Assembly: GCA_027451985.1 (NCBI GenBank)
Contig: DAIDHS010000003.1
Coordinates: forward strand, 1-56,521
Reading direction: 5' to 3'
DNA: 56,521 nucleotides
From: Elusimicrobiota bacterium
Lineage (GTDB): Bacteria > Elusimicrobiota > Elusimicrobia > UBA1565 > UBA9628
Shown here: positions 1 through 56,521 of the stretch, piece after piece
How positions within the stretch are numbered: position 1 is the stretch's first letter
How the letters are laid out: each line of letters starts with the position of its first letter
Translations under genes and position numbers: made by a program
Notes under the pieces: generated by a model
The model's input: the letters and a program-made list of their open reading frames with translations, nothing else
Told to the model about the DNA's origin: nothing
Databases searched by the model: none

Positions 1-243
1 GTCCACGTGCGCGTAGTGCCGGCTGGCCGTCTCGTACTCCTGGTGGTGAACGTTGATGGTCACGCCGCGCGCGCGCTCTTCGGGCGCGTTATCGATCTCA
101 TCGTACTTCTTGGCCTGCGCCAAGCCCTTCTTCGACAAATAGTGCGTGATCGCCGCCGTCAACGTCGTCTTCCCGTGGTCCACGTGCCCAATCGTCCCGA
201 TGTTCACGTGCGGCTTCTTCCGCTCAAATTTCGCCTTCGCCAT
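1..243 (-). CDS. tuf: Elongation factor Tu, N-terminal part (cut by window edge)
   Basis: EF-Tu is the GTPase that delivers aminoacyl-tRNA to the ribosome. Only the first 81 codons are in the window; the rest lies beyond position 1. The reading frame starts [19 protein letters not shown], followed by the G1/P-loop GHVDHGKT (residues 19-26) and the switch I region with [11 protein letters not shown], all hallmarks of EF-Tu. The start codon is ATG at 243-241. It is the third gene of a transcript tRNA-Gly, tRNA-Thr, tuf, an arrangement well known from other bacteria, where tRNA genes are co-transcribed with a tuf copy. I cannot tell whether a second tuf copy exists elsewhere. Confidence 0.97.
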
Positions 244-318
244 GATGGTTCTCCTTCGTCCTTTTTAGAATCTCTTCGATCTTATCAATTTTTTTGAGGC
301 CGTGCGACAAAAAAACAA

Positions 319-390
319 GCTGGGAATGGGATTTGAACCCACGACCTTCTCCTTACCATGGAGATGCTCTACCAGCTGAGCTATCCCAGC
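319..390 (-). tRNA. tRNA-Thr (anticodon GGT)
   Basis: On the minus strand the 72 nt fold into a standard cloverleaf: 7-bp acceptor stem GCTGGGA/TCCCAGC, D-stem GCTC/GAGC, anticodon stem TCTCC/GGAGA with loop ATGGTAA (anticodon GGT, reads ACC/ACT), and T-stem GTGGG/CCCAT with loop TTCAAAT. No CCA is encoded. It lies 75 bp upstream of tuf and 36 bp downstream of tRNA-Gly, in the same direction. Confidence 0.96.
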
Positions 391-426
391 GTCTGCGCCG
401 CGCTACGCCGGCCCGAAACTCCTGGA

Positions 427-496
427 GCGGGCGATGGGAATCGAACCCACGTATCAAGCTTGGAAGGCTTGTGTTCTACCATTGAACTACGCCCGC
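427..496 (-). tRNA. tRNA-Gly (anticodon TCC)
   Basis: On the minus strand the 70 nt give acceptor stem GCGGGCG/CGCCCGC, D-stem GTTC/GAAC, anticodon stem CAAGC/GCTTG with loop CTTCCAA (anticodon TCC, reads GGA/GGG), and T-stem GTGGG/CCCAT with loop TTCGATT. No CCA is encoded. It is the first gene of the tRNA-Gly, tRNA-Thr, tuf transcript. Confidence 0.96.
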
Positions 497-558
497 CTCA
501 AGCCTCGGAGCCGTCCCCACGACGCCGGCCGACGAGCCGGGGACCGATGGGAGCGAAA

Positions 559-588
559 ACTATAGAACACTTCGAGCCGGGGGGTCAA
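559..588 (-). promoter_or_regulatory. Sigma70-type promoter of the tRNA-Gly/tRNA-Thr/tuf transcript
   Basis: Minus-strand -35 TTGACC (588-583), 18-bp spacer, -10 TATAGT (564-559). The start would be near 552, about 55 nt before the tRNA-Gly 5' end. The near-consensus boxes fit a strongly expressed stable-RNA/tuf operon. The rest of the 497-729 interval shows no gene. Confidence 0.75.
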
Positions 589-729
589 GATGGGCGCAAC
601 CCGCGCAACAAGCGTCGAAAAATTTATTTTCTCGGCTATATATAGGAGAGGCTAATTACCGATGCGCTTGTCGAAGGCTTCGTGCGCCCAGGCCATATCC
701 GTGTCCGCGCCTCTCGCCCAAAACCGAAC

Positions 730-1308
730 CTAAGACCCGGGCAGGAAATGCGCGAGGCCGTCTTGCACGCGCTGGAAAAGCGGCGCGCCATAGTGAATGC
801 CGGCACCCACCGCGATGGATGTGACGCCGCCCAGAACGAGCGTCCCCGCCGCTTCGGGCGCAGCCAGGGCGCCCACAATAAAACCACCGCCCAGAACCAC
901 CGCGCCTCCCGCCACGATGTTGAGCTTGGTTTCGACGTTCCCGTTGCGCCACTTATCGCCTAATCCGGAGACCTTGGATTTGGCCTTGTCCACCAGGCCG
1001 CCAAAGGCTCCCCCAATCGATTGGCCGTTCACCGCGCCCAATCCCAATAGCGGCACGGCGAGCGCCTTGCTTTTTTGCGGCGCGACTTCTTCGGCCTGAG
1101 ACGAGAGCTTGGCGACCCCTTGGACCCGCGTCCGCGGCGCGCGCAGGGCTGGCACAGATCCGGGACCGGCACTGGTTCCAAAAGCCGCTTCCAAACTGCT
1201 GAACGCCTTGTGGACCTTGGGATTCTTGACGCTATCCAGGTTCTGAGCCTGCAGCGCCGGGCACGCCAACGCCAAGACGAAAACGGCCGCCACGAAAGAG
1301 CGAAGCAT
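730..1308 (-). CDS. Small exported protein of unknown function
   Basis: The 192-residue product is not a family I recognise. Residues 1-21 form a typical Sec signal peptide (short basic start, hydrophobic core, cleavage likely after LQA). Residues 22-80 are Ala/Pro-rich and low complexity with a VPAL motif, like the N-terminal tracts of several other exported proteins in this window. The C-terminal half has two Gly/Ala-rich hydrophobic stretches, around residues 130-150 and 155-170, that could be a membrane hairpin. The gene is divergent from the trypsin-like protease gene at 1428 and has its own promoter. It is likely periplasmic or membrane-associated; no enzyme motif is visible. Confidence 0.7.
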   Translation of the reverse strand: MLRSFVAAVFVLALACPALQAQNLDSVKNPKVHKAFSSLEAAFGTSAGPGSVPALRAPRTRVQGVAKLSSQAEEVAPQKSKALAVPLLGLGAVNGQSIGGAFGGLVDKAKSKVSGLGDKWRNGNVETKLNIVAGGAVVLGGGFIVGALAAPEAAGTLVLGGVTSIAVGAGIHYGAPLFQRVQDGLAHFLPGS

Positions 1309-1347
1309 AAGTTTGTCCCCTTACGAAGAGTTCCGTCTTACGCCACA

Positions 1348-1376
1348 AGTATGGGCTCAAAACGCGCGCGCGTCAA
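1348..1376 (-). promoter_or_regulatory. Sigma70-type promoter for the 192-residue exported protein
   Basis: Minus-strand -35 TTGACG (1376-1371), 17-bp spacer, -10 CATACT (1353-1348). The start would be near 1341, giving a leader of about 33 nt to the ATG at 1308. Confidence 0.55.
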
Positions 1377-1417
1377 GGGCCGCAGCCCTGGCGCGCAAAA
1401 ATTCTTCCTGTTATAGT
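1376..1417 (+). promoter_or_regulatory. Possible promoter of the trypsin-like protease gene (degenerate dyad module)
   Basis: TATAGT at 1412-1417 is preceded by TG at 1409-1410 (extended -10). A dyad AGGGC-CGCA-GCCCT lies at 1376-1389, 22 bp upstream of the -10. This resembles, with mismatches, the GGGYC-N4-GRCCC module seen more clearly upstream of other exported proteins here. The -10 ends 10 bp before the ATG at 1428, so the mRNA would be nearly leaderless. It overlaps the opposite promoter and may be fortuitous. Confidence 0.3.
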
Positions 1418-1427
1418 TAGGGCAATC

Positions 1428-2525
1428 ATGATCAAACCGGGGGCGTTAAAGCGTGGGGCTCTGGCGGCGGCGCTCCTGGCCGCCCTGGCTTGCGCGCGCC
1501 CGGCCGAAGCCCTCATCGTCAACGGCCTCGCGGCCAAGCCGGGGGAGCTGCCCCAAGTCGTGAAGATTATTTTTGAAAAAGGCATGTGCAGCGGAACCGT
1601 CGTCGGCCCCGACACCGTATTGACCGCGGCGCACTGCTTGGCCGAAGGCGTGGTCAACCCCCAAAATCCCAGCATCAGCCTCGAGCTGCCCGGGCAGGCC
1701 GCGTCCATCCCCGTGACGGGATACCTGGTCGAGCCCGACTTCGATTGGAGCCAAATCCAGCCCCTGCTGCAGGACATCGCCGGTTTCAACAAGAAAATCA
1801 ACGCCGGGGAAGACCTTCCGGCAGAGGACAAAGCCCGGGCGCCCCGGCTTTTCGCCGCGCTGATGAATTTAGAGCGGCACGACGCGGCTCTCTTGAGAGT
1901 GCGGCCCGGAGCCTTCGCCGGCGTCCCGGCGATGCCCATACTGCTCCACGCCCAATCCTCCGACGCAGTCGGGGTCCGCGTGAGGCTGGCGGGCTACGGC
2001 TGCGCCGATTTGCAGATGCATGGCTGCGGAACGGCCGAGCGGGAAGGGACCAACCGCATCAGCACCGCGGCGCGAGGCCTTTTCTTCCTGATCGGACCGG
2101 CCCTTGCGCCCGCGCGCGTGAGCTTCCACGCATCGTGGGATGATCCCATTGAAATCACGCGCGTCCCGGACGGGCAAAACGTCTCGGGCGCGCCCGGCGA
2201 TTCCGGCGGGCCGCTCATCGAAGATTCTTATGTCGCGGGTGTGGGCGCCATCACCGCCCTCTACGACTCTTCCCTGCTCTCGGCGTTCAACGCCGCCCTC
2301 GGAAAAAACGCCCTCGGCTCCGTCGGAGCCAACGAGCAAGTCTCATGGTACGTGTCCTTGTCCGACCCGGGCAACGCCCGCTTCTTAAAAGACGCCGCGG
2401 ACCGGGGCTACCGCATCGACTGGGCCGACATTCCGCAGGGCACGGCCGCCGCAGGGCGCATCCGCGTGTCCGCGCGCCGCGCCGCCTCCATCCTCGGACA
2501 AATCAGCGGCGCGTTCGGCCCTTAG
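1428..2525 (+). CDS. Exported trypsin-like serine protease (S1 family)
   Basis: A 365-residue exported endopeptidase of the chymotrypsin fold. Residues 1-28 form a signal peptide ending AEA, directly followed by LIVNG, the counterpart of the IVGG mature N terminus of trypsins. Signal peptidase cleavage could therefore yield near-mature enzyme without a separate zymogen propeptide. The triad is visible: His69 in TAAHC, Asp152 in RHDAALL and Ser259 in GAPGDSGGPL. Cys54 and Cys70 match the conserved disulfide next to the histidine. An insertion of about 50 residues lies between the His and Asp motifs. The last 141 bp overlap the 3' end of the opposite-strand HDO-like gene. The start ATG at 1428 is preceded by AGGG at short distance. 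Natural substrate unknown. Confidence 0.9.
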   Translation: MIKPGALKRGALAAALLAALACARPAEALIVNGLAAKPGELPQVVKIIFEKGMCSGTVVGPDTVLTAAHCLAEGVVNPQNPSISLELPGQAASIPVTGYLVEPDFDWSQIQPLLQDIAGFNKKINAGEDLPAEDKARAPRLFAALMNLERHDAALLRVRPGAFAGVPAMPILLHAQSSDAVGVRVRLAGYGCADLQMHGCGTAEREGTNRISTAARGLFFLIGPALAPARVSFHASWDDPIEITRVPDGQNVSGAPGDSGGPLIEDSYVAGVGAITALYDSSLLSAFNAALGKNALGSVGANEQVSWYVSLSDPGNARFLKDAADRGYRIDWADIPQGTAAAGRIRVSARRAASILGQISGAFGP

Positions 2526-3338
2526 GCGCCGCGAATCCAAGCCCCGCCAGAAAATCTCCAGCGCGTCCAGGGCCGCGCGGCCGCCGGCGATGAACTTCTC
2601 CCCGTCGAATCCGGGCGCGCGCAGATCTTCTTCGAGCTCGCGCCACACGCCCGCGCTGTGCCCGGATTCCATCAAGAAGTGGTACTTGAAAAAGGCCAAG
2701 GGCACGGGAGAAAGCCCGCGCGGCGCGCGGAAATTCCGGTTGTGGCCCTCCACTCCCGCGATGAGCTGCTTCCAAAAGTTCCGCGATTCGCGCTCCGGCC
2801 CCTGCCCGATGCCGAAAGCCGCCCAGTTTTCGATGGCGAAGCTCGCTCCCGCGCCCACGCAGGCGTCCTCGGAGGCGTAGCTCTCTTCGAGGCCCTGCAA
2901 AAAGGCGCGCGTCTCGGGCTCGGCCGCGGACCAGCGCCCCAGCGCCATCGGCTCAAGCCCCAGGGCCGCGCCGGCGTCCCGAAGCCAATTCAAGTGCGCA
3001 TTGCGCGCGGAGAAAGCCTTTCCTTCGGCCGAGCCCGTGCGCGGGTCCATGCCCACGCCCAGCTCGTTGACCAGGATGCTCCGCGCCGCGTCCTCGCCCT
3101 CGCGCGTCTGCGCGAAGACCAGGCGCTTGGCCTGGATGACGAGGAAGTAGTTGGAGAAAACCGAGAACTGCAGGATAAGGTCCTTCATCCGCTCCGCGTC
3201 GGCCCGGCCTTGGCTAAACCACCGGGTGTAGGCGTTGCCGATGATGACCGGATGGGAGAAAAGCTCCCGCGCGATGCGGGCCTTGAAGGCCTCCGGCGCG
3301 CCCGTCTGCGTCCATCCCTGCGTCGCGACTGCCGTCAT
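2385..3338 (-). CDS. Heme-oxygenase-like (TenA/PqqC/CADD-type) putative metal-dependent oxidase
   Basis: A 317-residue all-helical protein resembling the HDO superfamily, whose members use a diiron or similar centre to oxidise small molecules or amino acids. The expected ligand set is present: Glu92 (NELG), His115 (AHLNW), Glu170 (AIENWA), and His220-x3-Glu224-x2-His227 (FFKYHFLMESGH), matching the H-x3-D/E-x2-H helix of CADD-type enzymes. The start is ATG at 3338 because AAGGAGG precedes it by 7 nt; an upstream in-frame start at 3386 lacks this. The final 50 or so residues are encoded opposite the protease gene and look low-complexity, so the original stop may have been lost. It is divergent from a LysR gene that probably controls it. 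Substrate unknown; TenA-like hydrolase activity is less likely. Confidence 0.75.
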   Translation of the reverse strand: MTAVATQGWTQTGAPEAFKARIARELFSHPVIIGNAYTRWFSQGRADAERMKDLILQFSVFSNYFLVIQAKRLVFAQTREGEDAARSILVNELGVGMDPRTGSAEGKAFSARNAHLNWLRDAGAALGLEPMALGRWSAAEPETRAFLQGLEESYASEDACVGAGASFAIENWAAFGIGQGPERESRNFWKQLIAGVEGHNRNFRAPRGLSPVPLAFFKYHFLMESGHSAGVWRELEEDLRAPGFDGEKFIAGGRAALDALEIFWRGLDSRRLRAERAADLSEDGGGAARGHADAPCGGRALRNVGPVDAVAPVRGVF

Positions 3339-3411
3339 AATGCGCCCTCCTTTTGATTGCGGCGCCCCCAGGATAGCGGTTTTCAATGTTAATTAAAATT
3401 AAAAAAATTAT

Positions 3412-3427
3412 AATTTATCGATAAGTT
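3412..3427. promoter_or_regulatory. Candidate LysR operator in an AT-rich divergent promoter region
   Basis: The 114-bp gap between the HDO-like and LysR genes contains a strikingly AT-rich core (about 3384-3440) in an otherwise GC-rich window. Within it lies the dyad AATTTATCGATAAGTT (14 of 16 positions symmetrical, centre 3419.5), next to a TATAAT that reads on both strands (3407-3414). A dyad overlapping divergent promoters is the usual arrangement for LysR autoregulation plus control of the neighbour. Confidence 0.5.
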
Positions 3428-3452
3428 AAATTTAATACTGGGAGGCCGGCCG

Positions 3453-4340
3453 ATGGATCTCTACCAGCTGCGCTACTTTCTGGAGGTGGCCCGGGAGCTC
3501 AACTTCACCCGCGCGGCCGAGAACCTCCGCATCTCGCCGCCGGCCGTGAGCCGCAGCGTGACGCTTTTGGAAAAATCCCTCGGCCAAAGGCTCTTTACGC
3601 GCACCAACCGCAAAGTGGAGTTGACCGCGGCCGGCAACCTCTTGAAGGCCCGCGTGGAGAAAATCTACGACGACATCGAGGGCGCCAAACTGGCGCTAGC
3701 GGGAAGCGCGCCAGAGAGCGTGGCCGCGCTTAAAATCGGCAGCCGCGAGATGATCACGGATTACCTACTGCCCAAGCCGCTTTTGGAGTTCCGGGGCCGC
3801 TATCCCGCCACGCGCTTCGCGTTCTACGAGCTCGACCCCGCGGGCATGGCCGACGCGCTCAAGCGCGATCAAATCGACTGCGGCTTTTATTACGCCGACA
3901 TCCAGGATCCGGACCTTGAGTCGCGCCACCTGGGAAGCCTCAGGTCCCACATCTACGCGTCGCGCAGGCTCTTCGCCGGCGGGCGGGTGCCCAAAACGTT
4001 CGCCGAGCTCCTAAAGCATCCTTTTATAGCGCCCCGCTACTTCCGCGCCGATCCGACGCTGCCCAGCGTCGACGGATTTCCGGACGCGCGCTGGCCGCGC
4101 AACATCCAATACGAGGCCGAGTTCTTGGAGACCCACCGGCGTTTTGTCCTAGACGGCCTGGCCGCGGCCGTGCTGCCGGACATCGTCGTCAAGGATGCGC
4201 GCGCCCAAAATACCGTCATGCGCTTTCCCGGTCCGCGTCTGGGGCGGGAAATCTACTTCTTCAAGCGCAAAGGGCGCGCGCTGGCCTCCGCCGCGGACTA
4301 TTTCTGCGGCTTGGTGCGCGGCTACATCCGCGGGCTCTAG
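3453..4340 (+). CDS. LysR-family transcriptional regulator
   Basis: A 295-residue protein of standard LysR length. Residues 1-60 form the winged helix-turn-helix: MDLYQLRYFLEVA, then FTRAAENLRISPPAVSRSV and LGQRLFTRTNRKVELTAAG are classic LysR N-terminal signatures. Residues 90-295 fit the periplasmic-binding-protein-like effector domain. A GGGAGG ribosome site lies 9 nt before the ATG. It is divergent from the HDO-like gene and convergent with the EamA permease gene (16-bp gap). It most likely regulates the HDO-like gene and itself; the co-inducer cannot be deduced. Confidence 0.9.
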   Translation: MDLYQLRYFLEVARELNFTRAAENLRISPPAVSRSVTLLEKSLGQRLFTRTNRKVELTAAGNLLKARVEKIYDDIEGAKLALAGSAPESVAALKIGSREMITDYLLPKPLLEFRGRYPATRFAFYELDPAGMADALKRDQIDCGFYYADIQDPDLESRHLGSLRSHIYASRRLFAGGRVPKTFAELLKHPFIAPRYFRADPTLPSVDGFPDARWPRNIQYEAEFLETHRRFVLDGLAAAVLPDIVVKDARAQNTVMRFPGPRLGREIYFFKRKGRALASAADYFCGLVRGYIRGL

Positions 4341-4355
4341 GGCGGACCTTCCGTC

Positions 4356-5279
4356 TTAGCCGGCCAGCTCGACCTCGCCGGGCGCGCGAACTTCGCGCGT
4401 CGGCCAGAAGGCGGCGATAAGCCCGGCCACGATGAGCGCGCCGCCGGCAAGCGTGAACACGGTCGCGCGCTCCTTAAGCCACAAGACGCCCAATAGCGCG
4501 CCCAAAATCGGCTGGCTGGTGAGAAAAATAGCCGCGCGCGAGGCCTCGATGCGCGCGAGCGCCCAGTTCCACAGGTAAAACCCGAACGCCGTGACCGCCA
4601 AGGCCAGATAGAGCGTCGCGCCGATGGAGGTTCCGGTCCAGGCGGGGCGCTGTCCGGAAATCCATTCGCGCGCGGCTAGGGGAAAGACCGCGGCCGCGCC
4701 CCAAAATATGGAGAGGACCGTCACGCGCCCGGCGTCGGCGCCGGAAAGCGCAGGGCGACCAAAGAGGGAGTAGGCCGCGAAGGCCACCCCCGAGAGGGCC
4801 AGAATCAAGTCGCCGCGCCAATGAGGCAGGAGCCCAGCGCTTATTCCGGGCACGCCGTTGACCACGACCAGGACCGAACCCGCCATGGCCAAGGCCGCGC
4901 CCGCAGCCTCGCGGCGGGAGAGCCGCTCACCCAAAAGCGCCGGCCCCAGAAGCATCAAAGAGACGGGCTCAATGACGATGAGAAGCGCCGCGTCGGTCGC
5001 CGAGGATAAGGAGATGCCGAGATTGCTCAGCCAAAAAGCCGCGCCCAAGCCCACCACGCCCATGCCAGCCACCGACCAGAAATCGCGCCGCGACAAGGGC
5101 GCTCCCGCGACGCTCACGAAGGGGAGCAGGGCTAGGCCCGCGATCAAGAGCCGCATGAAAGCCAGGGTGGCGGGCGGCACGCCGCCCATGGCCACGCGCG
5201 CCGCTGCGTAGGCCGTGGCATAGATGAGGTTGGCTCCGATTAAAACCGCGAAGGCGCCGCGGGAACTTTTCGCGTCCAC
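4356..5279 (-). CDS. EamA/DMT-family permease
   Basis: A 307-residue inner-membrane protein with about ten hydrophobic helices arranged as two EamA repeats (residues about 10-140 and 155-290). This is the layout of drug/metabolite transporters that export amino acids, nucleobases or other small metabolites. The start is GTG at 5279, four bases after the stop of the solute-binding protein gene; AAGGGG inside that gene's end can serve as ribosome site, so the two are probably translationally coupled. Substrate unknown. The pairing with a peptide-type binding protein is unusual because no ABC permease genes accompany either. Confidence 0.85.
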   Translation of the reverse strand: MDAKSSRGAFAVLIGANLIYATAYAAARVAMGGVPPATLAFMRLLIAGLALLPFVSVAGAPLSRRDFWSVAGMGVVGLGAAFWLSNLGISLSSATDAALLIVIEPVSLMLLGPALLGERLSRREAAGAALAMAGSVLVVVNGVPGISAGLLPHWRGDLILALSGVAFAAYSLFGRPALSGADAGRVTVLSIFWGAAAVFPLAAREWISGQRPAWTGTSIGATLYLALAVTAFGFYLWNWALARIEASRAAIFLTSQPILGALLGVLWLKERATVFTLAGGALIVAGLIAAFWPTREVRAPGEVELAG

Positions 5280-5282
5280 GCC

Positions 5283-7055
5283 CTACCCCTTGGAAATGGG
5301 GTAATAGTACGCGCCCAGAAACACCGGGTTGTCCACGAAGCCCTTGACCCATTTGCGGATGGCCAGCACGCCGGTCGGATAGACGGTCACGATGGAGGGC
5401 TCGTCCTCGTAGCCCAGACGCAGGATTTCTCCGTAGAGCCGCGCACGCGCGCGCGGATCAAGCTCGCGGGCCGCCCGCGCGATGAGCTTGTCCATTTCGG
5501 GATTGGAATAGCCCTGCGCCAACGGGTAGCGGCCTTGCGAGTCGTAGAAGGCGAAGACGAAATCATGCGGGTCTGGATAGTCGGGGTACCAGCCTCGCGA
5601 AAAAACGGGCAAGAGGCGCTGCTCCGCCTTGGCCAGATAAGAGGGCCAGTCGAGGCCCCGGAGATCTATGCGAAACTTGGGATTTAGGGCCTCCACGCCG
5701 CGCTTCATGATTTCGCAGGCGGCCAAACGGCTGTCGCCGCCCGTGTTATACGTCAAGGTGAAGCGAAAGCCCTTTTGCCACACCTGCCCACCCCAAGCCT
5801 TCTTGAAATAGGAGATCGCCTTGGCGGGGTCGTAGCGGTAGCGCGGACCGTGCGGGTCGTAGCCCAGAAGCCCCGGCGGAATGGGGCCTATGGCGGCCTT
5901 GGCCCGGCCGTGGTAGACATCGTGGACCATGGCTTTATAGTTAAAAGCATAGGCGAAGGCTTTCCTGAGGTTTTTATCCGTGAAGAAGTCCGGAGGAATG
6001 CCCTGGCCGTCCAATTGTCCCGAGCCGATGTCCGGGTTGGCCGTGGGGTTGATGTGGAAGGTGAAGAAAAACACGGGGTCGACCGCCAGTTGCGGCAGGC
6101 CCTGCTCCAGGCGCACGCCAGGCAAGCCCCTGATCTCGTCGGCCAGCGGCGCCGCGACTTCAGCTAAATCCGCGTCGCCCGCCTCGAGCATAAGCTTGCG
6201 AGTGGAGAGCTCCGGCACGCTCTTGACCAGAACGCGCTCAAGCCTGGCCGGGCCGCGCCAGTAGCGCTCGAAGCGTTTTAAGAGCACGAAGTGGTCCACC
6301 TGATCCCAATCTTCCACTTCGAAGGGTCCGGTGCCGTTGGCGTGCGAATCGAAATAGGATTGCCCGGCCTCGGGGTCGTTATACTTTTTCCAGTCCCGCG
6401 CCTGGCCGTCCCACTCGCCATTTTCCGCCGCCCAGGACTCGCATTCGACGTAGCTCCAGCGCGCCATGATGGACAAGAAGGGCGCAAAGGGCCGGGCCAA
6501 ATGAACAACCACGTCATTACCCTCTACGCGCACGGCAGCGGCGGCCTTCTTAAAATCAAGGTTGATTCTGCCGTCCGGGCCGCGGGTCGATGACACGCCC
6601 AGAATGGGCTCAAGCAGAAGCGTTGATGGTCCGCCAGCGCGGTCGGTCAACATGAAGCGCAAAAGGGAATAGCGCACATCCTCGGGCGTCAATCGCTGGC
6701 CGTCCTGGAAGAGAACTCCCTTGCGGATGGGAAAGCGGTAGGTACGGCCATCGGCCGAGATGAGGCCGTTTTGGCGCGAAGGCACTTCGGTCGCGAGCGC
6801 CGGCCGAAAGCGCGTCAAAGACGCCCCGTCAAAAGCGATCAAGGTGTCGTAGACGTTATAGATGAGATTCTGGCTCGCGTTGTCGTAGGGGAAGACCGGG
6901 TCCAAGCTGGTGATTTCGCCCACCTCGACGTTAACGAAGGTGCCTGGATTTTTGACCGCCGAGGCCGCGGCCAATGCCTTATTATAAGGAAGCGCCAGCG
7001 CCGCAAGGGCGCCCAGAGCTGCCGCGGCCGCGCGGACGCGCGAGGTATTCTCCAT
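5283..7055 (-). CDS. Family 5 extracellular solute-binding protein (peptide/nickel type)
   Basis: A 590-residue periplasmic receptor of the oligopeptide/dipeptide ABC uptake type. Residues 1-30 form a signal peptide. The mature part shows family features: the early ITSLDPVFPYDNASQNLIYNVYDTL block, FKKAAAAVRVEGNDVVVHLARPFAPFL, a central TGPFEVEDWDQ motif, and a conserved C-terminal region with SRGWYPDYPDPHDFVFAFY. Its length is normal for OppA/DppA homologs. No permease or ATPase genes are adjacent, so it must use a transporter encoded elsewhere or act as an orphan receptor. The ATG at 7055 coincides with the predicted transcription start of the upstream promoter, so the mRNA may be leaderless. 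Confidence 0.9.
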   Translation of the reverse strand: MENTSRVRAAAAALGALAALALPYNKALAAASAVKNPGTFVNVEVGEITSLDPVFPYDNASQNLIYNVYDTLIAFDGASLTRFRPALATEVPSRQNGLISADGRTYRFPIRKGVLFQDGQRLTPEDVRYSLLRFMLTDRAGGPSTLLLEPILGVSSTRGPDGRINLDFKKAAAAVRVEGNDVVVHLARPFAPFLSIMARWSYVECESWAAENGEWDGQARDWKKYNDPEAGQSYFDSHANGTGPFEVEDWDQVDHFVLLKRFERYWRGPARLERVLVKSVPELSTRKLMLEAGDADLAEVAAPLADEIRGLPGVRLEQGLPQLAVDPVFFFTFHINPTANPDIGSGQLDGQGIPPDFFTDKNLRKAFAYAFNYKAMVHDVYHGRAKAAIGPIPPGLLGYDPHGPRYRYDPAKAISYFKKAWGGQVWQKGFRFTLTYNTGGDSRLAACEIMKRGVEALNPKFRIDLRGLDWPSYLAKAEQRLLPVFSRGWYPDYPDPHDFVFAFYDSQGRYPLAQGYSNPEMDKLIARAARELDPRARARLYGEILRLGYEDEPSIVTVYPTGVLAIRKWVKGFVDNPVFLGAYYYPISKG

Positions 7056-7061
7056 GCCTGC

Positions 7062-7091
7062 AGTGTATCTTCCTTACGTTTGGGTTGTAAA
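7062..7091 (-). promoter_or_regulatory. Probable promoter of the solute-binding protein gene
   Basis: Minus-strand -35 TTTACA (7091-7086), 18-bp spacer, -10 TACACT (7067-7062). The start would fall at about 7055, the A of the ATG. The remainder of the 7056-7358 interval holds no convincing gene; an open frame at 6982-7329 overlaps the start of the binding protein and has no recognisable features. Confidence 0.45.
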
Positions 7092-7358
7092 GCCTAAAAG
7101 CGCAGCGGGCCCCGGGAAACCTGGGTCCGTTCTTAAGCCGCTTTCGCCGATTTATTTGATGACGGCCGCCGTCGGCCGACGCGGTCAAAGAAGCGGGCAG
7201 CATATCCAAATACCCTTTCACTTCCCGGTCAATTCGGGTCAATCCGTCATCATTTCGAGAGAACGCTTCCTTCTGCGGGCTTAAACCAAAACAATGCAGA
7301 GTGTTCGCGAGCTGCTTGGCGCCCGCCATTTTTGACTCATGGGCTTTGCGGATGTCTG

Positions 7359-7988
7359 TTATTTGAGAAACGATTCGGTTGATTTTGATGGCTTTTTGGG
7401 CGTTCGCGTTTTCGGTGGCGGCGGCAGATGGAAACTGCGCCTCCGTTTTTTGGCTCCGTCGAAATTCAGGCCGCTCGCTCCTTGGGTCAAAATCATTTCC
7501 GCGGCGCCAGCGCCGGAATGATCGCGCAGGTGGTGGCGGTCAAGCCACGCCGCGATGCCGGAGCTGTTCTCAGGCGCCATTGCCTCCGCCGCTTGCGGCG
7601 CTTTAGCCGGGGAAGCCGCCGTCAGCGTCTGCTCGGATGCGGGCAGGGGGCCGCGTAAATGGCGGCGGTCAAGCCACGCCGCGATGCCGGAGCTGTTTTC
7701 CGGCGTCATCGCCTGTTCCGGCTCCTCGGCCGCCTGCGCCGCCGAAATCGGCTCGCGCAGGTCTTGCCGCTCGCGGCTCCAGTCCAGGGAGAAGTTCACA
7801 CGATCCAAGTCCATCGCGCTCACCTTGGGCAGGCTCTGGCCCATGTCCTGCATGTCCAGCACCAGCCCACTGTCCACGGGCTCGTAAGCGGCGTCCTGGG
7901 CCTCGAATTCGGCGGCGCGGCCGAATATGGGGGAAAGCAGAACGAAAACGGCTCCGGCGGCGGCAAATTTGGCGGGCGACATTTTCAC
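7359..7988 (-). CDS. Small exported protein with an internal duplicated motif
   Basis: A 209-residue protein that I cannot assign. The N terminus is a signal peptide (cleavage likely near GRAAEF). The body is acidic and low in structure, and contains two near-identical blocks, MTPENSSGIAAWLDRRHLR and MAPENSSGIAAWLDRHHLR, about 43 residues apart. The C terminus is basic and Pro/Lys-rich. GGGAGG lies 9 nt before a GTG at 7988; an ATG two codons later (7982) is an equally plausible start. The -10 TATAAT and a degenerate dyad module lie upstream. The repeated blocks could be binding peptides or processed peptide units; this is speculation. Confidence 0.65.
   Translation of the reverse strand: MKMSPAKFAAAGAVFVLLSPIFGRAAEFEAQDAAYEPVDSGLVLDMQDMGQSLPKVSAMDLDRVNFSLDWSRERQDLREPISAAQAAEEPEQAMTPENSSGIAAWLDRRHLRGPLPASEQTLTAASPAKAPQAAEAMAPENSSGIAAWLDRHHLRDHSGAGAAEMILTQGASGLNFDGAKKRRRSFHLPPPPKTRTPKKPSKSTESFLK
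7535..7697. repeat. 34-bp perfect direct repeat within the exported-protein gene
   Basis: The segments 7535-7568 and 7664-7697 are identical over 34 bp, 129 bp apart. They encode the NSSGIAAWLDR block in the same frame. Identity at DNA level, including third positions, suggests a recent duplication or gene conversion. Confidence 0.9.
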
Positions 7989-8011
7989 AAATTATTCCTC
8001 CCTTTAAGAGA

Positions 8012-8054
8012 ATTATAACCGCCAACAGCGCAGAGAAAACGGGCCGTTCAGTCC
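8012..8054 (-). promoter_or_regulatory. Dyad-module promoter (degenerate) of the 209-residue exported protein
   Basis: Perfect -10 TATAAT (minus strand, 8017-8012). Exactly 23 bp upstream lies GGACT-GAAC-GGCCC (8054-8041); the right half-site GGCCC is perfect and the left is degenerate. No TTGACA-like -35 is at the normal distance. The spacing matches the clear copies at 33.6, 40.2, 46.0, 51.1 and 55.9 kb. Confidence 0.5.
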
Positions 8055-8087
8055 CTTGGCGCGCAGTATTTGGGCCCACCCCGGATT

Positions 8088-8132
8088 GGGCCAAAGAGGA
8101 CCGCCACAACGCGCGCGCCATTTTCCTATACT
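8088..8132 (+). promoter_or_regulatory. Candidate promoter of the trehalose synthase gene
   Basis: -10 TATACT at 8127-8132. GACCG (8099-8103) ends exactly 23 bp upstream, and GGGCC lies at 8088-8092, so the half-sites are separated by 6 instead of 4 bp. The predicted start near 8139 leaves only about 9 nt before the ATG at 8148. This is a weak copy of the dyad module. Confidence 0.3.
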
Positions 8133-8147
8133 TAAAGCCAGCGCGCG

Positions 8148-11489
<3,342 letters not shown>

Positions 11490-11503
11490 ATAACTCGCCA
11501 AAA

Positions 11504-13369
11504 ATGTCGAGAATAAAGGCGGGAGCATCTATAGGGCCCCGTACGCGCCGTTTGGTCCTGCTTCTCATCGGCGTTTCCGGCCTGCTCTTGAGCTCCTTCC
11601 TCATTTGGCGGACCGCTCTATTTAATTTCAATATCAGCCTGCAATCTTTCCCAATCTCCATCCACGACATCTCGAACGGGGAGTCCTTGATTTACGCCGT
11701 GCCGGAAGAATACCGAGATCAAATGCCGCTGGACAGCGTCTCGGCCGCCGTCTTTTTTTCGCGCTGGGGCTTTTCCACGCGGCAATGGGTGCTGGCTATT
11801 ACCTTAGCGATGTGCGCCCTGCTGGCCGCCGCCGGACTTCTCTTGGAATCCGCTCTCGGCCCTCTCGCGGCCGCGGCCGCCCTGCTTTTTTTCTATCAAT
11901 CAAACATCGATCTCACGACGCTCTTTTCCCAGGGCGGCTACGCCTTCTGCCTACTCTTGGTCTGCGCCTTCCTGATCTACCGCGCCCAGCGTCCGGGCGC
12001 GGCAAGAACCTGGCTTCTGGCCCTGGCCCTCGGCGCCGCCCTCTTGTTCCGCTCCGTGCTGTTTTTGTTCCCCCCGCTCCTCGCCGCGCGAGAGTTTTTT
12101 TCGGCCGGGCGGAATAAAAAGGCCTGGCTCAGGGACTCCGCCGTTCTCGTTCTCGTGCCATTCCTTTTCCTGATCCCCTGGATCCGCTACGGCTGGAAGG
12201 TCCACCGAGATATTTCCCCGTTCGAGGCCAATCAAGTCCAGTCAAACATCATCGCAGGAACCCTGGGAATGACACAAGGAATCGAGGGAGACTGGAGCCT
12301 GCTGCTTAAGAATCCGAGCGCTACGATCCGCCGGCCTCTCGGAATATACCGCTGGGCGGCCTTGGAAATCGCCCTCCACCCTGTCCGTTATCTGCGCGGC
12401 TACGGCCGCCGGCTGGCCTTCGTCTACCGCGTGCACCCATGGCTCTTTTTAGCGGCGTTTCTCCCGCTCTGGTGGAGGCGCCGCAGAAAAGATATCGCGG
12501 ACGCCGCTCTTCTTGCGGCCTATTTCCTAGCCATTTACTGCGCCATGGCGGTCCAAACCGCGTACTTTATCCCGTTCTGGCCGCTTCTCTGCCTGCTGGC
12601 GGGGTCGTCGCTCGCGGCCGCGGCGCGGGCCTTGGGACGGTTCCCGTCCGCGAAAGAGACGAGTCTCGCCCGCCGCTGGGCGCAGTGGTCCTCGCTGACG
12701 GCTCTCGCCTTGATTCTATGCGCGTGCGCCTATTGCGAGAAAATCGTCTGGGCGGCCGGGACCTGGACGGGGACGTGGAAAGGAGTCGAAACCACCGGAC
12801 CGCGGGCGGAAATCGCGCTGGCTTCGGCGCCCGATTCCTCGTGGCTGCATTTCGAGTCCGGTCAGACCTTCCTCGCGACAGGCCGCTTGACGGCCGCCCG
12901 CGATCAATTCAAATCAGCCGAGCGCCTCAACCGCGCATGCCGGATCTGTCGGCTTTACGCCGCCTGGACCGAGGCCGTCTCCGGTCGATCTAGCCCGCTC
13001 TTTTTCCTGCCCCCACCACCCCCGTCCATCTTCCAACCTCCACCGCCCATTCCAGTGTCCCAACCGGCCTTGAGCGTGATGCGGGCGGACATATATCTGA
13101 GGAGAGGCGATCGGTTCTCGGCCGAGCGGGCGCTTAACGACGCTTTTCGGGCTTATTCTGGAGGCGCCGTCTTGGTCCGGGACAAGCACGTCGGAGAAGG
13201 CCGGCGAGCGCTCAAAACCCTGAACTCGCTCGTTCCGTTCGAAAATTGGTGTCTGTGTGTCTTGCGGGGTTATGATGCCAAGCCCATGAGCCGACTCTTG
13301 GAAAAGACCTTCAAGGCAACGCCCACCTGGCGCAAAGGAGACAACTGCTTCCCGCTCTATCCCCAGTGA
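11504..13369 (+). CDS. Polytopic membrane protein with TPR-like C-terminal region
   Basis: I do not recognise a defined family. The 621-residue product (ATG at 11504; an earlier in-frame start overlaps treS) has about ten transmembrane segments within residues 15-450, alternating with short polar loops, in the style of GT-C glycosyltransferases or O-antigen-ligase-like proteins. No conserved acidic pair typical of GT39 could be placed with confidence in the first loop. The soluble C-terminal part has a TPR-like helix pair (LHFESGQTFLATGRL...FKSAERLNR), a poly-proline linker (FFLPPPPPS) and a second helical region. Its stop overlaps that of the opposite-strand SGNH hydrolase by 13 bp. A role in cell-surface glycan assembly is only an inference. 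Confidence 0.7.
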   Translation: MSRIKAGASIGPRTRRLVLLLIGVSGLLLSSFLIWRTALFNFNISLQSFPISIHDISNGESLIYAVPEEYRDQMPLDSVSAAVFFSRWGFSTRQWVLAITLAMCALLAAAGLLLESALGPLAAAAALLFFYQSNIDLTTLFSQGGYAFCLLLVCAFLIYRAQRPGAARTWLLALALGAALLFRSVLFLFPPLLAAREFFSAGRNKKAWLRDSAVLVLVPFLFLIPWIRYGWKVHRDISPFEANQVQSNIIAGTLGMTQGIEGDWSLLLKNPSATIRRPLGIYRWAALEIALHPVRYLRGYGRRLAFVYRVHPWLFLAAFLPLWWRRRRKDIADAALLAAYFLAIYCAMAVQTAYFIPFWPLLCLLAGSSLAAAARALGRFPSAKETSLARRWAQWSSLTALALILCACAYCEKIVWAAGTWTGTWKGVETTGPRAEIALASAPDSSWLHFESGQTFLATGRLTAARDQFKSAERLNRACRICRLYAAWTEAVSGRSSPLFFLPPPPPSIFQPPPPIPVSQPALSVMRADIYLRRGDRFSAERALNDAFRAYSGGAVLVRDKHVGEGRRALKTLNSLVPFENWCLCVLRGYDAKPMSRLLEKTFKATPTWRKGDNCFPLYPQ

Positions 13370-14643
13370 GGCTGGCGGCCGGATGGAAGCGCATCTGCCG
13401 CGCGCGCCGCTTGAAGAAGGGAATCCGGCATGCGGCCCAACCCGGCCGCCCGAAGGGTCCGCAGGACGGAGCCGCGATCGAGCCGTTCCGCTTTCTTCAG
13501 ATAGGGTAACATCCATTTCAACATGGCCCGGTTGTTGTTCGCGATCCAGCACGCCTCAATGACCAGCGCGTGCGCCTTGAACGCGCCGTCCAACAGTCCC
13601 AGCGCGCCTTCGTAGCTTTTTTCCGGCAACGCGTCTCTCCAACGCCAGCGACTGCCGGGCGCAATCCACCCTCTCCGGCTCAAGGTCCGGCACAGAGTCA
13701 GGGCCAAAAGATACTGGCCATACAAAGACGGATGCATGCGATCCATGAGGAGGCCGGGAACAATCGGATCGCCCTCTTCTTTTTTTCGGAGAAATGCGGC
13801 GGGCGCGTCAACGAAAAGCACTCCCGGGCCCGCGAGCCCTCGCAGAAATTTGTTTTCCGGCGACGCGGCGCCGCTTTCGAGAAGACTTTGCCGGACCTGG
13901 CCCAAAAGAACGATCCGCACGCCTTGGCGGCGCGAGATACGGATCATCTCCCGGACGTTTCTTTCATAGCCCGCCATAGCCGAAGGCGGAAGAGGAAACG
14001 GTGCGCGGTCCGAAGCCGGGCGGCGAAATCCACCATCGATAAAATAACGATAGACGCGGAAATACCTGAGAAGCCCCAAATTAGCCGCGGTCAAAAACCG
14101 CCCGAGCCTCCCTGTTCCCACGCGAATTCTCGCATAGCGCTCCTCGTTGTTGCCCTCATAAAGCACGAGAAGATCGGGCTGGTACTTGAGAACCTCCCTC
14201 ACAATGGCTAGGTCGCGCGTACTGTCGGAGCCTGAGGCACCGGCGTTGACGACCTCGACGCGGCGGCCCGGCAGGAGCGTTCGCACCATAGCCTGCAGCC
14301 ATTCGGGATAGCCGCCTCGAGGGTTGAATGGAAATCCTTCCGTCGTGGATTGGCCGATGCAGAAAATCCGGTACGCCCCGGTATCCTTGGCGACAGGGAA
14401 GCGCTTGCCGTTGACGCGATCCGTGGCAATGATGGCGGGATCGGGAACGGCCCACAACCGGCCGCCAATATCCCGGACATGGTAAAGCGGCTTATCCGAA
14501 ACCAGCCACGGCCAGCGCGCGTCGAATGGTTGGGTCTTGAGCGGAAGAAAGCACAAAAGCGCAACGACGGCCGCAGCGCCGCCTAGCGCCAGAATCAGCC
14601 GGCCAAGAATGGCGATTTTAGCCTTGCGCGACGGCCGCTCCAT
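13357..14643 (-). CDS. Membrane-anchored SGNH/GDSL-type hydrolase
   Basis: A 428-residue protein. Residues 10-33 are a signal anchor. The rest shows SGNH blocks: Ser99 in FCIGQSTTEG (block I), Gly-containing NAGASGSDS (block II), YEGNNEE (block III) and DRMHPS with Asp301/His304 (block V), so the catalytic triad is complete. Such proteins are esterases or acyltransferases/deacetylases acting on envelope glycans. The start is ATG at 14643, 5 nt after the purK stop with GCGGAG before it; longer in-frame starts lie inside purK. It is the last gene of the purine operon by spacing, although the function has no obvious link to purines. Confidence 0.8.
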   Translation of the reverse strand: MERPSRKAKIAILGRLILALGGAAAVVALLCFLPLKTQPFDARWPWLVSDKPLYHVRDIGGRLWAVPDPAIIATDRVNGKRFPVAKDTGAYRIFCIGQSTTEGFPFNPRGGYPEWLQAMVRTLLPGRRVEVVNAGASGSDSTRDLAIVREVLKYQPDLLVLYEGNNEERYARIRVGTGRLGRFLTAANLGLLRYFRVYRYFIDGGFRRPASDRAPFPLPPSAMAGYERNVREMIRISRRQGVRIVLLGQVRQSLLESGAASPENKFLRGLAGPGVLFVDAPAAFLRKKEEGDPIVPGLLMDRMHPSLYGQYLLALTLCRTLSRRGWIAPGSRWRWRDALPEKSYEGALGLLDGAFKAHALVIEACWIANNNRAMLKWMLPYLKKAERLDRGSVLRTLRAAGLGRMPDSLLQAARAADALPSGRQPHWG

Positions 14644-14648
14644 CTCCG

Positions 14649-15787
14649 CTAACGTCCCAGAGGTCCTTCCATCCGGCGCAGGATTTGATCCGCCTCGGCG
14701 CGCAAGGACTCGGCCTCGCTGCCCAGAAGCAGGAAGTGGCCCATTTTGCGTCCCTGCTCGGGCGCGTCCTTGCCGTAGAGGTAGAGCCGCGCACGGGGGT
14801 CCCGCAGCAGAGGTTCCCAATTGGGCGCGCCGCCAGCCCACAAGTCGCCGAGCAAATTGGCCATGACCACGGGGGTGAGAAGGCGCGTCTCCGCCAGCGG
14901 GAGGCCCAGCCCCGCGCGCAGATGTTGCTCGAATTGGGAGACGGCGCAGGCGCCCAGGGTGTAATGCCCGCTGTTATGCACTCGCGGCGCGATCTCGTTG
15001 ATCAAAAGCGAGCCGCCCTTGGCCACAAACATCTCGACCGCCATCACACCCACGTGCCCCAGGGCCCGCGCCGCGGCCGAGGCCAGATCGCGCGCCTCCT
15101 TGGCGCGCGTCTCGGAGATCGGCGCGGGCGCGGAGGAGAGGCGCAGGATTCCGTTCTGGTGCTCATTATGCGCGATAGGGAAGAATTCCACGTCCCCTTT
15201 TTGGTCGCGCGCGAGTACGACCGAGATTTCACGCTCGAATTCAATTTTCTCCTCCAGCACGCAGGGCGCGGACGCGAGCTCCAGCGCCGCGGGCAAATCC
15301 TGCTCCGCGCTCAAGACTCGCTGGCCCTTGCCGTCGTAGCCGGCTCGCCGGCGCTTCAAAATCGCGGGATAGCCGATCTCCGAGACTACGGACGAAAGTT
15401 CGGCGGCGCTCGCGGCGGGCTTGAAGCGCGCCTGAGGAAAGCCCTCCTTGGCTAAGAATTGCTTCTGCACCAAGCGATCCTGGATGATCTCAAGAACATC
15501 GGCTCCAGGGAAAATCAGTTTTTTTTCCGCCACGGCCGATAGGAGCGGCGCGGGGATGAGCTCCCATTCAAGCGTCAAGGCATCTGAGCGCGCGGCAAGC
15601 TCGAGCGCGGCGGCTTGGTCGTCGATGGGCGCCCTCACGTGGAAGTCGCAAACTTGGGCCGCGGGACCTCGCGGGGCCGGATCGAGGACTCCCGTCTTAT
15701 AGCCCATGCGCCGCGCGGCCAGAGCGAGAAATCGCCCGAGCTGTCCGCCGCCCAAAATGCCCAGCGTCGAACCGGGAAGGAGAGGTT

Positions 15788-15791
<4 letters not shown>
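14649..15791 (-). CDS. purK: N5-carboxyaminoimidazole ribonucleotide synthase
   Basis: A 380-residue ATP-grasp enzyme that carboxylates AIR to N5-CAIR with ATP and bicarbonate, the first half of the two-step bacterial AIR carboxylation. The start [24 protein letters not shown] is the PurK nucleotide-binding signature; [12 protein letters not shown] is the flexible ATP-grasp loop; [14 protein letters not shown] is the conserved metal/substrate site. It overlaps purE by 4 bp (ATGA). A class I PurE partner lies just upstream, consistent with this pathway variant. Confidence 0.97.
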
Positions 15792-16276
<485 letters not shown>

Positions 16277-17569
16277 TTAAGCCTCCGCTGCCACGGGCGC
16301 CCCGGCCGCCACGTCACGGCGCAGGATTTTTCCCGCGAATTTAATTTTGTCCGCCGCGGCGTAGGCCCGCCGTCTGGCCTCCGCGAGATCATGGCCCAAC
16401 GCACTCACGCCCAGCACGCGCCCGGCGCCGCCCGACCAGTCCCGTTCCCGGGCCGAGGTGGATGAATGAAAAATCAGCACGTTTCGATCTCGCGCCGCGT
16501 CCTCCAGGCCGGATATTTTTCCGGCCGGCTCCGGCTTTTGCGGATAGCCCCGGGAGGCCAGCACCACGCAAACGCAGGCGCCAAGCGCAGCTTCGAGGCG
16601 GATCTCACCCAGTTCGCCCTTGGCGCAGGCCAAAGCCGCCTCAAAAAAATCAGACTTCAGCAGAGGCAGCACGGCCTGGGCCTCCGGGTCGCCCAAGCGG
16701 CAGTTAAACTCGAGGACCCTGGGGCCCTGGGGCGTCATCATGAGTCCGGCGTAAAGAACGCCGCGATAGTCGATGCCATCGGCGCGCAAGCCGCCAAGCG
16801 CCAGCGCGAAGATGCTCTCGATAGCGGCGCGCTCCTCTTTGGAAACTGGTACGGGGGCGAACGCTCCCATGCCGCCGGTGTTGGGGCCCGCGTCGCCGTC
16901 TTGAAGGCGCTTGTGGTCTCGCGCGAGCGGCAAAAGGCGGAAATTTTTCCCGTCGCACAAGGCCAAGGCAGAAATTTCCGGCCCAGAAAGGACTTCTTCG
17001 AGCAAAACATTCTCTCCCGCCGGCCCCGCCCCTTTTTGCTCCATCAGAAAATCGACGGCCTTGGCGGCTTCGGTTCGCGAGGAACAAACGAACACGCCCT
17101 TGCCACCGGCCAGACCATCGGCTTTCACAACGACTGGGGCGGGCCAATCCTTGAGCGCGGATTTCGCCGCTTCTGAGGTTTTGAAGGCTTGCGAGCGCGC
17201 CGCCGGAATGCCGTGCCGGGCCATGAACTCCTTCGCATAAATCTTTGAGGACTCAAGCCGCGCTCCGTTCTTATTCGGGCCGAAAACCAAAATACCCGCC
17301 GCGCGCAGTGCGTCCGCGACGCCCGCAGCCAGAGGCGCTTCGGGGCCCACGACGACCAGACCCACGTGGCGATCCTTGGCCGCAGCCACAATCTGCTCGG
17401 GTAAGGCGGGGTTTCCAGGCAGTCGCTGCGCCCAGTCCGAAATCGCGTCAGAGCCCGACAGGGCGTAAAGATTCTTGAGGCGCGGGCTGCGCGCCAAGGC
17501 CCAGGCTAGGGCGTGCTCGCGACCGCCCGCGCCCAGCAAAAGGACGCTCGTGTCTGGAGACGGGCTCAT
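16277..17569 (-). CDS. purD: Phosphoribosylamine-glycine ligase
   Basis: A 430-residue ATP-grasp ligase that makes GAR from phosphoribosylamine, glycine and ATP. SVLLLGAGGREHALAWAL at the N terminus, VVVGPEAPLAAGVADAL, KADGLAGGKGV and FNCRLGDPEAQ are signature blocks in the right order. The ATG at 17569 overlaps the purF stop by 4 bp (ATGA); a longer frame from 17629 runs into purF and is rejected. Full family length, no defects. Confidence 0.97.
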   Translation of the reverse strand: MSPSPDTSVLLLGAGGREHALAWALARSPRLKNLYALSGSDAISDWAQRLPGNPALPEQIVAAAKDRHVGLVVVGPEAPLAAGVADALRAAGILVFGPNKNGARLESSKIYAKEFMARHGIPAARSQAFKTSEAAKSALKDWPAPVVVKADGLAGGKGVFVCSSRTEAAKAVDFLMEQKGAGPAGENVLLEEVLSGPEISALALCDGKNFRLLPLARDHKRLQDGDAGPNTGGMGAFAPVPVSKEERAAIESIFALALGGLRADGIDYRGVLYAGLMMTPQGPRVLEFNCRLGDPEAQAVLPLLKSDFFEAALACAKGELGEIRLEAALGACVCVVLASRGYPQKPEPAGKISGLEDAARDRNVLIFHSSTSARERDWSGGAGRVLGVSALGHDLAEARRRAYAAADKIKFAGKILRRDVAAGAPVAAEA

Positions 17570-18942
17570 CTCCGATCCGATCCCGCCTCGTCCGCAGGAA
17601 CCGGCGCGGGATAGCGACCGGTGAAGCAACCGGAGCAGAATCCTTCCTCTCCCGCTGAGCCACCCGCAGCCTTGAGCAGGCCCCCCAAGCTCAAGTAGTG
17701 CAGACTGTCGGCCTCCAAAAATTTTCGCACTGCTTCGACTTTGCGCTCCGCAGCGATGAGCTCCTTGGCAAGCGGCGTATTTATACCGTAGTGGCAGGGA
17801 GAGACGATGGGCGGGCTCGCGACAGCCATGTGGATTTCACGCGCACCTGCTTCGCGGACGCGGCGCACGATGAGACGGGAGGTCGTGCCGCGCACGATGG
17901 AATCATCGACGAGTACCACGCGGCGGGCGCGCAGAGCCTCAGCCACGGGGAAGAGCTTCATGGCCGCAGAAGACTCCCGCTGCGTTTGGGTCGGCTTGAT
18001 GAAGGTTCGAGTGACGTAGTGGTTGCGCACCAGCGCCATCTCGAAAGGAACGCCGGAAACGTCTGAAAAGCCCAGCGCCGCGGAAACGCCAGAGTCCGGC
18101 ACCGGCACGACGATGTCCGCCCGGACGCCCCCCATCTCCCTGGCCAACTGCCGGCCCATTTCACGTCGAGCGGCCTGCACATTGCGTCCAAAGACCTGAG
18201 AGTCGGGCCTCGCGAAATAAACATGCTCAAAGACGCAGCGCGCAGGAATTTTTTTCACCGCGAAAGGCTTGAGGCTCCTAACGCGCCCTTTCTCCAAAAT
18301 CAGCACCTCTCCCGGATCGATTTCCCGGACTAAAGACGCCTTGACCGCATCTAGGGCCGCGGTCTCGGAGGCCAGGACGAAGCCCCGGCCGAGCCGCCCC
18401 AAAACCAGCGGCCTAAATCCCAACGGGTCGCGCGCGGCCAGCACGCGGCCGGGCGTGAAGAGAATGAGGGAATAGGCTCCCTCAATGCGGCGCAGACTCT
18501 CGATGAAGGCGCGTTCGAGCGGCGGGCCGCGCCGCGCCATCAAGTGCACGGCCACCTCTGAATCCGTCGAGGACTGGAAGATGGCGCCCTTAGCTTCCAG
18601 CTCCCGCCGCAAGGCGACGGCGTTGGTAAAGTTGCCGTTATGAGCGATGGCTAGGGCTCCGTGGCGCCCGCCGAACATCAAAGGCTGGGCGTTTTTAAGG
18701 AGCGACTCTCCTGCGGTCGAGTAGCGCACATGGCCTGCGGCGGCTCGGCCGGGCAGAAGTTCGGAAGCAAAGCTGGGAAACACGTCCCAAACCAGGCCCA
18801 TGCCGGCCTTGGCGTGGAGCTTTTCCCCGTCGCTGGAAACGATGCCCGAGGACTCCTGCCCCCGGTGCTGCAGGGCCAGAAGCCCGGCGCGGACCACGTC
18901 CGCAGCCTGCGCGCATTCGGTCACCGCGAAGATGCCGCACAT
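17566..18942 (-). CDS. purF: Amidophosphoribosyltransferase
   Basis: A 458-residue enzyme for the first committed purine step, moving glutamine amide nitrogen to PRPP. It starts MCGIFAV, so Cys2 becomes the N-terminal nucleophile after Met removal with essentially no propeptide. The N-terminal Ntn-hydrolase part includes LQHRGQESSGI and AHNGNFTNA; the phosphoribosyltransferase part has the PRPP loop VVLVDDSIVRGTT. The C-terminal CSGCFTGRYP resembles the cysteine region of iron-sulfur-type (Bacillus-like) PurF. A longer frame upstream from 19188 would overlap purQ and is rejected. It lies 28 bp after purQ, the largest gap in the operon. Confidence 0.97.
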   Translation of the reverse strand: MCGIFAVTECAQAADVVRAGLLALQHRGQESSGIVSSDGEKLHAKAGMGLVWDVFPSFASELLPGRAAAGHVRYSTAGESLLKNAQPLMFGGRHGALAIAHNGNFTNAVALRRELEAKGAIFQSSTDSEVAVHLMARRGPPLERAFIESLRRIEGAYSLILFTPGRVLAARDPLGFRPLVLGRLGRGFVLASETAALDAVKASLVREIDPGEVLILEKGRVRSLKPFAVKKIPARCVFEHVYFARPDSQVFGRNVQAARREMGRQLAREMGGVRADIVVPVPDSGVSAALGFSDVSGVPFEMALVRNHYVTRTFIKPTQTQRESSAAMKLFPVAEALRARRVVLVDDSIVRGTTSRLIVRRVREAGAREIHMAVASPPIVSPCHYGINTPLAKELIAAERKVEAVRKFLEADSLHYLSLGGLLKAAGGSAGEEGFCSGCFTGRYPAPVPADEAGSDRR

Positions 18943-18970
18943 GTTCTTGGCCTGGGATGTGGTTCGGGCG

Positions 18971-19744
18971 TCAGCTCCGGCAATACTCCACCGCGTTGCG
19001 GAAAATCTCCAGCCCCGCGCAATGCTTGAAGAACGTTTGGCGCGTCCAGTTTGGGTGGTGGTAAATGGCTGTGAAGCGCTCGGGGTGCGGCATAAGCCCC
19101 AGGCAGTTGCCTTCGGGATTGGAAAGTGCCGCGATGTTGAAGACCGAGCCGTTGGGGTTGGCGGGATAGCCCGCGAGCTTGCCGTCATCCGAAACGTACT
19201 GCATGGCGATGGAGTGATTCTTCTTCAAGTCCTCCAGCAGGCGCGGGGATCTCAAGACGAGCTTGCCCTCGCCATGGGCCACGGGCAGCTCGATCATCTC
19301 GGGAAGTCCCCTGAAAAAGAGGCTGGAACTCTGCGTGTTGAGGCGCAGGTGTACCCAACGCGCCTCGAAGCGCCCAGAGTCGTTGGCCGCGAATCCCGCG
19401 CTGGGCTCGCCCGAACCAAAGGGCAGAAGCCCGGCCTTGACCAGCGCCTGGAAGCCGTTGCACACGCCCAGCACTGGGCGCTTTTGGCGCACCAAGTGGC
19501 GCAAATCCTTAAAGTAGCTTCGAATCTGGACGGCTAAGATTTTCCCGGCGCCTAAATCGTCGCCATAGGAAAATCCTCCAGGAAAGACCACCATGGCATA
19601 GTCCAGGACCCGCACGCGTCCAGCGCACACATCGGCCATGGTCGCGGGTTCCGGCGCGCCGCCCACGAATTTCAGCGCGGCTTCTGTTTCCACGTCGCAG
19701 TTGACGCCCGGCGCACGCAGGACGAGGATGCGCGGGGCCTTCAT
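18971..19744 (-). CDS. purQ: FGAM synthase glutaminase subunit
   Basis: A 257-residue class I glutamine amidotransferase that supplies ammonia to PurL. The conserved start RILVLRAPGVNCDVETEAAL, the FPGGFSYGDDLGAGKILA block, the nucleophile Cys in GVCNGFQAL and the His-Glu pair in LMPHPERF are present. Overlaps purL by 4 bp. It forms the FGAM synthase complex with PurL and the tandem PurS-like protein encoded just upstream. Confidence 0.96.
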   Translation of the reverse strand: MKAPRILVLRAPGVNCDVETEAALKFVGGAPEPATMADVCAGRVRVLDYAMVVFPGGFSYGDDLGAGKILAVQIRSYFKDLRHLVRQKRPVLGVCNGFQALVKAGLLPFGSGEPSAGFAANDSGRFEARWVHLRLNTQSSSLFFRGLPEMIELPVAHGEGKLVLRSPRLLEDLKKNHSIAMQYVSDDGKLAGYPANPNGSVFNIAALSNPEGNCLGLMPHPERFTAIYHHPNWTRQTFFKHCAGLEIFRNAVEYCRS

Positions 19745-22209
19745 GCGAACGCCTCCGTTAAGGTTTTCTGCCAGCGCGCCTTCAAAGCGGCAATGGGCTC
19801 TTCCATCACCGAGAGCCCGTCCAAGCCCTTGACCTTCAAGATGGGATTGGCGATGGTGCGGCCCACGCAGCGCAGGACTGGCGCGCCCTTGGCAACGCGG
19901 ACGAACTCGGCCTCGCGGTCCGCCGGAACCTCGAGCAGAATGCGGCTAGGGCTCTCCGAGAAGAGCAGCGCTTCAGGGGAGTAGATGACGCCTTTGCAGG
20001 CGATGGCGTCTAACTCCAGCCGGATGCCAAACTCTCCTGAAAAAGCCATCTCGGCCGCGGTGACAGCCAGCCCGCCCTCTGACAAATCGTGCGCGGAGAG
20101 GACCACGCCCTTATCCATCGCGGCCAGGACGGCGCGGAAGCCCTTGAGCGCGGCCTTTGGATCGACATGCGGCAGACCCGCGCCTTCAATGCCCAAAATC
20201 TCGGCGCACAGCGATCCGGCCAAGTCCGCCGCGGTCGGACCCAAGAGATAAAGCGGGTTGCCGGGAGCCTTAATGTCCATTGTCACGGATTTTCTCACGT
20301 CGCGCACCGGCGCGGCCGCAGTAATCAAAAGCGTGCCGGGAACGGGGACGCTCTTCCCCGCGGCGTTTTTAGTCTCGTTGAAGAGACTGTCCTTTCCTGA
20401 GACGAACGGCGTTTGAAAGCCCATGGCCGCATCGTAGCAGCCCAGGGCCGCGCGCACCAGGGATCCGAGGACCTCCGGATTGTCTGGACTGCCCCAGCAA
20501 AAATTGTCCAACAGCGACGCCTGCGAAATGTCCGCACCCACGCAAACCAGATTGCGCAGAGCCTCGTCCACGCAAGCCAGCGCCATCCAGTAGGGATCAA
20601 TTTTCCCGTAGGCGGGATTGAGGCCGTGCGATAAGGCGAAACCGGCGAAGCCTTCCGTTTCGCCCACGGCCGCGCGCGGCCAGATGACGCAGGCGTCGCC
20701 CGGGCCATCGTGCTTGACGCCCTGCAGGGGCTTGATGACCGTGCCGGCCTGCACTTCGTAATCGTAGCGGCGCACAACGCTCTCGCGGCTGCAAACGTTG
20801 GGATGCGCAAGCGCTGCGGACAAAATTTCCGCGCAGCGCCGGCCCGCCCCCAGATTAAGCGCGGCCTTGCCCGTCTTGGCGGCCGCGGGCGCCCTCCACA
20901 CGGCTTTTCTTTCCGCACGAGGCAGGCCGTTTTCCAGAAAATCCAAGCTCAAATCCGCCACGCGCAAGCCGCCGTGTTCAACGGTGATGCGCCCGCTGCG
21001 AACGACTTCACCCAACACCACGATTTCGCAGGACGCGTCCGCGAAAATTTTCTCAAGCGCGCGCAGGTTGGCGGGCGGCACGGCCAGCACCATGCGTTCC
21101 TGGGACTCCGAGAGCCAAATTTCCCAGGGCTCCAAATCTGCGGCCTTGAGCGGGGCCTTCGACAAATCCACGCGCGCTCCGCCCGCGACTACGGCCAGCT
21201 CAGTCACCGCGCAGGCGAATCCTCCGGCCCCGCAATCGGTAACGAAGCGATAGAGCTTGCGATCCCGGGCCTGTAAAAGAGCGTCCAAAATTTTCTTTTC
21301 GTTGATAGGATGGCCTATTTGCACCGCGGCGCGAGCCGAACCGTCTAGCTCCACCGAGGAGAATGTCGCGCCGTGGATGCCGTCACGGCCCGTGCGTCCG
21401 CCAGCTGCGACGATAAGGTCGCCAGGTTTCGCGGCCTTGCCCACGGCCCAGCGGGGCAAAATGCCGGCGCATCCCGCGAAGACCAGGGGCGTCAGGCGGT
21501 AGCCGTCCTCGAAATAAAGCCCGCCCGCAGCCAGCGGAATACCCAAACGGTTGCCGTAATCACCCACGCCCGCTATGGCGGATAGAAGCCCCCGCAGCGG
21601 CGGCACGGCGCCTTCCGGTAGAGGCTTTCTGTCGTCAGGGCGGCCGAAGCAGAAAACGTCAGTGGCCAGCACGGGTTTGGCTCCCAGGCCCGCGGCCAAA
21701 ATGTCGCGTACCACGCCGCCCAAGCCCGTGGCCGCGCCGCCGTAAGGCTCGAGCGCGCACGGATGGTTGTGCGTCTCGGCCTTGAGCGCCAAGGCCCACT
21801 TGCCGGACTTGCCGAAGCTCACGATGCCCGCGTTGTCCTTAAAAGTCGAAAGGCACCAGGGTTTCTTGAGTTCCTTGGTCGCCTTGGCCAATGTTTCGGA
21901 GAAAAGGCTCTTGATGCGCCGCGTTCGGCCGCCTTCCGAGTAGTCGATGGGGCTATTGAAGGTCTTGTGCCGGCAGTGCTCGGACCAGTATTGGGCCACG
22001 GTCTCCATCTCGGCCCAGGTCGGATCGCGGCCCTCTTTTTTGAAGTATGACTGGGCTGCCAGGAGTTCCGCCTCGCTCAGGGACCATATGTTTTTTCGGC
22101 TCAACTCTGCGAGCCCCTTGGCAGAGAGGCCCAAAAATCCCTGCGCCGTCCTCTGCGGCGCTTCGGCGCCGGGCGCCGCTTTCGGCGTGGCCAAAACCGC
22201 GTTCTTCAT
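19741..22209 (-). CDS. purL: FGAM synthase catalytic subunit
   Basis: An 822-residue AIR-synthase-fold enzyme that converts FGAR, ATP and ammonia to FGAM. The active-site motif is YWSEHCRHKTF, the form typical of the large, multidomain PurL class; small PurL proteins usually have a SEHCSYK form. Other blocks: LKAETHNHPCALEPYGGAATGLGG, and GKDSLFNE in the second half. At 822 residues it is longer than usual small PurL (about 730) but lacks the N-terminal PurS-like and C-terminal glutaminase domains of large PurL. Both are supplied by neighbouring genes with 4-bp overlaps, so the complex looks like a large PurL split into three genes. Confidence 0.95.
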   Translation of the reverse strand: MKNAVLATPKAAPGAEAPQRTAQGFLGLSAKGLAELSRKNIWSLSEAELLAAQSYFKKEGRDPTWAEMETVAQYWSEHCRHKTFNSPIDYSEGGRTRRIKSLFSETLAKATKELKKPWCLSTFKDNAGIVSFGKSGKWALALKAETHNHPCALEPYGGAATGLGGVVRDILAAGLGAKPVLATDVFCFGRPDDRKPLPEGAVPPLRGLLSAIAGVGDYGNRLGIPLAAGGLYFEDGYRLTPLVFAGCAGILPRWAVGKAAKPGDLIVAAGGRTGRDGIHGATFSSVELDGSARAAVQIGHPINEKKILDALLQARDRKLYRFVTDCGAGGFACAVTELAVVAGGARVDLSKAPLKAADLEPWEIWLSESQERMVLAVPPANLRALEKIFADASCEIVVLGEVVRSGRITVEHGGLRVADLSLDFLENGLPRAERKAVWRAPAAAKTGKAALNLGAGRRCAEILSAALAHPNVCSRESVVRRYDYEVQAGTVIKPLQGVKHDGPGDACVIWPRAAVGETEGFAGFALSHGLNPAYGKIDPYWMALACVDEALRNLVCVGADISQASLLDNFCWGSPDNPEVLGSLVRAALGCYDAAMGFQTPFVSGKDSLFNETKNAAGKSVPVPGTLLITAAAPVRDVRKSVTMDIKAPGNPLYLLGPTAADLAGSLCAEILGIEGAGLPHVDPKAALKGFRAVLAAMDKGVVLSAHDLSEGGLAVTAAEMAFSGEFGIRLELDAIACKGVIYSPEALLFSESPSRILLEVPADREAEFVRVAKGAPVLRCVGRTIANPILKVKGLDGLSVMEEPIAALKARWQKTLTEAFA

Positions 22210-22742
22210 GCCGACGGTGCCGCGCTGATGCGGTGGATGAGCGGATTGGCGATCCAGCGCACGAGAGTCTTTTCCAGCGTGGCTTGGGCCACGCGGCCTT
22301 CAATGTAGTAGACCGTGCCCTGGCGCGCGGACGAAGGCTTGGGCAATCCTGCGCAGGCAAAAGCCAGCAAAACGGAATCCTCGACCGGATCGGAGACCTC
22401 GGGCTTAAGCCAAACCTCCACGCGGACGCGGCGTGATCCGGAAGCCGGCGTTTGCGAGGACAAAATCTTGTAATCCTCCGTCACCGCGTCGCACAAAAGT
22501 TCCTTGGCCGCCTGGTGGACGTGAGACAATGTTAGCGGCCCGCGGACCGCGTAAATCTTGGCGGAGCGCACTTCCTTGATCGCCGAGAGCCCCGCCGCAT
22601 GAAGAAGCGCGAGCGCCCGCGCGCCATCAGGATCGGGCAAATCCCTTTTGAGGCTCACTTCGACGCGGTAAAATGCGGCGGTCGCGCGCGGCGAAGCCGC
22701 CAGCCGCGCGGCGCCGTTATCCAAAGCGGAGGACTCGATCAC
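22206..22742 (-). CDS. purS: Tandem PurS-like protein (two PurS units)
   Basis: A 178-residue protein with two consecutive PurS-type units, residues about 24-93 (YRVEVSLKRDLPDPDGARAL...) and about 104-172 (RRVRVEVWLKPEVSDPVEDS...). PurS is normally about 80 residues and dimerises to bridge PurL and PurQ. A covalent pair would equal one PurS dimer, which is also what the N-terminal domain of large PurL resembles. The GTG start at 22742 overlaps the purC stop (GTGA) and the gene's own end overlaps purL by 4 bp. A longer frame reaching 23285 is only the shadow of purC. The second unit is more divergent. Confidence 0.85.
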   Translation of the reverse strand: MIESSALDNGAARLAASPRATAAFYRVEVSLKRDLPDPDGARALALLHAAGLSAIKEVRSAKIYAVRGPLTLSHVHQAAKELLCDAVTEDYKILSSQTPASGSRRVRVEVWLKPEVSDPVEDSVLLAFACAGLPKPSSARQGTVYYIEGRVAQATLEKTLVRWIANPLIHRISAAPSA

Positions 22743-23632
22743 GAGAGCACCGCCTTGGCCAAGGCCTCGTAGCGCGCGCGCAACGTCTCGACCACGTTCG
22801 GCGGCAGGTGCGGCGCCGGTGGGGTCTTGTTCCAGCCGGAGGATTCCAGATAGTCCCGGAGCATCTGCTTGTCGTAGGCGGCGGGCGCGCGGCCGGACTT
22901 CAAGTCCGCCGCGGACCATATCCGCGAGCTGTCGGGGGTGAGCATCTCGTCGATGGCGATGACGCGGTCTTCGATGAGGCCGAATTCGAATTTGGTGTCG
23001 GCCAACAGGAGCCCCTTGGATTCCAGAAAGGACGCCGCAGACGAATAAAGCCGCAGACTGGTCTCCTCCAGCTCCCGGGCGCGCGCGGGGCCGATAAGGC
23101 GGGAGAATTCGGTTCGGTCGATGTTGCGATCGTGGCCCGTGTCGGACTTGGCTGCGGGCGTGAAAATCGGCCTGGGGAGCCGCGAAAAGGGCTTTAAGCC
23201 CGCAGGCAAGGCTTCTCCGCAGACGCCGCCCGTCTCTTCGTATTCCTTCCAGCCGGAGCCCGCCAGGTAGCCGCGGACGACGCACTCGACGTCGAGGCGG
23301 CGGGCTTTTCTGGCCAGCATGACCCGGCCCCCATAAACGTCCGGGGAAAGCTTGACGCCCCCGGGCAGGACGGCATTGACGTCCTTCAGGTCGTCCGCCA
23401 AAAAATGGTTGGGAACCAACGCCGCGGTCTTGCGGAACCAGAAGGACGAAAGCCGCGTCAAAACCCGGCCCTTCCCGGGGACGGGTTCGGGCATGACGAA
23501 GTCAAAGGCGGAGACCCGATCGCTGGCGACGAGGAGAAGCTTATCCTCCAAATCGTAAACGTCGCGAACCTTGCCGCGGCGAAAGAGCGTCAGCCCCGGG
23601 ATGCCCGGCTGGAACGTCGGCGTTTCTGTCAT
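22739..23632 (-). CDS. purC: SAICAR synthase
   Basis: A 297-residue ligase joining CAIR and aspartate. Features: GKVRDVYDLEDKLLLVASDRVSAFD near the N terminus (ATP site), VVRGYLAGSGWKEY, TPAAKSDTGHDRNI, and IAIDEMLTPDSSRIW. The length is that of the eukaryote-like/longer bacterial group (about 300). ATG at 23632 overlaps the guaA stop by 4 bp; another ATG two codons upstream (23638) is possible. The C-terminal GWNKTPPAPHLPPNVV tail is typical. Confidence 0.96.
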   Translation of the reverse strand: MTETPTFQPGIPGLTLFRRGKVRDVYDLEDKLLLVASDRVSAFDFVMPEPVPGKGRVLTRLSSFWFRKTAALVPNHFLADDLKDVNAVLPGGVKLSPDVYGGRVMLARKARRLDVECVVRGYLAGSGWKEYEETGGVCGEALPAGLKPFSRLPRPIFTPAAKSDTGHDRNIDRTEFSRLIGPARARELEETSLRLYSSAASFLESKGLLLADTKFEFGLIEDRVIAIDEMLTPDSSRIWSAADLKSGRAPAAYDKQMLRDYLESSGWNKTPPAPHLPPNVVETLRARYEALAKAVLS

Positions 23633-25161
23633 TCCCATTCGATGGTCGCCGGGGGCTTGGAGGTCACGTCGTAGGCCACGCGGTTAACGCCGCGGACTTC
23701 TGAAATGATGCGCGCGGCCGCGGCCTGGAGCACTTCGTGCGGCAGGCGGGACCAGTCTGCGGTCATGCCGTCCCGCGCGTCGACTGCGCGCAGAACTACG
23801 GCGTTCTCGTAGGTGCGTCCATCACCCATGACGCCCACCGAGCGCACCGGCAAAAGCGCGGCGAAAGCCTGCCAAACCTTCTTTGACCAGCCGGAGGATT
23901 CGAGCACCTCGCGGAAAATGGCGTCGGCCCGGCGCACGATCGCGATCTTCTCGGGCGTGACTGGCCCCAGCACGCGGATGGCTAGTCCGGGCCCGGGGAA
24001 TGGGTGCGCGTCCAAAATTTCAGAGGGAATGCCCATCTCACGGCCGAGCGTTCGGACCTCATCCTTAAAAAGCGCGCGCAAAGGCTCGACGAGCTTAAGC
24101 TTCATGGCCTTGGGCAGCCCGCCCACATTATGGTGGCTCTTGATGGAGGCCGAGGGGCCGTGCACGGAAACCGACTCAATAACGTCGGGATAAAGGGTTC
24201 CCTGGGCCAAAAACGCGACGCCCCTCAAGCGCTTGGCCTCTTTTTCGAAAAATTCGATGAAAGTCTTGCCGATGATTTTCCGTTTTCTCTCCGGGTCGGC
24301 CACGCCGCGCAGGCGGCGCAAAAACAGCGCGCCGGCCTCCACCGTCTTGATCTTGAGGCCCAAAGAGCGGCCCAGGAGCGTCTCGACGCGGTCACGGTCG
24401 CCTTCCCGCAAAAGCCCGGTATCCACGAAAATGCAGAAGAGCCTCTCGCCGATGGCGCGCTGGATAAGCGCGGCCGCGACTGCGCTGTCGACGCCGCCGG
24501 AAAGAGCGCATACAACGGAACCCCGCCCCACCCGGGCACGCACGGCCGCGATTTGGGACTCCATCACAGAGGCCATAGTCCAGCGCTCGGAGATTTTGCA
24601 GACGCCGCGCGCGAAGTTTTCGAGGATTTTGGACCCGAACTCGGTGTGCGCCACTTCAGGATGGAACTGCACCCCGTACCAGGACTTGGTCTGGTCCGAC
24701 ATGGCGGCCAGGGGCACGGCGGCCGTCTTAGCCACAGCCTTAAAGCCATTGGAAAGTCCAGCGACTTCGTCGCCGTGGCTCATCCACGCCTTAAACCTGG
24801 AGGGCAGGCCTTTAAAAATGGGGCAGGGCGTGGAAATCTCCACCTCGGCGCTGCCGTACTCGCGCCTTGGCGCGGGAGCTACCTTGCCGCCGGTGTGGCT
24901 GGCCAGAAGCTGCATCCCATAGCAAATACCAAGAATCGGAAGGCCGCTTTGGAACAGCGCCGGATCGGGCTTAGGCGCACCGCGGCGACCCACGCTGTCC
25001 GGCCCGCCCGAGAACACCAGTCCGCGCGGCGCAAGGGCTAAGATTTTCTCGGACGGCGCCGTAGCGGGGACGATGTCCGCGGGAATTTGAAGCTCGCGCA
25101 AGGCGCGCGCGATTAGGAAGGTGTATTGGCTGCCAAAGTCCAGGATGACGATGGACGGCAT
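23629..25161 (-). CDS. guaA: GMP synthase (glutamine-hydrolysing)
   Basis: A 510-residue enzyme converting XMP to GMP. The glutaminase domain (about 1-190) has the nucleophile in GICYGMQLL and FHPEVAHT; the ATP-pyrophosphatase domain has the SGGVDS loop; the C-terminal dimerisation domain ends TSKPPATIEWE, the standard GuaA terminus. ATG at 25161 overlaps the guaB3 stop (TGATG); a GTG one codon earlier is also possible. It sits directly after the IMP dehydrogenase gene, so the operon covers the IMP-to-GMP branch as well as most of de novo IMP synthesis. Confidence 0.97.
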   Translation of the reverse strand: MPSIVILDFGSQYTFLIARALRELQIPADIVPATAPSEKILALAPRGLVFSGGPDSVGRRGAPKPDPALFQSGLPILGICYGMQLLASHTGGKVAPAPRREYGSAEVEISTPCPIFKGLPSRFKAWMSHGDEVAGLSNGFKAVAKTAAVPLAAMSDQTKSWYGVQFHPEVAHTEFGSKILENFARGVCKISERWTMASVMESQIAAVRARVGRGSVVCALSGGVDSAVAAALIQRAIGERLFCIFVDTGLLREGDRDRVETLLGRSLGLKIKTVEAGALFLRRLRGVADPERKRKIIGKTFIEFFEKEAKRLRGVAFLAQGTLYPDVIESVSVHGPSASIKSHHNVGGLPKAMKLKLVEPLRALFKDEVRTLGREMGIPSEILDAHPFPGPGLAIRVLGPVTPEKIAIVRRADAIFREVLESSGWSKKVWQAFAALLPVRSVGVMGDGRTYENAVVLRAVDARDGMTADWSRLPHEVLQAAAARIISEVRGVNRVAYDVTSKPPATIEWE

Positions 25162-26321
25162 CACTTCCCCATGCCGAGACGCTGGGCCTTCTGGAATATC
25201 TTGCCTTCGGTCTGGATGGCTGGGGCGATGATAATTTCGGCCGTCTGCATCTCTCGTATGGTCGCGGCGCCCAAGGCGCCCATGCAGGTGCGCAGGGCTC
25301 CGACCAGGTTCTGCGTGCCGTCATCTGTGCGGGACGGCCCGTAGAGGATCTCCTCCAGGCTGCCGGTGACGCCGACGCGGATGCGGGTGCCGCGTGGCAG
25401 GTTCTGGTGCGGGGTGGCCATGCCCCAGTGATAGCCCTGGCCGGGAGCTTCCTTCGATCGGGCGAAGGCCGATCCGACCATGACGCCGTCGGAGCCGCTG
25501 GCGACGGCCTTGCAGATGTCGCCGCCGGTGCTCATGCCGCCGTCGGTGATGATGGGTACGTAGCGGCCCGTACGCTTGTAATAGTAGTCGCGCGCGGCCG
25601 CGCAGTCGACGGTCGCGGTCACCTGCGGAACGCCCAAGCCCAGCACGCCGCGGGTTGTGCACGCAGCGCCAGGGCCGACCCCAATCAATAGGCCCGCGGC
25701 GCCGGCCTCCATGAGTTCGGTCGCGACGGAATAGGTCACGCAATTGCCCACCACGACGGGAATTTTCATCTTGCGGCAGAACTTGGCCACATCGAAGGGC
25801 TGGTAGCGAGAGGCCCGATGGCGTACCGTAGTCACGGTCGACTGCACCACGAAAATATCGCAACCGGCCGCCTGCGCGATGCGGCCGAATTTCTCGGCGT
25901 TCTGAGGGATGGTCGAAACCGCGCAGGGAACCTTGGCCTTCTTAATCTCCCGCACGCGCTCCGCGATGAGGCGCTCCTTGACCGGCGCGCGGTAGAGCTC
26001 CTGCACCAGGCGCGTGGCCTGCTCTGGACCTGCCTGGGCTATTTGCCCCACGATTTCGCGCGGCTTCTCGTAACGCGTGTTGATGCCGTCTAAATTAAGA
26101 ACGCCCAGGCCGCCCATCTTGCCCATGGCCACGGCGAAGGAGGCGTCGACCACACCATCCATGGCCGAGGCCAGAAAGGGAATAGACAGCTTGATACCGC
26201 CGATTTTCAAGCTGGTGTCGACCTCATCCGGATTGACCGTCATGTCGCCGGGAACAAGAGCGATTTCGTCGAAGCCGTAAGCCCGGCGCGCTTCCCGATC
26301 ACGACCGATGAAAAACGCCAC
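25161..26321 (-). CDS. guaB3: GuaB3-type IMP dehydrogenase (no CBS domains)
   Basis: A 386-residue TIM-barrel protein of the IMPDH/GMPR superfamily, oxidising IMP to XMP. It keeps FLASAMDGVVD, the catalytic loop GVGPGAACTTRGVLG with the thioimidate Cys, and PIITDGGMSTGGDICKA. The two CBS domains normally inserted after about residue 100 in IMPDH are missing, and the length and start (GRDREARRAYGFDEIALVPG) match the GuaB3 subgroup known from actinobacteria and cyanobacteria. The start is GTG at 26321 with AGGAGG 5 nt before it. First gene of the purine operon. GMP reductase activity cannot be excluded from sequence, but the place next to guaA argues for IMP dehydrogenase. Confidence 0.88.
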   Translation of the reverse strand: MAFFIGRDREARRAYGFDEIALVPGDMTVNPDEVDTSLKIGGIKLSIPFLASAMDGVVDASFAVAMGKMGGLGVLNLDGINTRYEKPREIVGQIAQAGPEQATRLVQELYRAPVKERLIAERVREIKKAKVPCAVSTIPQNAEKFGRIAQAAGCDIFVVQSTVTTVRHRASRYQPFDVAKFCRKMKIPVVVGNCVTYSVATELMEAGAAGLLIGVGPGAACTTRGVLGLGVPQVTATVDCAAARDYYYKRTGRYVPIITDGGMSTGGDICKAVASGSDGVMVGSAFARSKEAPGQGYHWGMATPHQNLPRGTRIRVGVTGSLEEILYGPSRTDDGTQNLVGALRTCMGALGAATIREMQTAEIIIAPAIQTEGKIFQKAQRLGMGK

Positions 26322-26356
26322 GCGTGCCTCCTATAAAGGAAGGAATTGAGAAGCCA

Positions 26357-26385
26357 ATTTTATCAAATCCGGCCCTATGGCGCAA
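26357..26385 (-). promoter_or_regulatory. Probable promoter of the purine operon
   Basis: Minus-strand -10 TAAAAT (26362-26357), 17-bp spacer, weak -35 TTGCGC (26385-26380). The start near 26350 gives a leader of about 29 nt, too short for a purine riboswitch. No PurR-like box was recognised. Confidence 0.4.
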
Positions 26386-26445
26386 ACGAATGCGGTTTCG
26401 GGCCAAATGGTCCCCATCATCCTAGGTCTTTTTCGTCGCCAAAAG

Positions 26446-26488
26446 CGGCCCTCCGGCCCTTGGCCCGCGTCCGAACGATCATTATGCT
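26446..26488 (+). promoter_or_regulatory. Dyad-module promoter of the putative exported cysteine protease
   Basis: CGGCC-CTCC-GGCCC (26446-26459) lies exactly 23 bp upstream of TATGCT (26483-26488). Nine of ten half-site positions fit GGGYC/GRCCC; the -10 is weak (4/6). The predicted start falls on or next to the ATG at 26495, so the mRNA would be leaderless. Confidence 0.5.
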
Positions 26489-26494
26489 TCAAGC

Positions 26495-27775
26495 ATGACG
26501 GCCGGCCGCGATCCCATCAAGACCAGGGTTTTCTTCTTTTTGGTCGTATTCGCCCTAGTCGCCGCATCTTTGGCCGGACAAAAAGTCAGCGGACTAGAAG
26601 CCGCGGCCGCGGCGCCGGAGGCTCCAATTCTCAGCCCGGAGGCCGTGCCCGCGCTCCAAGAAGGACTCTTTTCGATCGGCACGGACATCCTCTCCGCCTC
26701 ACCGGGGGAGTTCCCGCTTGAAGCGGTCGGGCAGATGCCGCCTGCGACGCTTCCCTCTCGAATTTTGGCGGCTGGCCACGCGTGGGCGAAGGCTGTCGCC
26801 GCCGGACCTGTTCCGGCCGCTGCGAAAGCCGCAGCGGCCGCGCGAAAAAGCGCTTCCAACCTATTCCGCGCGGCTCCGAAAAAACCTAGCCGCGATTTAT
26901 CCCCAATGCGCGTGCTGGAACGCGCCGCGCAGCACAAAATCGTCTCGGCCACGGCTTTTGACGGCACGGCGGCGCCAAGCGCTGAAGACGCTTTTTCGAT
27001 CTCAGTCCGGGCGTATTACTCCGCGAGCCTGCGGGCCTCGCGCAAAATCCAGCTCCAGCCCTCCCATCTCTCCGCTCTGCGCGACCGCATCGGCTTGGAC
27101 GATGCCGCGATTTTCCGATTCTCGGGAAGAGAGCACCAGCACGGAAAAACCTGCGCGCGCCATGCCATGGCCGCCTGCGCCGAGGCCAACGGCCGCGCAG
27201 CCGGGCCCGGCGGCCAGGCGCTCCTGCTACAGGTCTCGGCCGCAGCCAAATTCGCCAAGCTTTCCCTGATGCGGGAGCTTCTGGCCAAATGCGAACGCTT
27301 GCGGAAACTCCGTATTGAGAACGGGCGCGGCACTTCCCGATTGGACGAAAAAATTAAAAAATTGAATCTGCGCCTGATTTTAGCCGATGCCTTCCCGGAA
27401 AATGAAGGCCTTAACGAACGGGAGCGGATTAAAACCGCGGAGTTGGCCGGGCTCGATTACCGGCCGCTCGGACATACGGCGGGGCGCGCGGAAGATCTGG
27501 GCGCGCCGGGAACGGTGGACGCATTCCTCAAAGCCTCGGCCGACCTTAAGAAAAAACTCAACTCGGAATTGGCGCGAAAAAATGCGGTGATGGCCGGCAT
27601 CTACACCGGAACGCGCAAGGACGGCGGCCGGGGATTTCATGCCGTCACCATTTTGGGCAAGGGCCGCGGGCCGACGGGCGCTTCCTACTACGTCCTCTAC
27701 GACTCGAACGCCGGCCAGCCACTGCTCTACCCATCGGAAAAGCTGCATGTTTTTACGGCCGCGGTCGTCAAATAA
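26495..27775 (+). CDS. Exported protein with papain-like cysteine protease motifs (putative)
   Basis: A 426-residue protein. Residues 1-28 form a signal peptide; residues 30-150 are an Ala/Pro-rich tract with the VPAL motif. The C-terminal region has a candidate papain-type triad in the correct order: Cys220 in HGKTCARHAM, His382 in GRGFHAVTILG and Asp403 in YYVLYDSNAGQ, each in the context expected for a C39/papain-like fold (Cys at a helix start, His and Asp on adjacent strands). Between them, residues 240-330 are helical and charged. No close family came to mind, so a transglutaminase-like or peptidase role is inferred from motifs only. The predicted promoter places the transcription start at the ATG. 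Confidence 0.6.
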   Translation: MTAGRDPIKTRVFFFLVVFALVAASLAGQKVSGLEAAAAAPEAPILSPEAVPALQEGLFSIGTDILSASPGEFPLEAVGQMPPATLPSRILAAGHAWAKAVAAGPVPAAAKAAAAARKSASNLFRAAPKKPSRDLSPMRVLERAAQHKIVSATAFDGTAAPSAEDAFSISVRAYYSASLRASRKIQLQPSHLSALRDRIGLDDAAIFRFSGREHQHGKTCARHAMAACAEANGRAAGPGGQALLLQVSAAAKFAKLSLMRELLAKCERLRKLRIENGRGTSRLDEKIKKLNLRLILADAFPENEGLNERERIKTAELAGLDYRPLGHTAGRAEDLGAPGTVDAFLKASADLKKKLNSELARKNAVMAGIYTGTRKDGGRGFHAVTILGKGRGPTGASYYVLYDSNAGQPLLYPSEKLHVFTAAVVK

Positions 27776-27824
27776 TCCCTCGGCGCCCGCGCGCCGATCA
27801 TTCTGTTATAATAGGAGCATGCCC

Positions 27825-28475
27825 ATGAAAAAAATGATTGTTTTTTATTTGGCCGCCATCGTCGCGCCGTCTTTGGCCGCGGCCCAGACATCCATGGAGT
27901 CCCTGGCCGCGGGCGCGCGCAGCCTCAACACGCCGGCATTTTCCCGCTTAGCGGCAGGCTTCCGAACGTCGGCGGTCGAAGCCCTCCACCGGCCCTTCAG
28001 CGGCACCATCGAGGGGGCTTTCGCCGGCGGCCCCGTTGATTTGGTCCTGAACCGCTACGCGTGGGACATCACAGGCCGCGTCGGCCAGAATCCCGTCGAT
28101 ATCAACATCGACAACCAGAACGCGACCATCACCGGACGGGATGGCTCGGCTGCGGTGGCTCTTTCCTTCCAATGGTCGCCCGACGTCATCCGGATTTCCG
28201 GCACGGACGCCGGATCGGCCTACGACGTAACGCTTAACGTGACCGGCGGATCCATTTCGGGCACGGCCGACGGATCGCCCATCAACGCCACGTTCCGGAT
28301 GAGCGGCGGCCCCATCCAGGGATCGAACACAGGGGACATCGCGCTCAGCTACGACGCCGTCTCGGGCCGGGTCAACGGAACCATCAACGGATCCCCCATC
28401 GACGTGACTTTGACCAACCTGGACCTTTCCGACTTCATGGAGCATCTCTACCTCTTCCTGGCGCCGCAATCCTGA
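27825..28475 (+). CDS. Exported beta-rich repeat protein
   Basis: A 216-residue protein of unknown function. MKKMIVFYLAAIVAPSLAAAQ is a clear signal peptide. From about residue 50 to 205 the sequence consists of some seven degenerate units of about 20 residues, with pattern G-x-x-x-G-[SNG]-P-[IV]-[DN]-[VIL]-x-[LFI] and an Ile-[TS]-G turn (for example NGTINGSPIDVTLTN, GTADGSPINATFRM). This suggests a beta-solenoid or stacked beta-hairpin fold. GGAG 7 nt before ATG 27825 favours this start over the ATG at 27819. A TGTTATAAT extended -10 lies just upstream (27804-27812), but so close that it may be fortuitous. The M1 aminopeptidase gene starts 4 bp after the stop. Confidence 0.7.
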   Translation: MKKMIVFYLAAIVAPSLAAAQTSMESLAAGARSLNTPAFSRLAAGFRTSAVEALHRPFSGTIEGAFAGGPVDLVLNRYAWDITGRVGQNPVDINIDNQNATITGRDGSAAVALSFQWSPDVIRISGTDAGSAYDVTLNVTGGSISGTADGSPINATFRMSGGPIQGSNTGDIALSYDAVSGRVNGTINGSPIDVTLTNLDLSDFMEHLYLFLAPQS

Positions 28476-28479
28476 CCGC

Positions 28480-31095
28480 ATGCCCACCACGACCGTCGAA
28501 AAAGATCATACGGATAAAACGAGCCCGGAGCGCCTCTCCCCTACCGTCCGCCCCGAGTCTTATGACCTGCGCCTGAGCGTCGACCCCGACGCCGGGACGT
28601 TTTCCGGGGAAGTCTCCATTGCGATCTGTCTTGAAAAAACCGCCGATCGGCTGGCGCTTCACGCGGCGGGATTGAACATTGCTCGGGCCGGCATAGGCCG
28701 CGAAGAAATCCCCCTTTCCTCCGTCCATCTCGACGCAACCTCCGAAACGGCGATCTTCCAGCTGCCGAAGCCCCTGCCGGCGGGCCCGGCCGTCTTGAAC
28801 GTTTCCTATTCCGGAACGCTCAACCGCAACCTGCGCGGGCTCTATCTCTCCACCGCCAAGCACGCCGGCAAAACCGAAAACTACGCTTTCACCCAGTTCG
28901 AACCGGCCGATGCGCGCCGCATGCTACCCTGTTTTGACGAACCGTCATTTAAATCCCGCTTCACGCTCACCGTCACCGCGCCCGCCAAGTACGCCGTCCT
29001 CTCCAACATGCCGGCCGAAAAAGAGGAAATAACGGGCGGCCTCAAGACCGTGCACTTCGGCCAAACGCCGCCGATGTCCACTTATTTGCTGGCAGTGGCC
29101 GTGGCGCGTCTGGCGTGCAAGAAAGGCCGCGTGGGCAAGACCGCGGTCGCCGTGTGGACTAGGCCCGAGGACTTAGACCAGGCGGATTTCGCCTTGGCCG
29201 CGGCCAAGGCCTCCCTCGCGCGCCTCAACGCCTATTTCGATTTGCCCTACGATCTGCCCAAAATGGACTTGGTGGCCGTACCCGATTTTGCCGCCGGAGC
29301 CATGGAGAACTGGGGCGCGATTTTCTTCCGCGACTCGGCCATCCTGGCCCACCCGAAGCTTTCCTCGGCCAAGGCGCGGCGCCGCGTCGCGGAAGTAGTG
29401 GCGCACGAAATCGTGCACCAGTGGTTCGGCGACCTGGTCACCATGGAGTGGTGGAACGACTTGTGGCTCAACGAGGCGTTCGCCACGTGGCTGGCCTACA
29501 AGGTCGTGGACGATTGGAAGCCCGGCTGGCGCATGTGGCAAAGCTTCGAGCGCGGCAAGCGGGGCGCCCTGGCCGTCGACGCCTTGAAGAATACGCGCCC
29601 CATCTCCTCCAAGGTCGAATCCGTCGCGCAGATCGAGGCGCAGTTCGACATGCTCACCTACGAAAAGGGCGGGGCGATTCTGCGCATGCTGGAAAACTTC
29701 CTGGGTGAAAAAACCTTCCGCGCGGGCTTGCGCCGCTACATCGCCAAGTACCGCTATAAAAATACCCAGGCCGCCGATTTATGGCGCGAACTGGAAAAGG
29801 CGTCCGGGCAGCCGGTGTCTAAAATCGCGGCGGATTGGCTCACCATTCCCGGCTATCCTCAAATCGAAGTTTCTCCGCTTTCCCCGGACAACCGCCGCCT
29901 GCGCCTGACCCAGCGCCGTTTTTACGCGGTAGGAAGCGGCGCCGCGCAAAACCCGGTCTGGAACGCCCCTTTGGTGGTCAAGGCCATGGAGGCTTCGGGA
30001 CCGCGGGAGCACCGCCTCAATCTTACTGCGGGACAAATGACGGTCTCGCTCCCTGGACGCGGAGCCGCCAAGTGGGTTTACCCCAACGCCGGGCAAACCG
30101 GCTTCCTGCGCTGCAAGCTCCATCCGGCGCTGCTCTCCGCCCTGGACGAAGCGGCCCTGCGCGCGCTCTCCCCCATCGAGCGTTCCGGGCTTCTCAGCGA
30201 TCTTTGGGCCCAAGCCCGCGCGGGACAGCTTCCCCTGTCCAATTTTTTGGACGCGCTCATTCTGCTGCGCCGCGACGGCTCGCGCATGGTGACGGAGGAT
30301 GTCGCCGGCTATTTGGGCGTTTTGAACGACCGGCTGGCCGGCGCGGAGGACAAGCCCCGCTTGGCGGCCATGGCTTCGGATATTTTTTCCGCGCGCTGGA
30401 AAACCCTGGGTTGGACTCCGGCTCGAGGAGAGGGCGACGAAAAGCGGCTCATCCGCGCGGCGGTTCTCTGGGCTCTCGGCGCCGTCGCCAAGGAACCCGA
30501 ACTTCTCTCCCAGCTAGGCGCCAAGGTCTCGGGCTATTTGCGCCGCCCCACAAGCCTTGATCCCGCCCTGGCCGGTCCCGTTCTCAATTTGGGCGCCCGC
30601 ACCGGCGGCCGGGAGCTCTTTGAACGGTATTTTTCCGCCCTCCAATCGGCCGGGACGCCGGAGTTGCGGGACAACCTTCTGCGCGCCCTGGCCGAATTCC
30701 AGGATCCCGCGCTGGCGCGCCGCCTGCTCGAAGCTTCTTTAGGCGAGCACGTGCGTGGACAGGACGCCTGGAAGCCCATCGGCATCCTGCTGGGCAATTC
30801 TGAGGTCCAAGGCGCGGCCTGGAGCTTCATCAAGACCCACTGGGCGGACATCCGCCGCAAGATCGGCGATCATGCTTGCCGGAGGGTGATCGAGGAGCTT
30901 TCCAATTTGTGGCGGCGGGAATGGCTCGAGGACGTCCGCTCGTTCTTCTCCCGTCCCGAAAACCGCGTGGACATGGCCCAACGGGCCCTGGATCAAAGCC
31001 TCGAATGGATCGAACTCGGCATCGGCTTTAAGGAGTCCCAATCCGAGAACTTGTCCCGGTGGCTCGCGGGACGACCGGTCCGCGATACGCGCTAA
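28480..31095 (+). CDS. M1-family zinc aminopeptidase
   Basis: An 871-residue aminopeptidase of the APN/ERAP-like M1 branch that removes N-terminal residues from peptides. It has the N-terminal beta-saddle with QFEPADARRMLPCFDEP, the exopeptidase motif GAMENWG (near residue 272), and the zinc site HEIVH (His309, Glu310, His313) followed 18 residues later by Glu332 in LNEAFATWLAY. The C-terminal part, from about 530, is an ERAP1_C-like helical domain. No signal peptide is seen, so it is probably cytoplasmic. The gene starts 4 bp after the exported repeat protein gene, implying co-transcription. Symbol not given because the branch differs from E. coli PepN. Confidence 0.94.
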   Translation: MPTTTVEKDHTDKTSPERLSPTVRPESYDLRLSVDPDAGTFSGEVSIAICLEKTADRLALHAAGLNIARAGIGREEIPLSSVHLDATSETAIFQLPKPLPAGPAVLNVSYSGTLNRNLRGLYLSTAKHAGKTENYAFTQFEPADARRMLPCFDEPSFKSRFTLTVTAPAKYAVLSNMPAEKEEITGGLKTVHFGQTPPMSTYLLAVAVARLACKKGRVGKTAVAVWTRPEDLDQADFALAAAKASLARLNAYFDLPYDLPKMDLVAVPDFAAGAMENWGAIFFRDSAILAHPKLSSAKARRRVAEVVAHEIVHQWFGDLVTMEWWNDLWLNEAFATWLAYKVVDDWKPGWRMWQSFERGKRGALAVDALKNTRPISSKVESVAQIEAQFDMLTYEKGGAILRMLENFLGEKTFRAGLRRYIAKYRYKNTQAADLWRELEKASGQPVSKIAADWLTIPGYPQIEVSPLSPDNRRLRLTQRRFYAVGSGAAQNPVWNAPLVVKAMEASGPREHRLNLTAGQMTVSLPGRGAAKWVYPNAGQTGFLRCKLHPALLSALDEAALRALSPIERSGLLSDLWAQARAGQLPLSNFLDALILLRRDGSRMVTEDVAGYLGVLNDRLAGAEDKPRLAAMASDIFSARWKTLGWTPARGEGDEKRLIRAAVLWALGAVAKEPELLSQLGAKVSGYLRRPTSLDPALAGPVLNLGARTGGRELFERYFSALQSAGTPELRDNLLRALAEFQDPALARRLLEASLGEHVRGQDAWKPIGILLGNSEVQGAAWSFIKTHWADIRRKIGDHACRRVIEELSNLWRREWLEDVRSFFSRPENRVDMAQRALDQSLEWIELGIGFKESQSENLSRWLAGRPVRDTR

Positions 31096-31104
31096 CCCGC
31101 TAAT

Positions 31105-31131
31105 TTCGCCGCGGAATTTCCTCGCGGCGAA
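31105..31131. terminator. Hairpin between convergent genes, possible bidirectional terminator
   Basis: Perfect 9-bp inverted repeat TTCGCCGCG (31105-31113) / CGCGGCGAA (31123-31131) with a 9-nt loop, in the 71-bp gap between the aminopeptidase and subtilisin-like genes. No uridine tract follows on either strand, so intrinsic termination would be weak; Rho could contribute. Confidence 0.45.
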
Positions 31132-31166
31132 CCCTGCCTTAAGCTCCCCAAAGTGCGAACGCGCTC

Positions 31167-33536
31167 TTACGCGCGGCAGCCGGACATCAGCCGTACGAAT
31201 GCTTCGACGGCTTTTTCCGCGCTATCGAGCACTGGAAGCCGGGCGACCATGCGGGCGGCCGCACGCAGCGCCTGCTTGGCCGCAGGAACCGCTCGCGCGT
31301 TGGACGTCTCGATGCCGCTGCCTTGCGCGGCCTGGACCATCAGCGCCGCGAGGCCGGAGACGTGGGGCGCGGCCGGGGAGGTGCCGGAGACATCCGTGTA
31401 AGGAACCGCTTCCTGGGCATAAACTTCCTTGGGCAGGCGCGCCGCGGCTTTGATGTTGACCCCGAAGGCGTAGATGTCCGGCTTATCCTGAAGGGAATAA
31501 TCGGCAGGATTCATGGCCTGGCCCGCGGAGGAGAAAAACGCCTTGTTGCCGTGGTAATCCGTCGCGCCCACGGTGATGGCGTCGGGCGCCGTACCCGGCG
31601 TTCTCAACTGGAAATTGCCCGGCATATCGAAGCCGTCGTTGCCGGCCGAGACGACGACCAGGATGCCGTCTTTGGCGAACTCGGCGACTTTCTGGGTCAG
31701 CGGATCGTTGGCCAAACCCATGGGAAAGCCCAAGCTGAGACTGATGATTTGGGCGCCGTTCGCCTTGGCCCGATCCATGGCCTTGAGGACGGCCTCGTAG
31801 GTCTCGTTCTCGCTCAGGCGCACGCCCGGAAGTTGGGCGTTTGAAAGCGCCTGATAGGACTGGATTTCCGCGTCCGGCGCGATGGCGTGGATGATGTCTG
31901 CCATGGGCGTGCCGTGTGCGCCCTTGGTAAACCACCCGCGGTCGCGCGTAAGGTTTTCGCTGTGGGATTTCACCCCGGAAAAATCAGGATGCTCGAAGTC
32001 CACGCCGTTGTCGATGACGGCGACCTTGATGCCCCGGCCCGTGAGTCCCTTGGTCCAGAGCCTGTGCACGCCGAGACGGTAAAGGCTTTCACCCAGGGGG
32101 AACGAGCGGACAACGGCCTTGATGACCTCTTCCTCGGTCTGGCTCTTCTGCAGCTCCTCCAAAATGGGGAGCAGTTGCCGGTGTTGGACGCCGGGAGTCA
32201 TCGGGCCGGCGCCCAAATCCACGGGAAGCCCGGTAGCGCCGGACAGCGCTTCAATCAAGCCACGCAGGCTGGAAATCTCCTCCTGGGAGGCGCTCGCGTG
32301 GAGGGCGGCATTGTAGCGTCCAACGGTCTGCTTTAGGAGATTCATGAGGATGTCCGAGGGATGCTTGCTTCCCGGCCGCACGCCCAGGCCAAAAGGCTTA
32401 TCGCCGGACTCGGGCTCCGATTCAAGCGCTTCTTTGGCCTTATTCATGAATGCGTCGCGCCACTCAGGATAGGCGTAACCCTCGGAAATGAGGCCCATGC
32501 GGCGGAGTTTTTGGAAATCCTCCGAACTGGGGTCCATCACGTATTTGCGGCCCTCCGCCAGCAGGCGGATGGCCTCATGAAGCTGGCCCTGGGTGATGCG
32601 GGAAAGCGCCGCGGGATCCCGCGAAACCAGCGGCGAGAGAATCTTATGCAGCGCCACGCCTAAATCTGTCGGCATGCCGTTCATGCGGTAAAGATTGGAA
32701 TAGCGTAGCCCAGCCTGTGCCCCAAGATTCACGGAAATTTTGTTGGGAACGCCCCAGCCCTCAAGCTCGCGGCCAACGGTCAAACGCTCTTGAATTTTGC
32801 GCATTACGGCCGCCCGCGCGATCTCTTCCATGCGCTGATGAACCAGGCGATGCTCCTGATCGTTGACGCGAGAGATATCCTGGAGCTTTTTTGCGAAGCG
32901 CTCAATAGCTTTCTGGGCGGCCTCCAAATTGTTTTTTTCCACTGCAGGAATCGCGCCGGAGGCAAGCTTTGCCTCGATAGCGGAAATCGGTTCGGGCGCT
33001 CCGTTGATGGTCACCGCGATCACATAGAGCACGCCCCGATCGGTTTGCCGGCCCAGAAGCTCAAGACCAAAGATTCCGGCCCTGAAAGCGGAAATTTCCC
33101 GTTGAAGTTCCTTGATTCGGCCCTCGGCCCGCTCCTCGTAATCTTGATGCATCCTGCGGGCTTCTTCGCCGACGCCCGTTTCATCCGCTCCGGCAGGAGC
33201 CTCTGGAGCCGCCTCTTCGGCCAACGGCGCCGCAACAAGTCCGTTCGCTGAAATCGCGGCTGAGGCCGGCGCCTGGGTGTGGCGGGGCAACGCCGCGGAT
33301 AGCGGGGAGGAAAATTCGGCGCCAAGGCCCGCGATGGGGGCCAAGCCGCGGAAGCCGGAATCAAGAGCGGGGAGAGACTCCATGCCTGCGGAGCCGGAGG
33401 CCGGCCCGGCCTGCACTGCGGTCACATCTGAAAATCCTGCGTCAATCGCTGAAACTTCTCCGCTCCAGGCCAGCGCCGGCGCCGCCATAAAAACGGCCAA
33501 GAATACGGCCATCGCTTTGCGACCGATTTCTTTCAT
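31167..33536 (-). CDS. Exported subtilisin-like serine protease (S8) with large N-terminal domain
   Basis: A 789-residue exported protease. Residues 1-23 form a signal peptide; 24-125 an Ala/Pro-rich tract with SLPALDSG; 130-200 a charged coiled-coil-like stretch; 200-490 an uncharacterised helical region. The S8 domain covers about 495-765: Asp509 (AVIDNGVDFEHPDF), His541 (GAHGTPMADII), oxyanion Asn in VSAGNDG, Ser720 (SGTSPAAPHVSG). The long N-terminal part may act as prodomain/inhibitor or recognition module. ATG 33536 is chosen because AAAGGA precedes it by about 8 nt; an upstream TTG overlaps that site. Transcribed from a dyad-module promoter. Confidence 0.92.
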   Translation of the reverse strand: MKEIGRKAMAVFLAVFMAAPALAWSGEVSAIDAGFSDVTAVQAGPASGSAGMESLPALDSGFRGLAPIAGLGAEFSSPLSAALPRHTQAPASAAISANGLVAAPLAEEAAPEAPAGADETGVGEEARRMHQDYEERAEGRIKELQREISAFRAGIFGLELLGRQTDRGVLYVIAVTINGAPEPISAIEAKLASGAIPAVEKNNLEAAQKAIERFAKKLQDISRVNDQEHRLVHQRMEEIARAAVMRKIQERLTVGRELEGWGVPNKISVNLGAQAGLRYSNLYRMNGMPTDLGVALHKILSPLVSRDPAALSRITQGQLHEAIRLLAEGRKYVMDPSSEDFQKLRRMGLISEGYAYPEWRDAFMNKAKEALESEPESGDKPFGLGVRPGSKHPSDILMNLLKQTVGRYNAALHASASQEEISSLRGLIEALSGATGLPVDLGAGPMTPGVQHRQLLPILEELQKSQTEEEVIKAVVRSFPLGESLYRLGVHRLWTKGLTGRGIKVAVIDNGVDFEHPDFSGVKSHSENLTRDRGWFTKGAHGTPMADIIHAIAPDAEIQSYQALSNAQLPGVRLSENETYEAVLKAMDRAKANGAQIISLSLGFPMGLANDPLTQKVAEFAKDGILVVVSAGNDGFDMPGNFQLRTPGTAPDAITVGATDYHGNKAFFSSAGQAMNPADYSLQDKPDIYAFGVNIKAAARLPKEVYAQEAVPYTDVSGTSPAAPHVSGLAALMVQAAQGSGIETSNARAVPAAKQALRAAARMVARLPVLDSAEKAVEAFVRLMSGCRA

Positions 33537-33591
33537 CGTCGTTTCCTTTCTCCGCAATTTTTCGCGAGTATAAAACCGCGCTTATTTTTGA

Positions 33592-33634
33592 AGTATAGGG
33601 AAATGCGTCCTGGCCCCGTTGGGTCTATCGGACC
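33592..33634 (-). promoter_or_regulatory. Dyad-module promoter of the subtilisin-like protease
   Basis: Minus strand: GGTCC-GATA-GACCC (33634-33621), 23-bp spacer, -10 TATACT (33597-33592). The right half-site is perfect; the left is shifted by one base. No -35 hexamer at the usual distance. Leader about 49 nt with a ribosome site. Confidence 0.65.
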
Positions 33635-33789
33635 GGCTAAGGCGAGAAAAATGGCCCAGGCCGGATCAGGTCTTAAGTCCCATAATCCCCGGATTAAAGC
33701 CGGTGGACTTCTGGGAAGATCCGCTCAGGCGACTCCGCAGGACCCGCGGACGAAGGCACGGAGCAGCGCGCCCATTGGGAATAGAGACG

Positions 33790-33815
33790 CTTCGGCGGAA
33801 GTGGCTGCCGAAGCC
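33790..33815 (-). terminator. Hairpin downstream of rho
   Basis: Perfect 8-bp inverted repeat GCTTCGGC / GCCGAAGC with a 10-nt loop, 50 bp past the rho stop on the minus strand, followed by a moderately T-rich GTCTCTATTCC. Possible end of the trxA-rho operon. The rest of 33635-33864 shows no gene. Confidence 0.4.
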
Positions 33816-33864
33816 ACACAAAACTCGCCGAGTCTCGCCGCGCGCGCAATTTTCCAGGCACGGT

Positions 33865-35196
33865 TCATGAGAGGTTCGAGAGTTCCATGGACTTCAAGAA
33901 ATCCTTGTTGGATTTGGTGCTCAAGATCTTGTCGCGCAACAGATCCATGGCTTCCACGGAGGATAGCGGCGCCAAGACTTTGCGCAGGATCCACATCTTG
34001 TTGATCTCGTCCTCGGACAAAAGCAGTTCCTCCTTGCGCGTACCGGAGCGGTTGATCTCGAAGGCCGGGAACATGCGGCGGTCGGCCAGCTTGCGATCGA
34101 GGTAGACCTCGCTGTTGCCGGTGCCTTTGAATTCCTCGAAGATGACCTCGTCCATGCGGCTCCCCGTGTCGACGAGTGAAGTCGCGATGATAGTCAGCGA
34201 TCCCCCCTCCTCGATGTTGCGTGCCGCGCCAAGAAAGCGCTTGGGGCGCTGCAAAGAGGTCGCTTCCAACCCGCCTGAGAGTACGCGACCGGTCGACGGC
34301 GCCATGGTGTTGTAGGCGCGGGCCAGACGCGTGATGGAGTCAAGCAGGATGACCACATCCTTGCCCATCTCGACCTTGCGCTTGGCTTTTTCCAGCACCA
34401 TTTCAGCGACTTGGATGTGCCGGTCGGCGGGCTCGTCAAAAGTGGAAGCCACGACCTCGCCCTTGATGGAGCGCTGCATGTCGGTCACCTCTTCCGGACG
34501 CTCGTCGATGAGCAACACCATGATGATGGCGTCCTTGTGGTTGGCCGCGATCGCGTTGGCGATCTTCTGCAAAATGACGGTCTTGCCGGTTTTGGGCGCG
34601 GCCACAATGAGGCCGCGCTGCCCTTTGCCGATGGGCGCGATAAGGTCCATGAGCCGGGTCGTGAGCTCCATCCGTTCGGTCTCAAGCGTGTAGCGCTTGT
34701 CCGGATGCAGGGGCGTCAAGTTGTCGAAGAATGGCCGGTCCTTGACCGCCTCGGCATCGATGCCGTTGATCTTCTTGACCTGCAGAAGCGCGAAAAAACG
34801 CTCGCCGTCCTTGGGCGGGCGCACGAACCCCGCGACCGTGTCGCCCTTGCGCAGGCCGAACTTCTTGATTTGAGAAGGAGAGATATAAATGTCGTCCGGG
34901 CCAGGAAGGTAGTTATACTCCTGGGAACGTAGAAAGCCGAAGCCGTCCGGAAGAATCTCCAGGACGCCCTCATCGTAAATCATGCCGTTGGCCTTCAGCT
35001 GCCCCTCCAAGATGCGGGCAATAATCTCCTGCTTGCGCAGGCCAGAGACGCCTTCGAGCTTCAGGTCCTGCGCCATGGCCGAGAGTTGCGCCATGGTCAT
35101 CTTGGAGAGTTGCGAGACATCCATCTGCCGGGCGGTCTCCGCAGTCGCGGGCGCCGGCGCGGCCATCTGCGGCTGGTTCTGGGTCGTGCTATCCAT
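33865..35196 (-). CDS. rho: Transcription termination factor Rho
   Basis: A 443-residue hexameric RNA helicase/ATPase that terminates transcription. Residues about 28-75 form the Rho N-terminal helical domain ([30 protein letters not shown]), 75-150 the RNA-binding cold-shock-like domain ([15 protein letters not shown]...[11 protein letters not shown]), then the ATPase with P-loop [12 protein letters not shown], Walker [17 protein letters not shown] and the Q/R-loop region ([11 protein letters not shown]). ATG 35196 has AGGAGA upstream; a longer frame from 35358 overlaps coaE and is rejected. Last gene of the trxA-polA-coaE-rho cluster. Presence of Rho fits the scarcity of strong intrinsic terminators here. 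Confidence 0.98.
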
Positions 35197-35213
35197 AAGG
35201 TTTCGTCTCCTGT

Positions 35214-35840
35214 CTATCGCGAACGACGCCAGCCGCCTGCGGCGGCGATGAGCGCCATGGCCTTGTAATGCTCCCGAACGGCCGTTAAAAATCTTTTCCG
35301 GCTCCCGGTGTTGACGATAACGACGTCGGCCAAGGCGGCCTTGCGCGTCTCGGGCCACTGGGCCGACATGCGGCTTTGCGCTTGGCGGCGGCTCAGGCCG
35401 TCCCGGCGCATGATGCGCTCCGCGCGCAAGGAGGCAGGCGCGCTCACGAACACCGCGGCGTCAAAGCGCCTCTGGTGCCCGCCCTCGAAAAGCAGAGGAA
35501 CATCCGCCACGACTACCGCGCCCGGATGGGCCGCGTCAATCCGGCGTTCCATTTCGCGCAAAATTTTCGGGTGCGTGATGCGCTCCAGGCGGCGCCTAAG
35601 CCGCAGCGAGGAGAAAACCATCGCCGAGAGCTTCCGGCGATCCAGGCGCGCGCCCTCGCCGAGGACGGATGCCCCGAATACGGCCACGATTTCCCGGTAC
35701 GCGGGCCGTCCCGGCCGGACCACGGCCCGAGCGACCGCATCGGAAGAAATGGTTTCCGCCCCCAAACGGGCGAACTCGCGCAGAGCCAGGCTCTTCCCCG
35801 CTCCCGTTCCTCCGGTCAATCCAATCCGCAAAGCTCGCAT
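35214..35840 (-). CDS. coaE: Dephospho-CoA kinase
   Basis: A 208-residue kinase for the final step of coenzyme A synthesis. P-loop GGTGAGKS at residues 10-17, the [13 protein letters not shown] substrate region, [13 protein letters not shown], and [13 protein letters not shown] are standard CoaE blocks. The ATG at 35840 follows the rhomboid stop by 28 bp; rho starts 17 bp after its end. The polA-coaE-rho gene order is common in bacteria. Confidence 0.96.
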
Positions 35841-35868
35841 GAGAATCTTAATTTTTTCTTAGCCGCTC

Positions 35869-36711
35869 TTAATGGTTGGTTTTGTCGGAATAGCGCCTCA
35901 TGATTTCCCGCTCGTCTTCCGTCAAGGACTCAAGTCCGTTGGTCAAAATTTTATCGAGAATCCGGTCCACGTCGTCCATGGAGGCCGCCTCCGGCGGACG
36001 CTTCGCGGCCTGGTGAGAAGACGCCGTCTTCGTCTGCGGCGGCGCGGAGCGCTTGAAGCGGATAAGAGGATCCCCGCGGTTCACCCCCAAGGCCGCCTTC
36101 GCCTTGATCTTCCAGATCCACCACCAGCGCAGGTAGACGTAGCCCGTAATCATGCCGCCCAGATGGGCGAAATTGGCGATGCCCGGCGTGGCGCCGGTCG
36201 CCCCGAAATAAAACTCCAGGATGCCGAAAAGCACCGCCATGTGGCTCGCCTTGATGGGGAAAAAAAACCATAAGTAGACCACGGCGTCCGGATAGAGCAT
36301 GGCGAAGGCCACCAGAAGCCCATAGATGGGCCCCGAGGCGCCGATGACGGGCACGACCGAGTGCGGGCTCATCGCCAGACTGGCCGCGGCCGCGCCCAAG
36401 CCGCAAATGAAGTAAAACTTCAGGAACTCGCGGCTTCCCCATTGAGACTCAACCGGCACGCCGAACATCCACAGCGCGAACATGTTGAAAAGCAGATGCC
36501 AAATGCCGCCGTGGATGAACAAATACGTGACCGGCTGCCACAGCCAGTGATCCTGCAGCACGCGCGCGGGGACCAGGCCGAAGAGGGTATAAAACTGCGG
36601 GCCGACCAACTGCGTCAGGAGGAAAACCGCCACGTTGGCGATGATGAGCCCCTTGACCGCGGGCGGCATGCCGCGAAAATCGATGGGAGCGTGCTCGAAG
36701 ACCCGCGTCAT
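35869..36711 (-). CDS. Rhomboid-family intramembrane serine protease
   Basis: A 280-residue inner-membrane protease with six transmembrane helices in residues 15-205. The dyad is Ser126 in GASGPIYG and His183 in FAHLGGM; the helix-2 motif HLLFN (His72, Asn76) is also kept, so it should be active. The C-terminal 75 residues are cytoplasmic and end in a short conserved helical segment (DDVDRILDKILTNGLESLTEDEREIM), often found in bacterial rhomboids. Its ATG overlaps the polA stop by 4 bp, so translation is likely coupled. Substrates unknown; exported or membrane proteins encoded nearby are only possibilities. Confidence 0.93.
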   Translation of the reverse strand: MTRVFEHAPIDFRGMPPAVKGLIIANVAVFLLTQLVGPQFYTLFGLVPARVLQDHWLWQPVTYLFIHGGIWHLLFNMFALWMFGVPVESQWGSREFLKFYFICGLGAAAASLAMSPHSVVPVIGASGPIYGLLVAFAMLYPDAVVYLWFFFPIKASHMAVLFGILEFYFGATGATPGIANFAHLGGMITGYVYLRWWWIWKIKAKAALGVNRGDPLIRFKRSAPPQTKTASSHQAAKRPPEAASMDDVDRILDKILTNGLESLTEDEREIMRRYSDKTNH

Positions 36712-38372
36712 GCCTTCAAAGTCTCCATGTCACGCCAATTGGGGCCGGCCTTCACGTCCACGACCAGCGGCACGTCGAGCTTGGCCGCGCCTTCCATGAT
36801 TTTGCGCATCTTGCCCGCGAAGGCCGGGGCTCCGGCCTCGGGCGCCTCGAACAAAAGCTCATCGTGAATCTGCAGGATCATGCGCGCCTTGCCGTCCATG
36901 CGCTCAAGTTCCCTGCTCACGGCCAGCATGGCCAGCTTGATGATGTCGGCCGAACCGCCTTGAATGGGCGTGTTGCGTGCGGCACGCTCTCCGAACTGGC
37001 GTACGGCCGCGTTCTTGGCCGAAAGCTCCGGGATGCGGCGCAGCCGGCCCAGGAACGTGCGCACGGCGCCGGCTTTCTTGGCTTCCTCCTGGTTTTTCTC
37101 GAACCAGCGCGACACGCCGGAGTAACGCTCGAAATAGCGCTTGATGATGTCTGCGGCCTCCGCCTGGGGGATGCCCAGTTGGCCGGCCAAGCCGAAGGCC
37201 GTTTGGCCGTAGACGATGCCGAAATTGACCGCCTTGGCCTTGCGCCGCATGTCCGCGTCGACTTTCTCCGGAAGGACGTGAAACACCTCACAAGCCGTGC
37301 GCAGGTGGACGTCTTCCCCGCGGGAAAAAGAGTCCCTCAAGACCTCGTCCCCGGAGACGTGCGCCAGCACGCGCAGGTCGATTTGCGAATAGTCGGCCGA
37401 GACCAGCAGCCAACCCTTGGGCGCCACGAAGGCGCGGCGGATCTTCTGGCCGGACTCGGAGCGGATGGGGATGTTCTGGAGGTTGGGATTGAGGCTGGAA
37501 AGCCGCCCCGTTTCCGCGCCGGTCTGATCGAAGGTCGTGTGGACGCGCCCGGTCTTGGGATCCAGGCGCTGCAAAAGGCCCTCGACGTAGGTCGACTGGA
37601 GCTTGGCGAGCTCCCTATAGTTCAGGATTTTTTCCGCGATGGGGTGGCGTGCGGCCAGGACTTTAAGCGTCTCTTCGTCTGTTGAGCGCCCACCCTTGCT
37701 GGTTTTGTGCACTTCCGGCAGCTGCAGCTTGTCGAAGAGAAGGGCCGCGAGCTGCTTGGGGGAATTGACGTTGATGGGAAAGCCGGCCATGGCGTCTAAT
37801 TCCGCCTGCAGATCCGCGATGGCGGAGGAAAACTCCCGGCTTAAGCGGCGCAAGTAGGTCTCGTCCACCGCGACGCCCGCTTTTTCCATGCCGCGCAGAA
37901 CGCGAACCAGAGGCAGTTCCATGTCCCGGTAAAGATCCAGCACGCCCGCATCCTTCATGCGGCTTTCCAGAGCGGCGCGCTCAGACAAGGCTCGGACCGT
38001 CTTGCGCACAAGGGCCGCGGCCGCGTCTTCTCCCACGACGGGTTTTTCTCGGGGAAGATTCAGGCAGTACGCGGCCAGGCGCGCGTCGAACATGGGTTCG
38101 GCCAAGTCCAAGTCCAGCCTCTCCAGAGAGGAAAGCGTCTCCTTAATATCGTGCCCGCACTTGACGGCGCGTCCGCCCAGAAGGGCCGCGAGCGCCTTGC
38201 GGTGGGCGCGGGACTGCCCACCGTCCAACAGGCAGGTTCCCTTGCCTTCGGCGCCCAGGGCCAAAAGCGGATCCTCCGGCCGGATTGCGCCGACCGCGAT
38301 ATTGGCTGCGCGCGCCAAGACGCGTTCCAAATCCGCGAATTCTGCCAACGCGGGAGCGGGTGGATCATCCAC
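36708..38372 (-). CDS. polA: DNA polymerase I, Klenow-like part (separate gene)
   Basis: A 554-residue family A polymerase without a 5'-nuclease domain. Residues 1-150 are a degenerate 3'-5' exonuclease domain: the DxE of motif Exo I is missing, so proofreading is probably absent. The polymerase part holds motif A (SADYSQIDLRVLAH), motif B (RRKAKAVNFGIVYGQTAFGLA) and motif C (QIHDELLFE), all with catalytic residues intact. The frame begins at a GTG (38372) that overlaps the stop of the 5'-nuclease gene by 8 bp (GTGGATGA). The break falls exactly at the domain junction, so this is either a true split gene with coupled translation or a +1 frameshift. Confidence 0.93.
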   Translation of the reverse strand: MDDPPAPALAEFADLERVLARAANIAVGAIRPEDPLLALGAEGKGTCLLDGGQSRAHRKALAALLGGRAVKCGHDIKETLSSLERLDLDLAEPMFDARLAAYCLNLPREKPVVGEDAAAALVRKTVRALSERAALESRMKDAGVLDLYRDMELPLVRVLRGMEKAGVAVDETYLRRLSREFSSAIADLQAELDAMAGFPINVNSPKQLAALLFDKLQLPEVHKTSKGGRSTDEETLKVLAARHPIAEKILNYRELAKLQSTYVEGLLQRLDPKTGRVHTTFDQTGAETGRLSSLNPNLQNIPIRSESGQKIRRAFVAPKGWLLVSADYSQIDLRVLAHVSGDEVLRDSFSRGEDVHLRTACEVFHVLPEKVDADMRRKAKAVNFGIVYGQTAFGLAGQLGIPQAEAADIIKRYFERYSGVSRWFEKNQEEAKKAGAVRTFLGRLRRIPELSAKNAAVRQFGERAARNTPIQGGSADIIKLAMLAVSRELERMDGKARMILQIHDELLFEAPEAGAPAFAGKMRKIMEGAAKLDVPLVVDVKAGPNWRDMETLKA

Positions 38373-39252
38373 AGTCGGCGCCCTCCGCCGCAGCGGGAAG
38401 AATTTCCTTCAAAAGCGAGTTGAACTCGAGCGCCTTGAACATGCCGGTGAGGCGCGCCGGATCGGGCGCGGGCGCGCGGCAGTCCTCCGGCCTGACTTTC
38501 ACGGGCGCGTCACGCTTCAGCTCGATGAGCTCGCGCGCTCGCTCAATGTCCTTGCCGGAGGAAATAAGCGCCTTGGCCGTCTTGGGGGCGATGACCTTGT
38601 CCCCGCCGCGTGCGGCGGCCAAAATTCCTTCCATGGTCTTGAAGCGGTTCAGGAGCTTGGCCGCTCCCGCGGACCCGATGCCCGGAACGCCCGGAACGTT
38701 GTCCGAGGAATCCCCGACCAGAGAAAGATAATCTACCACGGCCTTGGGGCCCACGCCCATCTTCTTCTCGATTTCCTCGGCGTCCATCCACAGATTGCGG
38801 CTGGGGTTGAAGACCCGGATGCCGTTTCCCACCAGCTGCAGGGCGTCCTTGTCGCCCGTGACCACGACGGATTCAAGGCCGTCGTCCGCGCCTTTCTGGG
38901 CTAGGGTCGCCATCAAATCGTCGGCTTCGTATCCAGAAATCTCCACGCAGACGAATCCCATCGCTTCCGCCATCTCGCGCGCTTTCTTGAGTTGAAACAC
39001 CAAGTCCTCATCCGTTTTCTTGCGGGTAGCCTTGTATTCGGGATAGAGTTTGTGGCGGAACGTAGGCCCCGGGGCGTCGAAGCAGACGGCCACGCGCTCG
39101 GGTTTGTCTCTCTTCAAAATCTGCAACAGCATGCGCGCGAATCCGTAGAGCGCGCCCACGGGCTCGCCCTTGGAGTTGGAGAGCGGCGGCAGGGCATGAT
39201 AAGCCCTGTGCAAGAAAGCATGGGCGTCGATAAGGTAGAAACGGGGCTTCAT
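38365..39252 (-). CDS. 5'-3' exonuclease (5'-nuclease part of DNA polymerase I, separate gene)
   Basis: A 295-residue flap/5' nuclease that removes RNA primers and flaps. The start KPRFYLIDAHAFLHRAYHAL, CFDAPGPTFRHKLYPEYKATRKKT, the acidic GYEADDLMATLA and VVTGDKDALQLV blocks, and the H3TH region GDSSDNVPGVPGIGSAGAAKLL are all present, so the metal site looks complete. In most bacteria this domain is the N-terminal third of PolA. Here it stops at 38365 after LEFNSLLKEILPAAAEGADCG, the normal inter-domain border. ATG at 39252 lacks a good ribosome site; trxA ends 67 bp upstream. Confidence 0.93.
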   Translation of the reverse strand: MKPRFYLIDAHAFLHRAYHALPPLSNSKGEPVGALYGFARMLLQILKRDKPERVAVCFDAPGPTFRHKLYPEYKATRKKTDEDLVFQLKKAREMAEAMGFVCVEISGYEADDLMATLAQKGADDGLESVVVTGDKDALQLVGNGIRVFNPSRNLWMDAEEIEKKMGVGPKAVVDYLSLVGDSSDNVPGVPGIGSAGAAKLLNRFKTMEGILAAARGGDKVIAPKTAKALISSGKDIERARELIELKRDAPVKVRPEDCRAPAPDPARLTGMFKALEFNSLLKEILPAAAEGADCG

Positions 39253-39319
39253 TGGAATGGCGCCGCATGGACCGGCGCCCGGCCGTCGAGATTTGACCTA
39301 AAAACGGGGAGCCGCCGGC

Positions 39320-39646
39320 TTACTTGGCGACCAGAGAGTCCAGGGTTTTCTTAATCTCCGCCTTGGAATGGACTCCCACCATTTGCTCTATGACCTTGCC
39401 GTCCTTGAAGAAGAGCAGGGTGGGGATGGCCGAAATCTTGAACCGCGTGGCGGAATTGGGATGATCGTCGGTATTAATCTTGGCGACGCGGATCTTGCCG
39501 GTGTATTCTTTGGCGATTTCCTCAATGACGGGGGAGAGCATGCGGCAAGGGCCGCACCAAGGCGCCCAGAAGTCGACCAGAACGGGGCTCTGGCTCTGCA
39601 CGACTTCCTTCTCGAAGCTATCGTCCGTCAAATGGATTTCCGCCAT
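39320..39646 (-). CDS. trxA: Thioredoxin
   Basis: A 108-residue cytoplasmic disulfide reductase. The active site is WCGPC (Cys31, Cys34) after VLVDFWAP, with the conserved cis-proline in ISAIPTLLFF and a normal thioredoxin length. ATG 39646 has AGAGGA 5 nt upstream; a longer frame from 39727 covers the promoter and is rejected. It has its own near-consensus sigma70 promoter and may lead the polA-rhomboid-coaE-rho cluster. Confidence 0.97.
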   Translation of the reverse strand: MAEIHLTDDSFEKEVVQSQSPVLVDFWAPWCGPCRMLSPVIEEIAKEYTGKIRVAKINTDDHPNSATRFKISAIPTLLFFKDGKVIEQMVGVHSKAEIKKTLDSLVAK

Positions 39647-39698
39647 GTTGTTCCTCTGAAAGTTCTGAGTGCGGGGAGTCCGCCGTGCGACAATTGAG

Positions 39699-39727
39699 AT
39701 AATAGCAGGACTTGCCAGGACTGTCAA
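39699..39727 (-). promoter_or_regulatory. Sigma70 promoter of trxA
   Basis: Minus strand: perfect -35 TTGACA (39727-39722), 17-bp spacer, -10 TATTAT (39704-39699). The -35 overlaps the stop codon region of the upstream receiver-domain gene. The start would be near 39692, leader about 46 nt. Confidence 0.85.
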
Positions 39728-40119
39728 GCCCGGGAGGAAACCAGGGCCTCAATCTCGGCCCAAAGCCTCTCCATGGTCACCGGCTTAGTCAAAAAAGACG
39801 ATGCTCCGGCCACGATGCCGTCAATTCGGTCGCGCGGGTCGTTGTATTGTGGCGCGGCCGAGAGGAGAAGAATCGGCGTGCGGCGCAGGTCCTCACGGCG
39901 CCGGAGCCGGCGGCACAAGTCGAAGCCGTGCATGTCGGGGAGCTGCGCGTCGATGACGATGAGAGATGGCGCGTGCCCCTCCAAGAGCGCCATGGCCTCG
40001 GCGGCGGAGGCGGCCGCGCGGGCCTCGATGCCTCTCAGAGACATCACATCCACGAACGTCTCGCGGAAATGCGCATCGTCCTCAACGATAAAAATGGAGA
40101 CTTTCGCCGCTGTCTTCAT
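39724..40119 (-). CDS. Stand-alone response-regulator receiver protein
   Basis: A 131-residue single REC domain without an output domain. The phosphorylation site is Asp57 in LIVIDAQLPD, with the acidic pocket at Glu13-Asp14-Asp15, Ser87 at the switch position and Lys112 in FLTKPV, so it should be phosphorylatable. It resembles CheY/Spo0F-type signalling proteins. No histidine kinase is in the window. It has a dyad-module promoter like the neighbouring transporter and exported-protein genes, with a predicted leader of only about 5 nt, so it may belong to the same regulon. Target unknown. Confidence 0.9.
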   Translation of the reverse strand: MKTAAKVSIFIVEDDAHFRETFVDVMSLRGIEARAAASAAEAMALLEGHAPSLIVIDAQLPDMHGFDLCRRLRRREDLRRTPILLLSAAPQYNDPRDRIDGIVAGASSFLTKPVTMERLWAEIEALVSSRA

Positions 40120-40130
40120 GGCTTCAGATC

Positions 40131-40173
40131 ATTATACGCCCGGCGCAGGGCTTCTTCTCGGGCCCAAGGGCCC
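40131..40173 (-). promoter_or_regulatory. Dyad-module promoter of the receiver-domain gene
   Basis: Minus strand: perfect palindrome GGGCCCTTGGGCCC (40173-40160; half-sites GGGCC-N4-GGCCC), 23-bp spacer, perfect -10 TATAAT (40136-40131). No -35 hexamer at the usual distance. The start near 40124 is about 5 nt before the ATG. Confidence 0.7.
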
Positions 40174-40204
40174 AATCAGAGACATGCAATCGGCCCAGTC
40201 CTTT

Positions 40205-42523
40205 CTAGGCCTTTGGCCCGCCCGGAATGGGTTGCGGACGGAAGACGACGAAGGGCTGCAGGACGGCCAGCACGGCGCAGACGCCCATCACGGCCATGAC
40301 CAGGCCGAGCGCCAGGCCGGTCGCAAATTTCGCCATAATCAGGCCGAAAACCAGGTCGCCGGCCATGGTGAAGACCTGGCTGTAGACGCTCATCGCCGAC
40401 CAAATCTTGGCCTGATCTTTCGGGTAAGTCTTGTTGAGCACGCCTTGCTGCAGGCTCGACCACACCATGGCCGCCGGGCTCTGCAGGAAGGACGACAGGG
40501 CGAAGGCGCCCAGGGCCAGCCAAAGATGCGAGGTTAGGAAAAGTGAGAGACTGGCGACCCAGCCCAGGCCGGTCAAAACCGAGCTCCAGACCCCCTGCTT
40601 TTGCAGCGGGGTCAGGTCCGCGCCCAGCTTCTTGCCAAGCCAGCGATCGACGGCGCCCTTGATTGATAAAATACCCCGCTTAATCCCGGAGATTTTTCCC
40701 GCTTCGGGCGCGGCCGCGTTCTTGTTCTGCCGGGAGATGAAGATCGCGTCGAAGATGGTCGCCCCAAAGTTCGTGGCGGTGAAGAAAAGCCCGAAAATCG
40801 CCGCGGAAGTCCCCAAAAAGCCGGCCAGCCAGTGGCCGATGAGAGGAGCATGGGAGATGAAGGCGGGCAGGACCACCGTGCCGATCTTGCCTAGATAGCT
40901 CGGGATGGCCAGGAAAAAGATGGCGTCGCTGATCAGCAATGATGCGGTTGAAAACACCAAAGTCAGGCGCAGGAACCGGTCGTGCCACAGGAGCTTGAAG
41001 CCTAGCTTAATCTCCCCCAGCATCTCCTTTTTCTCTTGCAGCGCCGCCGACCACGCCTTGGCGCTCAAGAGAGAATCATGCAGGCGCTGAAGCGGCGACT
41101 TCGCGCTTTGGGCTCCGGCAATCGCATGCTGCGCATCCCGGTTGACCAGCTTCATTCCCCGATAAATAAGCGCCGCGGCAACAGCCGCCAAACCGTAAAC
41201 TCCGAATGCCAGCGCGCTGCCGGAAGAGGCGCCGAAGCGCGTGGTGGCCCAAGCGATGAAGGCCCCGGCGAAGGCCGGCCCCACGACTCCCGCGAGGCTG
41301 ACGATGAGAGCGTTGGCCGCGTTGGCCTTGTTGTAGTAGGAGGAATTGTCGCCCAAAAGCCGGTTGAAGCCGACATTCGCGGCCAAGACGCCGGCGCTTT
41401 GAAGGAAGGACATGCCGACTAAAAGGCCGATGAGCGGTACCGTGGGGAAAAGGCCGCCGCTGTGGAAAAAAGCGAGGGCGAGGACAGGAACGGCAATCAG
41501 GAATAGGCCGCGGCCCAGATAGGTCTTGAAGAGAAACGACGACGTCTTTTTCTGATCTACGGAGGGCCCCATGATGACGTCCGCGCCCAGCTGCGATCCG
41601 AAGCTCGCCGCGCGCACGACGCCCATGCGGCCGGAGAGCGCCCTGGTCGGCGCGACGAAAGCGGGAAGGGCGGTGGAATAGAACGTCGCACCCTGGGTGA
41701 TGATGACCTGGGCCAGATTGAAGCGCCAAAACTCGCGGTTGCGGGCTTGATCCGGGAATATGTGATAGAAGCGGCCAAGCCACGCCCGAACACGTCGTAA
41801 AATTCCACTCGGAGCTGGCGCGGGCCGCGGGGCTTCAACCGCAGGCGCGGCAGGGACACGTCGAGCCTCCACGGCGTCTGGATTTCTGAAAGAAGGCCCC
41901 AGAAGCCCCGGTCCGCGCCGCACCCGAAGCGGGGCGGCGGAGGCCGCTCCGGAAACCGTCGGCGCCAAAGCGAACTTGCGCCAGGGTTTTGTTTCCAATA
42001 ATACGCGCTCGTGAATCCGGGAGAAAACGGGAGACGCCTTGGCGCGCGTGGAGAGCGGCGGCTCTGCGAGGCGGCCGCTGGGCCGGCTGGCCGGTGCGGA
42101 CTGAGCGGACGCGGATTTTTCAGCCGGAGCTGCGGATTGGAGCGCAGCCTCCGCTTCAACCGACGGCCGGACATCCTGCGCCGACCGGTCCGCCGGTTGG
42201 GACGCCTCGGGCGCCGCGCGATGAGCGGCCAGAACGTCTTTGGCCTGCGCGGCCGCAGTGGGTCCAGAAATTTCGGAGGTTGTTTCGGACTGAGCCGCGG
42301 GAATTCCCGCGGGCAGTTCATTCAAGTCCGCGGAAGCGCCCAGGCCGTTTAAATCCGGTCCGGCCGAAAGCGCCTCGGGAAGAGCCGCAGGGAGCGAAAC
42401 GGCTTGGACGCGCTCGGAGGAAACTCCTGGATCGGCCATTTCCCCGAGCTGGGCGTAGCACGTCAAGCCCGGAGACAGCAAAACGACGCAGAGCGCAAGA
42501 GTGCCGGCGATGGCCTTCTTCAT
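40205..42523 (-). CDS. MFS transporter with signal-peptide-like N terminus and long Ala/Pro-rich extension
   Basis: A 772-residue protein. Residues 1-26 look like a Sec signal peptide with the motif LSPGLTCY; 27-240 are an Ala/Pro/Ser-rich extension; from about 245 to the end there are roughly twelve transmembrane helices with a charged central loop and a second cytoplasmic-like loop (around 610-650), matching an MFS carrier. The substrate is unknown. An exported N terminus is hard to reconcile with the normal N-in MFS topology. ATG 42523 is the only sensible start, because the longer frame (GTG 42541) lies on top of the -10 box. The mRNA would be nearly leaderless (about 3 nt). Confidence 0.8.
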   Translation of the reverse strand: MKKAIAGTLALCVVLLSPGLTCYAQLGEMADPGVSSERVQAVSLPAALPEALSAGPDLNGLGASADLNELPAGIPAAQSETTSEISGPTAAAQAKDVLAAHRAAPEASQPADRSAQDVRPSVEAEAALQSAAPAEKSASAQSAPASRPSGRLAEPPLSTRAKASPVFSRIHERVLLETKPWRKFALAPTVSGAASAAPLRVRRGPGLLGPSFRNPDAVEARRVPAAPAVEAPRPAPAPSGILRRVRAWLGRFYHIFPDQARNREFWRFNLAQVIITQGATFYSTALPAFVAPTRALSGRMGVVRAASFGSQLGADVIMGPSVDQKKTSSFLFKTYLGRGLFLIAVPVLALAFFHSGGLFPTVPLIGLLVGMSFLQSAGVLAANVGFNRLLGDNSSYYNKANAANALIVSLAGVVGPAFAGAFIAWATTRFGASSGSALAFGVYGLAAVAAALIYRGMKLVNRDAQHAIAGAQSAKSPLQRLHDSLLSAKAWSAALQEKKEMLGEIKLGFKLLWHDRFLRLTLVFSTASLLISDAIFFLAIPSYLGKIGTVVLPAFISHAPLIGHWLAGFLGTSAAIFGLFFTATNFGATIFDAIFISRQNKNAAAPEAGKISGIKRGILSIKGAVDRWLGKKLGADLTPLQKQGVWSSVLTGLGWVASLSLFLTSHLWLALGAFALSSFLQSPAAMVWSSLQQGVLNKTYPKDQAKIWSAMSVYSQVFTMAGDLVFGLIMAKFATGLALGLVMAVMGVCAVLAVLQPFVVFRPQPIPGGPKA

Positions 42524-42533
42524 TGTCGAGACA

Positions 42534-42577
42534 CTATACACCTAAACGCGGACGGGCCAACAGAGCCAAAAGGCCTA
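42534..42577 (-). promoter_or_regulatory. Dyad-module promoter of the MFS transporter
   Basis: Minus strand: AGGCC-TTTT-GGCTC (42577-42564), 24-bp spacer, -10 TATAGT (42539-42534). The core GCC-N4-GGC is symmetrical. Spacing is one base longer than in the other copies. Confidence 0.6.
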
Positions 42578-42628
42578 ACGGAACTAGGGCAATAGTCCCA
42601 AGGAGGAACGCCGCGAAGAAAGGCGGAC

Positions 42629-45600
42629 TCAGGGCTTTGCGGCCGGCTGCTGCTGGGCTTCGTCGATGAGCTTCTGCGCCTCCCAGAGCTTGGCGTAGAC
42701 GCCTTTCTTGCGCAAGAGCTCCTCGTGAGTCCCCTGCTCCAAGATGGCGCCTTTGCCGAAAACGACGATCTTGTCGGCGCTCTGCACGGTGCTCAAGCGG
42801 TGCGCGACCATGACGATGGTGGTCTTTCCGTGCCGAGCCTCCAGCGCATCCTGAATTCTCTGCTGCGTGACGCCGTCCAAAGCCGCAGTGGGCTCGTCCA
42901 AAATCATGATGTCCCAGGGGTGCCCGGCGCTCAGGAAAAGCCGCGCCAAAAGCAGCTTCTGTTTCTGCCCGCCGGAGAGGTTGGCGCCACGCTCGCCGAC
43001 ACGGCTGTTATAGCCCAGACGAACGATGTCGTCGTGAATGCCGGCCTTCTTGGCCGCGGCCACGATGTCCTCAAAGGACGCGCCCGAGCCCCAGGCGATG
43101 TTGTCTAGAATGCTCTTGGCCGGCGCGATTTCCGCGGAAGCGCCCTGGCCCAGGAGAATTTCCCTGGCTTCCACAATCTTCCCCGCGATGGCCGCCACGA
43201 GCGCCCTATCGGCTTCGTCGCGCTGGCTTCCCAGAGGCATCACCTTATCGGCGTCAGATCCGATGAGAGCGCGCAGAACTCTCTTGAAAATCCTATTTGC
43301 CAGGGAGTGCCGTCCTGAATTGAAAATCTTATGCTCCAAATCCTGCCCGGGGGCGACGGCCTCAAGGCTGTGCCCGTAGCCCATGCGCACGATGTCGTCG
43401 TGGAAGCCCGCGGCCTTGGCCGCCTCCATCACCTGATCTTCGCTCGCCTCCGGCTTGAAGTACTTGATGTTGTACGCCATGCTCTCGTCGAACGGCACCG
43501 GATCTTGGAGAATGGTGCCCACGCGGGAGCGGAAATCCTTGATATTAATCTCCGAGAGGTCCCGTCCATCGATGCGGACGCTGCCCTCGGAAGGCTTCAA
43601 AAGCCCCAGCATCAGGCGAGTCACGGTCGTCTTGCCGGATCCGCTTTCGCCCACCAGCGCAATCATTTGGCCAGGCTTGGCGCTGAGCGTGATCTCCTTC
43701 AAAACCGGCTGCGACGGGCGGTACCCGAAACTGACGTGGTCGAAATTGATGGCGCGGCCGCTCGAAGACGGCGCCAGAGGCTCCGCGTTTTCCTTATAGT
43801 CTTCTTCTTGGTCGGCCATGATCTTGTCGAATTTTGCCGCCGAGCCCTTCATGGATTTGAGCTGGACGTAAGTGTCGCAAAGATCCTGCACGGCTTGGCG
43901 GGAGTAATTCGCCGCGAAATAGTAGAAGGTCGCCATGGGGATGGTGAAGATGCCCGCGTGGACGGCCAGGGCCGCGGCGATGACTAGGCCCACCTGCACG
44001 AAATTAGTCAATCCGCCAGAAAGAGCGCGGTAGGGTGCGTTGACCCGGGCCAGGGCCTCTCCGCCGTCGATGTAGGTCTTGTGGCTGAAATAGCCCGTAC
44101 GCTTGATTTCCCAGTCTTCCTTGCCGGCGGACTTGATGGTCTCGGAATTGACCTCGGTCTGCTCGATGTGGCTGGCGATCCGGGGCTTCAGATCGCGAAA
44201 AAACCACTTATAGGCCTCGCTCGAGCGGTTGCCGTAGATGCTGCTGGGGAGGGCCAAGGCGAGGAAAAGCGTCGGAAGCAGGATGAGGCTCATCTGCCAG
44301 CTCGCGTAGAACATGACGGCTAAGCTGGGAATGAGCAGCGTAAGGTCCTTGACCGTGTCGACAACCACCATGGTCGCCGTGCTCTGCACGTTATAGATCG
44401 CGTCGGTGCCGGTCGAGATGACGTCTCCCACCGGACGGGACTTGTGCCAGGATAACGGAAGCTTGGCCACGTGCTCGTAAAATAAATTGGAGAGGCCCGC
44501 CATCATGCGGTTGCCGATGTCGTACATGAAGCGGCTCAGGAAGTAATTGAGAACGGAGATGGCGGCGTAGCTGGCCAACATGACGCCGCCCCAGGCCAGG
44601 TACATGTGCAAAATCGCAGGGTGTGACGCGGCCGCCGAGGGCAGCAAATCCTTCAGATGCTGGAACATGTTGCCGTAATACCTGGGCGGGATCAGGGACA
44701 GAGCCGAGGTTCCGATGGCCAGGATCGACGCGGCCGCGAGCTGCTTCTTGACCTTGATGCCGGTCTTTCCGATACGGCCCCAGAACCTTGAGATCCAAAC
44801 CAAGCTTTCTTTTATGGACTCGGCGATCTCAACCGTCTTAGCCGCCAGCGGGGAAAGTCCGACGACGGCGGCCGTGCCGGAGAACGCGTAGAGCAAAAGT
44901 GAGGCGTCGGAGGACAAGGAGCGCGCGACGAAATAAAGGCCCGTGGACGCGGCTAGAAGCGCTCCTTGGCGCCAGAGAGCTTTTTTAGCGAAGCTCCCGA
45001 CCTTGGGCTTGTGCGCCAGGAAAACGCCGCGCGCCGCGCCAGTCCCCGCGGCCAGGATTCCGGTCACGGCCAGCGGGACGTGCATCGCCCACGCCGTGGC
45101 GGTCGCGGCGAGACCGCCCAGATAGACGATCATGCGCGGATCCCTGAAGGTTTCCAGGAAATGCCGCGCGAGCACGCGCAAAGATGGCCGTCGCGCCCAA
45201 AGCCGCGCGAGAGCGGTCCGGCCGCCGGAAGACGCCGGCTGCGGTACCTCGGCCGCCTGTTCTGATTTTTCGGAATTGACCGACGAAGCGGAAAGCGCGG
45301 ATGGACCGCCCGCCTCGACCGGGGATTTCGCGGCGACCGCAGCGCCGCGCTCTTCCTTGCTGGGGATGATTCCGTCGTAGAGGGCCTTTAAAAACTTGCG
45401 CTGAGCGTCCGCGCCGTGGGCCGCGGCGAGGACCTTCTCCGTTTTGGCGATTTTGGCGGATTCCGTTTTTTCCGTGGCGGCCAGGGATCCGGTCCTAGTG
45501 GCGGCCTCGGCCTCATCAGCCGCTTGTGCGGCAGAGGCGGCGGCGCTTCCGCTTTGCGGCAAAAGCGCGTCAACCGGTTTTCGCTCAACCGCGCCGCTGG

Positions 45601-45955
45601 CGTCCGCGTTTTTTACAGGCTCGGCCGGAGCGGCATGTTCCGGAGTCGCGGGCTCCAAGCCGGCGGCGCGGGCTGGAAGAGCCTCGGATGTCTGGACGGG
45701 CAAACCCGCGCCAAGATCGAGAGCCGGATTATACTGGCCGGACACGGAAGGAATCTGAATGTTAATGGGCGTGGAATTGAGCGCGGGGATTTCCGCGCCG
45801 GGAACCGCAATGGAGGCATCAACGGGAGTCCCCTCGGATTCAACGGGACCGGCAAAAGCCGTATAGCAGGACAGGCCGGGAGAGAAAATGACGACAAGCG
45901 CGGCGAGGATGCAGGCTAGACTTCGGCGCCAGATCCGGACGTCGGTCGTGTTCAT
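42629..45955 (-). CDS. ABC exporter (half-transporter) with signal-peptide-like N terminus and a duplicated NBD segment
   Basis: A 1108-residue type IV ABC half-transporter. Residues 1-36 look like a signal peptide with FSPGLSCY; 37-260 are Ala-rich; 270-380 hold extra hydrophobic segments; about 395-700 is the six-helix exporter domain. The NBD has Walker A GESGSGKT (Lys775), signature LSGGQKQ (Ser994), Walker B IMILDEPT and VAHRLS. Walker A and signature are about 220 residues apart, roughly twice normal. The insertion repeats the Q-loop/helical segment: AAKAAGFHDDIVRMGY, then AAKKAGIHDDIVRLGY 122 residues later. The first copy is followed by a degenerate pseudo-signature. The start is ATG 45955 (a TTG precedes it). 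Substrate unknown. Confidence 0.9.
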   Translation of the reverse strand: MNTTDVRIWRRSLACILAALVVIFSPGLSCYTAFAGPVESEGTPVDASIAVPGAEIPALNSTPINIQIPSVSGQYNPALDLGAGLPVQTSEALPARAAGLEPATPEHAAPAEPVKNADASGAVERKPVDALLPQSGSAAASAAQAADEAEAATRTGSLAATEKTESAKIAKTEKVLAAAHGADAQRKFLKALYDGIIPSKEERGAAVAAKSPVEAGGPSALSASSVNSEKSEQAAEVPQPASSGGRTALARLWARRPSLRVLARHFLETFRDPRMIVYLGGLAATATAWAMHVPLAVTGILAAGTGAARGVFLAHKPKVGSFAKKALWRQGALLAASTGLYFVARSLSSDASLLLYAFSGTAAVVGLSPLAAKTVEIAESIKESLVWISRFWGRIGKTGIKVKKQLAAASILAIGTSALSLIPPRYYGNMFQHLKDLLPSAAASHPAILHMYLAWGGVMLASYAAISVLNYFLSRFMYDIGNRMMAGLSNLFYEHVAKLPLSWHKSRPVGDVISTGTDAIYNVQSTATMVVVDTVKDLTLLIPSLAVMFYASWQMSLILLPTLFLALALPSSIYGNRSSEAYKWFFRDLKPRIASHIEQTEVNSETIKSAGKEDWEIKRTGYFSHKTYIDGGEALARVNAPYRALSGGLTNFVQVGLVIAAALAVHAGIFTIPMATFYYFAANYSRQAVQDLCDTYVQLKSMKGSAAKFDKIMADQEEDYKENAEPLAPSSSGRAINFDHVSFGYRPSQPVLKEITLSAKPGQMIALVGESGSGKTTVTRLMLGLLKPSEGSVRIDGRDLSEINIKDFRSRVGTILQDPVPFDESMAYNIKYFKPEASEDQVMEAAKAAGFHDDIVRMGYGHSLEAVAPGQDLEHKIFNSGRHSLANRIFKRVLRALIGSDADKVMPLGSQRDEADRALVAAIAGKIVEAREILLGQGASAEIAPAKSILDNIAWGSGASFEDIVAAAKKAGIHDDIVRLGYNSRVGERGANLSGGQKQKLLLARLFLSAGHPWDIMILDEPTAALDGVTQQRIQDALEARHGKTTIVMVAHRLSTVQSADKIVVFGKGAILEQGTHEELLRKKGVYAKLWEAQKLIDEAQQQPAAKP
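43013..43423. repeat. 366-bp offset duplication inside the ABC exporter NBD
   Basis: The block at about 43013-43057 recurs at about 43379-43423, offset 366 bp (122 codons, in frame). It includes an identical 14-bp core (43023-43036 and 43389-43402) and encodes HDDIVR[ML]GY in both copies. Flanking similarity at protein level suggests an ancient tandem duplication of the helical subdomain. Confidence 0.7.
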
Positions 45956-45988
45956 CAAGGGTTTGCGCTCGCTTCGACTCCTGCGGAC

Positions 45989-46031
45989 ATTATAACGGCC
46001 TCCCGGACCGCCGCTCAGGGTCTAAGGACCC
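45989..46031 (-). promoter_or_regulatory. Dyad-module promoter of the ABC half-transporter
   Basis: Minus strand: GGGTC-CTTA-GACCC (46031-46018, perfect half-sites), 23-bp spacer, perfect -10 TATAAT (45994-45989). No -35 hexamer at the usual distance. Leader about 27 nt, without a good ribosome site next to the ATG. Confidence 0.75.
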
Positions 46032-46069
46032 AATTGAGAATCATTAATAGGCCCAGAAAAACGTGGGCC

Positions 46070-48709
46070 TTACGACTTGCCACCATTCTTCCCCTTCCGG
46101 GCGGAAGCGGCTTTCTTCTTCCCGCGGCCCTTGCCCGTGGACGCCGCGGAGGCGCGAGCGAGCTTGGCTCCCGGGAGCGAAACGCCCCAGGACTTTCGGA
46201 TGCGCCGCAAAATGCTCTTCATCGACTTTTCGAAGTGCATGCGGCTCCACTCGTTGAGCGCGGGCCCTTTGGCCCCCGTGGGATAGACGAAGCGCACGGC
46301 GACCTTCGTCACGGGCTTGAGATTTTCGGACGATCCGTAGGTCGTGGACATTTTCTGCCAGGCCTGCCGCGCGACCCACTCATAAAGCTGTGGCTGGACA
46401 TCCTTGTCGATCTTATGGTTGGTCGGAGTCTTGCCGGTCTTAAAGTCCACGATGACCACCTCGAGACCTTCGGGCGTTTCCCGAGCCGCGGCGAAGTCGT
46501 AGACCAAGCGGAAAATATCGCGATACTCCGGATTGGAGCCCTTGTAGCGCTGGACCACGAAGATATTGGGTAGCTCCGTGCCCAGGACGATGGGGTAGTC
46601 TTTGAGGATGGCCGCGACCGCTTCGTGCATCGGCCGCAAGCGGCCGATGTCCTCGTAGTAGGCCGCCATGGTTTGGCCCGGCGGCAGATCCAGCATTTTG
46701 CCTTCGTAGCGAATGGTTTCGTCCCAGATGTTCTTGGCCTGGGCGACGAGGGCCTCGGCGTCCGGGAAGACGCCGTCCGAGCGGTAGCGCCAAATCGCCC
46801 AGTTGAACGCCGAGTGCATCACGTGGCCCAGGAACATCTCCACGGTCTCGCGCCGGCCGCCGGAGCTGTCCCGATGCTGAAGAAACGATGAGATCATGGA
46901 CGCGGACGCGGCCAGATCTCCGGGCTTGTTGACGCGGTATTCCGGAAGAAGGGACGACAGGGCCATGTCCGCGAGGGCCTCGCCGTTTAGATTCGAATCC
47001 ATGACTCCCGGCTGGAGGGCGCCCTTGGTCGCGAACAGCAGCCGCGGGTCGCGGCTGATGACCATCATGTCGCTCGGATTGACATAGAGTTGCTGCCGAT
47101 CGCGCAACAGGGACAAAACAACCGGAACGGCGCGACTCGCGTCCAAGGGACGCAAAACAACGAGAACTCCTTTGCGGCCGTCCATGACGCTTGCGTGGTA
47201 GCGCTCGGCGGGAAGCCCGAGCCCCTGCAAAGCGGCTTCGTAGCGCGCCTTGAACTTCTCCGGCGCCTCGCCCGCAGGAACCGCGACGGCGAACGCGTCC
47301 GGGCGGTTGATTTCCGGCTTAAAAACGCCTTCCTGCTGAGCCGCCAAATCCATCAGCTCACGCTGGCTGACGCTGAAGCGGGGCATTGGAATTTCTTTCG
47401 CAAAGCGCCCATCGTAAGACGCCAGCACATTGCCCTCATCCGCAAGGGTTACAAGCTTGTAGCGGTGGAGCTTGTCGTTTTGGCGCGGGCTCAAGCGCTT
47501 GGTGATGATTTCTTCCGCCGAACCCGGACCGGAAAGCGGTTTATCCGTGGTCAGGATGAAATAGACTCCGGCGTTCATGAGCTTGTTCATGTCCTCAATG
47601 ATCTCCGGGGGCAGACCCTCTGGGAAAAGGCTTAAATCTAAGACAACGGTCTTGGGCAAAACCTTAGACGCCTCAGCGAGGGCCGGGGGAATCTCGTAAT
47701 TTCGGCGCTCGACCGCTTCCCCGAAAGCGTCATCAAGCTTATTATCGGCGATTTTCTGCTTCGCCTCGCCGAAGGGCATGAAATGCACGATGCGCACGCT
47801 GGACTCGAGGCTCACCGGCTTGCTGGCTTTACGCGCGCTCAAATCCTCCATCAGGCGCTTGCGGATCTGCGCGATGCCATGGCGGCGCAGGAAGTCCTTA
47901 GAGTAAACTCCCGCCAAATCGGCCTTAGTCAGCTTTTTGATGCTCTTGGTGGAGGCGCCCTGCACCTTGGATACGAACAGCGTATGGCTGCCGGACCGAA
48001 CGTTGATCTTCGCTCCACGACGGAAGCGGTTCCAGTGCCAGCGCCGTCCGGAGGTGTCCATGAGGCGGATGGTCGAAAAAACGGACGAAGCCTCCAAGGC
48101 CTTCTTGTCGTGGCGGCTGAAATACACATCGAGGCTCTCTGCGGCGGCGCTCTCGTCCACAGAGACGTCCTCTGGGGATCCGTTCTGCTCTCCCCCGTCA
48201 TAAAGCGCCAGCGCCGACTGCCGTTCTCCCGGCTTACCGCTTTCCACTCCCGCCGCCATAGCCCCAAGCACGGCCCGCGCGTCCGCGCGGCCAGGCTTCT
48301 GGGCCGAAACCGTCCGAGAAGATGGGCCCATCTGCGAAGAAGGCGCCGCCTTGGCTGGCATCGCGGCCTCAACCGAGGCTGCCTCCGGCCGGCTGATCGA
48401 AAAAGAGGGAGGGGCGGACTTCGCGGGCTCAAGCGCCCGGATCGCCGCCTCGGCCGCCGGGACGGCATGCACGGCCAGGGAAAGAGAATGAATGGCGCTC
48501 GGCAAGACGCCCAGCGCGGCCTCTTGTCCTAATCCGGCCGTCAAAGCCTGATCCGCCCCAAGCTGGGCAGGGAGCGCGGGGATGGATTCGACCGCGGCGG
48601 GCGCTTCGTCCAAGGACAAAGGAGCCTCCTCGGGCGCGGCGCGAAGATTTCCGGACAAGAGCGTCAGCGCGGCGGCAATCCAGAGGCTGCGCTTCATGGC
48701 CGCCCTCAT
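46070..48709 (-). CDS. Exported HAD-like/PD-(D/E)XK (RecB-type) nuclease protein
   Basis: An 879-residue protein new to me. A signal peptide covers residues 1-25 (MKRSLWIAAALTLLSGNLRA from the fifth residue), then an Ala/Pro-rich tract to about 170. Residues about 350-560 resemble a HAD-type phosphohydrolase core: VVLDLS with Asp358, then NAGVYFILTTDKP; the usual second Asp is Ser, so activity is doubtful. Residues about 620-800 carry the RecB-family nuclease set: His632 (LGHVMHSAF), Glu in GTELPNIF, Asp in FRLVYDF, Asp755 and Lys757 in VDFKTGK, and the Q-x-x-x-Y of VQPQLYEW. The C terminus is Lys-rich. The ATG overlaps the stop of the upstream paralog by 4 bp. An exported RecB-like nuclease is highly unusual. 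Confidence 0.75.
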   Translation of the reverse strand: MRAAMKRSLWIAAALTLLSGNLRAAPEEAPLSLDEAPAAVESIPALPAQLGADQALTAGLGQEAALGVLPSAIHSLSLAVHAVPAAEAAIRALEPAKSAPPSFSISRPEAASVEAAMPAKAAPSSQMGPSSRTVSAQKPGRADARAVLGAMAAGVESGKPGERQSALALYDGGEQNGSPEDVSVDESAAAESLDVYFSRHDKKALEASSVFSTIRLMDTSGRRWHWNRFRRGAKINVRSGSHTLFVSKVQGASTKSIKKLTKADLAGVYSKDFLRRHGIAQIRKRLMEDLSARKASKPVSLESSVRIVHFMPFGEAKQKIADNKLDDAFGEAVERRNYEIPPALAEASKVLPKTVVLDLSLFPEGLPPEIIEDMNKLMNAGVYFILTTDKPLSGPGSAEEIITKRLSPRQNDKLHRYKLVTLADEGNVLASYDGRFAKEIPMPRFSVSQRELMDLAAQQEGVFKPEINRPDAFAVAVPAGEAPEKFKARYEAALQGLGLPAERYHASVMDGRKGVLVVLRPLDASRAVPVVLSLLRDRQQLYVNPSDMMVISRDPRLLFATKGALQPGVMDSNLNGEALADMALSSLLPEYRVNKPGDLAASASMISSFLQHRDSSGGRRETVEMFLGHVMHSAFNWAIWRYRSDGVFPDAEALVAQAKNIWDETIRYEGKMLDLPPGQTMAAYYEDIGRLRPMHEAVAAILKDYPIVLGTELPNIFVVQRYKGSNPEYRDIFRLVYDFAAARETPEGLEVVIVDFKTGKTPTNHKIDKDVQPQLYEWVARQAWQKMSTTYGSSENLKPVTKVAVRFVYPTGAKGPALNEWSRMHFEKSMKSILRRIRKSWGVSLPGAKLARASAASTGKGRGKKKAASARKGKNGGKS

Positions 48710-51081
48710 TTACCCGTCCCCTTCTTCACCGCGCGCGCCTCGACGTTGGCTTTGCGCGATCGGGCCGCTTTCTGCGCCCTGCGGGCCGTGGCTTTCTTCT
48801 TATCCCAGTCGGTCTTGGAAATTCCTTTTTCCTGATCGCTGTAATACGCTTCGTACTCCGGATCCGCCTCCATTCTTTCGATGGAGCTGGTGATCCGCTG
48901 GGCGATGGGGCCCTGCGCGACGCCGCCTTCCTCGCGGCCGTGCAGGAACTCCTCCGGGTCGAACGTCCAGGTGCGGTGGCCGGAGCGGTATTCGATTTGC
49001 ACCTTCAGCTTGGCAATCACAGGGCCGTCCGGCGCGCCCATATGCCACTTTCCGTCCGGACCCATGCGGGCGTCGCCCTGTAAAAGAGCCATGGCCATGA
49101 TCTGGGCGTAAAGCTCTTCCCCGTCTCCGAACGATTCCTTACCGGTCCGGTAGGCGTAGGCTTCAAGAACCCGGCCCTGGGCCGTGTCCCGCCACATCGT
49201 CCTAGGAACGCGCGTGTGTATTTTATACTCGCGCCCGGTCGCCGCGGAGCGAAAGTTGACGCTCACGCCGCTGTTCCAGTCGGTCTTAAGCCGCAGGAGG
49301 TGCGCGCGGATGTCCGCAGCGGCCACGGAGTAGTCGTGAAGCTCGCGCAGGTAGAAGTTGATCAGGTAGCTGTTGGCGTATTCCAAATAGCCGCGCTGGC
49401 GCGACTTCCACGCCTTGGTGTGCATGACTTTAAGGAGGCCCTGGTCCACGAACACGCCGTACTTGAGGGGCATGTACCACATCTGGCGCAGCCGCGCCTC
49501 AACCGCGGAAAGATTCGTCATGGCGTGATTGCCACGGTTGATTTGCTCATAAAGGAAGGCCATCAATTGGTTGATAACGCCGCCGGTGTAGCGCCCGAAA
49601 TCCTTGTCCACCGCGCTCGACGAACCCTTGCCCAAGGAGCCGCCGCCGGAAAAGCCGCCTTCGTCATCCGGTCCGCGCATCCGGTGCCGCGGCTCCCAAT
49701 ATTCCACGAACTGCCGGAGCTTGCCCAGCTTGACTGACACGCCGGGCAGCTGGTTGTCCTTGAGCACGGCGCCCAAGAAAGCGTCGAGATCTCCGGCTGA
49801 TTTCACGACCTGGATGTCGGCGGCCGCCGGGAAGCGCGCGGCGACACCGGACTTCGACGGTGCGGCCAGAACGAGAAATTTATCCGCCTTCTCCGCCAGG
49901 TTTTCCTCCGCGAAACGCTCGCCCAAAGCGCGGTAAATTCTGGGCAGAGCCGCCGAAAGCGGCATGGCGAAAATCATCATTTTTCGCGGATCGGCAGCGG
50001 AGGGCCGCAGGCGATAGGGAAGCCCGGCACCGGACAACGCGCGATTAAAGCGAGACAAAACGCCCTTCCTTGTGATGGCCGCCTGGGTCTCGGACATTTC
50101 AGCCGGAAGCGCAAGAGCATAGGCCAATGGATGTTTTTCATCGGGGAGAAGTTCTCCCTTGAGCGCCGCGCTTTTGGGCAGGGCCTTGTTCAATTTCTCC
50201 ACGATCTTCTCGATGGCGGAGATAGCTTTCTCGTTCAAGCCGGGCTGGTCGTCGATGAGGGATTTCGGATTCTCCGCGCGGCTCGCCACGGAAATTTTTG
50301 CGCCGCCATAGGAAGCGATGATGAGCGGGTTGGTCTGCCGGTTTCTCAACCGGGAGACGAGAATCGTCTCAGCCGAGTCCGGTCCCTTAAGCGGACGCTG
50401 GGTCATAAACACGACATGGACGCCCGCGTCGAGCAACTTCTCGACGGAAGCGACCGTCCTCTCAGACACCGGTCCGGAGAAGCCGTCTTCAATGAACACC
50501 ACGCGGGGATAAAGATTGCGCAGGCTTTCCGCAACAACCGGGTCAACGGCCGGGAGAGCTTCGGATCCGTCGAATCCCGCCTTAAGAGCCGCGTCGGCGG
50601 CGTCCGCTCCGGTGTTCGCGCCCCTGGTCTCTGAAACGGCGGCGGCAATGTGGGAAACTTCGACTTTCGCGGACATCTCTGCATGAGCGCGGGCCTGCGC
50701 CGCGACGCTCCGAACCGGAGCGGCGGCTTCGCGCACGGCCGTTTCAGAGGGAGTTTCAATGCGCGCGGGGGCAGGCGCCTCTGCGAGGGGTTCGACGGCG
50801 GCCTGTGCGGCTGGCCGCGCTGCCGCAGCCGCGGGAAGACTCGGAATCGCCGCGGCTGGGCCCAGGTAGGCGGGATCTTGAATTGAGGATAAATCTTGGA
50901 GGTTCGGAGCGACTGCGAGAGGAGCCAGGGGCATGGTCCCGATGGTCTCGGCGGGAACCGCGTCCTCCGCGCCGATGGGCGCACCCGGCTCGCCGCCAAT
51001 TTCGGCGCTCCACCCCCAACCGCAAAACAGAACCGCCGCAAAAAGTGTTCCCTGCACCGCCGCGAGCTTCTTAAGGCGCAT
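48706..51081 (-). CDS. Exported HAD-like protein, paralog with inactivated nuclease domain
   Basis: A 791-residue protein, first gene of a pair. Residues 1-26 form a signal peptide; 27-180 are Ala/Pro-rich. Residues about 190-400 align with the HAD-like part of the next gene's product (LLDAGVHVVFMTQRPLKGP versus LMNAGVYFILTTDKPLSGP), but the first motif reads VVFIEDGFS without the nucleophile Asp. The C-terminal part follows the same order as the RecB-like domain of the partner, with AYRTGK (643-648) where the partner has DFKTGK and LYAQIMAMA for the Q/Y helix. Catalytic Asp and Lys are therefore replaced. ATG 51081 follows GGGGGAG by 4 nt; the longer frame to 51120 overlaps the -10 box. The role may be structural or regulatory. 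Confidence 0.75.
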   Translation of the reverse strand: MRLKKLAAVQGTLFAAVLFCGWGWSAEIGGEPGAPIGAEDAVPAETIGTMPLAPLAVAPNLQDLSSIQDPAYLGPAAAIPSLPAAAAARPAAQAAVEPLAEAPAPARIETPSETAVREAAAPVRSVAAQARAHAEMSAKVEVSHIAAAVSETRGANTGADAADAALKAGFDGSEALPAVDPVVAESLRNLYPRVVFIEDGFSGPVSERTVASVEKLLDAGVHVVFMTQRPLKGPDSAETILVSRLRNRQTNPLIIASYGGAKISVASRAENPKSLIDDQPGLNEKAISAIEKIVEKLNKALPKSAALKGELLPDEKHPLAYALALPAEMSETQAAITRKGVLSRFNRALSGAGLPYRLRPSAADPRKMMIFAMPLSAALPRIYRALGERFAEENLAEKADKFLVLAAPSKSGVAARFPAAADIQVVKSAGDLDAFLGAVLKDNQLPGVSVKLGKLRQFVEYWEPRHRMRGPDDEGGFSGGGSLGKGSSSAVDKDFGRYTGGVINQLMAFLYEQINRGNHAMTNLSAVEARLRQMWYMPLKYGVFVDQGLLKVMHTKAWKSRQRGYLEYANSYLINFYLRELHDYSVAAADIRAHLLRLKTDWNSGVSVNFRSAATGREYKIHTRVPRTMWRDTAQGRVLEAYAYRTGKESFGDGEELYAQIMAMALLQGDARMGPDGKWHMGAPDGPVIAKLKVQIEYRSGHRTWTFDPEEFLHGREEGGVAQGPIAQRITSSIERMEADPEYEAYYSDQEKGISKTDWDKKKATARRAQKAARSRKANVEARAVKKGTGK

Positions 51082-51118
51082 GTGCTCCCCCTGTGAATTG
51101 GCGTCTGCTTCGCGTGTC

Positions 51119-51161
51119 ATTATAGCGGCAGGGCCTTCGCGTCTTGAGGGTCAAAAGACCC
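51119..51161 (-). promoter_or_regulatory. Dyad-module promoter of the HAD/nuclease pair
   Basis: Minus strand: GGGTC-TTTT-GACCC (51161-51148, perfect 14-bp palindrome half-sites), 23-bp spacer, perfect -10 TATAAT (51124-51119). This is the cleanest copy of the module. Leader about 30 nt with GGGGGAG ribosome site. Confidence 0.8.
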
Positions 51162-51199
51162 AGCCGGAGCAAGGTAATGGGCCTACGGATCGCTGGGCC

Positions 51200-54100
51200 C
51201 TAGGGCTCAGCATTATCCTTGCGGAACGCCGCCCACAAGCCGCGGTAGACGCGGCTGCTCTCCATGAGCTCGGCGTGCGTGCCCGAGGCGACGATGCGGC
51301 CCTTGCTCATGACGTAAATCCGATCGGCGTTGACGATGGTGGGCAGGTTGTGAGCAACGACAATAGTCGTCGGGCGCCCGAAGCCGTCGCCGCCGCGCAG
51401 ACCGTCGATAGCGGCCTGGACGTCTCGTTCAGTCGACTTGTCCAGCGCCGCGGTGGCCTCGTCGAGAATGAGGATGCGCGACTTTCTCAGCAGAGCCCGG
51501 ACGATGGCCACGCGCTGCGCCTGGCCGCCGGAAAGCTGGTTGCCGCCCTCTCCCACGCGAGTGTCGAGGCCTTCGGGCAGATCTTTGTAGAACTCGGCGC
51601 GCGCCGCATGGATGGCGGCCATAAGCTCCTGCTCCGTTACCCCCTTGGTTCCGTAGAGCATGTTGTAGCGCAGGCTCTCGTCGAAAATGGGCGGATCCTG
51701 GGGAATGACCGACAGCGCGTCGCTCAAGCTCCGGAGGCGTGTTTTGCCGACGTCCTGGCCGTCGATGAGAATGCGCCCCGACTGCGGCTCCCACAAGCGC
51801 TGCAGCAAGTTCAAAATCGTGCTCTTGCCGGAGCCAGACTCTCCAACGAAGGCGATGGTCTCCCCGGGCTTGGCCTCAAAAGAGACGCCGTCGAGCGCGT
51901 TGCCTCCCCGGACGTTGTAGCGGAAGCCGACGTCCTCGAAACGCACGTCGCCGCCGCCCATCGGCAGGGGCGCGGCGTCCGCCGCGTCGTCCACGCCAGA
52001 AGCCCGAACCAGCCAGCGGCGCGCGACCTTGGTTTCTCCGTGCATGGTCTTATAGTTCATCCACGTCTGGGCAAGGCCGGTCAAGCCGTCTTTGATGAGC
52101 CCGGCGTAAAATGTCATCGCGGCGATTTTCCCGATTGAGAAACCCCAGCCCGCCCCGAAAGACAGGGCGCCGGCCAGGAATAAGGCGCCCAGAATATAGA
52201 TTAAATTTTCCGTCGCGAATGTGGTGAACGCGTCGGTCAAAACCGCGGAGTAGGCCATGGGCGTGGCTTGCTTGACGCCAGCGTCGGCCAGGGCTTTCAT
52301 CTTTTCGTCCAGCCGCGCGGCTTCATGTTCTTCTTGGCCAAAGGCCTTGACGGTCTGAATATTCTCGAACGACTCCTGGCTGGCGCGGCCCACCTCGGCC
52401 CGGTTTCGGCTGAAGAGCGTGTAGAGCCGCTCCGATTTTTGTCCGGCCCAGCCGTTGACGATGCCCAGAACCGGAACCATGGCCAGCACCACGATTCCGA
52501 CAAGCCAGCTGGTGCGCATGAGCAGGACGGCGCTCAAGCCCGCCTTGAGCAGGCAGGAGATGATGGGAAAGCGAATCGCCGTGTTCTTGGCGACCAAGCT
52601 GCTCACATCGTTGGTGATGCGCGCGGCCAGCGCCCCGGAGTTGTGCTCCTTATCCATATGAAAGGACATTTCCCTCCGGTGGAGCTTCTCGAACAGAGCG
52701 GAACTCAAATCGAATTTCAGCCAAGACTGGAGGGCGTTGTTCAGGTACACGCTCTTGGGCTGGACATAGAGACGCGCGAGGAAGGCCCCGGCCACCACCG
52801 CGATCCAAATTCCCAGGACCGCGCCGGAAGACGGCGCCCCGGCTCGAAGAACGGAGGCCGCGGCGTCCAAAAGGGATCCGGTCGCCTTGGACAAGAGCAC
52901 GGTGAGAACGGCGTCGGTGGTCAAGAGCGCTACAACGGCAAAAATCTTTTTGCGGTAGGGCTTAAAGTAGGGTTTGACCTCGCTGTCGCCACCCGCAAGC
53001 CTGCGCGCCGCGGACGCCAAACGCAAAACAACCCGGCGCACGGCTTGAGTTTTCCGGCGCACAAACGAAGCCAGCGTGCGGCCACGACGCCGCACGGGCG
53101 CCAAGGACGGCGCCCTGATGTCGGCGCCCTCTTGCTTCGCCGAAGAGACGCCCTTCGGCGCGGAGGGCGTGGCGCCGTCGTTGACGCCGGCCAGTCGGGA
53201 GGCGGGCGCGTCGTAGCCCCCGTCTTTCCAAAGCCGCGCATAAGTCCCTCCGGCCGCCAGCAATTGCTCGTGGGTTCCCCGCTCGACGATCCTCCCGCGA
53301 TCCATGACCAAAATCCGGTTCGCTCCGCGGACGGTCGTCAGGCGGTGGGCGATCACGATGACGGTGGGCCTGCGCTCCCCCTCTCCCCGGGCCATCCGCT
53401 CCAAGGCGTCTTGGACCACGTTCTCAGAGGGGCCGTCCAGCTTGGCCGTGGCCTCGTCCAAGATAAGCAATGGCGCGTCGCGCAGCATGGCGCGAACGAT
53501 GCCGATGCGCTGGCGCTCGCCGCCGGAAAGCCGCGAGCCTCCCTCCGCCACGGGCGTCTCAAGCCCTTCGGGGAAGCGGGCCTTGTCGAAAATGAAGTCC
53601 GCCTTGGCCATGCGGATGGCGCGCTCCAGACGCTCTTTCTGCTCGGAAGAGAGCTCGTCTTTCTTGGAAGCGTTAAAGCTTCCGTAAGTCATGTTGTAAA
53701 GCGCCGTGTCGTTGAAGAGCCGGGTATCTTGCTGAACCACGGCCACATGGTTTAAGTAGGAGAGGCGATTAAGCCCGCGCAAATCGCGCCCGTCGATAAG
53801 AATGCGCCCGCTGCCGGCGTCCCAGAGCCGGAGCAGAAGCTTCGCGATGGTGCTTTTGCCCGCGCCCGTGGTTCCCACAATGGCCACGGTCTCTCCGGGG
53901 CGGGCGTGAAAGCTCACATCGTTGAGCGCGGGACCGTCCTGGCCCCCGGCGTAGGAAAAGCCGACGTTCTCGAAACGCACGTCGCCGTCAAATGAAGCGA
54001 GCTTTTCCGCGTCAGGCGCGTCTTTAATGGCGGGTTCGCGGTTCAAATACCCGCGCACGATCTCCGACGCCCCTTCGTACTGCTTGAAGCGGAGGTAATC

Positions 54101-55849
54101 GTTGGTGAGCTGGCTGGCGCCCACGCTGGCGTATCCTGCGTAAGTCGCCATCTGCGTGATGCCGCCGAAGGTGATGGGTTTGACCGCGCGCCCAAGGCGC
54201 CCTGAAAGCCCAAATCCTCCCAGAAGGAAAACGAATTGCTGGGTGAAAAACCCCATGATGAGCCCCAATCGGGAGAGCCTGCTCTGGATGCGCGCCTGGG
54301 CCACGCCCAAATCCATAATCTCCCGGGCTTTCTCCTTGAAGCGCTCCATCTCCTGGTCCAGAGAAGACAAAATCTTTACCGCGCGCACCTGTCGCAGGCT
54401 TTCCTGAGAGCGTTGGGTGAGTTCCGCCTGACGGCCGGTCTGTTCGAAGTTAAGATTGTTCAGTTCGCGGCCGTAGCGGCCCATGAGGATGGCCGCCGGG
54501 AGAACAACGGCGGCGACCGCCGCGCTGATGAGGATGCTTTGGGAGATGAGCAGGGTCCCGCCGACCACCAGCATGACGACGCCCATCGGCCAATCCATGG
54601 GCGTGCTCACGTTCTTAAAAGATAGGAAGTTGGTGTCGTTAAGGATGCGGCTGGCCAAGGCGCTGGATTCCTGCTTTTTTTCCAGATGGAACGCCATCTC
54701 CTGTTGGCCGAACTTGCGCGCCAGGGCGACGCGATAATGATAGGTGGCGCGCAATCCGAGCACGCGATAGAGATACGTGTAAAACCAGCTTACCGCCGCG
54801 GAGGCCAGCGACAAGAGAACGGAGGCGCCCACAAGCCACCAGACATGCGCCAGCGCGGCTCCGCCTCCGGAGGCCGCGTGTGCGGCGTCTAGGAGCGCGC
54901 CGATGACGGCGGCCGTGGCCAACGGCAGGGCGGCGTCGGCCACGCCCAATCCGGCGGCCGTCAAACGCTGCCTCCGCAAAGGCCTTGTGGTCCAGGCCAA
55001 TGCCGGATCGCCGAATAAAAATTCCCGAGTCTTGGCCGCGGCATGCCGAGTGATCCGAACCGCCGCGCGCAGCGGCCCCAGAACCCGCCCCCCGAACGAA
55101 ACGGGCTCGCGCCGATAGCTCTCCGGACCCGGGGCCGCGGGAACCGACTCCGTGCCGGCAGCGTTTTGGGTAAGCGCTCCCAACGGCAGCCCGGACGCCG
55201 CGGTCGCCCGCGCGGAATTGGCCGGAGCCATGGCGGGCGTCCTTGGAGCGGCGTTTTCGCCGTAGGCGTCAGCCGCGTCAAAAATCCTGTCGGACTCCAC
55301 CTTTAAAGCGGCCTCTGGAGCGCGCGGGCGCACCAGCCGCTGCAAGGCTCCGGCTATTTTTTCCAGCCGGGAAATCGTGCGGACCCGCTCGGCCGTTTCG
55401 GCCGGCGCGCGTTTGGGCGCGAGAACAGCCGTTTTAACGGAAGCGTTCTCGCGGCCTTCCTCAGAAGAAAAGGCTTTGAGTTGCTCTTCGACCGCTATGT
55501 CGTTCGGCGCCGCTTCCTCGGCGCGCACAAAGACGCGGCTCTGATCTTTTGCGCCAGACGCCGTTTCTGGGTCAGCGGGGTTCTCCGCGGGAGCCGCATT
55601 CAGCAGCGGGGAAAGTCCTTCCTCGGTCAGCGCGGGAAGCTGCGCTTCTCCCGCACCCAAGAGAGCCTCCGGCGCAGGAGAAAGGCCTGAAAAATTATCC
55701 GCCGCGCTCGCCGGCAGCGACCACGCGCTCATCTCGGCCTGCGCGTCCGCGGAAAATTCCGCGCCCAAAGCCTGATAACAGGGCAAGCCCGGCGTCAGCG
55801 CCAGAAGCGCCGCCGTCAACGCGCACGCGACTAATTTTTTGAGAGCCAT
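51200..55849 (-). CDS. Full-length double ABC exporter (TMD-NBD-TMD-NBD) with signal-peptide-like N terminus
   Basis: A 1549-residue fusion of two exporter half-units. Residues 1-29 look like a signal peptide with LTPGLPCY; 30-290 are an Ala/Pro-rich extension. TMD1 spans about 295-600, and NBD1 has GTTGAGKST (Lys665), VVQQDTRLF, LSGGERQR, LLILDEATAKLD and IAHRLT. A linker of about 90 residues leads to TMD2 (about 975-1260) and NBD2 with GESGSGKST (Lys1342), VIPQDPPIF, LSGGQAQR, ILILDEATAALD and VAHNLP. Both ATPase sites look intact. Single-chain full exporters are uncommon in bacteria, where homodimers or heterodimers dominate. The substrate (lipid, drug or peptide) cannot be deduced. A weak AGGA site precedes ATG 55849. 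Confidence 0.92.
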   Translation of the reverse strand: MALKKLVACALTAALLALTPGLPCYQALGAEFSADAQAEMSAWSLPASAADNFSGLSPAPEALLGAGEAQLPALTEEGLSPLLNAAPAENPADPETASGAKDQSRVFVRAEEAAPNDIAVEEQLKAFSSEEGRENASVKTAVLAPKRAPAETAERVRTISRLEKIAGALQRLVRPRAPEAALKVESDRIFDAADAYGENAAPRTPAMAPANSARATAASGLPLGALTQNAAGTESVPAAPGPESYRREPVSFGGRVLGPLRAAVRITRHAAAKTREFLFGDPALAWTTRPLRRQRLTAAGLGVADAALPLATAAVIGALLDAAHAASGGGAALAHVWWLVGASVLLSLASAAVSWFYTYLYRVLGLRATYHYRVALARKFGQQEMAFHLEKKQESSALASRILNDTNFLSFKNVSTPMDWPMGVVMLVVGGTLLISQSILISAAVAAVVLPAAILMGRYGRELNNLNFEQTGRQAELTQRSQESLRQVRAVKILSSLDQEMERFKEKAREIMDLGVAQARIQSRLSRLGLIMGFFTQQFVFLLGGFGLSGRLGRAVKPITFGGITQMATYAGYASVGASQLTNDYLRFKQYEGASEIVRGYLNREPAIKDAPDAEKLASFDGDVRFENVGFSYAGGQDGPALNDVSFHARPGETVAIVGTTGAGKSTIAKLLLRLWDAGSGRILIDGRDLRGLNRLSYLNHVAVVQQDTRLFNDTALYNMTYGSFNASKKDELSSEQKERLERAIRMAKADFIFDKARFPEGLETPVAEGGSRLSGGERQRIGIVRAMLRDAPLLILDEATAKLDGPSENVVQDALERMARGEGERRPTVIVIAHRLTTVRGANRILVMDRGRIVERGTHEQLLAAGGTYARLWKDGGYDAPASRLAGVNDGATPSAPKGVSSAKQEGADIRAPSLAPVRRRGRTLASFVRRKTQAVRRVVLRLASAARRLAGGDSEVKPYFKPYRKKIFAVVALLTTDAVLTVLLSKATGSLLDAAASVLRAGAPSSGAVLGIWIAVVAGAFLARLYVQPKSVYLNNALQSWLKFDLSSALFEKLHRREMSFHMDKEHNSGALAARITNDVSSLVAKNTAIRFPIISCLLKAGLSAVLLMRTSWLVGIVVLAMVPVLGIVNGWAGQKSERLYTLFSRNRAEVGRASQESFENIQTVKAFGQEEHEAARLDEKMKALADAGVKQATPMAYSAVLTDAFTTFATENLIYILGALFLAGALSFGAGWGFSIGKIAAMTFYAGLIKDGLTGLAQTWMNYKTMHGETKVARRWLVRASGVDDAADAAPLPMGGGDVRFEDVGFRYNVRGGNALDGVSFEAKPGETIAFVGESGSGKSTILNLLQRLWEPQSGRILIDGQDVGKTRLRSLSDALSVIPQDPPIFDESLRYNMLYGTKGVTEQELMAAIHAARAEFYKDLPEGLDTRVGEGGNQLSGGQAQRVAIVRALLRKSRILILDEATAALDKSTERDVQAAIDGLRGGDGFGRPTTIVVAHNLPTIVNADRIYVMSKGRIVASGTHAELMESSRVYRGLWAAFRKDNAEP

Positions 55850-55867
55850 GATCCTGTTCGAAGATTA

Positions 55868-55910
55868 ATATTAAGATTACGCAGGCGGAAAGAAGAGTGT
55901 CTAAAGACCT
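55868..55910 (-). promoter_or_regulatory. Dyad-module promoter of the double ABC exporter
   Basis: Minus strand: AGGTC-TTTA-GACAC (55910-55897), 23-bp spacer, -10 TAATAT (55873-55868). Eight of ten half-site positions fit the consensus. The start near 55861 gives a leader of about 12 nt. Confidence 0.6.
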
Positions 55911-55945
55911 AAATGACGCGCGGCAAAAGTCCCAGGCGCGGCCGC

Positions 55946-56521
55946 CTAGTGCATGAAGATGGGCTGCGCGGCCCCGGAGCCCAAGGGCGCGGCGGAGCGC
56001 GGGCCGAGGATTCCGTCCGTCTCTTTGTTGCGGCCCTTTATTCCGATGTGGAACGGCAGCGAAATTCCGGCCTGCAGAATCCAAACCTTCCCGCTTTCAG
56101 GCCCCGCCGCTTCGATTTCCCCTTCCGCGAAGTAGTCAATCCAAGAGTGGACCCACTGCCAACCCAAAAGCCCCCGCGCCTGATCTGGAGTAACCCCGGA
56201 GAAGCCCTCGCCGGATACGGGCGTAAACAAATTCGGGTCGCCATTATCCGACAGCCCTGCGGAAACCGAGCCGATGGCGTGGTTGTATCCCAATCCGATG
56301 AAGGGGATCCAATTTCCGTATTGCTGGCTAATCACGAAATTTAACCCGTAGCTGGCCACGCTCCAGCGCAGACGGCCGCTAAGATTATTGTTGATACCGA
56401 AGTACTGCCCCGATCCGGTTTCCACGCTGACCGGCAGCGTTTCGTTGAAGCTGAAGCGCCCAAAGACGTAGTTGTAGTCCGCGCTGACCGTCACCATGGG
56501 ATCTCCGTCTCTGCCGAGAAA
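55946..56521 (-). CDS. Outer-membrane beta-barrel-like protein, C-terminal part (cut by window edge)
   Basis: The frame is open to the window edge, so the N terminus lies beyond 56521; an internal ATG at 56497 is not a convincing start. The visible 191 residues alternate hydrophobic and polar positions with many aromatic and Gly residues (SADYNYVFGRFSFNETLPV, LRWSVASYGLNFVISQQYG, WIPFIGLGYNHAIGSVSAGL, KVWILQAGISLPFHIGIKG), typical of transmembrane beta-strands of small outer-membrane barrels. No specific family recognised. It supports a diderm host. Whether it belongs with the exporter cluster downstream is unknown. Confidence 0.6.
   Translation of the reverse strand, partial: FLGRDGDPMVTVSADYNYVFGRFSFNETLPVSVETGSGQYFGINNNLSGRLRWSVASYGLNFVISQQYGNWIPFIGLGYNHAIGSVSAGLSDNGDPNLFTPVSGEGFSGVTPDQARGLLGWQWVHSWIDYFAEGEIEAAGPESGKVWILQAGISLPFHIGIKGRNKETDGILGPRSAAPLGSGAAQPIFMH

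Follow-up and report, generated by a model that had tools for sequence, protein, structure and literature searches.

A predicted exported RecB/AddB-type nuclease and its catalytically dead partner in Elusimicrobiota

Two tandem genes in the window, the 56,521-nucleotide stretch of DNA analyzed here, encode proteins A (P0001) and B (P0002), which we read, with a probability of about 0.5, as the two subunits of an exported, metal-dependent DNase that resides in the cell envelope, belongs to the RecB/AddB superfamily, and probably acts on external DNA. We infer the nuclease activity, the A:B complex, its substrate, and its role from computed folds, motif conservation, gene pairing, selection, cysteine depletion, and a shared promoter element. 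RecB/AddB/Cas4-type nucleases normally work inside the cell, in repair, CRISPR, and recombination. Elusimicrobiota, the host phylum, are little-known, largely uncultured bacteria of soil and groundwater; the genome that contains the window measures 2.4 Mb, and its closest named relative is MAG REEB145 (85% identity for P0001).

Results

A conserved gene pair detected in Elusimicrobiota

Both open reading frames of the original prediction are present, in tandem on the minus strand:

46070-48709, minus strand: A gene (P0001), an exported-type ASCH-HAD-nuclease protein
48706-51081, minus strand: B gene (P0002, from Met14), an exported-type protein with a HAD and a dead nuclease-like domain

The B gene starts at the ATG at 51081, with GGGGGAG upstream of the start, and overlaps the A gene by 4 bp (ATGA). 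Scanning 84,980 species representatives, we detected homologues of the pair solely in Elusimicrobiota: 22 of 24 loci carry Elusimicrobia or Elusimicrobiota in their titles, and the remaining two, titled only "bacterium," are contigs from genomes in the window's own family. Of 295 genomes from the phylum, 29 contain a match, which is strong in about 25. The B gene lies immediately upstream of the A gene in all 27 loci with upstream DNA present; in five loci, B itself contains two HAD and dead-nuclease modules.

The surroundings of the pair consist of transporter and peptidase genes rather than defense genes, including, in several loci, an M28 peptidase with a signal peptide immediately upstream. 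No A or B relatives were found in phage, plasmid, or IMG/VR (viral contig) collections, and a mobile defense function was set aside on this ground. Elsewhere in the window, DNA polymerase I is seemingly split into 5'-3' exonuclease and polymerase reading frames (36708-38372 and 38365-39252, minus strand).

Protein A combines three folds, the last of which is a predicted active nuclease

AlphaFold2 modeling on family alignments (A residues 165-855; pLDDT 83.9, pTM 0.81), followed by Foldseek searches against the PDB, resolved A into an ASCH, a C2-cap HAD, and an AddB nuclease fold. From the N-terminus, its features are as follows:

48638-48709, minus strand: predicted signal peptide, MRAAMKRSLWIAAALTLLSGNLRA (own heuristic; 22/27 homologues)
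48143-48637, minus strand: Ala/Pro-rich tract (A+P 38% in residues 30-150; dN/dS 0.28)
47705-48142, minus strand: ASCH-like domain, residues 190-335 (Foldseek fold match)
46970-47692, minus strand: HAD domain, residues 340-580 (Foldseek: 6rmo, 4bnd, 5dxl)
46184-46942, minus strand: PD-(D/E)XK nuclease domain, residues 590-842 (Pfam, AddB fold, invariant residues, dN/dS)
46073-46183, minus strand: Lys/Arg-rich tail

The nuclease domain matches AddB with a Foldseek probability of 1.00, so that the RecB-type fold originally proposed was recovered by structure prediction. In the model, a helix bearing H632, strands bearing D738 and D755-x-K757, a helix bearing Q772 and Y776, and a strand follow one another in the order expected for the core, in partial support of the originally proposed clustering of D755 and K757 with H632. 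The Pfam profile PDDEXK_1 (PF12705) covers residues 627-789 of P0001 at 22.3 bits, a marginal score just above the curated cut-off of 22, and matches 16 of 17 homologues (E up to 0.05). His632, Asp755, Lys757, and the Q772-x3-Y776 helix occupy the positions claimed for them, and, together with E712 and D738, are unchanged in A and in 29/29 homologues covering these positions; the invariance of these seven RecB-family residues extends to members of other families. Between the window and a congener, the domain has a dN/dS of 0.029, indicating strong purifying selection. Judged from this sequence and model evidence, A is likely an active nuclease. Pfam detects no helicase domain in either protein of the pair or in the two genes that flank it. 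The cysteines of a 4Fe-4S cluster are also missing, with 30 of 31 A cores free of any cysteine, and an Fe-S nuclease of the AddB/Cas4 type was rejected on this ground.

The ASCH-like domain adds to the architecture of the original prediction, which had missed it. It superposes on E. coli YqfB (9kyf; TM-score by target 0.71-0.74, probability 1.00), with further matches to 1t62, 3s9x, and 5gus and with Zymomonas ZmASCH among the ASCH structures. The likeness to ASCH proteins is one of fold and not of sequence: Pfam ASCH (PF04266) finds no match at this domain in 28 members, W226, D264, and R335 are its only invariant columns, and the alignment does not keep the Thr-Lys-Glu triad of YqfB-type amidohydrolases (PMC6972931). 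Three A homologues (L063, L066, and L067) carry an extra C-terminal domain, which in L067 gives a weak Pfam ASCH match (19.7 bits, cut-off 21.2).

The proposed HAD-like domain was borne out at a fold probability of 1.00. It is of the C2-cap kind and shares its fold and the first motif-I Asp with phosphatases and mutases such as phosphomannomutase, trehalose-6-phosphate phosphatase, Cof-type proteins, and IMP nucleotidase. Unlike in these enzymes, the second Asp of motif I (D-x-D) is missing from P0001 and most other A proteins (9 of 28 have one) and from P0002 and every other B, which makes phosphatase action doubtful.

Protein B retains the fold of a nuclease and has lost its catalytic residues

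The corresponding features of B are as follows:

51004-51081, minus strand: predicted signal peptide, MRLKKLAAVQGTLFAAVLFCGWGWSA (own heuristic; 24/25 homologues)
50536-51003, minus strand: Ala/Pro-rich tract (A+P 42% in residues 30-150; dN/dS 0.34)
49786-50535, minus strand: HAD domain (Foldseek: 4bnd, 8jb3, 6rmo; D212 conserved)
48835-49785, minus strand: catalytically dead PD-(D/E)XK-like domain (YRTGK replaces DFKTGK)
48709-48834, minus strand: Lys/Arg-rich tail

Pfam detects no domain in B. Its AlphaFold2 model, built on family alignments (residues 175-790; pLDDT 81.8, pTM 0.77), matches HAD folds in the PDB; its matches to AddB and Cas4-like nucleases are weaker (Foldseek probability 0.6-0.9). 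Profile comparison aligns A with B across the HAD and nuclease domains at 99.5%; taken alone, the two nuclease domains are collinear at E 1e-4 with a probability of only 58%. The original reading of both proteins as nucleases holds for P0001, as a prediction, and fails for P0002, in which the D and K of the D-x-K motif are replaced while R658 and G660 are fixed; a second nuclease is thereby ruled out. The dead domain nevertheless shows the strongest constraint of the pair (dN/dS 0.018 between the window and a congener, compared with 0.28-0.34 for the Ala/Pro tracts), which argues that B is not decaying and that its dead domain has a job.

Such an arrangement has a precedent in RecC, which carries an inactive nuclease-like domain beside RecB. 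A and B resemble RecB/RecC in coupling a presumably active nuclease to a partner with an inactivated nuclease-like domain; they differ in having no helicase or ATPase, in being paralogues that share HAD and nuclease domains, and in their predicted export. It is probable that A and B form an active/dead complex.

Both proteins are predicted to be exported

Our own heuristic, which is not SignalP, recognizes N-termini resembling Sec-type signal peptides in 22 of the 27 A homologues and 24 of the 25 B homologues; of the other A starts, three appear similar on visual inspection. The family has no other membrane segment in common. Cysteine is nearly absent, with 2 residues in the 38,596 of the A and B cores, compared with 0.88-1.00% in proteins from these genomes that are presumed to be soluble and cytosolic; of 124 such proteins with at least 350 residues, only 11 are free of cysteine. 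This near-absence lends strong indirect support to a place outside the reducing cytoplasm. Export of the pair, proposed originally from a signal peptide, stands as a prediction that we consider likely.

The MFS and ABC transporter proteins of the window (40205-42541, 42629-45958, and 51200-55849, all minus strand) also begin with a signal-peptide-like segment that ends in a common PGLxCY motif; an Ala/Pro tract of 150-200 residues comes next. Such an N-terminus is unusual for polytopic transporters.

A promoter element is shared by the pair and its neighbors

An element of the general form GGGWCCTWNGACCC, 23-24 nt, TATAAT, likewise absent from the original prediction, is present in 26 of 42 family genomes. 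Four copies lie in the window:

51119-51161, minus strand: promoter-like element before B, GGGTCTTTTGACCC, 23 nt, TATAAT; also before B homologues in most loci
45989-46031, minus strand: copy before the ABC exporter gene 42629-45958 (minus strand; pattern and weight matrix)
40131-40173, minus strand: copy before the response-regulator gene 39724-40119 (minus strand; pattern and weight matrix)
55868-55910, minus strand: weaker copy (score 19.3) before the double ABC exporter gene 51200-55849 (minus strand)

A strict pattern finds three sites genome-wide, all within the A/B cluster, and none in a reversed control. Relaxed, it finds about 43 sites in the 42 family genomes versus 1 in the control, most of them a few bases upstream of a gene encoding a signal peptide and an Ala/Pro tract. 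Signal peptides were surveyed in samples of 0.34 Mb of the window's own genome and 0.8 Mb of a relative. With a weight matrix built from the relaxed-pattern sites (threshold 20), open reading frames with signal peptides follow 3/3 sites in the window's own genome, outside the window, and 8/9 in a relative, compared with 12% of random positions; the 8/9 set is not fully independent, as some of its sites come from the relative's own A/B cluster and were used in the matrix. The genes behind the element include the window's ABC exporters, peptidases, a response regulator, an ATP-grasp protein, and a Lon paralogue.

Its location, about 42 bases upstream of the expected transcription start, would be that of a class II activator site. 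One gene that it precedes encodes a stand-alone response-regulator receiver protein (39724-40119, minus strand), and the same is seen in a distant family (L094 near 3289, minus strand). This protein may help to control the regulon.

ATP-dependent proteins share the N-terminus and the promoter element

The Lon paralogue (L109:6420-8972, minus strand; G000:C4), encoded in the window's own genome, has a signal peptide, an Ala/Pro tract, an intact Walker A motif, and the catalytic Ser, and its mature part is free of cysteine and of any other membrane segment. Similar cysteine-poor Lons occur beside a canonical Lon in about a dozen relatives (L154-L163). Next to A/B in relatives, we also observed an ATP-grasp protein and an M48 peptidase/ABC1-type kinase fusion (L074:597-3995, plus strand; L072:7179-12251, plus strand), both of which have a signal peptide and lack membrane segments further on; the ATP-grasp gene, like the Lon gene, is preceded by the shared element. 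The Lon paralogue accompanies A/B in 16 of 17 genomes (P 8e-6; P 0.04 inside one genus), although these values are indicative only, because presence was judged by identity bands in genomes that are related to one another.

The ordinary periplasm contains no ATP. These exported-type proteins have either changed function or reach an unusual place, and as some of them share the N-terminus and promoter element of the pair, they speak against an ordinary periplasm as its location. Following the second option, the signal peptide and Ala/Pro tract could lead to an ATP-containing place, either an internal compartment or, after secretion, another cell, that hosts normally cytosolic enzymes including A and B. 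The catalytic motifs retained in Lon, the recurrence of cysteine-poor Lons, the membrane-segment-free ATP-grasp and kinase fusion proteins, the common promoter element, and the co-occurrence of Lon with A/B all point in this direction. We nevertheless regard it as unlikely: Elusimicrobiota are not known to us to have an internal compartment, a change of function may have occurred in the ATP-dependent proteins, and relatedness confounds the co-occurrence. Moreover, a nuclease works without ATP; the puzzle bears on the location of the pair and leaves its chemistry untouched.

Discussion

The A/B family is a variant of the RecB/AddB nuclease superfamily. It shares with RecB/AddB/Cas4-type nucleases (PF12705; AddB 3u4q) the fold and the order H...D...D-x-K...Q-x3-Y, and departs from them in its predicted export, its fusion to ASCH and HAD domains, and its obligate dead partner; lacking the helicase or Fe-S features that define AddAB, RecBCD, and Cas4, it belongs to none of these. 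When the PDB was searched with HMM profiles of the whole proteins and of single domains, nothing meaningful matched, so that the relationships are visible by fold only, or by Pfam in the case of the nuclease. The claim of an unprecedented architecture has held up, with none such in Pfam, no model match in NCBIfam or PADLOC, and no description in the partial set of literature searched. The superfamily itself is already known; what appears to be new is a form of it that is exported, paired, and fused to ASCH and HAD domains, together with the associated regulon.

In the envelope DNase that we favor, Sec-type signal peptides would take both chains to the cell envelope or beyond, with the Ala/Pro tracts serving as flexible spacers and the basic tails contacting nucleic acid. 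A would cut through H632, D738, D755, K757, and a bound metal, and B, its fold kept and its catalysis lost, would act as an obligate structural or DNA-guiding partner in the manner of RecC. For the ASCH and HAD domains, the most likely task is binding, of nucleic acid or of phosphorylated ends, and not catalysis. The pair may break down external DNA for nutrient recovery or uptake, under a promoter type shared with exported peptidases and transporters; the presence of ComEC and three secretins in the genome is in keeping with this reading. Degradation of external DNA is our best guess, offered tentatively, and the nucleic acid scavenging proposed originally is plausible.

Stationed at the envelope, the same nuclease could instead cut incoming phage or plasmid DNA. 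SNIPE, a GIY-YIG nuclease with DUF4041 and one transmembrane helix (PMC13190303), establishes the principle of defense by a nuclease at the cell surface, where A and B are also predicted to reside, and export would keep the nuclease away from the chromosome. The comparison extends to purpose and not to construction, as the folds differ, Pfam matches to DUF4041 or GIY-YIG were not found in A/B, and SNIPE acts on the cytoplasmic side. Given also the lack of PADLOC matches, the lack of relatives on phages, plasmids, and viral contigs, and the transporter and peptidase neighborhood, we consider defense improbable.

The pair could also be a binding or scaffold complex in which neither the HAD nor the nuclease domains are enzymatic. 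The degenerate HAD motif I and the dead domain of B are what such a complex might contain, but the seven RecB-family residues that stay invariant in A, even in members of other families, make it quite improbable. Attack on neighboring cells, also raised in the original prediction, could draw on the predicted export of the nuclease and on the secretins of the genome, but is very improbable for a pair with no adjacent immunity gene, no variable C-terminal toxin tips, an obligate dead partner, and strong, uniform conservation.

In a poorly known phylum, an intracellular-type nuclease class apparently resides outside the cytoplasm, fused to two more domains and accompanied by a conserved dead partner. 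Together, the pair and the shared promoter provide testable handles on what Elusimicrobiota export and how they handle external DNA. We consider it possible, if unlikely, that a single, dedicated export regulon, recognizable by its promoter element and by a shared N-terminus of signal peptide and Ala/Pro tract, places the Lon paralogue, the ATP-grasp protein, and the nuclease pair outside the ordinary cytoplasm. If so, these proteins would either occupy a compartment that contains ATP or be delivered into other cells, and should Lon and ATP-grasp truly work outside the cytoplasm, the view that ATP-dependent enzymes are absent there would be challenged.
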